Source: Pomphorhynchus laevis (lineage: Eukaryota > Acanthocephala > Palaeacanthocephala > Echinorhynchida > Pomphorhynchidae). Taken from it: 64,000 bases of DNA. Shown piece after piece: positions 1 to 64,000 of the stretch. The stretch covers positions 1-64,000 of the forward strand of contig WNNJ02003101.1 of assembly GCA_012934845.2 (NCBI GenBank), given 5' to 3'. A program made the translations under genes and the position numbers. Position 1 is the stretch's first letter; the number at the start of each line of letters is the position of its first letter. Below the pieces are notes generated by a model that had not been told where the DNA came from, did not search any database, and saw only the letters and a list, made by a program, of their open reading frames with translations.

Positions 1-225
1 TTTACCGTTTGAGATCATGAAGATCGATTGGAATCGAGACTGGTGATCCTTTGATGGATTCTTGTTTAATAATAATTGTCCTGACAATTATGTGGCAAAA
101 AGCGGGCGAAACTAAAACGGTTGTGGCAATGGCGCCGTTAGTAGTCAGGGTGTATGGAATTGGATATCATGAAGGAAGGATTCTGTAGCTGGTTTTCAAT
201 GCGAAAATCACCTCGTGACTAAATT
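1..225. other. unassigned left flank
   Basis: I see no coding signal, RNA gene or repeat here. The 351-bp hammerhead array begins immediately after it. Confidence 0.4.
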
Positions 226-272
226 GCTTTAATCTATATATAGTATGTTTTTCATGTGTATACACTGTATTG

Positions 273-321
273 CTGCAACTGATGAGGCTTCTCAAAGCCA
301 AAACGGTACGCCGTCTTCCAG
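273..321 (+). ncRNA. hammerhead ribozyme, unit 1, defective
   Basis: CTGATGA lies at 279-285 and the GTC site ends at 315. The catalytic GAAA has become AAAA, and the downstream helix I strand is TTCCAG instead of TTGCAG, so one pair is lost. It is probably inactive. Confidence 0.8.
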
Positions 322-627
322 TGTAGAAGCATGGAATTCTCTATATATAGAGAGAGAAAATCAGATAGGTGTAATAGACAGTCCTGGTTGAATCAAACCT
401 TTTATTTATATATTGTTCCTGCGAAGATCCCAGGCAGCGGTGCTATTTCCTTTGTAATCTATTATATTGCTCATTTAGTGATCCCGCTGATGTCTATTAC
501 ACTGAAATGAATTCACTGCATTGTATTGACTTCGAAAGCGCAAGCTACGTCATGCAATTAGCATATAGTGAATTCTTTCTGCTTTAATCTATATATAGTA
601 TGTTTTTCATGTGTATACACTGTATTG

Positions 628-676
628 CTGCAACTGATGAGGCTTCTCAAAGCCGAAACGGTACGCCGTCTTGCAG
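628..676 (+). ncRNA. type I hammerhead ribozyme, unit 2
   Basis: Helix I is CTGCAA (628-633) with TTGCAG (671-676). The core CTGATGA is at 634-640. Helix II is GGCTT/AAGCC with loop CTCA, followed by GAAA. Helix III is CGG/CCG with loop TACG, and the cleavage triplet GTC ends at 670. All core residues are present. A distal TACA/TGTA pairing upstream and downstream could form the peripheral part of helix I. Confidence 0.93.
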
Positions 677-978
677 TGTAGAAGCATGAAATTCTCTATA
701 TATAGAGAAAAGCAGATAGGTGTAATAGACAGTCCTGGTTGAATCAAACCTTTTATTTATATATTGGTCCTGCGAGGATCCCAGGCGGCGGTGCTGTTTC
801 CTTTGTAATCTATTATATTGGTCATTTAGTGATCCCGCTGATGTCTATTACACTGAAATGAATTCACTGCATTGTATTGACTTCGAAAGCGCAAGCTACG
901 TCATGCAATTAGCATATAGTGAATTCTTTCTGCTTTAATCTATATATAGTATGTTTTTCATGTGTATACACTGTATTG

Positions 979-1027
979 CTGCAACTGATGAGGCTTCTCA
1001 AAGCCGAAACGGTACGCCGTCTTGCAG
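979..1027 (+). ncRNA. type I hammerhead ribozyme, unit 3
   Basis: Same fold as unit 2: core at 985-991, C17 at 1021, predicted cleavage between 1021 and 1022. All three helices and all core residues are intact. Confidence 0.93.
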
Positions 1028-1329
1028 TGTAGAAGCATGAAATTCTCTATATATAGAGAAAAGCAGATAGGTGTAATAGACAGTCCTGGTTGAATCAAAC
1101 CTTTTATTTATATATTGGTCCTGCGAGGATCCCAGGCGGCGGTGCTGTTTCCTTTGTAATCTATTATATTGGTCATTTAGTGATCCCGCTGATGTCTATT
1201 ACACTGAAATGAATTCACTGCATTGTATTGACTTCGAAAGCGCAAGCTACGTCATGCAATTAGCATATAGTGAATTCTTTCTGCTTTAATCTATATATAG
1301 TATGTTTTTCATGTGTATACACTGTATTG

Positions 1330-1378
1330 CTGCAACTGATGAGGCTTCTCAAAGCCGAAACGGTACGCTGTCTTGCAG
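1330..1378 (+). ncRNA. type I hammerhead ribozyme, unit 4
   Basis: Core at 1336-1342 and C17 at 1372. Helix III reads CGG/CTG, so one pair has become a G-U wobble; a pairing-compatible change supports the fold. Otherwise intact. Confidence 0.92.
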
Positions 1379-1680
1379 TGTAGAAGCATGAAATTCTCTA
1401 TATACAGAGAAAAGCAGATAGGTGTAATAGACAATCCTGGTTGAATCAAACCTTTTATTTATATATTGGTCCTGCGAGGATCCTAGGCAGCGGTGCTGTT
1501 TCCTTTGTAATCTATTATATTGGTCATTTAGTGATCCCGCTGATGTATATTACACTGAAATGAATTCACTGCATTGTAGTGACTTCGAAAGCGTAAGCTA
1601 CCTCATGCAATTAGCATATAGTGAATTCTTTCTGCTTTTATCTATATATAGTATGTTTTTCATGTGTATACACTGTATTG

Positions 1681-1729
1681 CTGCAACTGATGAGGCTTCT
1701 CAAAGCCGAAACGGTACGCCGTCTTGCAG
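1681..1729 (+). ncRNA. type I hammerhead ribozyme, unit 5
   Basis: Core at 1687-1693 and C17 at 1723, with all helices intact. The unit around it ends early near 1870, but the ribozyme itself is complete. Confidence 0.92.
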
Positions 1730-1870
1730 TGTAGAAGCATGAAATTCTCTATATATAGAGAAAAGCAGATGGGTGTAATATACAGTCCTGTTTGAATCAA
1801 ACCTTTTATTTATATATTGGTCCTGCGAGGATCCCAGGCGGCGGTGCTGTTTCCTTTGTAATCTATATAT

Positions 1871-4650
1871 ATAATGGAATCATGTTAGAAATTCAGTGCC
1901 CTCGTATAAATGCTTTCTGCACCTGAGCTTCGTATAGCATCGTGATGAATTGCTGGTGTCTTTGTAGTAATCACAAAAGCAGTCGAAACGTATCCTAACC
2001 ACTTCATCTGACTTACGATGACTGCTGGGTGGTTAAGAACGTCTCGGAGTGATACATTAGACTGATGGAGCTGATGATCGAAGTTCAGTTATTTAGCAGT
2101 AATATGGATATATATAATTACAGTCCAGTTATTTATATTTGCTAAATCTAAATTTGTATATAACATACTTATCGTAAGTTTCTATATTTTGAAAATTTAT
2201 TCCTTTTGTGTGTTTTAAAAATTATTTTGAGCAAATGCGACTTTCTAAAACGAAACATTTGAATAAGGAAGATGTACAATGCCAGTTTGAATATGTTTAT
2301 TCTTTGTTAGAGTTGTTTACCATGAAGGCTAAGATGATTGCTCACTCCGCCTATAACGTATTCGAGGTCGGATCCCAAGCGAGGTGGTTATACTTAATAC
2401 GGACTACTGGATGGAAGCCTTAATGGTTTAAAATGATTAGAGAAATAATATTTTACTGTTTTACTTATACATTGGTTAAAAATGGACAAACTAAATTTAA
2501 TGAAAATATTTTTTTATTAAAAATATGAAAAAGTATATTTTTATATTAAATATAATAAAATATTTAATATTTTTATAAATATAAAAATATATTTTTATAT
2601 ATTTTAATAATGATCAATTCTGTGTTATATACGTAATATTTTTTAATATTTTGTATGATAATGAACTTGGTGGTCGAAAGCTCAACAATTTTTATTCAAT
2701 AAAAATACTTCTCATGTCTATAATGTTCTCCGATAATCACCGCTTTAATCTAAAAAAACATGAATGCAATGTTCACAAAAATATTTTAATAATGTTTTAA
2801 AAATATTTTAACATTGGCTACAATGGGTGATTTCGGAATTTAAATTCTCATAAATGAAGTCAAAGATCAATTTATCTTCTCTGCTTATTACGTCTGCATA
2901 TATCAAATTTACGAACTATGAAACGATTCGAATCAATCAAACAATATTCAGACAACAGTTTGGGGCTAAAAGGAAAGAATTGAATAAGCATAGATGGAGA
3001 AAATAATATCAAATCATAAAATATCCGAACAGATCCTATAGCATACTTATTTGGAGGGTAATTCAAGCTGGTTGACGTTCTGCCCATTAAAATACTTTGA
3101 TTTTCACTTAACGAGCACTGAATACCAATATGCGTTAGTAACAAGTTAAGTTCAGCAGAAGCACGAGTGAATTGTAGATATAATGAAAAGTTTATATCAA
3201 GATATCATAATTATAAGTATTGGTCATAAATAAATTAAGATTTCCCCATTTATTATTCGAAATTGGTCATTTAAATGTGTTCTTGATGAGGAAACAAGCT
3301 GTTGCGCCTGTTTTAGTCGTGAATGGCATTGTCTAATACCATATTGAACACTTTGGTAATAGTTGTATTCACAGCCTCTTTCTGCTGGTGCGTATTTTTG
3401 TTATTTGATTTTGAAGTTGTCTGAGATCATATTCACTTAATCGTGAATTCATACATTCATACATTAGTTGGAGTTTTCATATTCCTCTTGTGCGATAATA
3501 GAACAGACAAATAGCAAGTCCACAGTGTGTAGTTGTCGTAAGCACATTAATGTCACGCTACTTAATCCAAATATTGTCGGAATGAATTTCTGCTGAGCAG
3601 TAATGTCGATGGTCTCCAATCACACATATTACACCAAATAATTATACCATATTTACACCGCTTGAACAAATATCACAAATTATGAGTGTATCAAATTTCA
3701 TTATCTATGAATAACGCACCGTTATCGGATCATTTACGACAGTAAACGTAATCCTTCGCAGCAATTGGTAAGCCTGATATGCCGATACCATGATTAACGA
3801 CAATATTGGCTATATTTTCTTTCTAAGTTTGCAAATCTTTTAATCTAAGGGTTATTTGATATAAAAACGAAAGCTGATAGGTTTTATTCAGTAGATCTAC
3901 AAAACATAAAATACGATTGCACCTATTAAATCAATAAAGTGCATAACAATATATAGAAAACATCAATTTCCACAGGTATTACTCTTCCATTTAGACAAAA
4001 GGATGTTTGTTACGTATAGAATATCGTATCGGTGAAGTATATTCTTCGTAGCGTAGTATTTTATAAGGTACGAATCCTATTGTAGACTCCGTATCTAGTA
4101 GTATATAGTCACTAAATTGTTTCTTCGATATATCATCCTCCAAACTCGTTATCATTAGTATTCGACTCGTGTCTTGTTTCATTTCGTCGGTATTGAACAC
4201 ATTCGAAATTGAGTAAAAAGCTAGATAATTCATTGATACTCAATCTGTTTCCTTATTGTCAAAATACATCTTTGCTTAGTTAGGGTTTTCGTCACCTAGC
4301 TCTATTTCCTCAACAAGACTATTTTATTTTGATCATGGCCTTGAGTCCTTCAATAATACTAGACCTTGCTCTTACAGCGAATCAGGCAAAGTTATTCCAT
4401 AAGCAGATCTGTTTCTAAATCCATATAGTCTTTTATGAGGGTTCACGTTCGTAGTGGTTCACATTCGTAGCAGTGCGTATCGGATTCAATGTGCACAAAA
4501 GTCTGCGTATCGAATTCAATGTGAAGGACAATACCCAGTGCCACTTGTCTATTTTTACACTGTGATCGGCCAAAGCAATCTGAACACATTTCCAAATAGT
4601 TCCATGGAATTTATCACATTAATCGTTGCCACATGGATTATAAGGGTTCT
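1871..4650. other. no recognisable gene; AT-rich intergenic DNA
   Basis: 2450-2830 is nearly pure A/T. Short ORFs at 2208-2423 (+), 2872-3144 (-) and 3991-4233 (-) show no family motif and I do not support them as genes. No repeat could be made out. Confidence 0.5.
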
Positions 4651-4659
4651 GCTTGGTAA

Positions 4660-5180
4660 TTAAATAACTTGCTTGTGCACAGTATTCTAGGTGACACCTT
4701 ACTCAGGTGGTAAATAACCTTTTGAAAGTTTGTACATTCAACCTAATGAATGAATTCATTAAATAATAGAAAGCACGCATTACTTTAATTCGTGGATATT
4801 GACTATTTAATTTGGTCTTAAAAATTTATTATTTAATATGCTTCGTTACTACTCTCAAATATTTCTGTTGTAAACCATATTGAGATCAGCGCCTCTTATG
4901 ATGTAAGTAAAGTCTAATAATCATCATCCAAGTCTCGTCGTGTCACACTTTTGCCTATTTAGTTTCCAGTACATTCACACCATTGGTGTAAAGAATCGAG
5001 GTCGTTCTGTAGGGAAATGCATATAATAGTGTTTCGAACTACTCTCAATATTTTCAAATCATTAGCAAATGCCAAGGATAATTTTGTAGTTGGAAAAGCA
5101 GATCATTCATAAAGATAACGAATACCATGGTCATAGTACTGAACCTTGCGGTTACAAGAATAGACTAATGTTGCAGCTAG
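4660..5180 (-). pseudogene. decayed non-LTR retrotransposon RT fragment
   Basis: Reading the minus strand from 5180 downward gives, with stops and shifts, a damaged PQGSV-like motif (about 5140-5160). A degenerate FADDLKI-type catalytic motif (FANDLKIL) follows, then an LQNDLDSLHQWCE-like segment (about 5000). Near 4680 lies a VR.HLEYC.Q.-like C-terminal motif. These occur in this order in Jockey/CR1-type RTs. The catalytic aspartate pair is broken and several stops are present, so it is dead. The rest of the element was not found. Confidence 0.7.
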
Positions 5181-5593
5181 AAGAAAATTTCTTTGCTGAC
5201 AACTTACAAAGCTTTTTATGATACTATGAGCTTCTGATTCGTATATGCTTATTTTCAAGCATTTAATTACATCGAGAAGTTTATATGTATTAAACGTATC
5301 GATTAATTATCATGTAAGCAAATATACATTATTTTCTATTTTGCTTTGATTTCGTTTTGTAAATTTGTAATATTATAAATTAAATGTGAATTATAAAATT
5401 TCTAAATATAAATGCAAAATATTATTAATATAAATATCAAAAACAATTGCTTATTTAAAACGATTTTTGCATAATTCTTGAATTTGGCGCCATATTATTA
5501 AGTTGATATTTAAATGGCGGTTATAAAAAATTACGAAGAGCATATCAAGTAAAGAAATATTAAGAAAACGACAATCTGAGAGTATTAGCTCAA

Positions 5594-6598
5594 ATGACAA
5601 AGGACTGTCGCCATCATCAAGAAGGTAAGATATGTTACAGTTGCACAAAGAAATGCAGAAGAACCGACGTACACAGTGATGCTACATCTACGAGATCGGA
5701 TAAGTTTACAAAGTCAAAGAAGTCTGTAAAATCATTCACGTCACCTAAACTAATAAAGCCAGTGAAGCAACGATATTCAACTAAGCAACGGAAGCCAGTC
5801 AAACAACGGAATCCAATACAACGGAGATCGGTTAAACAACGAAAACCAGTCAAACAACGGAAACCAGTCAAACAACGGAAACCAGTCAAACAACGGAAGC
5901 CAGTCAATTACCACAAAACAGTAACCGAGCCAGAGTATGTTAAGCCACGGAGTCTTTCAGGGACAAAACCAGAGATAGAAGACAGCACAAATCAAAAAGA
6001 ATTAGAAAAGTCTGCTAGACCACAGAAACCTGCCAAAGAAAATCTAGAAATCAAAGATACAAGTGATTCAAGTGAATTAACAAAGCAGGCAAAACCAAAA
6101 AAGCACATAATTTCGAAGCATGAAGACGACGAAAAAAACGTTTCTAAATTATTGCCGTCGAAATCTCCAGTTCCGGACATTTGTAAGTGTTGTGGTCGAG
6201 CTTGTGACTGTCCACGAGTCAAAGTTTTGAAAAGTGGCGAACAGAAAATTGCAACTAAGACCGGCCTTAAAGCTAAAGACAAGAAGTCTACCAATAGTTT
6301 ATTGAAGATGTCAGGACTCAAGTCCAAGACAACAAAAAAGAAATTTCAACTAAAGAAAATGTCAAAGTCGAGCAAATTCAAATCAGCGTGGAAGAAATCA
6401 GCAAAGAAGGCTGCTACACCAGCGAAGAAATCTACTAATTCACCAAAGAAATCTACTAAATCAGATAGGAAATCTGCTGAACAAGCAAGAAAAGGAGCTA
6501 AACCGATTCCGAAATCTGTTAAACAATCAAAGAAAGCTGCAAAACCATTAAATAAATCGGTTCAACTAGCAAAGAAAGCTGCGAAATCTACAAAGTAA
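5594..6598 (+). CDS. lysine-rich repetitive basic protein, 334 aa
   Basis: An uninterrupted 335-codon frame with a clear start (TCAAATGAC context), a stop at 6596-6598 and a polyadenylation signal about 20 bases downstream. Residues 5-21 hold a Cys/His cluster (C5, H7, H8, C14, C17, C21). Residues 55-105 are dominated by the hexapeptide KPVKQR, four copies back to back plus variants. Residues 197-206 form a second Cys cluster, CKCCGRACDC. Residues 262-334 are AKKS/PKKS-type repeats resembling histone H1 tails or sperm basic proteins. No signal peptide or membrane segment is visible. I do not recognise a family. A DNA- or chromatin-binding role is inferred from charge and tail style only. The reverse-strand 90- and 111-aa ORFs inside it are shadows. 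Confidence 0.75.
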   Translation: MTKDCRHHQEGKICYSCTKKCRRTDVHSDATSTRSDKFTKSKKSVKSFTSPKLIKPVKQRYSTKQRKPVKQRNPIQRRSVKQRKPVKQRKPVKQRKPVKQRKPVNYHKTVTEPEYVKPRSLSGTKPEIEDSTNQKELEKSARPQKPAKENLEIKDTSDSSELTKQAKPKKHIISKHEDDEKNVSKLLPSKSPVPDICKCCGRACDCPRVKVLKSGEQKIATKTGLKAKDKKSTNSLLKMSGLKSKTTKKKFQLKKMSKSSKFKSAWKKSAKKAATPAKKSTNSPKKSTKSDRKSAEQARKGAKPIPKSVKQSKKAAKPLNKSVQLAKKAAKSTK

Positions 6599-6618
6599 CC
6601 CGCTGCAGAAGCGAAGAA

Positions 6619-6624
6619 AATAAA
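6619..6624 (+). promoter_or_regulatory. polyadenylation signal AATAAA
   Basis: Canonical hexamer about 20 bases after the stop of the lysine-rich protein gene. Confidence 0.55.
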
Positions 6625-7136
6625 AATTTGTCCTTTGATATAATTTTTATTCAATTAAATACAATTTCATTCTATTGATAATTCTTTGTATTATTATTAA
6701 GAAATAATTTAAAGTTAGAAATGCAATTTAGTCCAACAAAGATTTAATAGGAAAAGTTCAAATACTGTTTTACGAAAAACAAGCCCAAACAATATATTGC
6801 TTTAATTAATCACAAATATTTGAATTTTAATGATAATGACAAAATCTGCTTTATAAACTAATGCAGAATTAAAACAGATTGTAAAAAGATAACTAATTAT
6901 CTTGGCTGTGTTCTACTGTTAGCTTTACATCAATTTGCCAAATAATATATTATGAAATTATTTACAAATTTTCAAATCTTATAAATAAAATGCCTTTTGT
7001 CATATATATTGTAAGTATAAATTAAAATCGAAAAATTTGATCATAAAAATAATCATAAATTTTGACATATTTTTAGATTTTTGAGGCCGCAAGGTTAAAC
7101 GTAAAATTGAAGTTATATAGTAGTGATATATATATA
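6625..7136. other. AT-rich spacer, nothing recognised
   Basis: No ORF, RNA motif or repeat identified. Confidence 0.5.
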
Positions 7137-7640
7137 ATCACAGAATGTGTAAAACTGTGCTCCGGGAGCTAGAAAGCTTCAGTTTCATAATCGTAGATGT
7201 TGCCAAAAACCGGAGTTCGATTACATGCATAGCAGACTTATTTATCACTCTTAGACGAGCTGATGGTATCCGGCAGCACTCATCAATAGGGTGAACTACC
7301 ATCAGTCGTTTCGGCTGCCTTGTGATATATTTAAAAGGCATCTCCGTGAATTTGCTTACGTAGTAGCATTAGCATAACCTCTTTAAACTAACCATGTGCT
7401 TTCCGGACCATCCTAATTTTATTCGGCGGGAATTTTATTAGCTGTCGCTGCTTGCTTTCTCACAGGATCCTTTTATTATATACATTTTTATAATATAATC
7501 ACAGAATGGGTAAAACTGTGCTGCGGGAGCTAACAAGCTTCAGTTTCATAATCGTAGATGTTGCCAAAAACCAGAGTACGATTACATGCAGAGCAGACTT
7601 CCTTATCACTCCTAGACAAGCTGATGGTAGCCGGCAGCAC
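7137..7640 (-). repeat. 360-bp tandem repeat, 1.4 units, with rearranged hammerhead modules
   Basis: The unit starting ATCACAGAATG at 7137 recurs at 7497 (period 360). The second unit is cut at about 7640, inside the hammerhead region, where antisense LINE ORF1 sequence begins. Hammerhead-related strands are on the minus strand and follow the same unusual order as the arrays at 21.7 and 60.4 kb. The sequence is clearly related to the 60.4-61.3 kb array around the ribozyme. Confidence 0.8.
7248..7316 (-). ncRNA. rearranged hammerhead modules, decayed
   Basis: On the minus strand, in order: helix II 3' strand GGCAGC-C, GAAA, helix III 5' strand (plus 7297-7309), core TTGATGA (plus 7280-7286), helix II 5' strand with GCTGCC, helix III 3' strand (plus 7255-7268), GTC, helix I strand. 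Helix III pairs over about 13 bp with one bulge. Helix II pairs over 6 bp beyond a bulged U. The core C3 is U and helix I is poorly paired, so this copy should be inactive. Confidence 0.65.
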
Positions 7641-8290
7641 TCTAAATGTATCCATCAAAATCTTGACGAGGGGGTTGCATGCGCTGAAGCTCCTTTTGTT
7701 GGAAGTTTGAACAGAAGCAATTGGTACTGTAGGATTTGAGCAACAAGCAGAGAGTACTGTTGATATCAAGGACTCCATATGCTTGTAGACGGCTTCAATT
7801 TTGAAGTTTATAACACTTAAAATGTCAGAATCAACCGTTCGGGGGTAGCTACGGAAGAAAAGGAAAGAGATGACGTATGTTTCACCGTAGGACCAGTATT
7901 GAAGAATATCCCCCGACAGTCTTTGAGCACACAGCATTTCCTGCTCCAGGCAGGATTGCTCCCCCCAAAGTTGGAACAGGATGGGGGGGGGGCTCGCACC
8001 GAAGATCTGCCAGAAGATTGGAACAATCCGGCTTGAAGCACCTGGTACAGGTGAGAGCCCCACTGCAGTTGGAGGCCCGGTGACTTCATTTGTGACACTT
8101 GCTGCAATGAGGATACGTAAATTCGTCTCGCTCTATCAATTGAAATTATAGGTTAAACCCCATAAAAGGGTCACTTTTGGAATTCGAGAGTAGTTCACCT
8201 TGTTCGACAGTAGTCGAACCAAACTCAATTGGAATTGGGTAATCAGACTTGCTATTGATAGCGCAAAAATTAATAATCGTAAACGTCTTT
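7640..8290 (-). pseudogene. LINE-A ORF1 fragment, antisense
   Basis: Minus-strand translation matches the ORF1 of the copy at 32.5 kb through its second half, including a DPFMGFNL-type segment near 8170, a CHK-x-x-H zinc-knuckle region near 8110, and a GGSNPAWSRKC knuckle near 7960. It has stops and frame breaks. It abuts a plus-strand LINE-A copy at about 8290, so the two are head to head. Both contain the AWSRKC knuckle with different flanking sequence, so they are not two pieces of one RNA. Confidence 0.75.
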
Positions 8291-8297
8291 TCGAGCT

Positions 8298-8642
8298 GTG
8301 ATATGTCGGATTACTCGAGGTTGCAAGTATTTGCAGCTCTTCTTCATGTCAAGGACTAATTTCCGGAGAAAAGTGTATGGCTCCCCCATCTGTGCCTACT
8401 GCGGTGGGAGCCATTCAGCCTGGTCACGAAAATGCATTCACTTCAAGAATTACTGTAACTGGTTCATCAAGCAAGCGCCGGCGAAGTTCACCGAAACATT
8501 TGCTCTGATAGCCTCGCAAATGGCTGACGGCGACATACTTCGTATTGTGGATGAGTGTCAAGACAGCCATCAAGCAGGTAGAAGATTTGATACACAACTA
8601 TGGAGCCGCTTAATCCCCTCAACCAATCCCGCATTGGTGTAA
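8298..8642 (+). pseudogene. LINE-A ORF1 C-terminal remnant
   Basis: Contains the zinc-knuckle segment CAYCGGSHSAWSRKC (about residues 33-47) and a following stretch resembling the ORF1 C-termini of the other copies. The last third runs out of frame into RT N-terminal sequence because of the internal deletion. Confidence 0.7.
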
Positions 8643-9956
8643 CTTCAGGAGTAGGGATCTATATGTTACGGGTATCCTTAACCCCTGGTGTTAAGGATTC
8701 CGAGCACCTCCAAATCCGTCGCTCCTCTTTCTTCTCGGGTCTGTCAGCTTTTGACAGCCAAACAGAGAAGAGAGGTGGCCGTCACAATGCTTTTAGCTTC
8801 CCCATCCGATGTAACATACATCAATATCAGTAAGCGTATTTTTATTCCTAAGAAAAAATCCTGTTCATGCCCTAAAGATCTGCGACCCATTTCGATTCAA
8901 AATGCCCTCGTGTCGATTTACGAAAAAGCGCTTGCGCGTAAAATCCGCAACCATTTAAGTAGGCGTAATTTGATCCCTCCAGGTTTTCATGGGTTCGTCA
9001 AAGGTCGCTCGGTCCATTCAGCAGTTGGTGAGGTGGAACAGTTTTGTCGGTCTAATAGCCATCGTCTAGTTGTGGCTGTTTTCCTTAACTTTTCTGCTGC
9101 ATTTGACCGCATCTTCATTCCTTTTGTGATCTCTTCTCTCAGGTCCATCGGGATGCCTGTTAGAATAGTGAACGGGGTGGAGATTCTGCTGTACACCAAG
9201 CGATTTTACTATGAAGACGACCCTGATGCGCGTCAGTTCTACTCTATTACGGGTGTGCCTTAAGGATCCCCACTTTCTCCCATCTTATATCTTGCTGCTT
9301 CCATTCACATATTTAAAATATTCAAGCGCGAACAACGTCTAGTGGTATATGCTGATGACACCACAGCCCTGTTCTCTGGACACAAGTGCAAAGACCTAGT
9401 TTCTGTCATCAGCCGTTTCTTTTTAAGATTAAAAGGCTAGCTACCCAAATCCAATCTTAGTTTAAACTCCGCTAAATCGCAGGTGGTCTTTTTTCATGGC
9501 ACCCCTGCTACAAAGCAGAAACTTAAGAGATTAACACTCTCTGTGCTCTCCTCCATATTTGCCTCTGAATCACTCCCCACCTTTACAAGTCGAGTAAAAT
9601 ACCTGGGGTTCACCGTTACGGTGAACTGGTCGGCGAAAGCTGACCTGGATAGACTTAAACCTATCCTGAAGAAATCTAGGTGGGCCCTGAAACGGCCTCA
9701 GCATCTGTCATCGAAAGGGAAAACCAAGGTGCGCCTTTGGGGCACTTGGGCTATCTTGGGACTTATCATCTTCTCAAGAGGACGTTCCCCAGAGCAAAGG
9801 CTAAGGTTTCTTAAGCTCCTCGTCTCTCGTTTACCCAGCATAGTCCGCGCCGATTGGATTCTTCGGGGGGGGGTGAAAGACCCCGGGTGGTTCAGTCGGA
9901 AGGCGGCGTGTTGGATCGGTTGGAGGGCTCAGATCCCTCTGGACCTGAGGCCGTGA
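8600..9956 (+). pseudogene. LINE-A ORF2 reverse transcriptase, disrupted
   Basis: RT fingers and palm can be followed: LRPISIQNALVSIYEKAL (about 8880), GFHGFVKGRSVHSA (about 8985), motif A (about 9080), GVP then a stop where others have KGSPLSP (about 9260), YADD (about 9350), and a thumb/C-terminal region ending IPLDLRP at 9956. In motif A the catalytic aspartate of LDFSAAFDR is asparagine. Together with the stop codons this makes the RT inactive. Confidence 0.85.
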
Positions 9957-10090
9957 GTCATGTAGGAAGACTAACAATGTCATTATTGATTTGTTTTCGT
10001 CTAGTTTTTTGCTTTCTGTTTTCTCTGTTTCTGTTGATCCTTATGTTTATTTATTTAAGAAAACCCTTACGTACTTACTTAAATTTCCGC

Positions 10091-10453
10091 CATTCGCATA
10101 TTTGTAAATAAATTCATTTTAACCGCCAAATGCTAGATTAAATGAATTCTTTGCTAATAATATTTTTAATATTAATATTTATTTTACATTAAATATTTTA
10201 ATGTTCAATGCTATTAAGATTAATGCTATTAAGATTACTGGAAAATAAAACAATTTCAACAAAATAATAATGAATATCAGATTATCCAGAATTATTGAAA
10301 CATAATGATAGAAAAATTGTAATGACTTTTTTAATTTTTAAAAATATTAAATAAGCCTACGTTGTATTGCTTATTATATAAACAAAGACTAATGTTTTTA
10401 TCATATAAAAGCAAAACTAGTGTCTCTTAATCATATAACATCGATATTGGTAT
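10091..10453. other. AT-rich spacer downstream of NDUFA13
   Basis: Probably includes the 3' UTR of the minus-strand NDUFA13 gene. Nothing else seen. Confidence 0.4.
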
Positions 10454-10924
10454 CTACGTATGTAAATAAAAATCTTTTGTAAATTGAAACGTTTCGGTAG
10501 GTGACGAATGTGGAACTTGACTTTTCTTTCCGTAGACTGGAAAGAAAGATCTTGTTTTGTAAATGGGCTCACCCATCCACGTTCCCGTAACCCATCCCGG
10601 TACATCTTTCATAATTCTATTTTCTTCATCACGGGCTTTTCGCATATAGATTAGGTTCATTCTATCCACTTCTGCCCATAGGATTGGTTCTATACATATA
10701 CGACCTTCATCCATTTCCATCATGGAATTCGCAATCATCTGTTTTGTTTTCTGGATTCTTTTAACATCATACAATAAGCTAATAGTTGCCAAAAGCCCTG
10801 CAGAATACCAAACCTTTGGGGATAACCGACGACCGCAAACTCTTGCTGTGTTCAAAATCTTATAGCCATCCTTAGGTGCTATTTCTTGCTTAAACTTATT
10901 TACCTGCCGAGAAGACGATGACAT
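10454..10924 (-). CDS. NDUFA13: NADH dehydrogenase (ubiquinone) 1 alpha subcomplex subunit 13 (GRIM-19)
   Basis: Accessory subunit of respiratory complex I in the mitochondrial inner membrane. The 156-aa ORF has the family layout. An N-terminal FKQEIAPKDGYK segment (residues 11-22) matches the usual KQ-x-x-PPxGGY start. One membrane helix spans about residues 38-54, followed by a long charged helix. The signature region is RICIEPILWAEVDR (75-88) and DEENRIMKDVPGW (99-111), then GTWMGEPIYKT (114-124). Family length is usually about 145 residues, so this is slightly long at the C-terminus. It is a single open frame without visible introns, flanked by retroelements; an intact retrocopy cannot be excluded. 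The lack of any disabling change argues for a functional gene. Confidence 0.9.
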   Translation of the reverse strand: MSSSSRQVNKFKQEIAPKDGYKILNTARVCGRRLSPKVWYSAGLLATISLLYDVKRIQKTKQMIANSMMEMDEGRICIEPILWAEVDRMNLIYMRKARDEENRIMKDVPGWVTGTWMGEPIYKTRSFFPVYGKKSQVPHSSPTETFQFTKDFYLHT

Positions 10925-11149
10925 AGAAGTAATTTGAATCTAGAATCTTAAAAGAATGGCTACTTTTGATTTAAATAACCCTGTTTTTTGTATAAAATTG
11001 CGTAATATTATAAGTATTTTAAAATATCCGTTACAAAATTGCAAAATTGCAACTAATTTTAGCATTTATTGCCAATATTGCAATAAAACGACGGGTATGT
11101 ATTCAAATTAATCTTAACTTCTCTGATAACATTACCTGCTAAAATTGCA

Positions 11150-11940
11150 TTGGAACAACAACGTACATTGACGAAGTTGATGGAAAGTCTGCAAACTCGC
11201 GAAGATCAAAACAATGATTGCAATATACCAGTGTTTCAACATTTAAATGCAGATATTGATAAATGGGTGAATTACGGGATTCAACTAAAGAATTTCTTGG
11301 GCATGCATAGACTTGATTCAGCAATGCGACAAGGACAATAGTTTTTCGTATTTTGAAAGTAAAGATATTACTTTTGAGATGATTATTAAAGAACTGAATG
11401 GTCATTTTAAAAAGCCGATGCATGTAGTTGCGGCCGGATTAGCATTTACTCAATGTCGACAAATAGCCAACAAATCATATAAGTATTGGATAGCGGAAGC
11501 TAGGGGACTGACAAGTAAGTGTTCGTTTTTCGATAGATCCATTCAATCCGAACAACAAGCAATCTACGACAGATTAAGAGATCTGGTAATTGTGTATCCT
11601 CCAATTGAGAAAATACCAATGAGTCTATTACGATTGGATAATCCAACGTTAGACGATGTATTCAGAATTGCTTCTAATTGGGAAATGCCACAAGATACCA
11701 TGCACTTATTAGCGACAGAAATCAGCTCGAATTATACAAATGAACCGAAAAGAGATATCAAAATTTCGAATGTTCATAAATTAAGCGCTAGACGTAGATC
11801 ACACTGGAATAGAAATTCTATGGAACGTTGTACATGATGTAATCGTACAAATCATGTGAATGAGCAACAGTGTTAGGCAAAGATCGTAAAATGTCATCGA
11901 TGCGTTAAGATAGGTCATATTCGTCTATGCTGCAAGGTAG
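11150..11940 (+). pseudogene. gypsy copy 1 gag
   Basis: The N-terminal capsid-like part (11150-11341) shifts frame near 11330 into the longer 11313-11837 ORF. That ORF has the pattern YKYWIAEARGLTSKC (about residues 58-72) and LLRLDNPTLDDV. Two CCHC zinc knuckles follow a stop: CNRTNHVNEQQC, and CHRCVKIGHIRLCC at about 11890-11935. It binds RNA and forms particles in intact relatives. Here it is broken by at least two stops. Confidence 0.85.
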
Positions 11941-12042
11941 TACTACAAAATATTCATCAGTTGGTAACAGATGATAGGTGATAATGATGCCGCAGAATTT
12001 GCTTTCCTCTATATTTAAAACGTTTGTCAAATATACCATATT

Positions 12043-12321
12043 TTGGGAACGACACTGGACGTGATAATAAACGGAGTACCGGTGGAAATGGAGTTTGATA
12101 CGGGATCGATGTTGTATGTGATATCTCACAAAACATGGTCAAGTTGTAGTACACCCAAGCTAAAAGTAGGAAGACGGTTAAGTTTTGGTGGAGGGTTGCT
12201 GAAGAGAAGAGGTCATTGCCAAGTGACTGTGAAGCTGGACGATGTAGTTAAATTGTTGTGTCAAGGTTGTAGACGGAACAGTAAAGAGCTTGTTCGGACA
12301 ATTGTGGATAGATGCGTTTAA
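12043..12321 (+). pseudogene. gypsy copy 1 protease
   Basis: Aspartic protease with the active-site triad DTG at 12097-12105 in the context MEFDTGSMLYVIS. A frame change near 12255 gives a premature end. The copy at 62.1 kb keeps the frame longer. Confidence 0.8.
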
Positions 12322-12412
12322 TATGTCCTTGCCACGTCAAGTAAGATCTCGCACACGAGCTATCAATCAGTTGGATTCAAATCAACAAGAAAGTGCATCC
12401 GATTGAAATCAA

Positions 12413-13660
12413 ATGTTGATCAAATTTGAGGACTTATTCAACGAAGATCTTGGAAACATTAAGGATTTGGAGGTTAAGCTACAAGTTAAACCATCGGCTG
12501 TTGCGCGATGCATTCCGGCTCGTCGCGTACCACTGTCATTAAAGCTAAAAATTGAAAAAGAGTTAAAGCGCCTTTTAGCGAATGGACTATTAGAGCAAGT
12601 TGAATCAAACTATAATTATATTGATTGGGCAAGTCTTATTGTAACTGTGCTTAAAAAAGATAACTCAATAAGAATGTGTGCTGACTTTAAGACGACAATT
12701 AATCCGTATTTGAAATGTGATTGTTTCGAATTGCAACAGTTGAGGAGATGCTGAGCAAAATCGACGGCACCTTGTATTCCGTATTGGATTTAAGAGATGC
12801 ATATTCACAAATGAAAGTCCATCAATACTCTCAAAAATATTTAACCATTTCGACATACTTCGGATTTTATCAATATCTTCGGTTATCTTTTGGGTTATCA
12901 ATAGTGCCAATTTTGTTTTAACGTTATATGAATCAATTACTTGGTGCGATTCCGGATATCGCAGTTTATCTGGATGATGTTGTAGTCACAGGAAAAACGC
13001 GCTTAGAACATATTAACAGACTTTGAAGTGTAATGAAACGATTATTGGATGCGGAATAAGAGAAAAACGTGAAGTGTTTATTTCTTCATGAACACGTTCT
13101 AGATAGAGAACGGTAAAAACTGATGAAGAGAAAGTTGACACTATTCAAAATATTGATACACCATCAAATCCTAAAGAACATCGAATGTTTCTGGGGACGG
13201 TAGGGTTTCTTAAACGCTTAATTCCTCATCTGCGGTCACAGTGTCCTGATTTGTATTCGCTGACTGGTGTACGAACGGATTAGAACTCGATATATCGACA
13301 TCAAAGCCAATTTGAATTAGTCAAACAAAATATGTTAAAACATAAAAGTTTGATACCATATGATGGGAAGAGTAACTTAAAGCTGTATTGTTATGCTTGT
13401 GAGAAGTGCTTAGGAGCCGTACTGCTTCAAGAAACTAAAACAACGGTTATTTGCCAATTGCATACGCGTCAAGAAAATTGAGTGGTGCGGAAATAAATTA
13501 CTCGCAAATTGACCGGGAGGCACTTGCTCTAATATTTGGAGTCAACAAATTTCGATATTACCTATTAGGTCGGAAGTTCATACTCATCAGTGATCACATA
13601 CCCAGATTTCCATCAGTGATCACATACCCAGATTTCCATCAGTGATCACAAATATCCTTT
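12413..13660 (+). pseudogene. gypsy copy 1 reverse transcriptase and RNase H
   Basis: RT begins with a CIPARRVPLSLKLKIEKELK segment. It continues through SVLDLRDAYSQ (motif A, about 12780-12810) to the YLDD catalytic motif at 12967-12978 in another frame. RNase H is recognisable by [20 protein letters not shown] at about 13455-13520. Many frame breaks. Confidence 0.85.
13585..13650 (+). repeat. 26-bp tandem duplication inside RNase H
   Basis: Copies of CATCAGTGATCACATACCCA and its continuation start at 13585, 13611 and 13637 (2.5 copies). The insertion is private to this dead element and disrupts the end of RNase H. Confidence 0.85.
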
Positions 13661-13899
13661 CCAGATTTCCATGTCAAGGCATTGACAATACAGAAACGTC
13701 GGGAACGAATTACATCTATGTGAATTTATTGTGTGAGGACAGCTATAACATAATAGATACACCTTTACTATCCACAACAGCCATTTACGAAGCTACGAAA
13801 CGAGATCTGCTTCTAAAAAATATTTATGTATAGAGCGGTTGGCCAAACAAAGCCACAGACTTAGGTATTTTATCAATACAGCGCAAGACGCAATGAGTT

Positions 13900-14600
13900 G
13901 TCATTTGAAGATAGAATTTTGCTTTTAGGAGCGCGTGTTGTAATTCAAACGAGTTTAAGGAAAGAAGTTTTGCGAACTTTGCATGCGAAGCATCCGGGTA
14001 TAGTTGTTATGAAGTCATTATCACGGTATTACGTATGGTGACCAGGATTGGATATTGATATTGAGCGCTATGTGCAGAATTGTAACGACTGTCAGCGTTT
14101 TTAGAGTAATGAACCTAACGATCCAATTCACAATTGGCCTATACTAAGTAATATATGGACTAGGATTCACGTAGACTTCGCCGGAATATCCCAACAGGAG
14201 TACTACTTAGTGGTTTAGTGTGCTCTATCAAAATGGCCAGAAGTTATTAAAATGCATGGTACTAGTGATCATTCAACGATAAAGGTATTAAAAGAAATGT
14301 TTGCCAGAAATGGGGTTCCCGAAGAGGTGGTATAAGACAATATCACTCCGTTTCAGTCTTCAGAATTCACGAATTTTTGAGGTCGAATGGAGTAAAGCAT
14401 GTAAGAGTATTTCCGTATCACCCAATATCAAATGGTCTAGCAGAGAGGTTTATTTAAGTCCTACAAAATAAAGTGATCAGACCTTACCATATACACAAAC
14501 GTCCAAAGCGATTGCAGCAATTCTTATTCTCATATAGGAACACACCACACAGTGCCACAATGAAACCACAGTCACTTATCTTTACCGATCATCGTTTGAC
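13900..14600 (+). pseudogene. gypsy copy 1 integrase
   Basis: An HHCC-type zinc domain (LHAKHPG, then NCNDCQR at about 14085) leads to a DDE core: VDFAG at about 14170, a degenerate DNITPFQSSEF at about 14335 and NGLAERF at about 14430. Stop codons interrupt it. The C-terminus is replaced by LINE-A sequence after about 14640. Confidence 0.85.
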
Positions 14601-14649
14601 TACCTTATGTGATCGTTTAAACCGAATCTGCCTTCCGGTATGCCTTTGT

Positions 14650-15215
14650 ATACCGCCCATTTGGGGGCACTGGGCTCAATGTGAAAGAAAGAGAAGATTT
14701 GTGGATTTTGCTATTCCAGAAAATGTATAGACATCGGGGGTCAGTGTTCCTCTACCCCGCGGTGTGTAAACTGTAATGGTCCGCATCCATCCTGGTCTAG
14801 GAGGTGTGAGGCCTTTAAGGCCTATCGGATAAAATTCTGTAATTCACCGACAATAAAAACTCCTGGCAGCTATGCAGATACCAGCGGTAGAATGTCAGAC
14901 AAGGACATCATACATCTTCTCGACGCTCAAAAACAATCTATATTGAGACAAATGGAGCAGCTCCTCACAAGTCATTTAGCTCTGTTATATTCAACTCCTA
15001 CGTTCCCTCCTTCAACGATTCCAGAATCAAAGAAACGGAGGGGGAGCTTCGGCCCACACCGTGCCTCCATTGAAGGTTGGCAAACTGCTCAAGTCCAAGT
15101 CCGGAAAGGCCTCCATCACGCGAAATGAAGATGCTGCCCAGGGGCAAGTACCTACCCTATACGGAGCTGGTGCGATAAGAGAAACCTTCCTGCACCTAGC
15201 TCTGTCCAGGTAGGC
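14650..15215 (+). pseudogene. LINE-A copy 2 ORF1, C-terminal half
   Basis: Zinc-knuckle region (about 14660-14800), then MSDKDIIHLLDAQKQ at 14892, a helical segment with repeated Q and L. Nearly identical to the ORF1 of the copy at 42.1-42.6 kb but very different from those at 31.4-32.1 and 32.5-33.2 kb. Stops at about 14730 and 15126 break it. Confidence 0.75.
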
Positions 15216-15243
15216 AATCCCCCAATCCAACTAATCCATCACA

Positions 15244-15880
15244 ATGCAGAGTACTCGTGAGCCTTTTTCACTGAATATCCTTCGGTGGAATTCGGGAGGT
15301 GCTTCTGCCCTTAGACTTTTATCTGGAAGAGATGCAGATGTTATAGTCCTTCAGGAGACGCGGTCTATCCGTCTCCCCCAGGACATTACTCAATGTATCC
15401 CAAAGCATATATGTTCCCACTACACTCCGTACATAACCCCACCTCACTCCTCTTCATCTTAAGGACTTTTAATCTTAGTTAAGTGCTTCTTAAGGTCCTC
15501 CCTCTTATTAAAGTACTCATGTGCAGCCATGTATTGTTAAGTAGTTTCACTCTGTAAGAACGATAAACGCCTCAGTCTAGCCAATGTCTACATCCGTCCA
15601 GGGGAAATTCACAAGAACCGACACTTCCTGGATAGTATTATTGACAGCGGTTATGATATGATACTTGGGGTTTCAACGACAGAACTGGTTGTTGGATCAA
15701 TGCAGCACTTCGCAGAGCTAGGAACTGTTATCTTATTCACAAACCTCCGTCCCATACCCTTCATTGCACATCAACAAATTCTATCCTCGACATTTTACTG
15801 CTTCACTCGAGGTGGATGTTAAAACCACTCTGCACGGAGCAGTCACGCTAGCAATTGTCCACCTCTCATGACCTAATTCA
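15244..15880 (+). pseudogene. LINE-A copy 2 ORF2 endonuclease domain
   Basis: Begins MQSTREPFSLNILRWNSGGA, the conserved ORF2 start of this family. DVIVLQETRSIRL (about residues 30-42) carries the catalytic glutamate of APE-type nucleases. A later DSIIDSGYDMILG segment (about 15630-15670) should continue to the GDFN motif but shifts frame. Stops at 15460 and 15538. Confidence 0.8.
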
Positions 15881-17705
15881 TTGGAGAATTGAGGAAGATG
15901 TGTTGCTTCGAAGGAGGTTTCACTTTGATACGATCAGAGTGGCCATCTTTCAAGCGGCTATCCAACTATTTCCCAGAATAGAAAATGAGAGTCTGACCGA
16001 ATTTAATACCTACCTCTTTTCGCAAGCTACCGCAATTTTATCGACTACCTATAAAGGTCGTATATACAATCCCACTCCGACGAAACTCAAGGTTCTAGCG
16101 AAACTGCTTAACATCCCTAATCTCTCTGTTTCCGCCAGACAGGCTCTCTCGAATGAATACTGGAGCACTAGATATAGGTTCCAGCTGAGTAGGGATAAGG
16201 CGAGTATTGCTCGCCTTAACCCTTCTCAGTCTTCATTTGGAAGATTTTCAAGAAGATGAAGTTTGGTTGTAGGAAGGATAGAGCATTAGATTGGATAGGG
16301 AATGTAGGCCTTGAAGTAGTTTTGGAGGAGTCACTAGCCCTACACAACTATGGAGCCACTCAATCACCTCAACCAATCCCGCCTTGGTGTAACTTCAGGA
16401 GTAGGGATCTATCTGTTACGGATGTCCTTAACTCCTAAGGTCCACTCCCGGGCACCTCCAAATCCGTCGCTCCACTTTCGTCTCGAGTCTGTCAGCTTTT
16501 AACAGCCAAACAGAGAAGAGAGGTGGCCACCACAATGCTTCTAGCCCCCCATTCGATGTAGCAGGCATCAATATTAGTAAGCGTGTTTTTATTCCTAAGA
16601 AAAAATCCTGCTCATGCCCTAAAGATCTGCGACCCATTTCGATTCAAAATGCCCTCGTGTCGATTTACGAAAAAGCGCTTGCGCGTAATATCTGCGACCA
16701 TTTAAGTAGGCGTAATTTGATCCCTCTAGGTTTTCATGGCTTCGTCATAGGTCGCTCTGTCCATTCAGAAATTGGTGAGGTGGATCAGTTTTGTCGGGAT
16801 AATAGCCATCGTCTAGTTGTGGATGTTTTCCTCGACTTTTCTGCAGCATTTGACCGCATCTCCATTCCTTTTGTGATCTCTTCTCTCATGTCCCTCGGGA
16901 TGCCCGTTAGAATAGTGAACGGGGTGGAGATTCTGCTGTACACCAAGCGATTTTACTATGAAGACGACCCTGATGCGCGTCAGTTCTACTCTATTACGGG
17001 TGTGCCTAAAGGATCCCCACTTTCTCCCATCTTATATCTTGCTGCTTCCATTAACCTCTTTAAAATATTTTAACTTGAACAACGTCTAGTGGTGTACGCT
17101 GATGACACCACAGCCCTGTTCACTGGACACAGGTGTAAAGGCGTAGTCTCTGACATTAGCCGTTTCTTTTTAAGATTAAAAGACCAGTTACCCATATCCA
17201 ATCTTATTTTAAACTCCGCCAAATCGCAGGCGGTTGTCTTTCATGGCACCCCTGCAACTAAGAAAAAACTTAAGAGATTAGCACTCTCTGCGCTCTCCTC
17301 CATATTTGCCTCTGAACCACTCCCCACCTTCACAAGTCGAGTAAAATACCTGGGGTTCACCGTTACGGTGAACTGGTCGGCGAAAGCTGACCTGGATAGA
17401 CTCAAACGTATCCTGAAGAAAGCTAGGTGAGCCCTGAAACGGGCTCAGCATATGTCGTTGAAAGGGAAAACCAGGTGCGCCTTTGGGGTACCTGGGCTAT
17501 CTCGGGATAAGTCTTCTTTTCGAGAGGACGTCCCCCTGAGCAAAGGCTAAGGTTTCTTAAGCTCCTCGTCTCTTGTTTACCCAGCATAGTCCGAGCTGAT
17601 TGGATTCTTCGGGGGGGGGGGAGTTAAAGACCCCCGGGTGGTTTAGTCGGAAGTCGGCGTGTTGGATCGGTTGGGGGCTCAGATCCCTCTGGATTTGAGG
17701 CCGTA
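15855..17705 (+). pseudogene. LINE-A copy 2 ORF2 reverse transcriptase
   Basis: Linker region, then LRPISIQNALVSIYEKAL at about 16630, GFHGFVIGRSVHSE, motif A VFLDFSAAFDR at about 16830, GVPKGSPLSPILY at about 17000, VYADDTTAL at 17092-17118 and the C-terminal domain through 17430, then frame breaks. All catalytic aspartates are present; at least three frameshifts or stops inactivate the copy. Confidence 0.87.
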
Positions 17706-18870
17706 AAAGTGGGAATAAGAAGACCAGTGCAAATTGCAGTCGTTGGTTGATTTGGTCGTACTTACTGTTTTGTTAATTATGTTATCTAGTTTTTTGATCG
17801 GTTGTATTTTTTAATACAACCCTTATTTATTTATAGACGCTTGTGTTTGTTTCTACTAAAAAAAATACCATTGAGCGTTTGATTTGCAATGTTGAAAACA
17901 ACAAAATAATACCTCCTTGTCAATTACTGATCGTGTTGTCCGATCATTTCCTTGTCACTCTTACTCTTACTCGTTCCCATTCTACTTCTCCCCCTTCACC
18001 ATTATCCACACCAAGTCAACCCTGGAAACTTCTCGATATCCATATTCTCTGCACAGCCTTACTCAATTCTTCACTCGTTTCACTTCCTCTTAACTATCTC
18101 TCTCCTGATGATCTCTTCATTTTGTTTAGTTCTGAACTTACGAACACCCTAAATAACCTTCTGCCTATTCAACCACGACGTTTTCAGCGATCGCGCCATG
18201 CTCCCTGGTTCGATTCAGACTGTAGTCTTTCTAAGCGTCGGCTCCGGCACTCTTTTCGTGGTTTAATCGCTTTCTTAAACGTTCTCCAACCTCACTAACT
18301 CTAAATCTCCGTGCTTCCTATCTTTCTCTTCGCCGTTTCTATCTCATTCTTATGCGAACTAAAGGTACTCTCTTTTGCTGAAATCATCTCGAGTCGTCTT
18401 CTAACTCTAAATCTCATTGGAAAATCCTAAACTCAATTCGTTCACAATCATCTACACTTTGCAACATAAATCCTGATGAATTTTTTTCTTATCTGCAATC
18501 TAAGCTATCTAATTTAATTTCCGTTCTACCCATATGCCCCTTGTATCCTCTCAATTCTTTAAATACTTCCCTCCCAGAACTATTCCACCTTATTCTCGTT
18601 TCGTCTGGAGAAGTTTCTTCGATTCTTCTGTTAATACCTAATAATACCTCTCCTTCTGACCCAATTCCCACCCACTTGCTTAAAAAAATCTGATCATCTA
18701 TCTCACCCTTCCTAACCACTTTAAATGCAAATATATGAACATATATCATTACATCATTATACTCTAAGACTCTCTGGCATACTTTTAACTCAATCATTGC
18801 TCGTTCCTCTTCGCGGTGCAACATCAATGCCCATGATTATTCGTCGTTTCTCCAGACTAAAGTATCCACG

Positions 18871-19800
18871 TTGCTCTCTCACACCCCGGTCTCCATCCTA
18901 TCCCACTCTGCCCCGCCTAGCCTCATCCTTCCGGAACTCTTTCATCTTCTCCCTGTCTCACCTACAGAAGTATCATCTGTCCTCATGTCCTTGCCCAACA
19001 AAACCTCACCTGCCGATCCCCTGCCTACTCACATATTAAAATTTATATGCTTATCGATATCCCCATTTCTCACAACCTTGTTTAACTCATCTATCCGCAG
19101 TCGTATCTTCTCTTCACACTATAAATCTGCAATCGTTCGTCCAATCCTTAAGAAACAATCACTCGACCCCTTCCTTCCTTCTAGTTATCGCCACATTTCA
19201 CTACTCCCTACTCTTTCTAAGCTCTTAGAACGCATCATCTTAATACGGATCAACGCTTTTCTCTCCTCATCCAATTTGTACCCTCCTTTCCAATCCGCTT
19301 TCCGCTAAATCACTCCACAGAAATCGCATGCATGAAAGTTTACAAGGACTTATTCATTTATCGAGACAAGGCTCTATATAGTGTTCTCATCTCCCTCGAC
19401 CTCTCCTCCACATTCGATATTATCGACCACTCCGTCCTCCTTTCTCGCCTTCGTTATGATTACGGCTTTTCTTCCTCCTCCGTAGCATGGTTTGCCTCAT
19501 ATCTATCCGACCGTTCCTTTCGCGTCTGTTCTAATTCATCATCCTCCCCTCCCATCCCTATTTTTTGCGGGGTCCCACAAGGTTCAGTCCTAGGTCCCCT
19601 GCTTTTCTCTATTCTGCTTGGCGATCTCTCTCCGTTTATCAAACCTTACTCCTTTAAAATCATGCAACACGCGATGACATCATCATCTATGCTCATGAAC
19701 ATGCACATCGCATTCACGATATCGGCATTTCTGCCTCCAACTGTCCTTATTCTATCTACAAACGTCTCTCCAATCTCCATCTCCTTCTAAACCCCGACAA
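18871..19800 (+). pseudogene. LINE-B reverse transcriptase
   Basis: Recognisable L2/CR1-type motifs: LPNKTSPADPLPTHILK, LPTLSKLLERIILIR, SLDLSSTFDIIDHSVLL (motif A) and FCGVPQGSVLGPLLFSILLG. The YADD-like motif falls in a frame-broken stretch near 19660-19700. Compared with the copy at 45 kb, both carry independent damage. Confidence 0.87.
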
Positions 19801-20140
19801 GTCCAAAAAATGTAGATCCTCCCCAGTAAACCAAACATATCTCCTCCCACTGTATCTTTTGCCTCATCGATCATCCCCATAGTCTACAATCTCATTTTCT
19901 TAGGCTTCCATTTCGATATTCACCTTTCCCTTAAACCCTTCCTCCGTGACAAGGTCCGCTGGTCTAACTTAATTATCCGTGACATCCGCCGTATCCGCCC
20001 CCTTATCGACTTCCGTTCTTGTATGTCTCTTCTTTCATCGCTTCTTTTTCCCTAAAATCGATTACTGCCTTAGCCTTTTCGCCAATTCTCCAAAATCCAT
20101 CATCCTACCCCTACAATGAATAATCAACACCGCCGTTCGA

Positions 20141-20500
20141 GTGCTCTTTCGTCTCAGTCGCTTCGATTACACATCCACATATTTTGCCCAACTCTCCTGT
20201 CCCACCATCCACAACCGCGTACAACTCAGACTTCTCCTAGTAACTTTTCGTCTCATCGCTGTCGGTTCCCCATCGTTCATCAACCTTCCTTTCTTAGACG
20301 ACACTCGCCCCACCTCGCTATCGCTGCGTTCCCGTAATTCCCTCTTACTCCACGTTCCCAATTACTCCAACAACTATGGTCTCCGATCCTTCCTCGTCGC
20401 CGCCTCACTCGCCTGGAATCAACTCCCTCTCGACGTCCGCCGCGCCCCCTCCTTTATCACATTCAAACACCTCCTCCGTTTACACCTTCTCGACACATGA
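20141..20500 (+). pseudogene. LINE-B C-terminal domain
   Basis: A 119-aa open stretch with a VRLRLLL/FRLIAVGSPSFINLPFL-type segment. It ends LVAASLAWNQLPLDVRRAPS...FKHLLRLHLL, the conserved tail of L2/CR1-group RT proteins, with the true stop at 20498-20500. Confidence 0.8.
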
Positions 20501-20582
20501 TTTACATTTTTGTTTTGTTGTGGTCATGTAAGCGTGCGCTGGCACGCATTTGCCATGTTAAAATAAATCTTTTTTTTAATGT

Positions 20583-21143
20583 ATGACTCTCATATCTTCT
20601 CTCATTTTCTCAAGACTTGATTACTGTCTTAGTCTATTTTCCAACTCGCCTAAAGCAACTCTTCTTCCTTCACAACGCAACATCAAAGCAGCCGTCCGAG
20701 TTCTCCTCCGTCTTCGTCGTTTTGATCATACATCCCACCATATTGTTTCTCTCGATTTGCCTACCATTTATTGCCGTGTTCAAATTCGTCTTCTTATCAT
20801 TGCTTTTCGCCTTATAACTTTTCATACCCCTTCATCTATCAACCTTCCTTTTTTCGACAATTCTCATCCTGTTTACTGTTCCTTGCGTTCCAGTAATTCC
20901 CTTCTTTTACATGTCCCAAACTACTCTACCTCTTTTGGCTTCCGCTCCGTTGTGGCTGCTCCTCTTCCGTGGAATCATCTCCCCATTCATATCCGCCAAT
21001 CAACATCAATGCCGTGCTTCAAACGCCAAATCCAATTCCATTTCAACAATTAACTAATTAATCTGACTTTTTCTGTGTTCTTTTTAGTTATCATGTAAGC
21101 ATGCAGTTGGCACGCATTTGTTACGTTAAATAAATTAATATTA
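20583..21143 (+). mobile_element. LINE family B, 3' fragment
   Basis: A second, shorter copy directly after the first. It encodes only the C-terminal domain (20583-21053, ending with SVVAAPLPWNHLPIHIRQ...FKRQIQFHF) and the same 3' tail GGCACGCATTTGTTACG. Either a 5'-truncated insertion next to the first copy's T-run or a tandem remnant. Confidence 0.85.
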
Positions 21144-21632
21144 ATGAGACATGTGGAAATTGAGCCTGTCTTAAAAGAAGTCGGAAGATCATTCGAATTC
21201 ACAAATCCATCAACGACAAAGGATCGCTGTGCGCGCTTAGATATTGTGTGTTCAGGCCTATTCGACGGTGTAATGGAGTGGACGTTCTTCAATGTCACTA
21301 TACATAATCCCTTTGCTCCATCTTACATTAGCCAAAATCCGGCAAACATATCTGAATTTCACGAGAATAGGAAGCGCGCAAAATACATGGAAAGAGTAAT
21401 CAACATCGAACATGCCTCGTTCATACCGCATGTATTTTTGGCATTGGGCGGAGTTTCAAAGAAAGCTGGATCAGTGATGAAACTGCTCGCACAAAAAGAA
21501 TCTCAGGGAACTCGGACATACACAGAGGTTATCAGTTCAATGAGAAAACGAATAGCCATCACGCTGGTTAAGGCTAACTCATGGAGTTTTCAATGTAACA
21601 ACAAGTTTGTTAACAATGCTGCTCATTGCTAA
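21144..21632 (+). CDS. mobile-DNA-associated protein, PD-(D/E)XK-like (tentative), 162 aa
   Basis: A single open frame starting 1-2 bases after the LINE-B tail, so its natural 5' end may have been removed by that insertion. The pattern ARLDIVCSGLFDG, TFFNVTIHNPFAPSY, FHENRKRAKYMERVINIEHASFIPHVFLALGGV, then YTEVISSMRKRIAITLVKA matches a domain I remember as a recurrent unannotated ORF in transposon-rich animal genomes. There the second block usually reads FFDVRV. Its fold looks like PD-(D/E)XK nucleases. The N and T here, in place of the usual D and R, would remove an active-site residue. Function is unproven. It lies just upstream of the 360-bp hammerhead satellite. Confidence 0.5.
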   Translation: MRHVEIEPVLKEVGRSFEFTNPSTTKDRCARLDIVCSGLFDGVMEWTFFNVTIHNPFAPSYISQNPANISEFHENRKRAKYMERVINIEHASFIPHVFLALGGVSKKAGSVMKLLAQKESQGTRTYTEVISSMRKRIAITLVKANSWSFQCNNKFVNNAAHC

Positions 21633-21672
21633 GTTTTCTTTAGCAACACAGTTGAACAATCATTTAAAAAAT

Positions 21673-24272
21673 ACGCTGATTGTAGTGTACAGTGATGCTG
21701 ATAGGATTCAAACAACCACACGAGGATAATATCAAACCGACCAGTTAAGAATAATGGCTCGTGTATGCAATATTCACAATAGTAAAAAGACAGCTTACGG
21801 TTTACTGTCCAGTGAACATTTCGTATAAGAACGGAATAAAAAATCGGTGTGTGGTGGATTCGAATTGCGAATATTAGTTACCGCCCACACCAAATATAGA
21901 ACACATTAATTGTGTAATTTGGTATATAAGCCAAATATAAACCAGCATTTCGGCGACAAGGAATCAGCAGAAGCAGTAAAAGGACCGAAACACGAAATGT
22001 AGGCGTGGGCTCACTGCTGATGAGGTCCACCCACGCTGATTGTAGTGTACAGTGATGCTGATAGGATTCAAACAACCACACGAGGATAATATCAAACCGA
22101 CCAGTTAAGAATAATGGCTCGTGTATGCAATATTCACAATAGTAAAAAGACAGCTTACGGTTTACTGTCCAGTGAACATTTCGTATAAGAACGGAATAAA
22201 AAAATCGGTGTGTGGTGGATTCGAATTGCGAATATTAGTTACCGCCCACACCAAATATAGAACACATTAATTGTGTAATTTGGTATATAAGCCAAATATA
22301 AACCAGCATTTCGGCGACAAGGAATCAGCAGAAGCAGTAAAAGGACCGAAACACGAAATGTAGGCGTGGGCTCACTGCTGATTAGGTCCACCCACGCTGA
22401 TTGTAGTGTACAGTGATGCTGATAGGATTCAAACAACCACACGAGGATAATATCAAACCGACCAGTTAAGAATAATGGCTCGTGTATGCAATATTCACAA
22501 TAGTAAAAAGACAGCTTACGGTTTACTGTCCAGTGAACATTTCGTATAAGAACGGAATAAAAAATCGGTGTGTGGTGGATTCGAATTGCGAATATTAGTT
22601 ACCGCCCACACCAAATATAGAACACATTAATTGTGTAATTTGGTATATAAGCCAAATATAAATCAGCATTTCGGCGACAAGGAATCAGCAGAAGCAGTTA
22701 AGCTATGAAACACGAAATGTAGGCGTGGGCTCACTGCTGATGAGGTCCACCCACGCTGATTGTAGTGTACAGTGATGCTGATAGGATTCAAACAACCACA
22801 CGAGGATAATATCAAACCGACCAGTTAAGAATAATGGCTCGTGTATGCAATATTCACAATAGTAAAAAGACAGCTTACGGTTTACTGTCCAGTGAACATT
22901 TCGTATAAGAACGGAATAAAAAATCGGTGTGTGGTGGATTCGAATTGCGAATATTAGTTACCGCCCACACCAAATATAGAACACATTAATTGTGTAATTT
23001 GGTATATAAGCCAAATATAAGCCAGCATTTCGGCGACAAGGAATCAGCAGAAGCAGTAAAAGGACCGAAACACGAAATGTAGGCGTGGGCTCACTGCTGA
23101 TGAGGTCCACCCACGCTGATTGTAGTGTACAGTGATGCTGATAGGATTCAAACAACCACACGAGGATAATATCAAACCGACAAGTTAAGAATAATGGCTC
23201 GTGTATGCAATATATTCACAATAGTAAAAAGACAGCTTACGGTTTACTGTCCAGTGAACATTTCGTATAAGAACGGAATAAAAAATCGGTGTGTGGTGGA
23301 TTCGAATTGCGAATATTAGTTACCGCCCACACCAAATATAGAACACATTAATTGTGTAATTTGGTATATAAGCCAAATATAAGCCAGCATTTCGGCGACA
23401 AGGAATCAGCAGAAGCAGTAAAAGGACCGAAACACGAAATGTAGGCGTGGGCTCACTGCTGATTAGGTCCACCCACGCTGATTGTAGTGTACAGTGATGC
23501 TGATAGGATTCAAACAACCACACGAGGATAATATCAAACCGACAAGTTAAGAATAATGGCTCGTGTATGCAATATTCACAATAGTAAAAAGACAGCTTAC
23601 GGTTTACTGTCCAGTGAACATTTCGTATAAGAACGGAATAAAAAATCGGTGTGTGGTGGATTCGAATTGCGAATATTAGTTACCGCCCACACCAAATATA
23701 GAACACATTAATTGTGTAATTTGGTATATAAGCCAAATATAAACCAGCATTTCGGAGACAAGAAATCAGCAGAAGCAGTAAAAGGACCGAAACACGAAAT
23801 GTAGGCGTGGGCTCACTGCTGATGAGGTCCACCCACGCTGATTGTAGTGTACAGTGATGCTGATAGGATTCAAACAACCACACGAGGATAATATCAAACC
23901 GACAAGTTAAGAATAATGGCTCGTGTATGCAATATATTCACAATAGTAAAAAGACAGCTTACGGTTTACTGTCCAGTGAACATTTCGTATAAGAACGGAA
24001 TAAAAAATCGGTGTGTGGTGGATTCGAATTGCGAATATTAGTTACCGCCCACACCAAATATAGAACACATTAATTGTGTAATTTGGTATATAAGCCAAAT
24101 ATAAACCAGCATTTCGGAGACAAGGAATCAGCAGAAGCAGTAAAAGGACCGAAACACGAAATGTAGGCGTGGGCTCACTGCTGATTAGGTCCACCCACGC
24201 TGATTATAGTGTACAGTGATGCTGATAGGATTCAAACAACCACACGAGGATAATATCAAACCGACCAGTTAA
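21673..24272 (+). repeat. 7.2-unit tandem satellite (about 360 bp) with rearranged hammerhead modules
   Basis: Unit starts (ACGCTGAT) lie at 21673, 22033, 22394, 22753, 23113, 23475, 23835 and 24197; the last is about 76 bp long. Units are nearly identical, differing by single bases and one TA insertion. Each unit contains a hairpin built from GGTGTG/CACACC arms with an inner ATTCG/CGAAT stem, the palindrome ACACATTAATTGTGT, a TATATAAG box (21923-21930 in unit 1) and three strands that can form a hammerhead. The 67-aa minus ORF repeated in five units is a by-product of periodicity, not a gene. Confidence 0.93.
21982..22055 (+). ncRNA. rearranged (inter-unit) hammerhead modules, unit 1
   Basis: Order 5' to 3': helix II 3' strand GGACC (21982-21986); GAAA (21987-21990); helix III 5' strand ACAC (21990-21993) plus GCGTGGG (22003-22009); helix I 3' strand TCACTG (22011-22016); CTGATGA (22017-22023); helix II 5' strand GGTCC (22024-22028); helix III 3' strand CCCACGC (22030-22036) plus GTGT (22045-22048); cleavage residue A at 22049; helix I 5' strand CAGTGA (22050-22055). 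All core residues and three helices exist, but the CUGAUGA strand lies in the loop of helix III. It can therefore only engage the GAAA and cleavage strands of another unit. Same modules in the other units: CTGATGA-type strands start at 22378, 22737, 23097, 23459, 23819 and 24181. Confidence 0.78.
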
Positions 24273-24980
24273 AAATAAAATCTTATAACAATTATTTATA
24301 ATTATTTACTATTTATTATTTAATTATTAAATTTTAATTTATTGATTTAGAATTATTATTCTTTTTATTTATTTATTTTTATTTATTTATTCTTTATTTT
24401 ATAATTATATTAAATAGGTAGACTCAGTTAGCTGAATTGGCTTGCTTCTTTTTAACTGACCCAAGCTAAATTTGCTTAAAAAAGCTTTTAAGTAATAAAA
24501 TATGTCAATTTAAGAAGAATATTCTGCTCCTTTTGATTTATACTTTACATGCGAAATTATACAATATTATAATAGATTAATCAAATTTTTCGCAAATCAA
24601 GCACTAGTTCTGATTTGATATAGAGTAACAATGTGGTTTGAATTGCCGTTTGATCTATCAAACGACTATGACCCCAACATATATAATGGCATAGTGTATG
24701 GCAAAACGGCATTAGCAAATAAAAAATATTACTGTAAATTTTGATGTGCGTTTTGTATCGTTGATCAAATAAAACGAATGCTAAGGGAAATTTTAATATC
24801 AATTATAATTGATTAAAAAATGTAATCTAATTTATTTCAATTAATCGTCGGTTAAGAAGTTGATACTGTTATAGTTTAAGCTAGCTATAAAATTATCGGC
24901 GATAAAACGCATAGACGTTTCACGCAAAAGAAATCGTCACAGAGAGCATCTATTTTATAACTAACATGCTATAAAATATT
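24273..24980. other. AT-rich spacer with (TTTA)n
   Basis: 24273-24420 is A/T-rich with TTTATTTATTTA runs. The rest shows no gene; a 73-aa minus ORF at 24581-24802 has no recognisable features. Confidence 0.5.
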
Positions 24981-25055
24981 TGCTAGTCCTCCTCTGCATC
25001 CAGCAGTGAGAGGGAACTGGCACTGATGAGTCATAGTGATGACAAAAAGGCATTC
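24981..25055 (+). ncRNA. partial hammerhead, first copy, defective
   Basis: Contains helix I, CTGATGA (25023-25029) and helix II, but the GAAAC after helix II is AAAAA. The upstream helix III strand and the cleavage site are absent because the element starts exactly there. Confidence 0.8.
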
Positions 25056-25280
25056 GTCATTCTTTCGCGTCGGGTTTATATGATTACTAAAAATTCACGC
25101 GGAATGGTATCATCATTTAAGAAATAGAAGTAAGCCGATATTAAGATACCTTTCGCCGTAACAAGCAAGTGCTTGTGCAAATGATCCAATTTGGTGAAGC
25201 TATTGTAGTGCTAATTCAGCACTCTAGATGATGTTACTAGAGATTTTCTAGTACATCATGCACTTGATTCATTCATTGAT

Positions 25281-25359
25281 TGCCGTCTGCTAGTCCTCCT
25301 CTGCATCCAGCAGTGGGAGGGAACTGGCACTGATGAGTCATAGTGATGACGAAACGGCA
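25281..25359 (+). ncRNA. type III hammerhead ribozyme
   Basis: Helix III is open: TGCCGT (25281-25286) with ACGGCA (25354-25359). The cleavage triplet GTC ends at 25287. Helix I is TGCTAGT (25288-25294) with ACTGGCA (25323-25329), 7 bp with one G-U. CTGATGA is at 25330-25336. Helix II is GTCAT/ATGAC with loop AGTG (25337-25350), and GAAA is at 25351-25354. All conserved core residues are present. A competing 8-bp hairpin, ATGACGAA/TTCGTCAT, could act as an alternative fold. Confidence 0.87.
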
Positions 25360-25395
25360 TTCGTCATTCTTTCGCGTCGGGCTTGTATGATTACT

Positions 25396-26205
25396 ATTAA
25401 AAATTAGTAATTAAATTATAAAAATTACAAGCATAAACTACACAGACAATATCACATATGAAGGAATCACTGAAGATACAAACATTATCATAATAGTGAA
25501 CAAGCGTTGATTCATCGATCTCATTTAAAATTATTATTGAAGTTTTTAATTATCCTAATTTATAGATATTTATCGTTTTAGCAAAGACCCAAGCTTACAA
25601 GTTAATAAGAAAGGTAAACCTCATGTGATAAAGTACATAGAGGTGACATAACAGAAACAAAATTAGAGAATACTTATTTTGTCTTAGTAAATCTTCCACC
25701 TGAAGATTATATATCAAAATGCATTCAACCTGATGTGATGTACTGAAGAAAATGATTTTAGAGCAAAAATGACTCTTCATATTATTTTCTTGGTCAAATT
25801 TAAAAAAAAATATTTCAAATCTGATGCTATCATATCGATCTTGATATGTAAGGTCGTAAAACGTTTATTGTTGGGAAGATTATGGAAAAGATATAGAAAC
25901 CATCAGTATTTCCTTTTTGTATACTGTCCATTGAGAGGCTAATTTTGTTTACATCAGGTTTTTATTTTGTCGGCTGTGTAATATCCGCACTTGTCGTGAC
26001 ACTAAGTTTGACGTTCGCAACAATAGAACTCTATATATGTTTGTTATCAGACAATTATATAAGGATTTATAGCATTTGAAATATTATAATATATGATATA
26101 AGACAATATAACAATTACGAGTTAGCATATTATATATAAGAATTAGTCAAATCGGCGTTGCTCGAGATTGTCGTGATGACAATTCTTTCAAAATATTAAT
26201 AGATT
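25396..26205. other. no gene recognised
   Basis: AT-rich sequence without motif. A 61-aa minus ORF at 25595-25780 looks random. Confidence 0.5.
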
Positions 26206-26274
26206 TTCAAATCGAGCAAACGAAAATTTAATTTGTTATTAGCTAATAACAAATTAAATTTTCGTTTGCTCGAT

Positions 26275-26279
<5 letters not shown>
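26206..26279. repeat. perfect 74-bp palindrome, no spacer
   Basis: Two 37-bp arms (26206-26242 and 26243-26279) are exact reverse complements meeting at AG|CT. As RNA or single-stranded DNA this would be a very stable hairpin. It directly borders the (AT)n tract. Confidence 0.97.

Positions 26280-26325
<46 letters not shown>
26280..26325. repeat. (AT)n microsatellite
   Basis: About 46 bases of uninterrupted AT dinucleotides. Confidence 0.97.
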
Positions 26326-26332
<7 letters not shown>

Positions 26333-26556
26333 TATACAGTGGATAGCAAAAAATGAATTTAATTACTTTTAAAATATTAAAAAATTATAATTTAGATCAA
26401 CAATAATATAATGATTAGAGACAATAACATAATGATTACGAGTCAGCTTATTATCATTAAATATATATTAAACATATATATATTAAAAATATACAGTGGA
26501 TAGCAAAAAAATGAATTTATTTACTTTTAAATTTAAAAATTATAATTTAGGTCAAC
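26326..26556. repeat. direct repeat of about 75 bp
   Basis: TTAAAAATATACAGTGGATA and its continuation occur at about 26325-26400 and again at 26482-26556, about 85-90% identical, with spacing near 156 bp. Confidence 0.85.
26516..26521 (-). promoter_or_regulatory. possible polyadenylation signal of URM1
   Basis: AATAAA on the minus strand, about 63 bases past the URM1 stop codon. Confidence 0.45.
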
Positions 26557-26583
26557 GTACAAAACATATGCAGATGATAGCGA

Positions 26584-27015
26584 TTATCCTCCGTGCAACG
26601 TTGAGATGAATAAAATTGTATCTCCGCTTGCAACTTCATAATTTAGCTTGCTCATTAGTTCCCAATCAACGTCATTAATCATTACGAGGATGCCCGGTCG
26701 TACTCCATCTGAATCAAAGAATTGATCAGGTTTACTGATAGTCATTGTTGATCGGATGTGTTGAAGCAGTTTCTTCAGCGTGAAGGGTTTCTCATATTTA
26801 GAAGGTATCTGAACGGAAATAGAATTTTGTCCGGGTAAAAGATCGAATAGAAGTTCACAACCACCGGCAAATTCAATATTTACGTCAAATGCGCACTCGT
26901 TAGTAGCACTGGTGCTTTGTTGATAACTATCATGTGTAGTAGTGATCTTGCTATCGGAAACTCCTGATTTCATTATTCGATTATTAATCTGAGAAATATC
27001 AAGATTAAAATCCAT
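26584..27015 (-). CDS. URM1: ubiquitin-related modifier 1
   Basis: Urm1 is a beta-grasp protein. It is thiocarboxylated on its C-terminal glycine to deliver sulfur for 2-thiolation of the wobble uridine in cytosolic tRNAs, and is also conjugated to proteins. The core is unmistakable: NIEFAGGCELLFD (residues 46-58), RPGILVMINDVDWEL (106-120), and the terminal GDTILFISTLHGG with the essential diglycine at 142-143. Most family members have about 100 residues and start just before the first strand. Here 40 extra N-terminal residues rich in Ser, Thr, Asn and Asp precede the domain. Either the extension is real or translation starts in an upstream exon and this stretch includes intron. The ORF is otherwise intact. 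The gene sits between hammerhead repeats and a Penelope remnant. Confidence 0.93.
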   Translation of the reverse strand: MDFNLDISQINNRIMKSGVSDSKITTTHDSYQQSTSATNECAFDVNIEFAGGCELLFDLLPGQNSISVQIPSKYEKPFTLKKLLQHIRSTMTISKPDQFFDSDGVRPGILVMINDVDWELMSKLNYEVASGDTILFISTLHGG

Positions 27016-27260
27016 ATGATCAGGTCGGAAAATGATGTCTTATATATACAAGTTTATTTTTGAAACTTTATAATTCAGTAATTATAGCAAAACAGTTAAA
27101 TTGAAAAATCATTATAAAAAATCATTTTTTACTACGTTAAGGATAATTTAATAACATAAATATAAATAACATAAATATAAATGTATAATCTATATATAAT
27201 CTGTGAATATAAATTCTATATAAATACTATAATTTTATATAAAAATATATTTGTACATAT

Positions 27261-27894
27261 ATAAATATACGGATAAAATTGAATTAATAGAAACCTTAAA
27301 TATTTCGATAAATCAAAAATATTTAAAAGCAGGGGCATTATATTTAAGCAAATAAAATTCGTTCGATGGGAGGTAATAGTAGCCCAATTATAGCTGACTT
27401 ATTTTTAAGCTTTATAGAATATGAATAGTTTATAAGGGTATTTAACTTTAATAATTTTTATTCAATAAATAAACAACTTTATCTAGATAGCCTTACTAAA
27501 ACTAATAGACGTAATAAAACTAATATTGATAAAAAATAAGGTATATATCTAGATATGAACATTAAATTAACATCAATTAAAACTACTATTAATTTATATC
27601 GTAAAGATGACATTTAAATTTACAAGAAACATATTTTTGCATGAGCATTCATGTATACCATATAATATAAAATATAATACATTAAATAATGAAATTTTAA
27701 GAATTGCAACAATATGTAATGATATTGGTTTTCTTCAAAATCATTTAAATAATTTAATAGATACATATTTTAAACTAGGTTACTATAAAAATAACATCAA
27801 GCAGAAAATAGTAAAATATATAAATCAATACAATAATATAAAGAATAAATTTAAACTCTTAAGTGGCAAATTTTTATGGATGGATAATAATTAG
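27261..27894 (+). pseudogene. Penelope-like element RT, deleted copy
   Basis: Colinear and about 90% identical with the copy at 63.4-64.0 kb. The matching parts include the PMGGNSSPIIADL-type block (about 27365-27405) and the C-terminal domain, open as a 95-aa ORF at 27607-27894 ending KFLWMDNN. A deletion of about 80 bp removes the YIDD catalytic motif, and stops lie on both sides. After the stop there is no sign of a GIY-YIG endonuclease, so the family probably lacks one, or it is encoded elsewhere. Confidence 0.85.
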
Positions 27895-28199
27895 TATACT
27901 TTGTATTAAAACAATACACTAAATAATCAAATTTAATCAGATGCAATACGTCATTAGCACGTATTTGGCCCGGCTGCTATGTTGTGCCGATAAACATGAG
28001 TCGAAACCTGATAACATAGCAATTCCTCCTGATAACCTCTATTCCTTATCCGAAAACATCGTATATCATTTATTAATCAATTCATAAAATTGAATTATAA
28101 AAATTCAATATATATAAATTTAAATTTTAAAATCTTAAGATATGTATAAGTAAAATGATCGTCAGTCAGATAGCATGATATATATGGCATTACAACTGA
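27895..28199. other. no feature recognised
   Basis: AT-rich; nothing seen apart from being the 3' flank of the Penelope remnant. Confidence 0.4.
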
Positions 28200-28545
28200 T
28201 GCTAATAATGTATTTTATCGTTCAGTACGATTGACGAGCAAACCAAATGATACAGATGCAAGCAAACAATTTCAATTTTGGTTTATGAACTTTGAAAATT
28301 ATTTACAATCAATGAATCCATCTCTTGCCAACAAACTGACAATACTGATAAGCTGCGTATCTGCTAATTTATATAATCTCGTAGATTAATGTTTAACGTA
28401 CGAAGACAAATTGCAAACTCTGAGAAACAAATACCTGAAGCCAATCAATCATGTATTTGTACGACCTCGATTGAAAACACGCCGACAAAATACCGATGAA
28501 TTCATTGATGACTATCTAATAGCGCTCATAGATCAAGCGCAATAA
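28200..28545 (+). pseudogene. gypsy-like gag fragment
   Basis: With one stop, the plus strand reads KQFQFWFMNFENYLQS, then LISCVSANLYNLV, YEDKLQTLRNKYLKP and RRQNTDEFIDDYLIAL. This resembles the capsid region of Ty3/gypsy gag and is similar in layout to the fragment at 35.9-36.7 kb. It stops at the 3' end of the antisense LINE-A copy. Confidence 0.65.
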
Positions 28546-28664
28546 TAATGATTTTCTTAACAAAAATAATACATAAGTTAGATAGAATTAAAACAAAAAT
28601 AGAAAATAAAAGCCGTCAGAAATCATCGTCTTCCGGAAAAACTTGTCTACTTCTTCCATCATCT

Positions 28665-31033
28665 TCATGGCCTCAGGTCCAGTGGGATCTGAGCCCCACA
28701 GCCAATCCAACACGCCGCCCTTCGACTGAACCACCCGGGGTCTTTCACCCCCCCCTGAAGAGTCCAATCGAGGCGGACCATGCTGGGTAATCGAGAGACG
28801 AAGAGCTTGAGAAACCTTAGCCTTTGCTCTGGGGGACGTTCTCTAGAGAAAAAGACAAATCCCGAGATAGCCCAAATGCCCCAGAGGCACACCTGAGTTT
28901 TCCCTTTCAATGGCAGATGCTAGGCCCGTTTCAGAGCTCATCTAGCTCTCTTCAGGATACGTTTAAGTCTATCCAGGTCTGATTTCGCCGACCAGTTCCC
29001 CGTAACGGTAAACCCTAGGTATTTTACTCGACTCGTGAAGACAGGGAGTGGTTGATTAGTCAAAATGGAGGAGAGGGCAGAGAGTGCTAATCTCTTGAGC
29101 TTTTGCTTTGTTGCAGGGGCGCCATGAAAGACAACCACATGCGATTTGGCGGAGTTTAAAACAAGATTGGACTTGGGTAACTGGTCTTTTAATCTTAAAA
29201 AGAAACGGCTGATGTCCGAGACTACATCTTTGCACCTGCGTCCAGAAAGCAGAGCTGTTGTATCATTAGCATATACAATTAGACGTTGTTCGCGTTTAAA
29301 TATTTTAAAGAGTTCAATGGAGGCAGCAAGATATAAGATAGGAGAAAGAGGGGATACTTGGGGCACATCCGTAATAGGGTAAGACTGACGCGCATTAGGG
29401 AATAAAGATGCGGTCAAATGCAGCAGAAAAATCAAGAAACACAGTCACAGCAAGTTGATGACTATTATCCTGACAAAACTGCTCCACCTCACCAACTGCT
29501 GAATGGACTGAGCAACCTTTGACGAACCCAAAGGTCGTTCGGTCCTTTGGTGGGAAAAATGTCGCCTACTTAAATGAACGCGGATTCTACGAGCAAGCGC
29601 TTTTTCGTAGATCGATACGAGGGAATTTTGAATCGATATCGGCCGCAGGTCTTTAGGACATAAGACCGGAATTTTGTTAGGTAGAAATATACGTCTACTA
29701 ATGTTGATGTCAGCCACATCAGATGGGGCGGCTAAAAGCATTGTTACGGCAACTTCTCTTCTTTGATCGGCTGTCAAAAGCTGACAGGCACGAGAAGAGA
29801 GTGAAGCGACGGATTTGGAGGTGCTTGAAAGAGACCCCCTGGAGTTAAGGACATCGTTGACAGATAAATCCCTACTTCTGAAGTCTCCCCAAGGCGGGAT
29901 TAGCTGAGGAGATTGAGTGGCACCATTATTATGTAAGGATAGTGACTGCTTCATAATTTTATCAAGACCTATATTACCAATTCAACCCAATGCCCTATCC
30001 TTCCAACAAACGAACTTCTCCTTCTTGAATATCTTTCAGAAGGAAGACTGGGCAGGATTAAGAGAAGCAATGCTTGTCCTATCCTTACCCAGTTGGAACC
30101 TATATTTCGTGCTCCAATATTCTTTAAAAAGAACTTGCCTGGAATAAGCAGAGAGATTGGGAAGACGGAGCATATACGCTAAGGTCTTGAGTTTTGTCGG
30201 GGTGGGACAGTAAACACGGACTTTATAGGTTGTCGAAAGCATTGCGGTGGCTTGCGAAGAGAGGTAGGAATTAAATTCAGTTAGACATTCATTACCAATT
30301 CGTGGGAAGCGTTGGATAGCTGCCTGAAAGAATGCCACTCTGATAGGATCAAAGTGGAATCTCATTCTAAGCAGCGTATCCTCCTTTATCCGTCAGCAAA
30401 TCAAGTCATGAAAGGTGAACAAATGTTGTCGCGACTTCTCCGTACAGTGGGGTTTAAACAACCACCTCTCATAGAGCAGTAATAAGTCGAGGAGTGAATT
30501 CGTTGATGTGCAATGAAAGGTGGGGAATGGTGGTTTGTGAATAAGATAACCGTTCCTTGCTCTGCGGAGTGCTGCATTAATCCAACGACCAGTTCTGTCG
30601 TTGAAATCCCCAAGTATCATGTCATAACCGCTGTCAATAATACTATCCAGAAGTCACGGTTCTTGTGAATTTCCCCTGAACGGATGTAGACATTGGCTAG
30701 ACTGAGGCGTTTACTGTTCTTACAGAGTGAAACTACTTAACAAGAAAGGGCTGGACAAGAATAGTTGAGTAGAAGGGACGATCTTAAGGAGCATTTAACT
30801 AAGGTCAAGAGTCCTTGAGATGAAGAGGAGTGAGGCGGGGTTATGTACGGAGTATAGTGGGAACAAATGTGCTTAGGGATGAATCGAGTAATGTCCTGGG
30901 GGATGCGGATAGACCGCGTCTCCTGAAGGACTATAACATCTGCATATCTACCAAATATTAGTCTAAGGGCAGAAGCTCCTCCCGGATTCCACTGAAAGAT
31001 ATTCAGTGAAAAAGGCTCACGAGTACTCTGCAT
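28665..31033 (-). pseudogene. LINE-A copy 3 ORF2 (endonuclease and RT)
   Basis: Starts at 31033 with the family N-terminus (MQSTREPFSLNI). The endonuclease is visible as VIVLQETRSIRI and MILGDFNDRTGRW (30590-30620), so GDFN is intact. RT has DLRPISIQNSLVSIYEKALA (about 29640). The catalytic motif is YANDTTAL instead of YADD, a lost aspartate. The C-terminal domain ends IPLDLRP at 28665. Frame breaks occur near 30730, 30390, 30000 and 29440. Confidence 0.85.
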
Positions 31034-31089
31034 TGTGTTAAGTCAGCTACGTGGGATTGCCTCATACCTAGACAGAGCTAGGGGCGGAA

Positions 31090-32150
31090 AGGTTGCCCTT
31101 CCCGCCACCAACTATGTCCTGGGCGAGCACTTGCTCACGGGCATTGTCTTCATTTCCCTGTAAAGCCGACTCGTCTTTCTTCTTCATGAGCTTCTCGTTC
31201 TTAATGACGGGAACGACGTGAGCCGAGGTCCCCTCTTTTTCGAGCTAGATAAAGCATGCTGAGTGGAAACTCCGGACTTGAATAAAGTACAAAGACCAAG
31301 GCGGAGACCATATTTTCCACATTTTTGATGGCAGAATGTATCTTAACGTCCATAACACTCAGGATGTCCTTGTCTGTCATCCTTGAGGCCGCGCCAGAAT
31401 AAGTTGAATCAGGTTTCTCGACTACAGCAAACTTGGAGAAGTTGTTCCGGTAATCTTTAAAGCATGCACATTTACGAGACCATGCAGGATGGCTCCCACC
31501 ACAGTTTGAGCATAGAGCGGGTGAAACGCACTTCTGCCCGGAACCAATACTTTTGCATGACGGGAAGCTACAGACTCCGCAAGTCTTTGATCTGGAGCAG
31601 TTTGAGGCCCAGTGCCCCCACTTATGGCATTTGTTACAGTGGGGTAGGTAGGATCCTCTGCACTTTTAACTGTACAGCGTAAGTTGTACCCTAAAAAGGG
31701 ATTAAATGACGATTTAGCAAGGATTTCGGCATGCTCGATAGGGGATGAACAGAAACCTACAGGAAGTGGAAATCCACTTTTCTTCATAACACACCGGAAG
31801 TTTGAAATTTTGTAAACTTTTTTCAGAACTTCAATATTATTTTCCGCTAGATGCGGAGGAAGATTGTTCACTTTGACAGATGCTAGAATGGGTTTAAAGT
31901 GATACGAACCCAGATGTTTCAGATTTAAATCGAATAAGATTTCATAATCCTTCGCAATATCAGAGATTGCGAAAGAAATTTTTATTTCCGATTCATGAAA
32001 TTTGACCGAATTGAACAAGATTCGGTTGTTGGCACACTTAGCAATAAATGGTCTTAGAAAAAGACATTGAATAAATTGTATTTTCAGAGGTTGTGACATT
32101 GAGATAACAATAAAGTTTTTTAGTTTAGGGATTGAGGGATTACCACCGCT
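31090..32150 (-). pseudogene. LINE-A copy 3 ORF1
   Basis: A 225-aa open stretch (31422-32099) with RRM-like sequence (FKPILASVKVNNLPPHL, VGFCSSPIEHAEILAKSSFNPF), then a zinc-knuckle region in a shifted frame near 31490-31650. Only about one third of residues match the ORF1 of copy 4, although their ORF2s are very similar. Confidence 0.78.
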
Positions 32151-32471
32151 CCCTGCAAATTAACAGCAGAAAAATCACTTACTTGTTTTTCAGGAATTGT
32201 ATAAGAAATTAAAGTTATACCTTTCGAAATGTGCATTTTGCTTAGATCTAGCGTGCTATTGTGATTACGCAAACGTTACCGTTATGAAAAGATTCTTATA
32301 TTTCGTAAAATGTGCAACAACGGAGACTCAAAGACTTCCAGTTCCTGTACGATTTCTTTAACAGAAAAAAAGCGTAAGTTATGCCTGTTCTTCGAATATA
32401 TCAACGATGTCTAAGGTCAGTAACGATTTTTTTTATCAAGTGATGGGGAGGTACTTCCCCCGATTCTGAAA

Positions 32472-33433
32472 ATGAAAAAACTAGTAATAATAAAACTATT
32501 AAAACCTCTGGAAAAGGAGAAGCTATACAACGTTTTTCTCCGTGGATTTGTAAATGGTTATAAAAATCGTATATTATTTCACAAAGTAAAAATCTATGCT
32601 GGGAAAATTAAGATCTCATTTGTCTCAGCCGACATTATGGCTTCATATACTAATTACTTCAATAACAATCACATTGATAAAGCAGAGTTAATCTGCAAGC
32701 CTATTATTGCCTCATTAAAAATACACAACATGCCCTGTTCGTTAGAGGAGGAACACAGAAAAGTCCTGATGGACCATTTCGGTGTTTATAATCTTCGCCT
32801 GATCCTGGGTAGGGATGACAACCCTATCCAGGTAGGATTCTGTTCTGCCTCCATCGACCAAGCGGAAGTATTATCAAAATCTGCTAGCAATCCTTTTAAG
32901 GGATTTAATTTAAAATTCACAATATTTGATGTTGATGAATACACCTACCGCCACTGCAGCCGGTGTCACAAATGGGGGCACTGGGCCTCTAGCTGCAGTG
33001 GGACGGCCACATGTGTAGTTTGTGGCTCCTCTTCTTGCACGACACTAACCTCAAGCGACTCCTACAAGGACCTTTCGTGCACAAACTGCAGGGGGAGTCA
33101 TCCGGCTTGGCGCAGAGAATGGCCTATGTTCAAGACAAACAAGAGAGAATATATACGGCCTTCAATGATCAAAACGGCAGTCTCTTTCTGAAACGTTGCC
33201 GGATCTCAGAGAATGAGTGATCCGAGATCTCTCTGTTGATAGAACAGAAGATAGAGTCCTCTCAAAAAAGATTCGAGAACATCATATTAACGGCCCTTGG
33301 GGCCGTCAATCCAAATTCTAATAATTCCAACTTCAGCTTATTCCCGCATCAAATAAAACGGGGGGGGGAGAGTTGGATCATACCGTCCCACAATCAAGAT
33401 CGGAAAGCTCATGAAAAGCAAAAGGGAAAATGA
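32472..33433 (+). pseudogene. LINE-A copy 4 ORF1
   Basis: An open 239-codon stretch (32472-33191): an RRM-like nucleic-acid-binding region (residues about 25-150), then three Cys motifs, CSRCHKWGHWASSC (about residues 157-170), a C-x-x-C pair and CTNCRGSHPAWRR. The last part shifts frame and continues to 33433. ORF1 proteins of this type coat the element RNA. It is the best preserved ORF1 in the window. Confidence 0.82.
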
Positions 33434-33550
33434 AGATATTGCTCAGGGGCAAGTACCTACCCTGGATGTAGCCAATGGCGAGGAAGGGAACTTTCCTGCA
33501 CCTAGCTCTGTTTAGGAAGGCAATCCACCATCCAACTAATCCATCACAAT

Positions 33551-35907
33551 GCAGAGTACTCGTGAGCCTTTTTCACTGAATATCCTTCAGTAGAATTCGG
33601 GAGGTGCTTCTGCCCTTAGACTAATATTTGGTAGAGATGCAGATGTTATAGTCCTTCAGGAGACGCGGTCTATTCGTCTCTCCCGGATATTACTCGATTT
33701 ATTCCAAAGCACATATGTTCCCACTATACTCCGTATAAGCCCAACTCACTCCTCTTAATCTCAAGGACTCTTGACCTTAGTTTAGTGATCATTAAGGTCC
33801 TCCCTCCAATTAAATTACTCGTGTCCAGCTATGTCTTGTTTTGTAGTTTCACTCTGTAAGAACAGTAAACGCCTCAGTCTAGCAAATGTCTACATGCGTC
33901 CAGGGGAGATTCACAAAAACTGTGACGTCCTAGATAGTATTATTGACAGCGGCTATGACATCATCCTTGGGAACTTCAACGACAGAAATGATCGTTGGAT
34001 CCACGCAGCACTTCGCAGAGCTAGGAACTGTTATCTTATTCACAAACCACCTTCTCCCTCCTTTCATTGCACCTCTACAAATTCAATCCTCGACTTTTTA
34101 CTGCTTCACTCGCGGTGATTGCTTAAACCCCTCTGTACGGAGCAGTTGCGCCAACAATTGTCCACCTCTCATGACCTAATTTGTTGAAGAATTGAAGAGG
34201 ATACGTTGCAATGGAGGTTTACTTTGATCCGGTCAGAGTGGCCTTCTTTCAGACGGCTATCCGACTCTTTCATCGAATAGGAAATGAGAATCTTACCGAA
34301 TTTAATACCTACCTCTTTTCGCAAGCTACCGTGATTCTTTCGACTACCTATAAAGGTTGTATATACAATCTCACTCCGACGAAACTCAAGATCCTAATAA
34401 ATTGCTGAACCACCCTAATCTCTCTACTTCCGCCAAACAGGCTCTCTCGAATGAATACTGGAGCACTAGATATAGGTTCCAGCTGAGTAGGGATAAGGCG
34501 AGTATTGCTCGCCTGAATCCTTCTCAGTCTTCCTTTTGGAAGATTTTCAAGAAGATGAAGTTTGTTTGTTGGAAGAATAGAGCATTAGGTTGGATAGGGA
34601 ATGTAGGCCTTGATAAAGTTTTATAAGAGTCACTAGCCCTACACAACTATGGAGCCACTCAATCACCTCAACCAATCCCGCCTTGGTGTAACTTCAGGAG
34701 TAGGGATCTATCTGTTACGGATATCCTTAACTCCTGGGGTCCACTCCCGGGCACCTCCAAATTCGTCGCTCCACTTTCGTCTCGAGTCTGTCAGCTTTTG
34801 ACAGCCAAACAGAGAAGAGAGGTGGCCACCACAATGCTTCTAGCCCCCCCATCCGATGTAGCAGGCATAAATATTTGTAATAGAGTTTCTATACCAAGAA
34901 AAAATCCTGTTCAGGCAATAAAGATCTGCGACCCATTTTGATTCAAAATGCCCTCATCTCGATTTACGAAAAAGCGCTTGCGCGTAAAATCCGTGACCAT
35001 TTAAGTAGGCGTAATTTGATCCCTCCAGGTTTTCATGGGTTCGTCAAAGGTCGCTCGGTCCATTCAGCAGTTGGTGAGGTGGAACAGTTTTGTCGGTCTA
35101 ATAGCCATCGTCCAGTTGTGGCTGTTTTCCTTGACTTTTCTGCTGCATTTGACCGCATCTCCATTTACTTTGTGATCTCTACTCTCAGGTCCATCAGGTT
35201 GCCTGCGAGAATAGTGAACCGGGTAGAGATTCTGCTGTACACCAAGCGATTTTACTATGAAGATGGTCCTGATGCGCGTCAGTTCTACCCTATTACGGGT
35301 GTGCCCCAACACTCCCCTCTTTCACCTATCTTATATCTTGCTGCTTCCATTCACATATTTAAAATATTCAAGCGCGAACAACGTCTAGTAATGTACGCTG
35401 ATGACACCACAGCCCTGTTCTCTGGACACAAGTGCAAAGGCGTAGTTTCTGACATCAGCTGTTTCTTTTTAAGGTTAAAAGACTAGCTACCCAAATCCAA
35501 TCTTAGTTTAAGCTCCGCTAAATCGCAGGTGGTCTTTCTTAATGGCACCCCAGCTACAAAGCAAAAACTTTAGAGATTAGCACTCTCTGAGCTCTCCTCC
35601 ATATTTGACTCTGAACCACTCCCCACCTTCACAAGTCGAGTAAAATACCTGGGGTTCACCGTTTCGGTGAACTGGTCGGCGAAAGCCGACCTGGATAGAC
35701 TCAAACGTATCCTGAAGAGAGCTAGGTGGGCTCTGAAACGGGCCCAACATCTGTCGTTGAATGGGAAAACCCGGGTGCGCCTTTGGGGTACCTGCGCTAT
35801 CTCGGGATTTGTCTTCTTCTCAAGAGGACGTCCTCCAGAGCAAAAGCTAAGGTTCCTTAAGCTCCTCGTCTCTCGTTTATACAGCATAGTTCGCGCCGAT
35901 TGGATCC
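33551..35907 (+). pseudogene. LINE-A copy 4 ORF2
   Basis: The start at 33551 is soon followed by a stop (TAG at about 33594). Endonuclease motifs lie at 33.65 and 33.96 kb (IILGNFNDR in place of GDFNDR, so one catalytic aspartate is lost). RT motifs include FHGFVKGRSVHSAVGEVEQF, VFLDFSAAFDRISI, a GVP-QHSPLSP variant of the QGSPLSP block, and YADDTTALFSG. Stops and shifts throughout. Confidence 0.85.
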
Positions 35908-36760
35908 AATTGGATGGCTATAATCTTAAAGATTATAGACTTGTCATTAGAGATCATAAAGATTATAGACTTGTCATTTACTACAGTTTATTGAACTATT
36001 GTTGGAAGCTCAGACAGCCATGGACAAACTTTTAAACCAGAGATATTTACAACGCCAGTCAACACAGCTGAATCGGAAAATTCGTGTACACATTGGAAAC
36101 GGCGTTTCGAAAAGTATCTGTCAAAGGTTCCAGACTTAGAGGAAAACGATAAGCTTAATGTCTTGATCAATCACGTTGCTCCTAACGTCTACAGTTACAT
36201 TTCGACAATCAATGATTACGCTCTTGCTCTCAGACGATTCGACGACCTATACTTGAAGCCAAGAAACGACGTATTCGCACATTTTTAGCTTAGTACGTGT
36301 AAACAGTTACAGAAGCTGTCGATAGACGATTTCGTCCGAGCGTTATATCAACTTGCAAAGAATTGCGAATTCAAAAATGTCAATGCAGACGAGCATCTCT
36401 GCTTGTGCGTCCGCGACGCTTTAATTTCAGGATTAAGTTCGGGTGCAATTAGACAACGATTGCTTAAAGTGCCTCAACTTACATTGCTGGCGGCAGTTGA
36501 AACGGCCAGAACGCTTGAATCGGCTCAGCTGAATGCCGAAGCATACCGAATGACATATATTTATGTGTCAGCAGTCTCCGACCAAATTGTCACGGGAGAG
36601 GCTTCGTCACCCTGTGCTGCAGTCTCGTATTCAAAATCGGCATGCTTCTTCAGTAGTCGTGAGAGACACCCACGAAATAAATGTTTTGTCAGACTTAACA
36701 CTGTCGAAAATGCAATAAGATCGGTCATTTTTTGATTGTCTGCTGATCAGATTTTGCTGT
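35908..36760 (+). pseudogene. gypsy-like gag fragment, second family
   Basis: After a 20-bp motif repeated twice (AAAGATTATAGACTTGTCATT-like, 35930-35980), one frame reads through an HWKRRFEKYLSKVPDLEEND segment and LINHVAPNVYSYISTI. It continues through KNCEFKNVNADEHLCLCVRDA and LISGLSSGAIRQRLL, to a damaged CCHC knuckle near 36700. One stop at about 36290. This is typical Ty3/gypsy gag capsid plus nucleocapsid; no pol follows. Confidence 0.78.
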
Positions 36761-36769
36761 TATATCTCG

Positions 36770-38640
36770 TTCTGCCGCTACAAAAAAGAAATGATCGGAC
36801 AAACCAGGATCAGTAATTGACACGGAGGTATAGGCAATGAAGCAGTTGTGAACAGCAATGATGTCGAGAGCATCGCCGAGAATATGAGTGGAATTTGTTA
36901 AAAGTAGTTTATAGTTAAAATAAGAAAAAGATTAGTTAGAGTGATATAGTCAGAGTCAGCTGGGCGATCGAGACTAATGTTATAGTCAATGAGAACAAAA
37001 GAAGGAGTATAAGACAATGAACAGTGAGAAAGGAGATTTGCAAGGTCGTTAAAGAACATAAATGAGAGAACAGCTGAGCCTGGACGGTGTACAATCACAA
37101 GTTCCATAGAGAAAGGAGATGATAATCTGCATATGAATAATTCGAACGAAGTGTAACGGATATTAGCGTTAATTTTACGTAGAGACATTGGGTGACGAGC
37201 AATGACAACAATACGGCCATGGTTAGAAGCAGTAGATGTATGATAAACAATTGAACGAGCTGATTTAACTAGATAACAACCGGAGCGACATATATAACGA
37301 ATAGCAAGATCGTCAGAGTCAAAGTTCCAGGATTCGGTAATACAGAGAATATCGGTAGATAATTGATCGAAGATATCAACGAGCAAATCAGCTTTATGAA
37401 GAATGGAGCGAATGTTGAAAAGACTAAAACGAAAAGTATGCTCAGGAGAGATATCGATTAGCAAAGAAGACAGGGAGGCGCCGTGACGTTATCTGATTTT
37501 TGGCCTCGTATGTACGACGTGAAAATTTCCGTTGATTTGATGAATTGATAAGGATGACTAGCCCTTTGTTTCACGTCGATGTTTCTCAATGCGAGCTAAA
37601 TTGAGCTGGTCAATATCAGAAGGGAAGCGGTCAGGATAGATACGACAAGTAGATGAAGTGGTAATAAATTTAAATCGTTGGAAGAGTATCAAGGAAGCAT
37701 GCAAACTATGTCGTAAAACGATTTTAGGTGTGTTGGACTGATATGATTGGATTTAGTGGATTTGTTTAAACGGTTAAAATATACAGGAGCGATATTATTG
37801 AAAAGGGATGGATTATCATTAGGAAGAATGGTTGCTAGGATAGACCAAAAAGCAGATAAATCCTCATAAAAGCGAGATTTTGAGGAAGCAGATTCGGGGA
37901 GCTTTAAGTTAGATATGATAATACAGCGATCACGCGAAGGAAAACGTTTACGTGGAAGTGGTGGACAGACAGAGCTGGTACGAGTAGAGGCAGAAGAGCA
38001 GGTAGAAGTGGAAATGACAGGACTGCTCAATTGAGATTTATGATAGGTTGGTGCATGTGTGACAAAAGTGGAGTTTTGAATCGGTTGATCGGAGATGTTA
38101 CTGGAAATGATTTTCACGGAAGGATGTAAATTATTGAGAAGTGATACGGGGGAGGTAGAGTAAGGAGTACGCGAGGCGAAGTATGATATGTATTTAGATA
38201 GAGAAGGAATAGGAAAGAGAAGTTATGAGATGAACAGCTTTACCGTTTGCATTGTTTGGATGATAAAGATAAATAGAAGTTTTATCCGTAGTTGAACAAG
38301 GAGTGTGTGTGAGGAAAGTTCAAGAATGGGATTATACTATGCGTAGTCAGGTGTTGATGCGAGGGAATGTCGAAAACAGTATCGGTCTGAGTAGTCTTAT
38401 GTGAGACAGAAATGGAGGAGCAGGATAGCTGTTAAAGTTTTACTGATGAACAAAATCCACATGTAAACGGTTTACTCTGATACACTGAACGGTCAGATAT
38501 TTTAACTCAAACAAGGGTTCATACGTCGCAATCTTTATAATCGCATCCAACTTCCAAACTTGTATAACGATCATTGCATTCCGATGTGGAAGATGCGTGA
38601 TAAGGAACAGGGATTTGAGATCGAGATTTTCTAGACATGA
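36770..38640 (-). mobile_element. LINE family B, 5' half only
   Basis: Minus strand begins at an ATG at about 38637 (MSRKSRSQIP), then a Ser/Pro-rich region, and the family-conserved RKRFPSRDRCIIISNLKL segment (in the 142-aa ORF 37689-38117). An APE endonuclease follows at 36898-37464, with LFNIRSILHKADLLVDIF, ILCITESW (catalytic E) and later HILGDALDII and DPGLSDHF near 36800. RT is absent. Loss of the 3' half is unusual for a LINE and implies deletion. Confidence 0.83.
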
Positions 38641-38879
38641 TATTTATCATGCGATTAAGCTCAATCCGCGAGCGTAGCGAGCGGAACTGACAGGAAAAAT
38701 CTGGAATGTAATCATACTAAACAATTAACTTTTTCTTGAACCTACACTATCAATATCCTTTTATTTGACTTTTTTCCCTTTCTTTGTTGCTTTCTTTCAT
38801 TATGCTGATTAATTTTATTAGCGGACATAGCAGCCTTCGTGGTTACAGTCCTGTCAAAATGTTTTATGGCGTTAGTTCT

Positions 38880-39130
38880 GTCACTAATTGAATATGGTGT
38901 TTTGGCCTCCTTGCCGTGGTCAGCATCTAACTCTAAGAATGCAAAACTTCAGTATGATTTAAATCGTTTGATTGAATGAACAGAAAATTGGTTACGTCCG
39001 ATAAATGAGAAGTGTGAAGTTCTGAGACTGGGACCCAGAGAATATGATCAAGAATATTTATTGAAAGCTTAACGAATCTTAGTTATCACTGCTAAAAAAG
39101 ATTTGGGGGTGGAAAACTTACATGTTTTCA
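38880..39130 (+). pseudogene. non-LTR RT scrap downstream of the YADD region
   Basis: With two stops the plus strand reads LQYDLNRLIE, then W..PINEKCEVLRLG, and finally KKDLGVENL. This is the conserved block after the catalytic motif in CR1/Jockey-type RTs. Upstream and downstream parts are not recognisable. Confidence 0.65.
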
Positions 39131-39589
39131 TATCACAAATATTTATCCTAAATACCTGTGTTTATGTTTATTTAGTAACATTTTGATTAAAACAGTAGTT
39201 GTCATTTTATCGGTATAATCGAATGCTGAACAAATAGGGCTTTCAAATATAAGTCACTGGGCCCCTGTAGAATGGGGCCAGGGACTAAGATATATTTGGT
39301 AGAAATGTCATATGTAAGATTTTGAAGGTTAATTTTTATTAAGGACTTTTTTTTTATCAAGGATGCTTCTGTACATTTATTTAAAATTTACGAAAACTAT
39401 AAAAAATTGTTTTCGAGTAAAAAATTCGATATTAGCAGCTATGTTGTATAGATAAATAAATAAGGTTTTATTAAAAATACAACCGATCAAAAAAACTAGA
39501 TAACATACTTAACAAAATAGTAAGTACGACCAAATCTTCCAACAACTGCAATTTGCACTGGTCTTCTTATTACCACTTTTACGGCCTCG

Positions 39590-42032
39590 AATCCAGAAGG
39601 ACCTGAGCCCCCAACCGAGCCAACACGCCGCCTTCCGACTGAATCACCCGGGGTCTTTCACCCTCCGAAGAATCCGATCGGTGCGGATTATGCTGGGTAA
39701 ACGAGAGACGAGGAGCTTAAGAAACCTTAGCCTTTGCTCAGGGGGACGTCCTCTCGAAAAGAAGACTTATCCCGAGACAGTCCAGGTACCCCAAAGGCAC
39801 ACCTGGGTTTTCACTTTCAATGACAGATGCTGAGCTCGTTTCAGGGCCCACCTAGCATTCTTCGGGATACGTTTGAGTCTATCCAGGTCGGCTAACGCAG
39901 ACCAGTTCACCGAAACGGTGAACCCCAGGTATTTTACTCGACTTGTAAAGCTGGGGAGTGATTCAGAGGCAAATATGAACGAGAGCTCAGAGAGTGCTAA
40001 TCTCTTAAGTTTTTTCTTAGTTGCAGGGGTGCCATGAAAGACAACCGCCTGCGATTTGGCGGAGTTTAAAATAAGATTGGATATGGGTAACTGGTCTTTT
40101 AATCTTAAAAAGAAACGGCTGATGTCAGAGACTACGTCTTTACACCTGTGTCCAGTGAACAGGGCTGTGGTGTCATCAGCGTACACCACTAGACGTTGTT
40201 CACGTTAAAATATTTTAAAGAGGTTAATGGAAGCAGCAAGATATAAGATGGGAGAAAGTGGGGATCCTTAAGGCACACCCGTAATAGAGTAGAACTGACG
40301 CGCATCAGGGTCGTCTTCATAGTAAAATCGCTTGGTATACAGCAGGATCTCCACTCTGTTCACAATTCTCGCAGGCAACCCGAGGGACCTAAGAGAAAAG
40401 ATCACAAAAGGAATTGAGATGCGGTCAAATGCAGAAGAAAAGTCGAGGAAAACATCCACAACTAGACGATAGCTATTATCCCGACAAAACTAATATACCT
40501 CACCAACTGCTGAATGGACCGAGCGACCTTTGACGAACCCATGAAAATATGGTGGGATCAAATTATGCCTACTTAAATGGTCGCGAATTTTACGCGCAAG
40601 CGCTTTTTCATAAATCGACACGAGGGCATTTTGAATCGAAATAGGTCGCAAATCTTTAGGGCATGAGCAGGATTTTTTCTAAGGAATAAAAACACGCTTA
40701 CTAATATTGATGCCTGCTACATCGGATGGGGGCTAGAAGCATTGTGGTGGCCACCTCTCTTCTCTGTTTGGCTGTCAAAAGCTGACAGACCCGAGAAGAA
40801 AGTGGAGCACGGATTTGGAGGTGCCCGGGAGTGGACCCCATGAGTTAAGGATATCCGTAACAGATAGATCCCTACTCCTGAAGTTACACCAAGGCGGGAT
40901 TGGTTGAGGTGATTGAGTGGCTCCATAGTTGTGTAGGACTAGTGACTCCTCTAAAACTTTATCAAGGCCTACATTCCCTAACCAACACAATGCTCTATCC
41001 TTCCAGCAAACAAACTTCTCCTTCTTAAAAATCTTCCAAAAGGAAGACTGAGAAGGATTAAGACGAGCAACACTTGTCCTATCCCTACTCAGCTGGAACC
41101 TATATCTAGTGATCCAGTATTCATTCGAGAGAGCCTGTCTGGCAGAAACAGAGAGATTAGGGATGTTAAGCAGTTTCGCTAGGACCTTGAGTTTCGTCAA
41201 AGCGGGATTGTATATACGACCTTTATAGGTAGTCGATAAAATTGCGATAGCTTGCGAAAAGGGTAGGTATTAAATTTGGTCAGACTTTCATTTCCTATTC
41301 TGGGAAAGAGTTGGATAGCCGCTTGAAAGAAGGCCACTCTGATCGGATCAATGTGAAACCTTTTTCGAAGCATTATATCTTCCTCAATTCTCCAACGAAT
41401 TAGGTCATAAGAAATGGACAATTGCTGGCGCGACTGCTCCGTGCAGAGAAGTTTTAACAGCCACCTCGAGTGAAGCAGTAAAATGTCGAGGATAGAATTT
41501 GTTGATGTGCAATGAAAGGTAGGGGAAGGGGTTTGTGAATAAGATAACAGTTCCTAGCCATGCGAATGGCTGCATTGATCCAACGACCAGTTCTGTCGTT
41601 GAAGTCCTCAAGTATCATGCCATAACCGCTGTCAATAATACTATCCATGAGGTCACGGTTCTTGTGAATTTCCCCTGGACGGATGTAGACATTGGCTAGA
41701 CTGAGGCGTTTACCGTTCTTACAGAGTGAAACTACTAAACAAGACATGGCTGGACCTAAGTACTTTAATAAGAGGGAGGACCTTAAGAAGCACTTAACTA
41801 AGATTAAAAGTCCTTAAGATGAAGAGGAGTGAGGTGGGGTTATGTACGGAGTGTAGTGGGAACATATATGCTTTGGGATACATTGAGTAATGTCCTGGGG
41901 GAGACGGATAGACCGCGTCTCCTGAAGGACTATAACATCTGCATCTCTTCCAGATAAAAGTCTAAGGGCAGAAGCACCTCCCGAATTCCACCGAAGGATA
42001 TTCAGTGAAAAAGGCTCACGAGTACTCTGCAT
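39590..42032 (-). pseudogene. LINE-A copy 5 ORF2
   Basis: N-terminus identical to copy 2. Endonuclease pieces at 41814-42032 and 41454-41747 (SYGMILEDFNDR-like, GDFN lost). The RT linker is at 40775-41421, with motif A VFLDFSSAFDR at about 40440. A stop replaces the base after GVP at about 40270, and MVYADDTTALFTG follows at about 40150-40189. Several frameshifts; inactive. Confidence 0.85.
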
Positions 42033-42059
42033 TGTGATGGATTAGTTGGATTGGGGGAT

Positions 42060-43225
42060 TGCCTACCTGGACAGAGCTAGGTGCAGGAAGGTTTCTCTTA
42101 TCGCACCAGCTCCGTATAGGGTAGGTACTTGCCCCTGGGCAGCATCTTTATTTCTCGTGATGGAGGCCTTTCCGGACATGGGCTGGAGCAGTTTGCCAAC
42201 CTTCAATAAAGGCACGGTGTGGGCCGAAGTACTCCGTTTCTTTGATTCTGGAATCGTTGAAGGAGGGAACGTAGGGGTTGAATATAACAGAGCAAAATTA
42301 CTTGTGAGGAGCTGCTCCATTTGTCTCAACATAGATTGTTTTTGAGTGTCGAGAATATGTATGATGTCTTTGTCTGACATTCTACCGCTGGTATCTGCAT
42401 AGCTGCCAGGAGTTTTTATTTTCGGTGAATTACAGAATTTTATCCGATAGGCCTTAAAGGCCTCACACCTCCTAGACCAGGATGGATGCGGACCATTACA
42501 GTTTACACACTGCGGGGTAGAGGAACACTGACCCCCGATATCTATACATTTTTTGGAAGAGCAAAATCCACAAATTTTCTCTTCCTTGCACATTTAGGCC
42601 CAGTGCCCCCATCCATGACAAAGATTGCAGTGAAAGAACGTAAAGTCATCGTTAGAGATGAGAAGAAATTTTAAATTAAAACCCATGAATGGGTTACATG
42701 ATGTTTTAGACAATATCTCGGCAATGTCGGTGGGCGCCGAGACAAAACCAATAGGAATAGATTGCCCATTCTTCCCCTTAACGGGCGAAAATTGGATACT
42801 TTAAAGTATTATTGAAAAGCGTTCATGTCTGTTTGCTCCAGGTGTGGAAGAAAATTAGTTATTTTTAATAAAGCCATGATGGGCTTAAACGTTAGGCTAC
42901 CAAACTTGGTGAGATTTTGATCAAAGAATTCTTGGTATGCATTTGCCAACTCTGAGTTGGCAAATGAAATTTTGATCTCCGTTTCGTAATACCTAACCGA
43001 GTTTAACAGTATTCTGTTACGGAACTGTTCTGCAAAAGTACGCAAGAAAAAATGGTATAATTTGTGTCTTTCTATAGGCTCTGAGAGTTTTATAATAATG
43101 AGATTTCTAAGCTTGGGTATGGGGGAAGTACCCCCTTGCCATCATAATCATAGGATAACAAAGCACTCACCTTTGGTGTAGATACAGTCAACATTTCTTT
43201 AGAATTTCCTGAATTTTGATCCATT
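42060..43225 (-). pseudogene. LINE-A copy 5 ORF1
   Basis: An upstream frame starts near 43220 (M-x-x-QMDQNSGNSKEML). The main RRM-like region (FRNRILLNSVRYYETEIKIS) is in another frame. After a break at about 42810 come the knuckles (42460-42600: CGFCSSKKC, CVNCNGPHPSWSRRC) and the helical MSDKDIIHILDTQKQ segment. A stop replaces one residue between the knuckles. Confidence 0.78.
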
Positions 43226-44170
43226 TGTGTTACCATGTTGTTGCTTGTCGTTGGACTATAATCAATTTTCCGCTTATTACTTGTATAGGCTTTTAGGCAC
43301 TAGCATAATTTATAATGTGTCACTATATGCGTTACATATCTTTATGATTAATGTGCTACAAAAAATAACGTTTAATTTTTTACCTTAATGATTTTTTTAA
43401 ATTTTGAAAGCAGTGTTATAAATGTTTTTACCCAAACGTTTGATAATAGAATGATAAAGTACATACTAAAATATTAAGGTATTATTAGCATCATTAAATA
43501 ATATATTTAAATTTTGATACAAATTAAAATATACATTAATATATTTAAATTTTGATACAAGTACAAATTAGGAAAATAATAAGTGTACATAAAATTTAAA
43601 CTCTATTTAATTATATACACTGAAAGATGAAATTAATGTGCATGGTAATTGATAAACGATGAGTCAGCTAAGGGGCCAAAGGGCATAGCAGGACATGCAA
43701 AGTTAAATTAGAGTTTTAATGCTCGGATTATATTTGGTTCATACATATTCTTATTCTTATTATTACATGCAACAACTTAAGAGCCAAGGGCTCTTAAGTT
43801 GAATAAAAACAGCCTAAAGTGAAAACGTAAAAAATAATCGAAGATAACTGTTAGATTAAAGCCTCTTGACGTAGTCTGCGCTTGAAAGAAAATTTAATGG
43901 AGCTGTTGATTATTATGGCAGGCGCATAGTTTCAGAGTCGTTTGATTCAATCACATATAGTCGCAGTCTTTTTGGTAGTCGATAGAGATCTTTGTAAACA
44001 TTATTCATGTTCGCGAAGACCAGTTGTGTTACTTAAATTAAATGTACATCAACAGGTATGCTCAGATGTGGTAAGAGTCATTCACATGAACATCAAATCA
44101 GCCAGCTTGAGTGAAATTTTAATTGGACATACTTGAAGTGATTCTATACGTTCGACATAAGGCAGCGACA
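43226..44170. other. AT-rich spacer, no gene recognised
   Basis: Contains a direct repeat of ATATATTTAAATTTTGATAC (about 43500 and 43540) and the hairpin listed next. A 64-aa ORF at 43942-44136 has no family features. Confidence 0.5.
43773..43801. repeat. 13-bp inverted repeat, 3-nt loop
   Basis: CAACTTAAGAGCC and GGCTCTTAAGTTG flank AAG. It could be a transcription-end hairpin or simply a chance palindrome; an AATAAA follows at 43803-43808 on the plus strand. Confidence 0.8.
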
Positions 44171-44221
44171 GTGTTAAAAAATGATTTATTTTTTACGAGG
44201 CAAATGCGTACCGGCGCAAGC

Positions 44222-45965
44222 TTACCTGATCACAAAAACCAAAAGACGAAAATCTAAATTATGTATCGAAAAGGTGGGAACGGAGGCGGTATTTGAATAT
44301 GATAAATGAGGGACCGCGACGGCCATCGATAGGGAAATGATTGCAGGCGAGTGGGGCGGCGACGAGGAAGGATCGGAGTCCGTAATTGTAAGAGTAATTG
44401 CGAACGTAGAGTAAGAGGAAATTAGGGAACGCAGTGATAGAGAGGTAGGGCGAGTGTCGTTTAAGAAAGAAAGGTTGATGAACGATGGAAAGCCGACAGC
44501 AATGAGACGAAAAGTTACGAGAAGAAGGCGGAGTTGTATGCGGATGTGGATGATGGTCCAGGAGAATTGGGCGAGATATGTGGATGTGTGGTCAAAGCGA
44601 CGAAGACGTATGAATACTCGAACGGCGGAGTTGATGATGCGTTGTAGGGGTAGGATGATGGATTTTGGAAAATTGGCAAAAAGGCTAGTGCAAGGGAAAA
44701 TAAACGATGAAAGAAGAGACATACAGGAACGGAAGTCGATAAGGGGACGGATGTTACAGAGAATTAAGTTAGACAAGCGGACCTTGTCGCGGACGAAGGG
44801 TTTAAAGGAAAGGTAATCATCGAAATGGAATCCTACGAAAATTAGATTGTGGACTATGAAGATGATTGATGAGGCAAAATATGCATGGGGCGGAAATATG
44901 TTAGATTACGGGGAAGGATGCACATTATTTTGGACTTGTCTGGGTTTAGAACGAGACGAAGATAAGAGAGACGTTTGTATATAGAAAAATACAGTTGGAG
45001 GCAGAAATGGCGATATCGTATATGCAAAGGGCAAGTGCATGAGCATAGATGAGAATGTCATCGGCGTATTTCATAACGTTAAAGGAGTAAGGTTTGATAA
45101 ACGAAGAGAGATCGCCAAGTAAAAGAGATAAAATCAGGGGACTTAGGACTGAACCTTGTGGGACCCCGCAGATAATGGGGATGGGAGGAGAGGATGATAA
45201 ATTAGAACAGACGCGAAAATAACGGTCGGATAGATATGAGACAAATCATGCTACGGAAGAGCAATAAAAGTCGTAATCATAACGAAGTCGAGAAATGAGG
45301 ATGGAGTGATCGACGATGTTGAAGGCGGAGGAGTAGTCGAGAGGAATGAGAACACTATATAGAGCCTTGTCTCGAGAAATGAGTAGGTTGTTGTAAACTT
45401 TCATGCAGGCGATTTCTGTGGAGTGATTAGAGCGGAAAGCGGACTGGAAAGGAAGGTACAGATTCCATGAAATTAGATAAACGTTGATATGTATTAAAAT
45501 AAGGCGTCCTAAGAGCTTAGAAAGTGTAGGGATGAGTGAAATGGGGCGATAGCTAGAAGGAAGGGAAGGGTCGAGCGATTGTTTCTTAAGGAGGGGACGA
45601 ACGATTGCGGATTTCCAGTGTGAAGGGAATATACGACTGCGAATGGACGAGTTAAACAAGGTGGTGAAGAAAAGGGATGTCGATGAGCATATGAATTTAA
45701 GTATAGGGGTAAGCAGGGGATCGGCAGGTGCGGTTTTGTTTGGCAATGATATAAGGACAGATGAGGCTTCGGCAGGTGAGACAGGAAGAAGATGAAAGAG
45801 TTTCGGGAGGATGAGGCGTGGCGGAAAAGAATGGGATGGTGACGGGGTGTGAGAAAGAGCAACGTGTATACTTTGGTTCGGATAAATGACGAATAATAAT
45901 TGGAATTGATGTTGCAAGGCGAACAGGAGCGAGAAAGAACTGAGTTGAAAGTATTCCAGAGACAC
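44222..45965 (-). pseudogene. LINE-B reverse transcriptase and C-terminal domain
   Basis: A 239-aa open stretch (45246-45965) contains LPNKTAPADPLLTPILKFI, YRPISLIPTLSKLLGRLIL, FRSNHSTEIACMKVYN and motif A LIPLDYSSAFNIVDHSIL. Then GVPQGSVLSPLI-like and YADD-like motifs appear in other frames (about 45150 and 45065). The 184-aa stretch 44222-44776 is the C-terminal domain. Confidence 0.85.
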
Positions 45966-46329
45966 CTGGAGTTGAATGAAGTGATGATTTTATGTTGCCA
46001 GTAGTTGAATTTGGTACGTAGTAGTTAATGCTCTTCTCCGGTATCATGCTCTTCTCCGGAGAAGAGCAAGATAGGAATCACGTAGAAACGGAGTGAGCGA
46101 GCGGATATCACGTCTGAGAGAGCGGTGATATACTCGAAAAGTATGTATGAGTCGACGCTTTGAGAGTAGGCATTTGATGTCAAACCATGGGGCACGGTGC
46201 AAGCGACGGTGATGGTGAGGCTTAAAAAGCAAGAGAATATCGAGAGTGGATGTGAGTTCAGAGTCGAAAAGAAAGACGAGATCATGAGGAGATGATGATG
46301 TTATTGTGCGAGAAGATAGAGACGATTTA

Positions 46330-47310
46330 AGTAATGCGGAACGGAGAATGAGGAGTCAAGATTTCTCTAAGAGCGACGTAGAATGGTAGGTGTGTGAAAC
46401 GGAAAGTTATTGGAAGTGAGATCAAGGGTGACGAGAAAGTGATCGGATAGACCAGGATCGGAAATGTACAGTGAGGTGTATGCATCAAAACGATCCGGGA
46501 CAGCGATGATGTCGAGTGCCCCGCCAAGGATATGTGTGGGGGCAATGGAGATGAGTTTTGTAATTGTAGTTGGATAGAATGTTGATGAACCGGATTGAAT
46601 CCGTGGAAGAGGTTTGGTCTAGGTAGATGTTGAAGTCACCAAGAACGAGTGAAGGGATGGTGCACCAAGAACAGTGGAACATGAGATCAGCGAGTTTGGC
46701 AAAAGATAATGAGATAAGAGCAGATGGACCAGGGCGGTATACAATAGCGAGATCCAAAATGATCGGGCTAGAAGAACGACAAGTCAGCAATTCAAAAGAG
46801 CAAGAACTGAAAGGGAAATGATTTCGCGAAGATATGCGAGGTGACGGGCGAATGCGACAATGGGTCATGATTAAAGAATTTAGAAGAGGATGAGCTGAGG
46901 GTGAGGGCGGATTCGACTAGTGAGCAACCAGCAGAGATCAGACGGTGAATAAAGACTTCGTCGGAAGCGAAGTGTCAGGATTCGGTGAGACAGAAGAGGT
47001 CGATGGTTTGCTTGGTGAAGAGGTTGAAAATGAGATCATATTTATGAAGAATATATCTAGTGTTGAGGAGGGCGATGCGCAAACCGTGTGTGATGGTGAT
47101 AGGGGATTGCGGAGAAGACACATAGAGTAGATGGAGCGCCATCGAATTTCGGGGCGAGTGTGAACAACTTGAAAATTTCCGTCTATGTTTCTGATAAAGA
47201 GAGATGTGTCGTAATTTTCTTCGCGACGGTGTTTTTTTGATGAGGGCATAGGCGAGTTGAGCGATTTCGGAGGCAGTGCGATCCTGGAAAATGCGAGTGG
47301 ATGAAGATGA
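46330..47310 (-). pseudogene. LINE-B endonuclease domain
   Basis: APE type: RIALLNTRYILHKYDLIFNL, then LFCLTES (catalytic E, about 46980), LVLGDFNIYLDQT (about 46630), and a final DxGLSDH-equivalent near 46450. Frame changes at about 46975 and 46500. Confidence 0.82.
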
Positions 47311-48289
47311 CATGATTTTAAATCGTTGGGAGAAGATAAAGGACGCGTAAGAGCGATGCTTGAAAACAATTTTTAGGGGAAAATGCGAAGAATTAGATTA
47401 AGAAGATTTGTTTAAGCGGATGAATGCGACAGAAGAGATGTCGTTGAAAAAGAATGGATTATCCGTAGGAACAAAAGACAAGATGATGAATATGAAGGCG
47501 GACACATCGTGGTCGAGACGTGCTTGTGGAGATAAGAAGGTGGAAGTGGTGATATTAGTGACGATAACGCAATGATCGCGAGAAGGAATTCTTTTCCGTA
47601 AAGGAGGACGAGTGACGAGAGTGGGTAAGGTCACGATAGGATAGCTGGAATTTGAGGATATGAAGGGAGTAGGTTCGACAGCGGGAGACAAAGAGGATAG
47701 GGATAATATAGAGTGTGGCAAGAGATGTTAGGAAATGTTATGAGTAGAAGGATCGTGGAGGTTGGTGGAGGTGATTTTGATTTATGGATGTAGTTATTGA
47801 GAAACGAGACAGAAGGGACGGGACGGTGGTGCGGGGAGTAAAGATTATATGGGATGGGAAGTGTATATAGTGGCATGAACAGTGAGTGGAGAACGGACAT
47901 TAGAAACGACAGGGATAGTTTGAGTGGACGTGTTGGAGGTTGATATGTGTTTATGGGAGATGTTGCGGATTAGTTTGTTGGAACAAAATTCAGGTAGAAA
48001 AAATCCACTATAGTAAGTATTTAGTACTTAATACTACAAAGCAAGGTAGTTAATAAACGATTGAGCATAGATATGCAAAGAAGGATTTATTATTAGTGAT
48101 CGATAGTATAATTGAAGGTAAACTATTTTGATAATTTTGATATTCTGTAAGTATATAAAGTTTTTGCTTGGCAAATGACAGTAAATGAATTTCTTTGTAG
48201 ACAGTAGTATTTTTGCAAATCTGTTATAGTTTACCAAGGTGCTATTATATCGAAAAAGTACAAGATAAATCACGCCAAGCCATAGCTCC

Positions 48290-49980
48290 GAGAACTATGA
48301 ACCTTTTGTTACCGTTGCGTAAGTGATTTCATGTTCCACCATTTAATAACAACCTTCTGAAATGACACCATGGCACTATCACATCAATATTATCCTTTAT
48401 TATCTGTGTATCGAGAGTATAAGTTAATTCCCGCCATATCTTCAGATCATCCGCATGCATTAAATCCGAGCAGTTCAATTTCATGAGGAGCGTATTGATG
48501 TAGATATTAAAAAGCAGTGGACTGAGATCACAATCTTGAGAAGCTCCGCACAATTGTAAATGTCAATTCGAGAGAATGTTTTTAATTTTTACCACAAAGC
48601 TACGATTTTTTAGAAATGATTTGATCCGATTATGCACTGGGCATGTGATACCGTAGGAGTGTAAGTCATCTAGGAGAATATAATGAATAACACGGTCGAA
48701 TGCGTTCGATAGATCGAAAAATAGAATATCCACCCATAACCACAATGAACCGCTTCAATCCAACTGTGATCTGGCCTGACAAGGTTAGTTACTGTGAATC
48801 GATTTGGGCAAAACCCATGGTGGGCATCGCTTACAATGTTGTAATGCTCTAGGTGCGCTGATACATATTTAAAAATTAAACCATCCAACACTTTGCATGC
48901 AACGCAAGTTTAGGCTGGCCAATGGGACGATAACTTTTTATCGACGAGTTATCACCTTTTTTGAAAAGGGGAATGATTATGGATTTATTCCAATCACTAG
49001 AGAGTTATACTAAGATCAAAGAACATCGAAATGAAGCAGATAAAGGCTTATAAAAACATGCGCAATTTCACAAAGAAGCAATGGTGGCAGACCATCCGAG
49101 CCAGCACTTAGTGAAGAGGGAAGTTTTCGTAGTTCCAGAAGAACACCACATCCCTCAAACTTGAAATGACACTTGGGAAATTGTAATACTTCAGAAGAAA
49201 AACTGGATTGTAATAAAGACAGCAAAAATTGCTTAGCAAAAGTCACAGCAATTGGCATGGCGTCATATATTACTGCATTATTTGATCTTACGATGCTCGA
49301 TATCGAATTAGAAGATTTGCGGTAAGAACCGAGAAACTTGAAAAGTTTATTTAAGCTACCAGAAATAGGCGTCACAACGAGTCTATGTGATTCTTGAGTT
49401 TTGATCTTTTTAATGATGTAGCTATGTTACGAGCTAGCTTTTAGTCTGAGAAAGGACGACTAGCATTTCTGCATTAAACAAAAAAGAACGTTACGTAAAC
49501 TTATCACATCGCGAACTTCCCTGTCTAGCCACACAAGCAAGCGCCTAATACCATTGCGTTTGATAAATTTAAATGGTTTATTTGAGCTACTAAGGGATCT
49601 TTTTAAGGATGTAGAATATTTACGGGATCTTTTTAAGAATGAATTAATCATTTTAAGGATGTAGTTATGTTACGAGCTAGCTTATAATGTGAGAAAATAC
49701 GACAACCATTTCTGAAGTTAACAAAAAGAGCGTCACGTAAGCTTATCACATCGCGAATTTCCCTGTCTAGCCACATATACAAGAGTCTAATTGCGTCTGA
49801 TTATGGGGCTGAAGTATTTTAATCTCACAAGCAAATTGCTCTTCATTAATTCACAACTGAGGTTAACACCATAGAAATATGGGTTTGACCACGAAATCGT
49901 GGATAGGAACGAACGAATCAGATTAAAGTCAGCTTTGCATATATTCAATATCTGAGTTGATGTGGAGGATACACCTTTTA
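48290..49980 (-). mobile_element. LINE family C (CR1/Jockey-like) remnant
   Basis: Minus strand shows a linker after the endonuclease (SADFNLIRSFLSTISW, about 49940), SLSAGSDGLPPLLLCEIAH (about 49080-49130), LIFKYVSAHLEHYNIVSDAH (about 48840), LFFDLSNAFDRVIHYILLDDL (motif A, about 48690), LCGASQDCDLSPLLFNIYIN in place of GVPQGS (about 48510) and MHADDLKIWREL (about 48450). No endonuclease and no 3' end were found. Multiple stops. Confidence 0.8.
49430..49800 (-). repeat. tandem duplication inside LINE-C
   Basis: ATGTTACGAGCTAGCTT and about 130 further bases occur at about 49424 and again at 49662 (offset about 236 bp, about 80% identical). The linker region of the element is therefore duplicated and diverged. 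Confidence 0.75.
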
Positions 49981-50009
49981 AAGATGGTAACTACGACTAA
50001 TTATAGGAA

Positions 50010-50640
50010 AAAGTTTAATATACTGAACTAAAAAGGCTCGTCAACGACCTATTAGTTCAAATCGATCAATTAACTAATCACGGTGGTCTTATAGCTTTCT
50101 CTCACCATTGGTCTCCGTTGCACTTATTATCGTCGCCATTTGTTCCTCTTACTTTCAAACTACTTGGGTTCCATGTAAAAGCCGGTTCGTTGTTTCTCAA
50201 TATATACATGCCCGGATCATGTCATCCGTCTTACTCTTTTTTCTGTGAACTGTCAAACTTTTTTTTATCTTCCTCTCCGGTTTACCTTGCGTTGTACTAG
50301 CTGATATAAATATCCAATTAGGCCGTCCTTGTAATTTCAATGCCCTAAAGACGATTTCTACATTTAACGATCATGATTTTCAAATCATGTCTTCTCATTA
50401 TTCTTCTGCTACCCATATTCTTGGCGGTACCCTCGATATTGTTGTCCTAACTTCGCGTTTTGCTTTGTCTTATTCATTGTGCATATCTGATCCTGCTCTA
50501 TCCGATCACTTCCTTGTTACATGTTCTCTCCCTTTGTTAAAAATCAATGTTCCTGTGAAAATTATCTCGTGTCGTTCTTGGAAATTCCTCGACTTTTCGA
50601 CATTGAGCCAGGTTTCAGTGATTGCATAAAATCAGGTTGT
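50010..50640 (+). pseudogene. APE-type LINE endonuclease fragment
   Basis: Plus strand reads GGLIAFSHHWSPLHLL, then a shifted ADINIQLGRPCNFNALK (about 50300). YSSATHILGGTLDIVVLTSRF and SDPALSDHFLVTCSLP (50387-50530) form the C-terminal D...SDH catalytic motif. It resembles the family-B nuclease but is diverged, and opposite in orientation to its neighbours. Confidence 0.8.
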
Positions 50641-51236
50641 GATTTGTTCACGAGCAAGCACAATTCATCGAGTTTTTGGTTAAGCTTAAAATATTTGTGT
50701 GCATAATAGAGATTGTATGGTGTACAGGATGAACCGATGATGTGAATGCGGAATGATAGTGTGTGTTATCTTGAGGGGGCAATAAATGCTTTTTTATATG
50801 AACTATCCTTTGATTCGAGAGGTGGAGAGGCTCAACTGTATCGAATTCGAGGAACTTTGTTGTGGAAATACTCAGAACAGAGTAGATAATCTGAATCGCA
50901 GCATCTGGAAATTTTTGACAGAAATGATATCCTCTCCTTCACACCTACGTCTATTAAGCTTCTTTGTGCTTCAGTTTATTTTTATCGTTAGACGATAGGT
51001 CTTTTAGGATCATCAAAGCAGAACCGTTTAAGGCGGATGAATGCTTTAAAAAGAGACTACAACATCCGAATTATCTAGCACAACTTCAGAAGTCGTTGTT
51101 TTGTCCGCTCTTTTTTTAATTTTCCTAAGCCACATTGTCCGAGTTGGTTGAATTGTGATTGGTCACCGGCGGTTCACCAGAATGAGCTATCGTGATATCA
51201 CCAATTGAAAACTTTGAATCAGGTATATTACTTTTA
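50641..51236. other. degenerate continuation of the LINE fragment
   Basis: Short frames such as ENRVDNLNRSIWKFL near 50870-50910 hint at the post-endonuclease linker of a LINE, but no firm call is possible. Confidence 0.35.
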
Positions 51237-51745
51237 TCAGTGACAGTGTGGGACTTCCAGAAGGTAAAGTGTTGCTATGTGAAAGGGTACAAGTGTATTA
51301 TTGTAATTATGATTAGAGAAGGTGACGAGCGTAGGTTGAGGAAAGCTTGAAGTTGACTGAAAATCTGATGTGCTTGCGATAACTGGCGAAGCTGAAACAA
51401 TTGAGACCTTTAGACTGCTGGGATTACTTAGAATGCTTAAATTAGTAATCAAACTTGATGTAGGCGAAGATATGACAGTTAAGATGTTTGCGGTACATTG
51501 TTCATCTAAAACGTTTGAATATGGAAACGAACTATTTGATAGTGGGGTTTTTTCTGTGTCCTTATCAACAGGTTTCTTGATGGTGCTTGTTGATCCAAAA
51601 TGTGCTGCACAATAGAAATCGCACGTGAATGGTCTATCGGCAAGTGAATAGACTGCCCGAAATGGCGACGAAAGTCCATATATTGCATCCCGCACGATCG
51701 CAATCCACTTGTTGATAGGTAAACTCTTTTGGTTTCACAGTCCTT
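51237..51745 (-). pseudogene. LINE-B-like 5' region fragment
   Basis: A Ser/Thr/Pro-rich 152-aa stretch similar in composition and layout to the N-terminal region of the family-B copies at 37.7-38.1 and 47.4-47.9 kb. No catalytic motif, so the assignment rests on composition and context. Confidence 0.4.
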
Positions 51746-51762
51746 CAACGTCCCATATATTT

Positions 51763-51985
51763 TTCACTTTACTCTCGTATTATTCGAATTACTCTCGTAT
51801 TATTACTCACGTAATAGTAATTATTAATAATTATTAATAATTACTATTAATAATTATTAAAATTATTAATAATTACTGTCGTATTATTAATAATTTTCGT
51901 ATTATTAATTATTCTCGTATTATTAATTACTCTCGTATTATTAATTGCTCTTGCATTATCTCAATTACTCTCGTATTATTCGAAT
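51763..51985. repeat. degenerate short tandem repeat
   Basis: ACTCTCGTATTATT-type units of about 18-21 bp alternate with TAATAATTATTAA runs, roughly eight recognisable copies. Confidence 0.85.
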
Positions 51986-51989
51986 TTGT

Positions 51990-52735
51990 AATTTTCTGAA
52001 GATGCTAATAGAAGTAAGCGAAATACCAATAAAATTGTCCTATTTTTTTGATCCAGCTCCAATAATTCTTTATCAATAATAGATAATTATCAATTATTTA
52101 CAGTAACAATATATAATTATGTAACTCGCACACGGAAGCTGGTGCGAACTAGGTTCGATTTATGGTCAGGCAATCTCAGTAACTAGGTAAGCAATCTTGA
52201 CGTATTACTGAATAGCCGTCAGAAATGTCAAATTTCGCAGCAATACGGTAGTTGTAAGGTTGTCGTAAGCTTGTTGTATAATTTATCTTGCATGTATATA
52301 TTTATACTCAGTTTAATAATCAATGATAATTTTTATAATAGTTAACCTACGTAGATGATTATTATTTAGAATAGTAGATGACTTGACAATGGATGAACTT
52401 CGCAAAAATGAAACAAGTTGCGCGGGATGACTACAAGAGATATATATGTAATCATACATTTCTTAAAATCATAGCAAATGATAATTTTTCGATAGATAGA
52501 TATTTATTTATAGTGCAAATCCACGTCTAGAAAGCCCACGTAAGAGAAAAACAATTATGAGGAACAAAATAAAATGTAAAGTGAATTTGTTGATAAGATT
52601 GAAGGATGTATATGGGTGGAATGTGGCAAGACGTCGGGGTAAGGGAAAATGTTGAGTGGTTCGTAGAAGAGAAATGATAGAATTATTCGTGGAATACGAT
52701 GTTGAGGAAATTGATTTTTTGATTTATTGTGGGTT
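51990..52735. other. no gene recognised
   Basis: AT-rich sequence with no motif. A GGTTCGATTT at about 52150 resembles a pol III B box, but no tRNA-like fold surrounds it. Confidence 0.45.
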
Positions 52736-52739
52736 AGGA

Positions 52740-53400
52740 GTCATAGTATAGGAACGTATACGTTGTTTGAAGAGTTGAAGAGACTATGAAGAACGGACGT
52801 ACGCTGGCAAAGAATTCTAGGCAAGTGGAGCAACAACGATAGAAGAACGGAGGTCATAGTATGTTGAATGCGGAGGGACGTGGAGATTTAGAAAATTACT
52901 TGATCGCAGAGCCAAGAGAGCACATCGCGAATTATCAAGATAAGCAAGGTGTAAGTAGGATGGTGAGTGACAAGATAAAAGACTAAAGGTAGCGAACGAT
53001 ACGAGAGTGAAATTCAACACGAAGGTTAACGGTGGAGCAATATAAGACGGAAATATGATTGAAGATATGGTCGAAGCAGCGAATACGCAAGACGAAACGA
53101 ACATCTGAGTTTATGATAAGTTGGAAAGGTAAAATCCGAGAATTGGGAGAGTTTGCAAATAGGCTAAGGCAATAATCGATTCTGGGAAAGAGGAGAGACG
53201 ATATAAGAACGAGACAAGAGCGGAAGTCGATCAGCCTACGAATGCGACAAAGATCACGAATAAATAAGAAAGAAGATTGAACTTTGTTATAAACAAAATA
53301 TTTTAGGAAAAGATAATAATTGAAGTGAAAACCTAAGAAAATCGGATTGTCAACGATCGGAAGAATGATCGAATTCATAAATAAAATAGGTGTGCAATAG
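52740..53400 (-). mobile_element. LINE family B, 3' fragment
   Basis: Minus strand reads VDNPIFLGFHFN, RDLCRIRRLIDFRSCLVL, FPRIDYCLSLFANSP, then LLILIIRDV-like and LRSSIVVAPLA. A weak W-x-SLPAYVR-like tail lies near 52790. This is the C-terminal domain of family B with frame breaks. The typical 3' tail was not found. Confidence 0.8.
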
Positions 53401-53763
53401 TGAAAAAATATTAAAGAAGTTGCAGGTTTTTTTTCTGTTTAAAAAATAGTCACTTTGATACTGTTTTTGTGTACGAATATATACAGCGATAGCGGGCGGT
53501 GTGGCAATCGGTGGTAGTAGAAGAAAAGGATCATTCAAACAGCAGGGGTAACCAATTGTAACCCGTTCACCAAATGCCACATCCCCCAGGATCCTTACTC
53601 AGTCAACTAGTAATTCAGTACATAAAAGCGAATATATACAGGAAGACGTCGAACTCTATCTAACCTTGCAAGATCACTGCAATGATGCCCGTATCGTTTT
53701 CGTATCTCGGGATATCATTCACTTCTACTGTCGTCTTTGCACATACCTATTCTGCATTTTTAT

Positions 53764-54021
53764 CTAATAATCCTTCCAGATGGCGAATATACTCGGTCCA
53801 CTCTTTATAACTGTCAAGAACGGTTTTCGTCTGTAATGTGTTATGTCTCCTGCGAGCCTCAACCAGTTTTCAGGTACTGTACTGAATTTGACGCAGTATC
53901 TATGGATTGGCAAGTGCGCACTATCTGCTCGATTTCTTTTTTCTGAACATATGGTCTTACTAATTTCGCCAGAACATACGACCTCTCCTCTCCGAAATGG
54001 TGTAAATTGTGTAGTTCTCAC
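53764..54021 (-). pseudogene. gypsy H2 integrase fragment
   Basis: Contains VPENWLRLAGDITHYRRKPF, whose aspartate is the first of the DDE triad. Nothing of the rest of the catalytic core was found beyond about 53600, where unrelated sequence begins. Confidence 0.72.
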
Positions 54022-54077
54022 AGGAATGGTTGTGTTGAAGGATCTGAACTAGTAACCATGCATAAGGCGCTATGCCT

Positions 54078-54320
54078 CTACCTACGTTTTTTATCACCTC
54101 TGGTAAGACTGTCAGTCTTATTCTTACACGACTCTACATAAGTCCATTGAACAGTCAATCCAGTTTCACGCATAATCGACTCGATAACACAAAAGCGTCG
54201 GCGAATTAAAATTTCCGCTGCTCCGCAAGTGAGCAATTTTTTAAACTTCGACATTGCGATGTTCAACAGTGAATTACTGTTTTTGAATCCGTTTTTACGC
54301 AAACATCTAGCAAGCTCCAT
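54078..54320 (-). pseudogene. gypsy H2 RNase H C-terminal end
   Basis: GAAEILIRRRFCVIESIMRE, then VQWTYVESCKNKTDSLTR. The final part corresponds to the N-x-ADxLTR motif of gypsy RNase H. Confidence 0.75.
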
Positions 54321-54499
54321 TTGATGGCAAGATTCACCCCTCTGAAAACTGCTATCAACTCTTCTACGTTTATATGCGGAGAGTCATATTTTCGTCTTAG
54401 CCAAGTTGTGTTCTCAACAATATTTTCATTATTTCCAAACATACACCCGTCGCTAAGTTGCTAGCACCACACCACTCCATGGGTGTAATTATTTACGAT

Positions 54500-54952
54500 T
54501 CACACGCCACGAACGGGATCGTTGACGACAACTCGGTTTACAATTCGTTGTAAAAGATCACTAGCCCCATCGTCAATATGGTCATCCCATTTTTGACAGC
54601 AAGCAAGTCGTTTGCGCGCACTACATGCTATTCGCAGCCAACCAGCAACGAAATAATGACTGGCTAATTTCCAGCAAAAAGAATATAATTCGCGGCGCGT
54701 CATACGCTTCATCTTAAGTGCATCAATTTCCAACGCCGATTCTCTTGTAAACTCAAGATTGCCGTGGCTGTTTTTAGTTAGCATCATGTCCAAAACTTGA
54801 TTTCCTTCAATGTTCATCAGGCTCTTTCCCATTAAACCAAACAACCACAAATGACTTATAAGACGATTCGACGAAACAATAATCTCGTCCACAAGAAAGT
54901 CGTCCATATATGCGTTATTGGCTTTTTTAATTTGGGGGGGATCCCTTAACAC
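54500..54952 (-). pseudogene. gypsy H2 RT palm to RNase H junction
   Basis: A 150-aa open piece with the AYMDDFLV catalytic motif (about residues 14-21), then RMTRRELYSFCWKLASHYFV (about 83-102), RIACSARKRLA and DDPVRG-type end. This block is characteristic of one gypsy lineage found widely in invertebrates. The frame is lost on both sides. Confidence 0.82.
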
Positions 54953-56892
54953 ACTTCCCGTAATATCGAAGACATTATCCTCCGGTCACTGTACATCCCA
55001 AAACCTAATCGAGTGAGGTAATATGTCTGACCTTTGTAGTTTACCAATTGGTACTTCCACAACGCATTCTCGACGTTGATTTGTAAATAAGCCTTTTTAA
55101 GATCGACAATTTTGGCTGATCCTCTAATTCGTCTCCAAATGCAAATAATCTCTTTGCAAACTGGCGCATCGACTCTTGTATGGAGTTATTGAATTGATTG
55201 CGGCTGAAAGTGTTATTTTAGTTCGTTTGCAAGAAGTAATGCGATCAAGGAAGTTTTGAAGTGTTTTAGCGACGTCAATGATTTTGTGTCACGATGAAGT
55301 TTGTTAACCACTTCCAGTTAACTATCCAAGTTGATCCGTCGAAGATTGCCTCAAAATCTGTATTGTGTATCTTTATTATCGATGGTACTTTTAGATCGAT
55401 TGCTTTGTTACAATTTGTAGATATGTTTAAAACTTTTGGTGGAAAAAACTCAACCTCATTTCCACACACCTTAACACCTCCAATCTGTCATATGGTGTTC
55501 ATGCCTATAATTACCTTAATTGGCGGCGTCAATTTTCCTACCGCTATTGCATCCACATAGATATCATTAATTTCTATTTTGACGTTGAAATATCCCAATC
55601 ATTGTATCATAATGCCAAGAAAGTCGTAAACTTTTACTTTACCTTGTCATTCACGCACCATGTCTGAACATATGATAGTATGACTGCATCATGTATCTAT
55701 TAATGTCTGGCAATACTGTTTATTTATTTCAGCATTCACAATTGGAAGGGTGCCGGTGGTAATTATTGAGGTGGAGCCTGTTTCGGCAATGCATCTCCAC
55801 CTTTATCGTTTCCCGATTGCCAATAATTCCTTGAGATGTGTCCGGGCGTTCTACAATTTCAACAACGAATGCATCGTTTACTCCCACAGTCATCCGCATA
55901 TTTATTTGTTTGAATATATGATGCTCGGTTTAGGGTAAACCGGCCTTCAGCTTTGTGCATCTTGTTTTCAGGTGAATCACTAGCTTGACGGTGTTCGCTC
56001 AAAGACCCGCGTATTACGTTTCGTTCACAACTACTCACTAGTGCGCACGTACACACTGGAAATGATACAACTCGTCCACAAATCTTATCTGCAAGTATGC
56101 CTTCTTAATATCGATTATGTGAAGTGATGACCCAAGCCTTCTTAATATCTATTCCGTGAAGTTATGACCCAAGCCTTCTCCATTTTCTCATCGTCTCAAC
56201 GTATACCTGGCTATTACTAATATCGCTCTGTATATATTCGTTTAGCTCATGACAGTCCATCAAATGCCTGACTTTGGATTTATGCGGTTAAAACACGGTG
56301 ATCATTGAAATGCATCCAATGTTGCTGGGTTCTGTCTCAACTAGCCAACTCTTATCAATCCAGCTTCGGACTTAGGAGTTGAACTTATCACCCACTTCTT
56401 TTGTCATGTTATAGCGTGCGCAATGTTTGTACAACTTTCGAGGATTGTGCCTTCCCCTTCAATGCAACAATCTACGTACCGGCCTCAAATTTCGCCAAAC
56501 AATCCTCATTATCTATTGCCACCGGTTCAACAGACGCCGTACATACTGTTTTTATAGCATCGTACGGAGTCTCTATGTTGACCATTAAGTGCATTTTTCT
56601 CTCTGCAATAATTCGCAATTAACCTATCCGCCCAATAACATCAATTCAAAGCAGGACATCGTAACCGGGTATCAGCTTTGGTGTGACTAGATAGTTTCGG
56701 GGATTCGTCTCTTACCCACAACGATTCATGTGGCTACCAGTTTGCATGCGACCTTCCTTCAGTCCATTTATGTGACCATTGATGGTCTCCTTGCTGTCAA
56801 TCTTTCATTATTGTTTATGCTGATATTATCGTATTTCTGCATCCAGTGTCGATCAAGCTCTTCTCTCGCAGTCTCCAATTGTCACATTGATG

Positions 56893-57075
56893 TTACAGAG
56901 GTTGTATGCGCTTGCTGGAGGACCTAAGGAAGCTATCCGTAGATATCCCATTGTAAGTTTTTCGGAGCTGATAACAGTTTCGCTTTATATGGCCATATTT
57001 TCCGCAGTGGTAACACTTAACTCTGAAGTAAGATGGTTTCTTGTTGCTCCCCACATCCACTGCTCTATTGCACAC
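56893..57075 (-). pseudogene. gypsy H1 nucleocapsid zinc knuckle
   Basis: A 60-aa open piece with VKCYHCGKYGHIKRNCYQLR, a perfect C-x2-C-x4-H-x4-C knuckle (about residues 20-33) that binds element RNA in intact relatives. Confidence 0.85.
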
Positions 57076-57286
57076 CTAATGAGGCTCTTCTGATGCGGCT
57101 GTTACATTCACTTCGGTGCTTCTAAGAGTCTGAACTAGAGTATGTGTTATGGAAACTAGTTGATCGCTAGTCATTGATTCGAACTTTGACATAGATCGAA
57201 TCGCAACTTGAATGTTGACAGGCATTTCAATAATAAATGTAGTGCTGCAAGCTGGCATCACCCGTAACTTTACTGACACGCTTTCT

Positions 57287-57424
57287 CAACCTTGCCATAT
57301 ATTCAGAGATACATTGCGTCTCGTCTTATCTTCAACCTTGCCATATATTCAGAGATACCTTGCGTCTCGTCTTATCTTCAACCTTGCCATATATTCAGAG
57401 ATACCTTGCGTATCGTCTTATCTT
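57287..57424. repeat. 46-bp tandem repeat, three copies, in gag
   Basis: CAACCTTGCCATATATTCAG and its continuation start at 57287, 57333 and 57379. Because 46 is not a multiple of three, the expansion shifts the gag frame. Confidence 0.93.
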
Positions 57425-57844
57425 GACGCATTGAGCAGCGCATATGTGTCGAGCTTGCTGATCCCAAAGTCGCCGTTTAGCTTTTCTTTAAGCTTCGGGT
57501 AACTCTTCTTGATTTCGCTTAAGCTCTCGTAAACATCATAGGCCCCCTCAATCAAGAATTATGGCAACAGTCGCTCCGGGTCCTTGAAATCATGGAATCT
57601 CACCACCAGGTTGAATTTTCTAAGCCATTCTTCCACTCCGCTTCTGCCAGCGTACTTCTCAATCAAGCCGGTTAGTTTTATAGCCGAAATACCTTGTACA
57701 AGAAAAATTTAGAAATTGATAGTATTATTGATGTCAGAACTTACATTACATATACTCATGTATTCCTGTAATTATACATTTATATTGCCGGCATAATGAG
57801 TTATTGATCACGTAAGTGCACTACTATACATGCATGATGCGCTT

Positions 57845-58405
57845 TGTAATAAATAAATAAAGATGTTCTTAAACAAAATTAATACATGGGGATATAAGTG
57901 TCATTTAAAAGAAAAGAAGAAAAAGAAGATGTGACAGATATTCTTCGTATTTCGTTCTGTTTAGTCCTCCAATTTATGACCTCGTGTCCAGTGAAATCTG
58001 AGCCCTCCAGCCAATCCAACACACCGCCCTTCGACTAAATCACCCGAGGTCTTTCATCCCTTCGAAGAGTCCAATCGAGGCGGACTATGCTTGGTATACG
58101 AGAGACGAAATGCTTGATAAACCTTAGCCTTTGCTCTGTGGGACGTCCTCTAGAAAAGAAGAGTAATCCCGAGATAGCCCAAGTGCCCCAGAGGCGCACT
58201 TGGCTAGCCCTCTTCAGGGTACGTTTAAGTCTATCCAGGTTCGCGTTTGCCGACCAGTTCACCGTAACGGTGAATCGCAAGTATTTTACTCGACTTATGA
58301 AGACAGGCAGGGGTTGCTTAGTCGAAATGGAGGAGAGTACAGAGATTTCTAATCTCTTAAGTTTTTGCTTTGTTGTAGATGCGCCATGGAAGACAACCAC
58401 CTGCA
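57845..58405 (-). mobile_element. LINE family A, copy 6 (5'-truncated)
   Basis: Only the last part of ORF2 remains: VVFHGASTTKQKLKRLE, FISRVKYLRFTVTVNW, RLWGTWAISGLLFFSRGRP, then a shift (58035-58400). A short 3' UTR ends in TTTATTTATTTATTA (near 57850). The 5' boundary is in GCATGCAT-rich sequence at about 58405-58500. Confidence 0.87.
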
Positions 58406-58659
58406 CGCCCTGTATTATGCATAGACAATGCATCATGCATTATGTATGAATAAACACCATGCATGTATAATGCGCCCTGCACTATGCATGCATAATGAGT
58501 GACTAATCACTTAGCGCCACTACATGTGATACTACAGTATTTGAAAAATTAATTCTTTGACGAGCTATATTTTTCTAAAATATAATAATGTTTTAAACCT
58601 TAGGCAACATGGATTTCGACTTGATCACTCATGATCATGAGTGAGTGATCACTAACGAT

Positions 58660-58838
58660 CACTCATGATCACTTTGGAGCAGGATCAATAAAACCTTAAT
58701 TTATTTTTATATATCGCTAGTTGCTAATAGCATCTTAAGAAAAGAAACTATAATATGTTTTCTTCTGATATTTCGTTAGCAGCAGCTAGCGAAATATAAA
58801 AATAAATTAAGGTTTTATTGATCCTGCTCCAGAATTCC
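58660..58838. repeat. fold-back element, about 50-bp inverted arms
   Basis: GGAGCAGGATCAATAAAACC on the left (from about 58676) and its reverse complement on the right (to about 58832) continue for about 50 bp with two or three mismatches, around a loop of about 60 bases. It is preceded by TGATCACTCATGATCATGAG-type palindromic clusters. Looks like a MITE or a hairpin remnant. Confidence 0.8.
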
Positions 58839-58884
58839 AAATTAAACAAGCATGGATTAACATCAATTAATTTTAATTTATATG

Positions 58885-58970
58885 AAACAGAACAGCTAGT
58901 AGTAGCTAGCGAAATATAAAAGTAAATTAGTGTTTTATTGATCCTGCTTCAGAATTCCGGGTTAAAAAAC
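58885..58970 (+). repeat. second copy of the fold-back right arm
   Basis: AGCTAGCGAAATATAAAAGT to TTTTATTGATCCTGCTTCAG repeats the right arm at about 90% identity. A third, more diverged copy lies at about 59645-59725. Confidence 0.8.
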
Positions 58971-60350
58971 ACGGATCAACATTAGTTATTTTTAATTAAG
59001 AAATCTGTTCATTGTCATTTCTTAACTAATCCAACTGCAAGGAATATTTTAGACGATAGAGATTAAATAGAATCAATTATTTTTTGTGATTTATTATATT
59101 TCTTTCAAGATCTTATAAAAAATTTCAGTATGACATTTCATTTAAAATTATATAATTGCATTGTATATTCCATTTAGTAAATCATACACTTGACCATACT
59201 TGCAATTATATCGACTATTATAACTAGCACAACGTGTAATTCAGAAGTCACAAGCATGACCCTTAATCCTATCAATTTCGGACTCTCAAAAATTTGGCAT
59301 GCCGGTTATATGACATTCTAATTATATTGCTCGATAACTTTACAGTTATTACAAGATGATGATAAATGTAATGCATTGTGGTTACGACATCAATGCACTA
59401 CACTCGCTGGAAATAAAACTATGCTCGACGTGTTAATTGTATTTCCAAATTTCAATAATATAACCCGTGTAGTGCTTATGTTTCTAACATTTATTTGCTT
59501 TGTATTTCACACTTCTAAATATGCATGATATTTAATATTATGATGTATATAATAATATAATAGTTAATATTATTCATATGTTTAATAAAAAGAATTAATT
59601 GCGCTGCGTTTTTCTGATTATGTATCAGAAAAATCGAAATAAAATAGCGAATATCTGCTAGAGAAATAAAAACAAATTAGTGTTTTTATCGATACTGTTT
59701 AAAATTCCAAATTTAAAAATAAACAACTTATTTATTATGTTAAATAAGTAGCGGCGGGTTACATAACTATTATTGTTGAATAAAATATATATTTAAGTGA
59801 AAAAGTGATATATTTCCGAAAAATTCAAATTTAATAAAAATTATATTTATTCTAGATGACATCAACAGATAGAAGTCTTACGGTGGCATCAAAGTCTTTA
59901 ATAAACGCTGAAGACATAAATTGCATCTTAGCAATACAACAATCGAGGTATAACCAAAAGTTAAAACTAGTTTCGTAATCTTTAAAGCTATTATTTAAGA
60001 CACAAATAATTGTATTATATATAATAAAGCTGAATTTAATAGCTGTGGGCTATGATCAATATAGGATACTTTCAAATACTAAGTTATCGTAACAGTAACG
60101 AAACCGTTAGATAATTTAGTATATGTATTTAACACTGATATATATAATCAATTTATACTTACAATATATATACTGTTTTTGTTCAAAGAAAACAAGCTTA
60201 GGGCAGATAAAAAATCAAATTAACGTTTCGATACTTTCTTTGTCAAATTGTAAGTAGTTAATTTATTAGCCAAGAAAGTTCAAACTAAAAAGTTCAAATT
60301 CGGCATTCTTACAAAGGATCCGAGCTGGTGGTTATCATTGAAATCATGGA
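58971..60350. other. AT-rich region, one possible exon, otherwise empty
   Basis: Apart from the diverged repeat copy near 59.7 kb and the candidate exon at 59856-59947, nothing is recognisable. A 45-bp segment around 60133-60180 recurs at 60353-60400, just before the hammerhead repeats. Confidence 0.45.
59856..59947 (+). CDS. possible host exon, unknown gene
   Basis: A 92-base stretch is flanked by an acceptor-like TTATATTTATTCTAG and a donor-like GAG|GTATAA. It opens with ATG and encodes MTSTDRSLTVASKSLINAED and eleven more residues, ending in QQSR. Composition is more protein-like than its AT-rich surroundings. No family recognised and no second exon found. Low confidence. Confidence 0.2.
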
Positions 60351-60404
60351 TATTAACATATATAATCAATTTATACTTACTATATATAACACTGATATAT
60401 AATA

Positions 60405-61287
60405 GTGCATGGATATGCTGAGTAGACAACGATCCAAGATTTCTTTCGAAATACGGCATTTATACAAAATGGCGTTGCTTGTTAAACTGGACTTTGATTC
60501 ACGACTTTCAGTCACAATGTCACTTCTAAACGACCAATGAGTACCCGGCAACACTCATCAGTAGAATGAAGTACTCACTAGTCGTTTCGGTTGCATGTGT
60601 GACCTTGTGATTAAAGGCGTTTGCGACACTTTGCTTAATTGTCTGAAGCTTACACTCTTTACCAGATTGAATTGCTGTGCGGACTATCCTTACACACTAG
60701 GCAGATGTTGTTGCTGAATTGTCGCTGCACTCGTTGGATCCTTAATGGATACGGCATGTATAATAGTAGAGCACAGATATGCTGAGTAGACAACGGTCCA
60801 GGATTTCTTTCGAAATACGGCATTTATAAAAGATGGTGTTGCTTGTTAGACTTGACTTTGATTTACGACTTTCAGTCACCATGTCACTTCTAGACGACCA
60901 ATGAGTACCCGGCAACACTTATCATTAGAATGAAGTACTCACTGACTGTTCTGGTCGCCTGTGTGACATTGTGAATAAAGGCGTTTCCGACACTTTGCTT
61001 AATTGTCTGAGGCTTACTCTCTTAACCAAATCGAATTGTTGTGCGAACCATTCTTAAACACTAGGCAGAGGTTGTTGCTAAATTGTCGCTGCACTCGTTG
61101 GATCCTTAATGGATACGGAATGTATAATAGTAGTGCACGGATGTGCTGAGTAGACAACGGTCCGGGATTTCTTACGAAATACGGCATGTTATGGTAAATG
61201 GTGTTGCTTGATAGACTGGACTTCGATTCACGACTTTCAGTCACCATGTCACTTCTAGACGACCAATGAGTACCCGGCAACGCTCAT
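60405..61287 (-). repeat. 364-bp tandem repeat, about 2.4 units, with rearranged hammerhead modules
   Basis: TGCTGAGTAGACAAC recurs at 60416, 60780 and 61144 (period 364). The third unit is cut inside the ribozyme region at 61287. The hammerhead strands are on the minus strand. Units differ by about 8-10%, so this array is older than the one at 21.7 kb. It is related in the ribozyme region to the repeat at 7.1-7.6 kb. Confidence 0.88.
60523..60594 (-). ncRNA. rearranged hammerhead modules, unit nearest 60.5 kb
   Basis: Minus strand in order: helix II 3' strand GCAAC-C (plus 60589-60594), GAAA (60585-60588), helix III 5' strand (60571-60585), helix I 3' strand TTCTA (60562-60566), CTGATGA (60555-60561), helix II 5' strand GTGTTGC (60548-60554), helix III 3' strand (60530-60544), cleavage residue (60529), helix I 5' strand TAGAA (60524-60528). 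Helix III is 15 bp with two G-U pairs. Helix II is 6 bp with a bulged U. Helix I is 5 bp. Core intact here; in the next unit both GAAA and CTGATGA are mutated, and in the third the CTGATGA is truncated. Confidence 0.75.
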
Positions 61288-61366
61288 CGTAGTGTTGCCG
61301 GGTACTCATTGGGCCCAATTTTTATTAGTCTATGCATGCCCAATTACTATTGGGCATGCATAGACT
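61263..61366. repeat. three adjacent palindromes at the repeat/gypsy junction
   Basis: Arms CCAATGAGTACCCGGCAAC (61263-61281) and its complement (61294-61312); ATTGGGCCCAAT (61308-61319); arms of 18 bp (61327-61344 and 61349-61366) around TACT. The first is made of hammerhead-repeat sequence and the last of gypsy gag sequence. Confidence 0.97.
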
Positions 61367-62685
61367 TGATTCACTTATGCGACAAGGACAATAATTTTTC
61401 GTCTTTTGAAAGTAAAGATATTACTTTTGAGATGATTATTAAAGAACTGAATGGTCATTTTAAAAAGCCGATGCATGTAGTTGCGGCCGGATTAGCATTT
61501 ACTCAATGTCGACAAATAGCCAACAAATCATATAAGTATTGGATAGCGGAAGCTAGGGGACTGACAAGTAAGTGTTCGTTTTTCGATAGATCCATTCAAA
61601 CCGAACAACAAGCAATCTACGACAGATTAAGAGATCTGGTAATTGCGTATACTCCAATCGAGAAAATACCAATGAGTCTATTACGATTGGATAATCCAAC
61701 GTTAGACGATGTATTCAGAATTGCTTCTAATTGGGAAATGCTACAAGATACCATGCACTTGTTAGCGACAGAAATCAGCTCGAATTATACAAATGAACCG
61801 AAAAGAGATGTCAAAATTTCGAATGTTCATAAATTAAGCGCTAGACGTAGATCACATTGGAATAGAAATTCTATGGAACGTTGTACATGATATAATCGTA
61901 CAAATCATTTGAATGAGCAACAGTGTTAGGCAAATATCGTAAAATGTCATCGATGCGTTAAGATAGGTCATATTCGTCTATGCTGCAAGGTAGTACTACA
62001 AAATATCCATCAGTTGGTAGCAGATGATAGATGATAATGATGCCGCAGAATTTGCTTTCCTCTATATTTAAAACGTTTGTCAAATATACCATATTTTGGG
62101 ACCGACACTGGACGTGATAATAAACGGAGTACCGGTGGAAATGGAATTTGATACGGGAGCGATGTTGTATTTGATATCTCACAAAACATGGTCAAGTTGT
62201 AGTGCACCCAAGCTAAAAGTAGGAAGATGGTTAAGTTTTGGCGGAGGGTTGCTGAAGAGAAGAGGTCATTGCCAAGTGACTGTGAAGCTGGACGATGTAG
62301 TTAAATTGTTGAGTTTCGAGATTGTAGACGGAACAGAAAAGAGCTTGTTCGGACAATTGTGGATAGATGCGTTTAATATGTCGTTGCCACGTCAAGTAAG
62401 ATCTCGCACACGAGCTATCAATCAGTTGGATTCAAATCAACAAGAAAGTGCATCCGATTGAAATCAAATGTTGATCAAATTTGAGGAGTTATTCAACGAA
62501 GATCTTGGAAACATTAAGGATTTGGAGGTTAAGCTACAAGTTAAACCATCGGCTGTTGCGCGATGCATTCCGGCTCGTCGCGTACCACTGTCATTAAAGC
62601 TAAAAATTGAAAAAGAGTTAAAGCGCCTTTTAGCGAATGGAATATTAGAGCAAGTTGAATCAAACTATAATTATATTGAACGGAG
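61349..62685 (+). mobile_element. Ty3/gypsy-like element, truncated copy 2
   Basis: About 97% identical to 11.30-12.63 kb: gag (from 61370), zinc knuckles (61.88-61.99 kb), protease with DTG at 62150-62158, and the start of RT (62468-62685). It ends abruptly after NYNYIE. Both copies share the stop codons between gag and the knuckle (at 61888 and in the knuckle), so these predate the duplication. The protease frame is better preserved than in copy 1. Confidence 0.9.
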
Positions 62686-62956
62686 CCCATCAGTACCGTG
62701 ACTTTAATAATCATCAATAGGCACCTTAACACACACTTTAACAGTGTTTAAAGCTCGAAAAACAGAACTACCCTTAATTTGAATCATCGGAGGAAATAAA
62801 TCACTATGCTTTCTTCATGAGGAGACATAAACACCAGGCAACATTCTATATATCCTAATAAATTATATTTTATTTATTTGTACACGTAAAGTGTCCATGT
62901 AAAACAGCATTAGTGAGTTAAGTTTAGAAACAATTATTACAAGTCACTGTTCTATA

Positions 62957-64000
62957 ATGGATAAAAAGGGTATAAAGGTTGAATTAGATAATAAAACTAT
63001 ACCTATATTATATTGGAATCCAAAATTACATAAAAATCCAATAAAACCTAGGTTCATATGTAGTGCGTTTAAATGTACATTAAAACCACTTTCTGTCTAT
63101 ATGAATAAAATACTTAAAGTAATTAAAGCACATTTTAAAAAATATTGCAAGGTAATCGAAATTAATACTGGTATAAAACACTATTTCAGTATTAATTCTA
63201 CAAAAGAATTTTTAGAACAGACAAAAGGAATAAATTTTCAAAATATAAATACATACGATTTTAGTACGCTTTATACAAATCTAGATTTAGTAGATATTAA
63301 AGAAGCGTTAGTAAAATTAATTAACCTTATATTCGGAAAAAGATATACATATATATGTTATAATAATTATAACGCCTATCTAACAAAAATTAAACCATCA
63401 AATAAATATAAATATATGGATAAAATTGAATTAATAGAATCCTTAAATATTTTGATAAATCAAAATTATTTAAAAGTAGGGACATCTATATTTAGACAAG
63501 TAAAAGGTGTTCCAATGGGTGGTAATAGTAGCCCAATTATAGCTGACTTGTTTTTAAGCTTTATAGAATATGAATTTGTTCATAACTGTGTAAAAACTAA
63601 ATCTAAACAATATAAATATATAAAATATATGTTTCGATACATTGATGATATATGTGTATTTAATTCTAATAATTTTTATTCAATTAGTGAGCACATTTAT
63701 CCAGAAAGCCTTATTCTTAACAAAACCAATATTAATGATAAAGAAGGTGTATATCTAGATATGAACATTAAATTAACATTAACTAAAACTACTATTAATT
63801 TATATCGTAAAGATGACATATTTAAATTTACAAGAAACATATTTTTGCATAAGCATTCATGCATACCATATAATATAAAATATAATACATTAAATAATGA
63901 AATTTTAAGAATTGCAACAATATGTAATGATATTGGCTTTCTTAAAAATCATTTAAATAATTTAATAGATACATATTTTAAACTAGGTTACTATAAAAAT
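62957..64000 (+). CDS. Penelope-like element reverse transcriptase, runs off the window
   Basis: 348 codons without a stop, continuing past 64000, in very AT-rich codons. Motifs in order: YWNPKLHKNPIKPRFI (residues 19-34), a template-grip region typical of Penelope-like RTs; YDFSTLYTNL (100-109) with the catalytic aspartate of motif A; GVPMGGNSSPIIADL (184-198); YIDD (228-231); then the C-terminal LILNKTNINDKEGVYLDMNI and a basic helical tail. The layout matches Neptune-like Penelope elements known from cnidarians, fish and arthropods. The sister copy at 27.3-27.9 kb shows that the ORF ends about 40 codons further on, without a GIY-YIG nuclease. The true start may lie upstream of 62957. All visible catalytic residues are intact. 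Confidence 0.9.
   Translation, partial: MDKKGIKVELDNKTIPILYWNPKLHKNPIKPRFICSAFKCTLKPLSVYMNKILKVIKAHFKKYCKVIEINTGIKHYFSINSTKEFLEQTKGINFQNINTYDFSTLYTNLDLVDIKEALVKLINLIFGKRYTYICYNNYNAYLTKIKPSNKYKYMDKIELIESLNILINQNYLKVGTSIFRQVKGVPMGGNSSPIIADLFLSFIEYEFVHNCVKTKSKQYKYIKYMFRYIDDICVFNSNNFYSISEHIYPESLILNKTNINDKEGVYLDMNIKLTLTKTTINLYRKDDIFKFTRNIFLHKHSCIPYNIKYNTLNNEILRIATICNDIGFLKNHLNNLIDTYFKLGYYKN

Follow-up and report, generated by a model that had tools for sequence, protein, structure and literature searches.

The window, that is, the whole 64,000-nucleotide stretch of the acanthocephalan Pomphorhynchus laevis analysed here (assembly GCA_012934845.2, contig WNNJ02003101.1, forward-strand positions 1 to 64,000), holds tandem arrays that carry hammerhead ribozyme sequences (Table 1). 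The clearest cellular gene among the ten open reading frames scanned with Pfam is that of GRIM-19 (NDUFA13), at 10454-10924 on the reverse strand. Searched against the protein collection, the GRIM-19 protein matched only itself; among solved structures its best matches are the Drosophila chains 8esw and 8b9z. Two regions, 18001-22000 and 44001-48000, lie over reverse-transcriptase-like open reading frames and have opposite GC skew (peaks of -0.49 and +0.49); these are probably inverted copies of one LINE. The hammerhead sequences are described here by their blocks, of which C carries CTGATGA, G carries GAAA and S carries the cleavage site. The blocks of the 351-bp array near the start of the window follow the canonical type I order (CGS), and this array scores 27.1-28.7 bits against the Rfam model HH9, below the gathering threshold of 52. 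The arrays F2 and F3 lie on opposite strands and have unrelated letters, and their blocks run in the identical order GCS.

Table 1. Hammerhead arrays and modules in the window. Coordinates on the reverse strand are given in reading direction for the parts of the F3 module.
Feature	Position	Strand	Basis
351-bp tandem array, canonical type I (CGS) hammerhead	225-1872	+	letters, Rfam
Array F2, 7.2 tandem copies of a 360-bp unit with an alpha-group GCS hammerhead	21673-24278	+	TRF, letters
F2 first full module, proposed stem IV 5' strand ATCAGCA	21963-21969	+	letters; fixed-offset test
F2 G block, stem II 3' strand GGACC	21982-21986	+	letters
F2 G block, GAAA	21987-21990	+	letters
F2 G block, stem III 5' strand CAC	21991-21993	+	letters
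F2 joining segment GAAATGTAG, alike across three alpha families	21994-22002	+	
F2 7-bp stem closing the CTGATGA loop, 5' strand GCGTGGG	22003-22009	+	alpha pairing counts
F2 C block, stem I 5' strand TCACTG	22011-22016	+	letters
F2 C block, CTGATGA	22017-22023	+	letters
F2 C block, stem II 5' strand GGTCC	22024-22028	+	letters
F2 7-bp stem, 3' strand CCCACGC	22030-22036	+	letters; alpha pairing counts
F2 S block, stem III 3' strand GTG	22045-22047	+	letters
F2 S block, U16.1 and A (H17), predicted cleavage 22049/22050	22048 and 22049	+	
F2 S block, stem I 3' strand CAGTGA	22050-22055	+	letters
F2 proposed stem IV 3' strand TGCTGAT	22056-22062	+	letters; fixed-offset test
Array F3, 2.4 tandem copies of a 364-bp unit with a beta-group GCS hammerhead	60412-61292	-	TRF, letters, descriptor
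Intact F3 module, whole	60521-60594	-	letters, descriptor
F3 module, GCAACC-GAAA	60594-60585	-	
F3 module, stem III 5' strand (begins CGAC)	60584-60571	-	
F3 module, CATTCTA-CTGATGA-GTGTTGCC	60568-60547	-	
F3 module, stem III 3' strand (ends GTCG)	60544-60531	-	
F3 module, TT, predicted cleavage 60529/60528, then TAGAAGTG	TAGAAGTG at 60528-60521	-	

An earlier note on this DNA, made from the letters of the 360-bp array, had reported the strand order GAAA, CTGATGA, cleavage site, with helices I, II and III of 6, 5 and 4 bp and an additional 7-bp stem. Both the order and the helices were confirmed in the array units, and the cleavage position that it had named, 22049/22050, coincides with the site predicted for the first full module. 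Seven F2 units in the window have all blocks. GAAA and the cleavage site (UH) are kept in all seven, CTGATTA replaces CTGATGA in three, and GCTAT occupies the position of GGACC in one. The CTGATTA variants lie at 22378, 23459 and 24181, in units 2, 5 and 7, a pattern that looks as if a longer unit had been duplicated. A single F3 module within the window retains both CTGATGA and GAAA (coordinates in Table 1 counted by hand from the letters); among the F3 copies listed, the site triplet is mostly GUC.

Copies with the GCS order sort into two groups, alpha (F2, F2b and F2c) and beta (F3, F3b, F3c and F3d, the last resting on a single locus, L108), with repeat periods of 354-398 bp and a GC content of 0.40-0.45 in the three units folded as circles. 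DNA searches of the assembly returned at least 236 matches for F2, 189 for F3, 151 for F2b, 146 for F3b and 41 for F2c. When representative stretches of these five families were compared with blastn, F2, F2b and F2c matched one another over 82-84 nt only, and F3 matched F3b over 116-126 nt only, in each case the ribozyme stretch.

Run on both strands of 262,018 bases, namely the window together with the stretches L019-L038, a descriptor of the GCS order gave 69 sites; note that 20 of these 21 stretches were picked for holding the 360-bp family, which biases the sample. First-order Markov copies of the same bases gave 0.05 sites per replicate at score 13, 0.05 at score 14 and none higher (20 replicates). 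When all six block orders were allowed, these bases yielded 69 GCS, 3 SCG and 4 CGS sites, with controls of at most 0.17 per order (12 replicates). Since most of the 69 sites copy one family and the sample is biased to that family, the independent count is five families.

The assembly as a whole (249,390,268 bases in 3,242 contigs) contains 2,441 exact matches to the alpha 5' motif and 3,866 matches to the beta pattern, with no match to the control of either. A family-neutral pattern with G before C had 7,695 matches (98 for the reversed-pattern control), and the canonical pattern with C before G had 4,352 (control, 7). The G-then-C pattern covers the G and C blocks, with the S block lying outside it, and the rows inspected were the first of each list; by these G and C pattern counts, the scrambled order would be at least as common as the canonical one in the assembly. 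The core letters CUGAnGA and GAAA are present in most copies examined, with UH tallied in the window units alone. CTGANGA is found in 83 of 89 F2, 44 of 54 F3, 12 of 17 F3b, 20 of 27 F2b and all nine F2c copies, and the G-block strings in 72, 48, 12, 12 and nine of them, respectively. Both elements are held by 67 of the 89 F2 copies (CTGANGA with GGACCGAAAC), the rest being broken, and by 41/54 F3, 9/17 F3b, 10/27 F2b and 9/9 F2c copies; the 54 F3 copies include 31 distinct ones, and loci L010, L015 and L018 overlap. Rfam hammerhead models matched neither the F2 nor the F3 array, at E values up to 10 or at gathering thresholds. Over the whole genome HH9 gave one weak match (30.8 bits) and is a poor guide to abundance. 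A scan of IMG/VR with the alpha motif returned three matches, none of them followed by CTGANGA, and these were set aside as chance.

Pairing in the alpha group is retained while the letters change. In the family-level strings of F2, F2b and F2c, 22 of 22 pairs form in each, and ten of these pairs differ on both sides between the majority letters of the families. Ordered swaps of partner strands between families reduced pairing in 14 of 24 cases (4/6 in stem I, 2/6 in stem II, 2/6 in stem III and 6/6 in the 7-bp stem). Per-copy counts were made over distinct copies (43 F2, 27 F2b and 6 F2c) by script, because MAFFT had put gaps inside two stems of alignment A1. Against 500 shuffles, which ignore kinship and are applied to structures drawn from the same sequences, 430 of 456 cells were paired in stem I (shuffle mean 332, highest 351), 334 of 380 in stem II (mean 322.7, highest 330), 288 of 304 in stem III (mean 271.7, highest 280) and 497 of 532 in the 7-bp stem (mean 422.9, highest 442).

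A partner-blind test used 20 sites chosen by their 5' strand alone from the alpha-motif matches listed. The 7-bp stem had 114 of 140 cells paired (partner-shuffled mean 102.7, highest of 2000 shuffles 113) and stem I had 109 of 120 (mean 86.4, highest 102); stem II had 82 of 100 (mean 74.8, highest 83), so some shuffles equalled it. CTGANGA was intact in 12 of the 20. One site did not fit (L093) and two fitted poorly (L088 and L092), and three sites belonged to a new alpha subfamily with the 7-bp stem GCGTAGG/CCTACGC.

In the beta group, an F3/F3b alignment of seven chosen sequences had 97.1% of 175 cells paired, and sliding the partners by 1-3 columns left 28.6-49.7%. Two-sided changes occurred in 4 of 25 pairs, a number matched by 100 of 500 shuffles; the number of paired cells, the number of cells changed on both sides and the covariation score were each reached by none of the 500, these shuffles again disregarding kinship and using structures taken from the sequences themselves. 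F3c and F3d retain the stems with other letters, with 10/10 and 7/7 pairs in distal stem III and 4/5 and 5/5 in stem I. Distal stem III pairs in full within each family (7 to 11 pairs), and partners taken across families form between 3/7 and 6/7. Stems I and II of this group each contain a 1-nt bulge.

Letter predictions for the beta group were written down before the partner letters were viewed. The predicted stem II strand GGCAGCC was found in six of seven loci; across 20 loci, stem II had 110 of its 120 pairs formed. Predictions for stem I were right at the fourth letter in 8 of 12 cases and at the fifth in 3 of 12; its predicted letters paired in 21 of 40 cases, as high a count being reached in 335 of 5000 shuffles, which is not significant. 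F3c breaks the predicted fifth stem I pair, and another register of the bulge, noticed afterwards, gives seven pairs. Taken together, the letters of the families support stems I, II and III by covariation, less strongly for beta stem I. The scrambled order looks real and selected because related families preserve the pairing through matching changes. Its recurrence in other families of the assembly with compensatory changes, seen in both descriptor and pairing counts, was one of the outcomes whose absence the earlier note had named as grounds for refutation, and it supports the order.

The hairpin of both groups has the CTGATGA block as its tip loop and the G and S strands at its foot, the three blocks together spanning about 75 nt. 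Stem III of F3 has 14 pairs plus an A-U pair, its hairpin has a predicted energy of -27.4 kcal/mol, and its seven distal pairs have probabilities of 0.99-1.0 in two modelled circles. Counting the A-U pair, stem III has 13-15 pairs and bulges of at most 2 nt in F3, F3b, F3c and F3d; 2-nt linkers separate it from the C block in F3, F3b and F3c. In a variant of F3 (L016, L117 and L118), an insert into the 3' half interrupts the long stem III and may provide a hinge; the variant is common, such an insert occurring in at least 19 beta-pattern matches among the matches listed. The alpha hairpin consists of four pairs and seven further pairs, with an internal loop of 9 and 8-9 nt between them. The earlier note had counted GCGTGGG/CCCACGC into a rigid stem III; in F2 an internal loop of 9 and 8 nt, which could serve as a hinge, separates it from ACAC/GTGT. 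As to the monomer circles, which by the earlier note would be protected, the modelled 360-nt F2 circle is predicted to fold otherwise, with a pair probability of 0.02 for the 7-bp stem.

An outer stem IV directly after the stem I strand is suggested by the letters of F2, F2b, F3 and F3b. At a fixed offset, 30 pairs summed over five families were equalled in none of 20,000 shuffles, the offset having been picked post hoc and F3 and F3b being related; F2c contributes only 4 pairs. When the position was left free, shuffles did as well in 55 of 1000 cases for F2, 419 for F2b, 968 for F2c, 468 for F3 and 803 for F3b, none of which is significant. The stem IV proposed for the beta group shares the letters GTG with outer stem I. 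Stem IV would connect stems I and II on their outer side, and it would keep a cleaved unit from coming apart at its ends. In about 40% of known hammerheads a pseudoknot connects these two stems (PMC3088659). The type-SGC and type-CSG hammerheads described in the consulted sections of Eckert et al. (2023; PMC10085705) have a pseudoknotted order, and a helix joining their outer stems I and II resembles the proposed stem IV; they differ in block order, and nearly all come from metatranscriptomes (SGC) or metagenomes (CSG).

The statement of the earlier note that known hammerheads run C, G, S is not fully accurate, given that non-circular orders were published in 2023, including a GCS candidate that cleaves in vitro (PMC10085705). 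In the parts of Eckert et al. used here the order is named type GCS and has one natural candidate, GCS-1 from Caballeronia peredens, which has an in vitro cleavage rate of 0.014 per min, is without covariation and is of "biological significance unclear" (PMC10085705). Its block order is that of F2 and F3, and those parts credit it with all the expected features. GCS-1 is one bacterial sequence, whereas the present case involves several eukaryotic families, two-sided changes, tandem repeats and thousands of pattern matches; in addition, the stem III hairpin here displays the CTGATGA block in its tip, a comparison made with the published sections on GCS-1 apart from loop and stem lengths (PMC10085705).

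The nearest setting is that of metazoan retrozymes, which in the portions of Cervera and de la Pena (2020; PMC7229834) drawn on here carry type I (CGS) hammerheads in tandem units 150-450 bp long and have low GC and many dispersed copies. The GCS repeats share the tandem unit size, a GC content under 50% and the dispersal. The 225-1872 array fits this description in block order as well, whereas the F2 and F3 arrays are GCS instead; the hammerhead types named in those portions are I, II and III (PMC7229834). Judged from searches of one open-access library, the F2/F3-type repeats appear to be the first family-level case of the GCS order. The papers since 2022 in that library that mention non-circular order, hammerhead ribozymes and permutation together are Eckert et al. 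and two on the ARTEM tool.

The avocado sunblotch viroid has a dimeric hammerhead. Vertebrate retrozymes likewise have dimeric hammerheads (PMC7229834), and a hypothetical one has been described for repeats of Aedes aegypti (PMC3088659). In these systems cleavage between two units is favoured, as it would be in the docking model set out below. The Aedes dimer, in the relevant section of its source, pairs loop III between units in the canonical order (PMC3088659), whereas here a catalytic strand would come from the loop of another unit.

As a whole, the repeats are best explained, and in our view probably so, as retrozyme-like elements with a GCS hammerhead, for which docking of hairpin tip to hairpin foot is the proposed mechanism. 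The parts of this reading differ in firmness. As far as letters can carry it, the comparisons establish the GCS order, the conserved core letters and the preservation of stems I-III by matching changes across families, and a real, selected ribozyme that cleaves itself in some form is very likely. That units work mainly by docking into one another is about as likely as not, with higher expectations for the main beta families and lower ones for the alpha group and the beta insert variant. In this explanation, multi-unit transcripts would undergo self-cleavage at UH, and the units set free would then be circularised into small RNAs, in the manner of animal retrozymes. Each unit would be a hairpin with stem III as its stem, open G and S strands at its foot and the CUGAUGA strand at its tip. 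The tip of one unit would dock into the foot of another, either the adjoining unit of its own transcript or a unit on a separate molecule, forming stems I and II and thereby a complete hammerhead, and two units could serve each other.

An active hammerhead has its stem III directed away from the other two stems. A loop on a 15-bp stem III therefore could not reach its own foot without much opening, and docking is likeliest for the main beta families because their stem III is of that order of length. The earlier proposal of a fold workable only between repeat units is partly supported: the 13-15 pairs and small bulges of these families favour it, whereas the alpha group and the beta insert variant have a possible hinge and may fold on themselves. 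A single F2 unit may fold on itself because the internal loop could serve as a hinge, and since at least 19 of the listed beta matches carry the stem-breaking insert, docking was weighed lower and self-folding higher. Consequently, a strictly obligate two-unit hammerhead, in which the tip-loop strand has no target but the foot of a different repeat and the RNA would thus cut multimers and other molecules but spare single circles, is a tentative proposal that we would put somewhat below an even chance. If true, the G-C-S order would be a built-in multimerisation sensor, at work in thousands of repeats of a single genome.

The principal rival to docking is a GCS hammerhead that folds in cis. Its CTGATGA loop would close onto the G and S strands of its own unit in a double pseudoknot, stems I and II would be kept next to each other by the 7-bp stem and stem IV, and stem III would be reduced to a few core-adjacent pairs. 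GCS-1, the single published example in the consulted text, cleaves as a short transcript at 0.014 per min (PMC10085705), and the roughly 75 nt with the G, C and S blocks are the stretch common to the families. The joining segments of the alpha group, 8-9 nt long and similar in three families, have a rough contour of about 50 A, which would be long enough, and the insert of the beta variant breaks the long stem III. However, in F3, F3b, F3c and F3d the long stem III would have to open in large part, and its pairing is preserved across the beta families despite their differing letters. We regard this possibility as less likely than not, yet of real weight.

The repeats might also be relics, rearranged from canonical hammerhead repeats, in which the ribozyme is dead and the stems persist by descent. 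Broken copies are indeed common, as the CTGATTA of three window units in seven and the missing GGACC of one illustrate, but families that are otherwise unmatched in blastn keep their stems by two-sided changes, which simple decay would not produce, and the matches listed include arrays whose units are nearly identical and have the core letters intact. This origin is accordingly improbable. More improbable still is chance complementarity, or a hairpin with some other role such as binding of reverse transcriptase or ligase. Stem III and its loop form a predicted stable hairpin that could be a protein site; against this, two groups with unrelated sequences both retain CTGANGA, GAAA, UH and the hairpin-crossing stems I and II, and the Markov copies average about 0.1 sites in 262 kb as against five families.

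The significance of the repeats lies in the standing of their block order. Among the six possible hammerhead orders, G-C-S is the one whose biological relevance Eckert et al., in the sections drawn on here, called unclear. The repeats give it family-level covariation, thousands of pattern matches and a tandem, retrozyme-like setting, and they suggest a route by which a ribozyme could cut multimers yet spare its own circles. Current RNA family models miss the GCS class, so more of it may lie in animal genomes.

Further elements were noted near the arrays. A second hammerhead of canonical order occurs at about 24980-25420 on the forward strand in two copies 307 bp apart; the complete copy has its site at 25287, CTGATGA at 25330 and GAAA at 25351, and the other has AAAAA in the GAAA position. 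Weak Rfam matches to retron msr RNA (31-33 bits; gathering threshold 52) lie at 12570-12629 and 62625-62684, also on the forward strand. Both follow, by about 0.7 kb, near-identical open reading frames (11313-11837 and 61309-61890), and they are probably two copies of one retroelement and not retrons.
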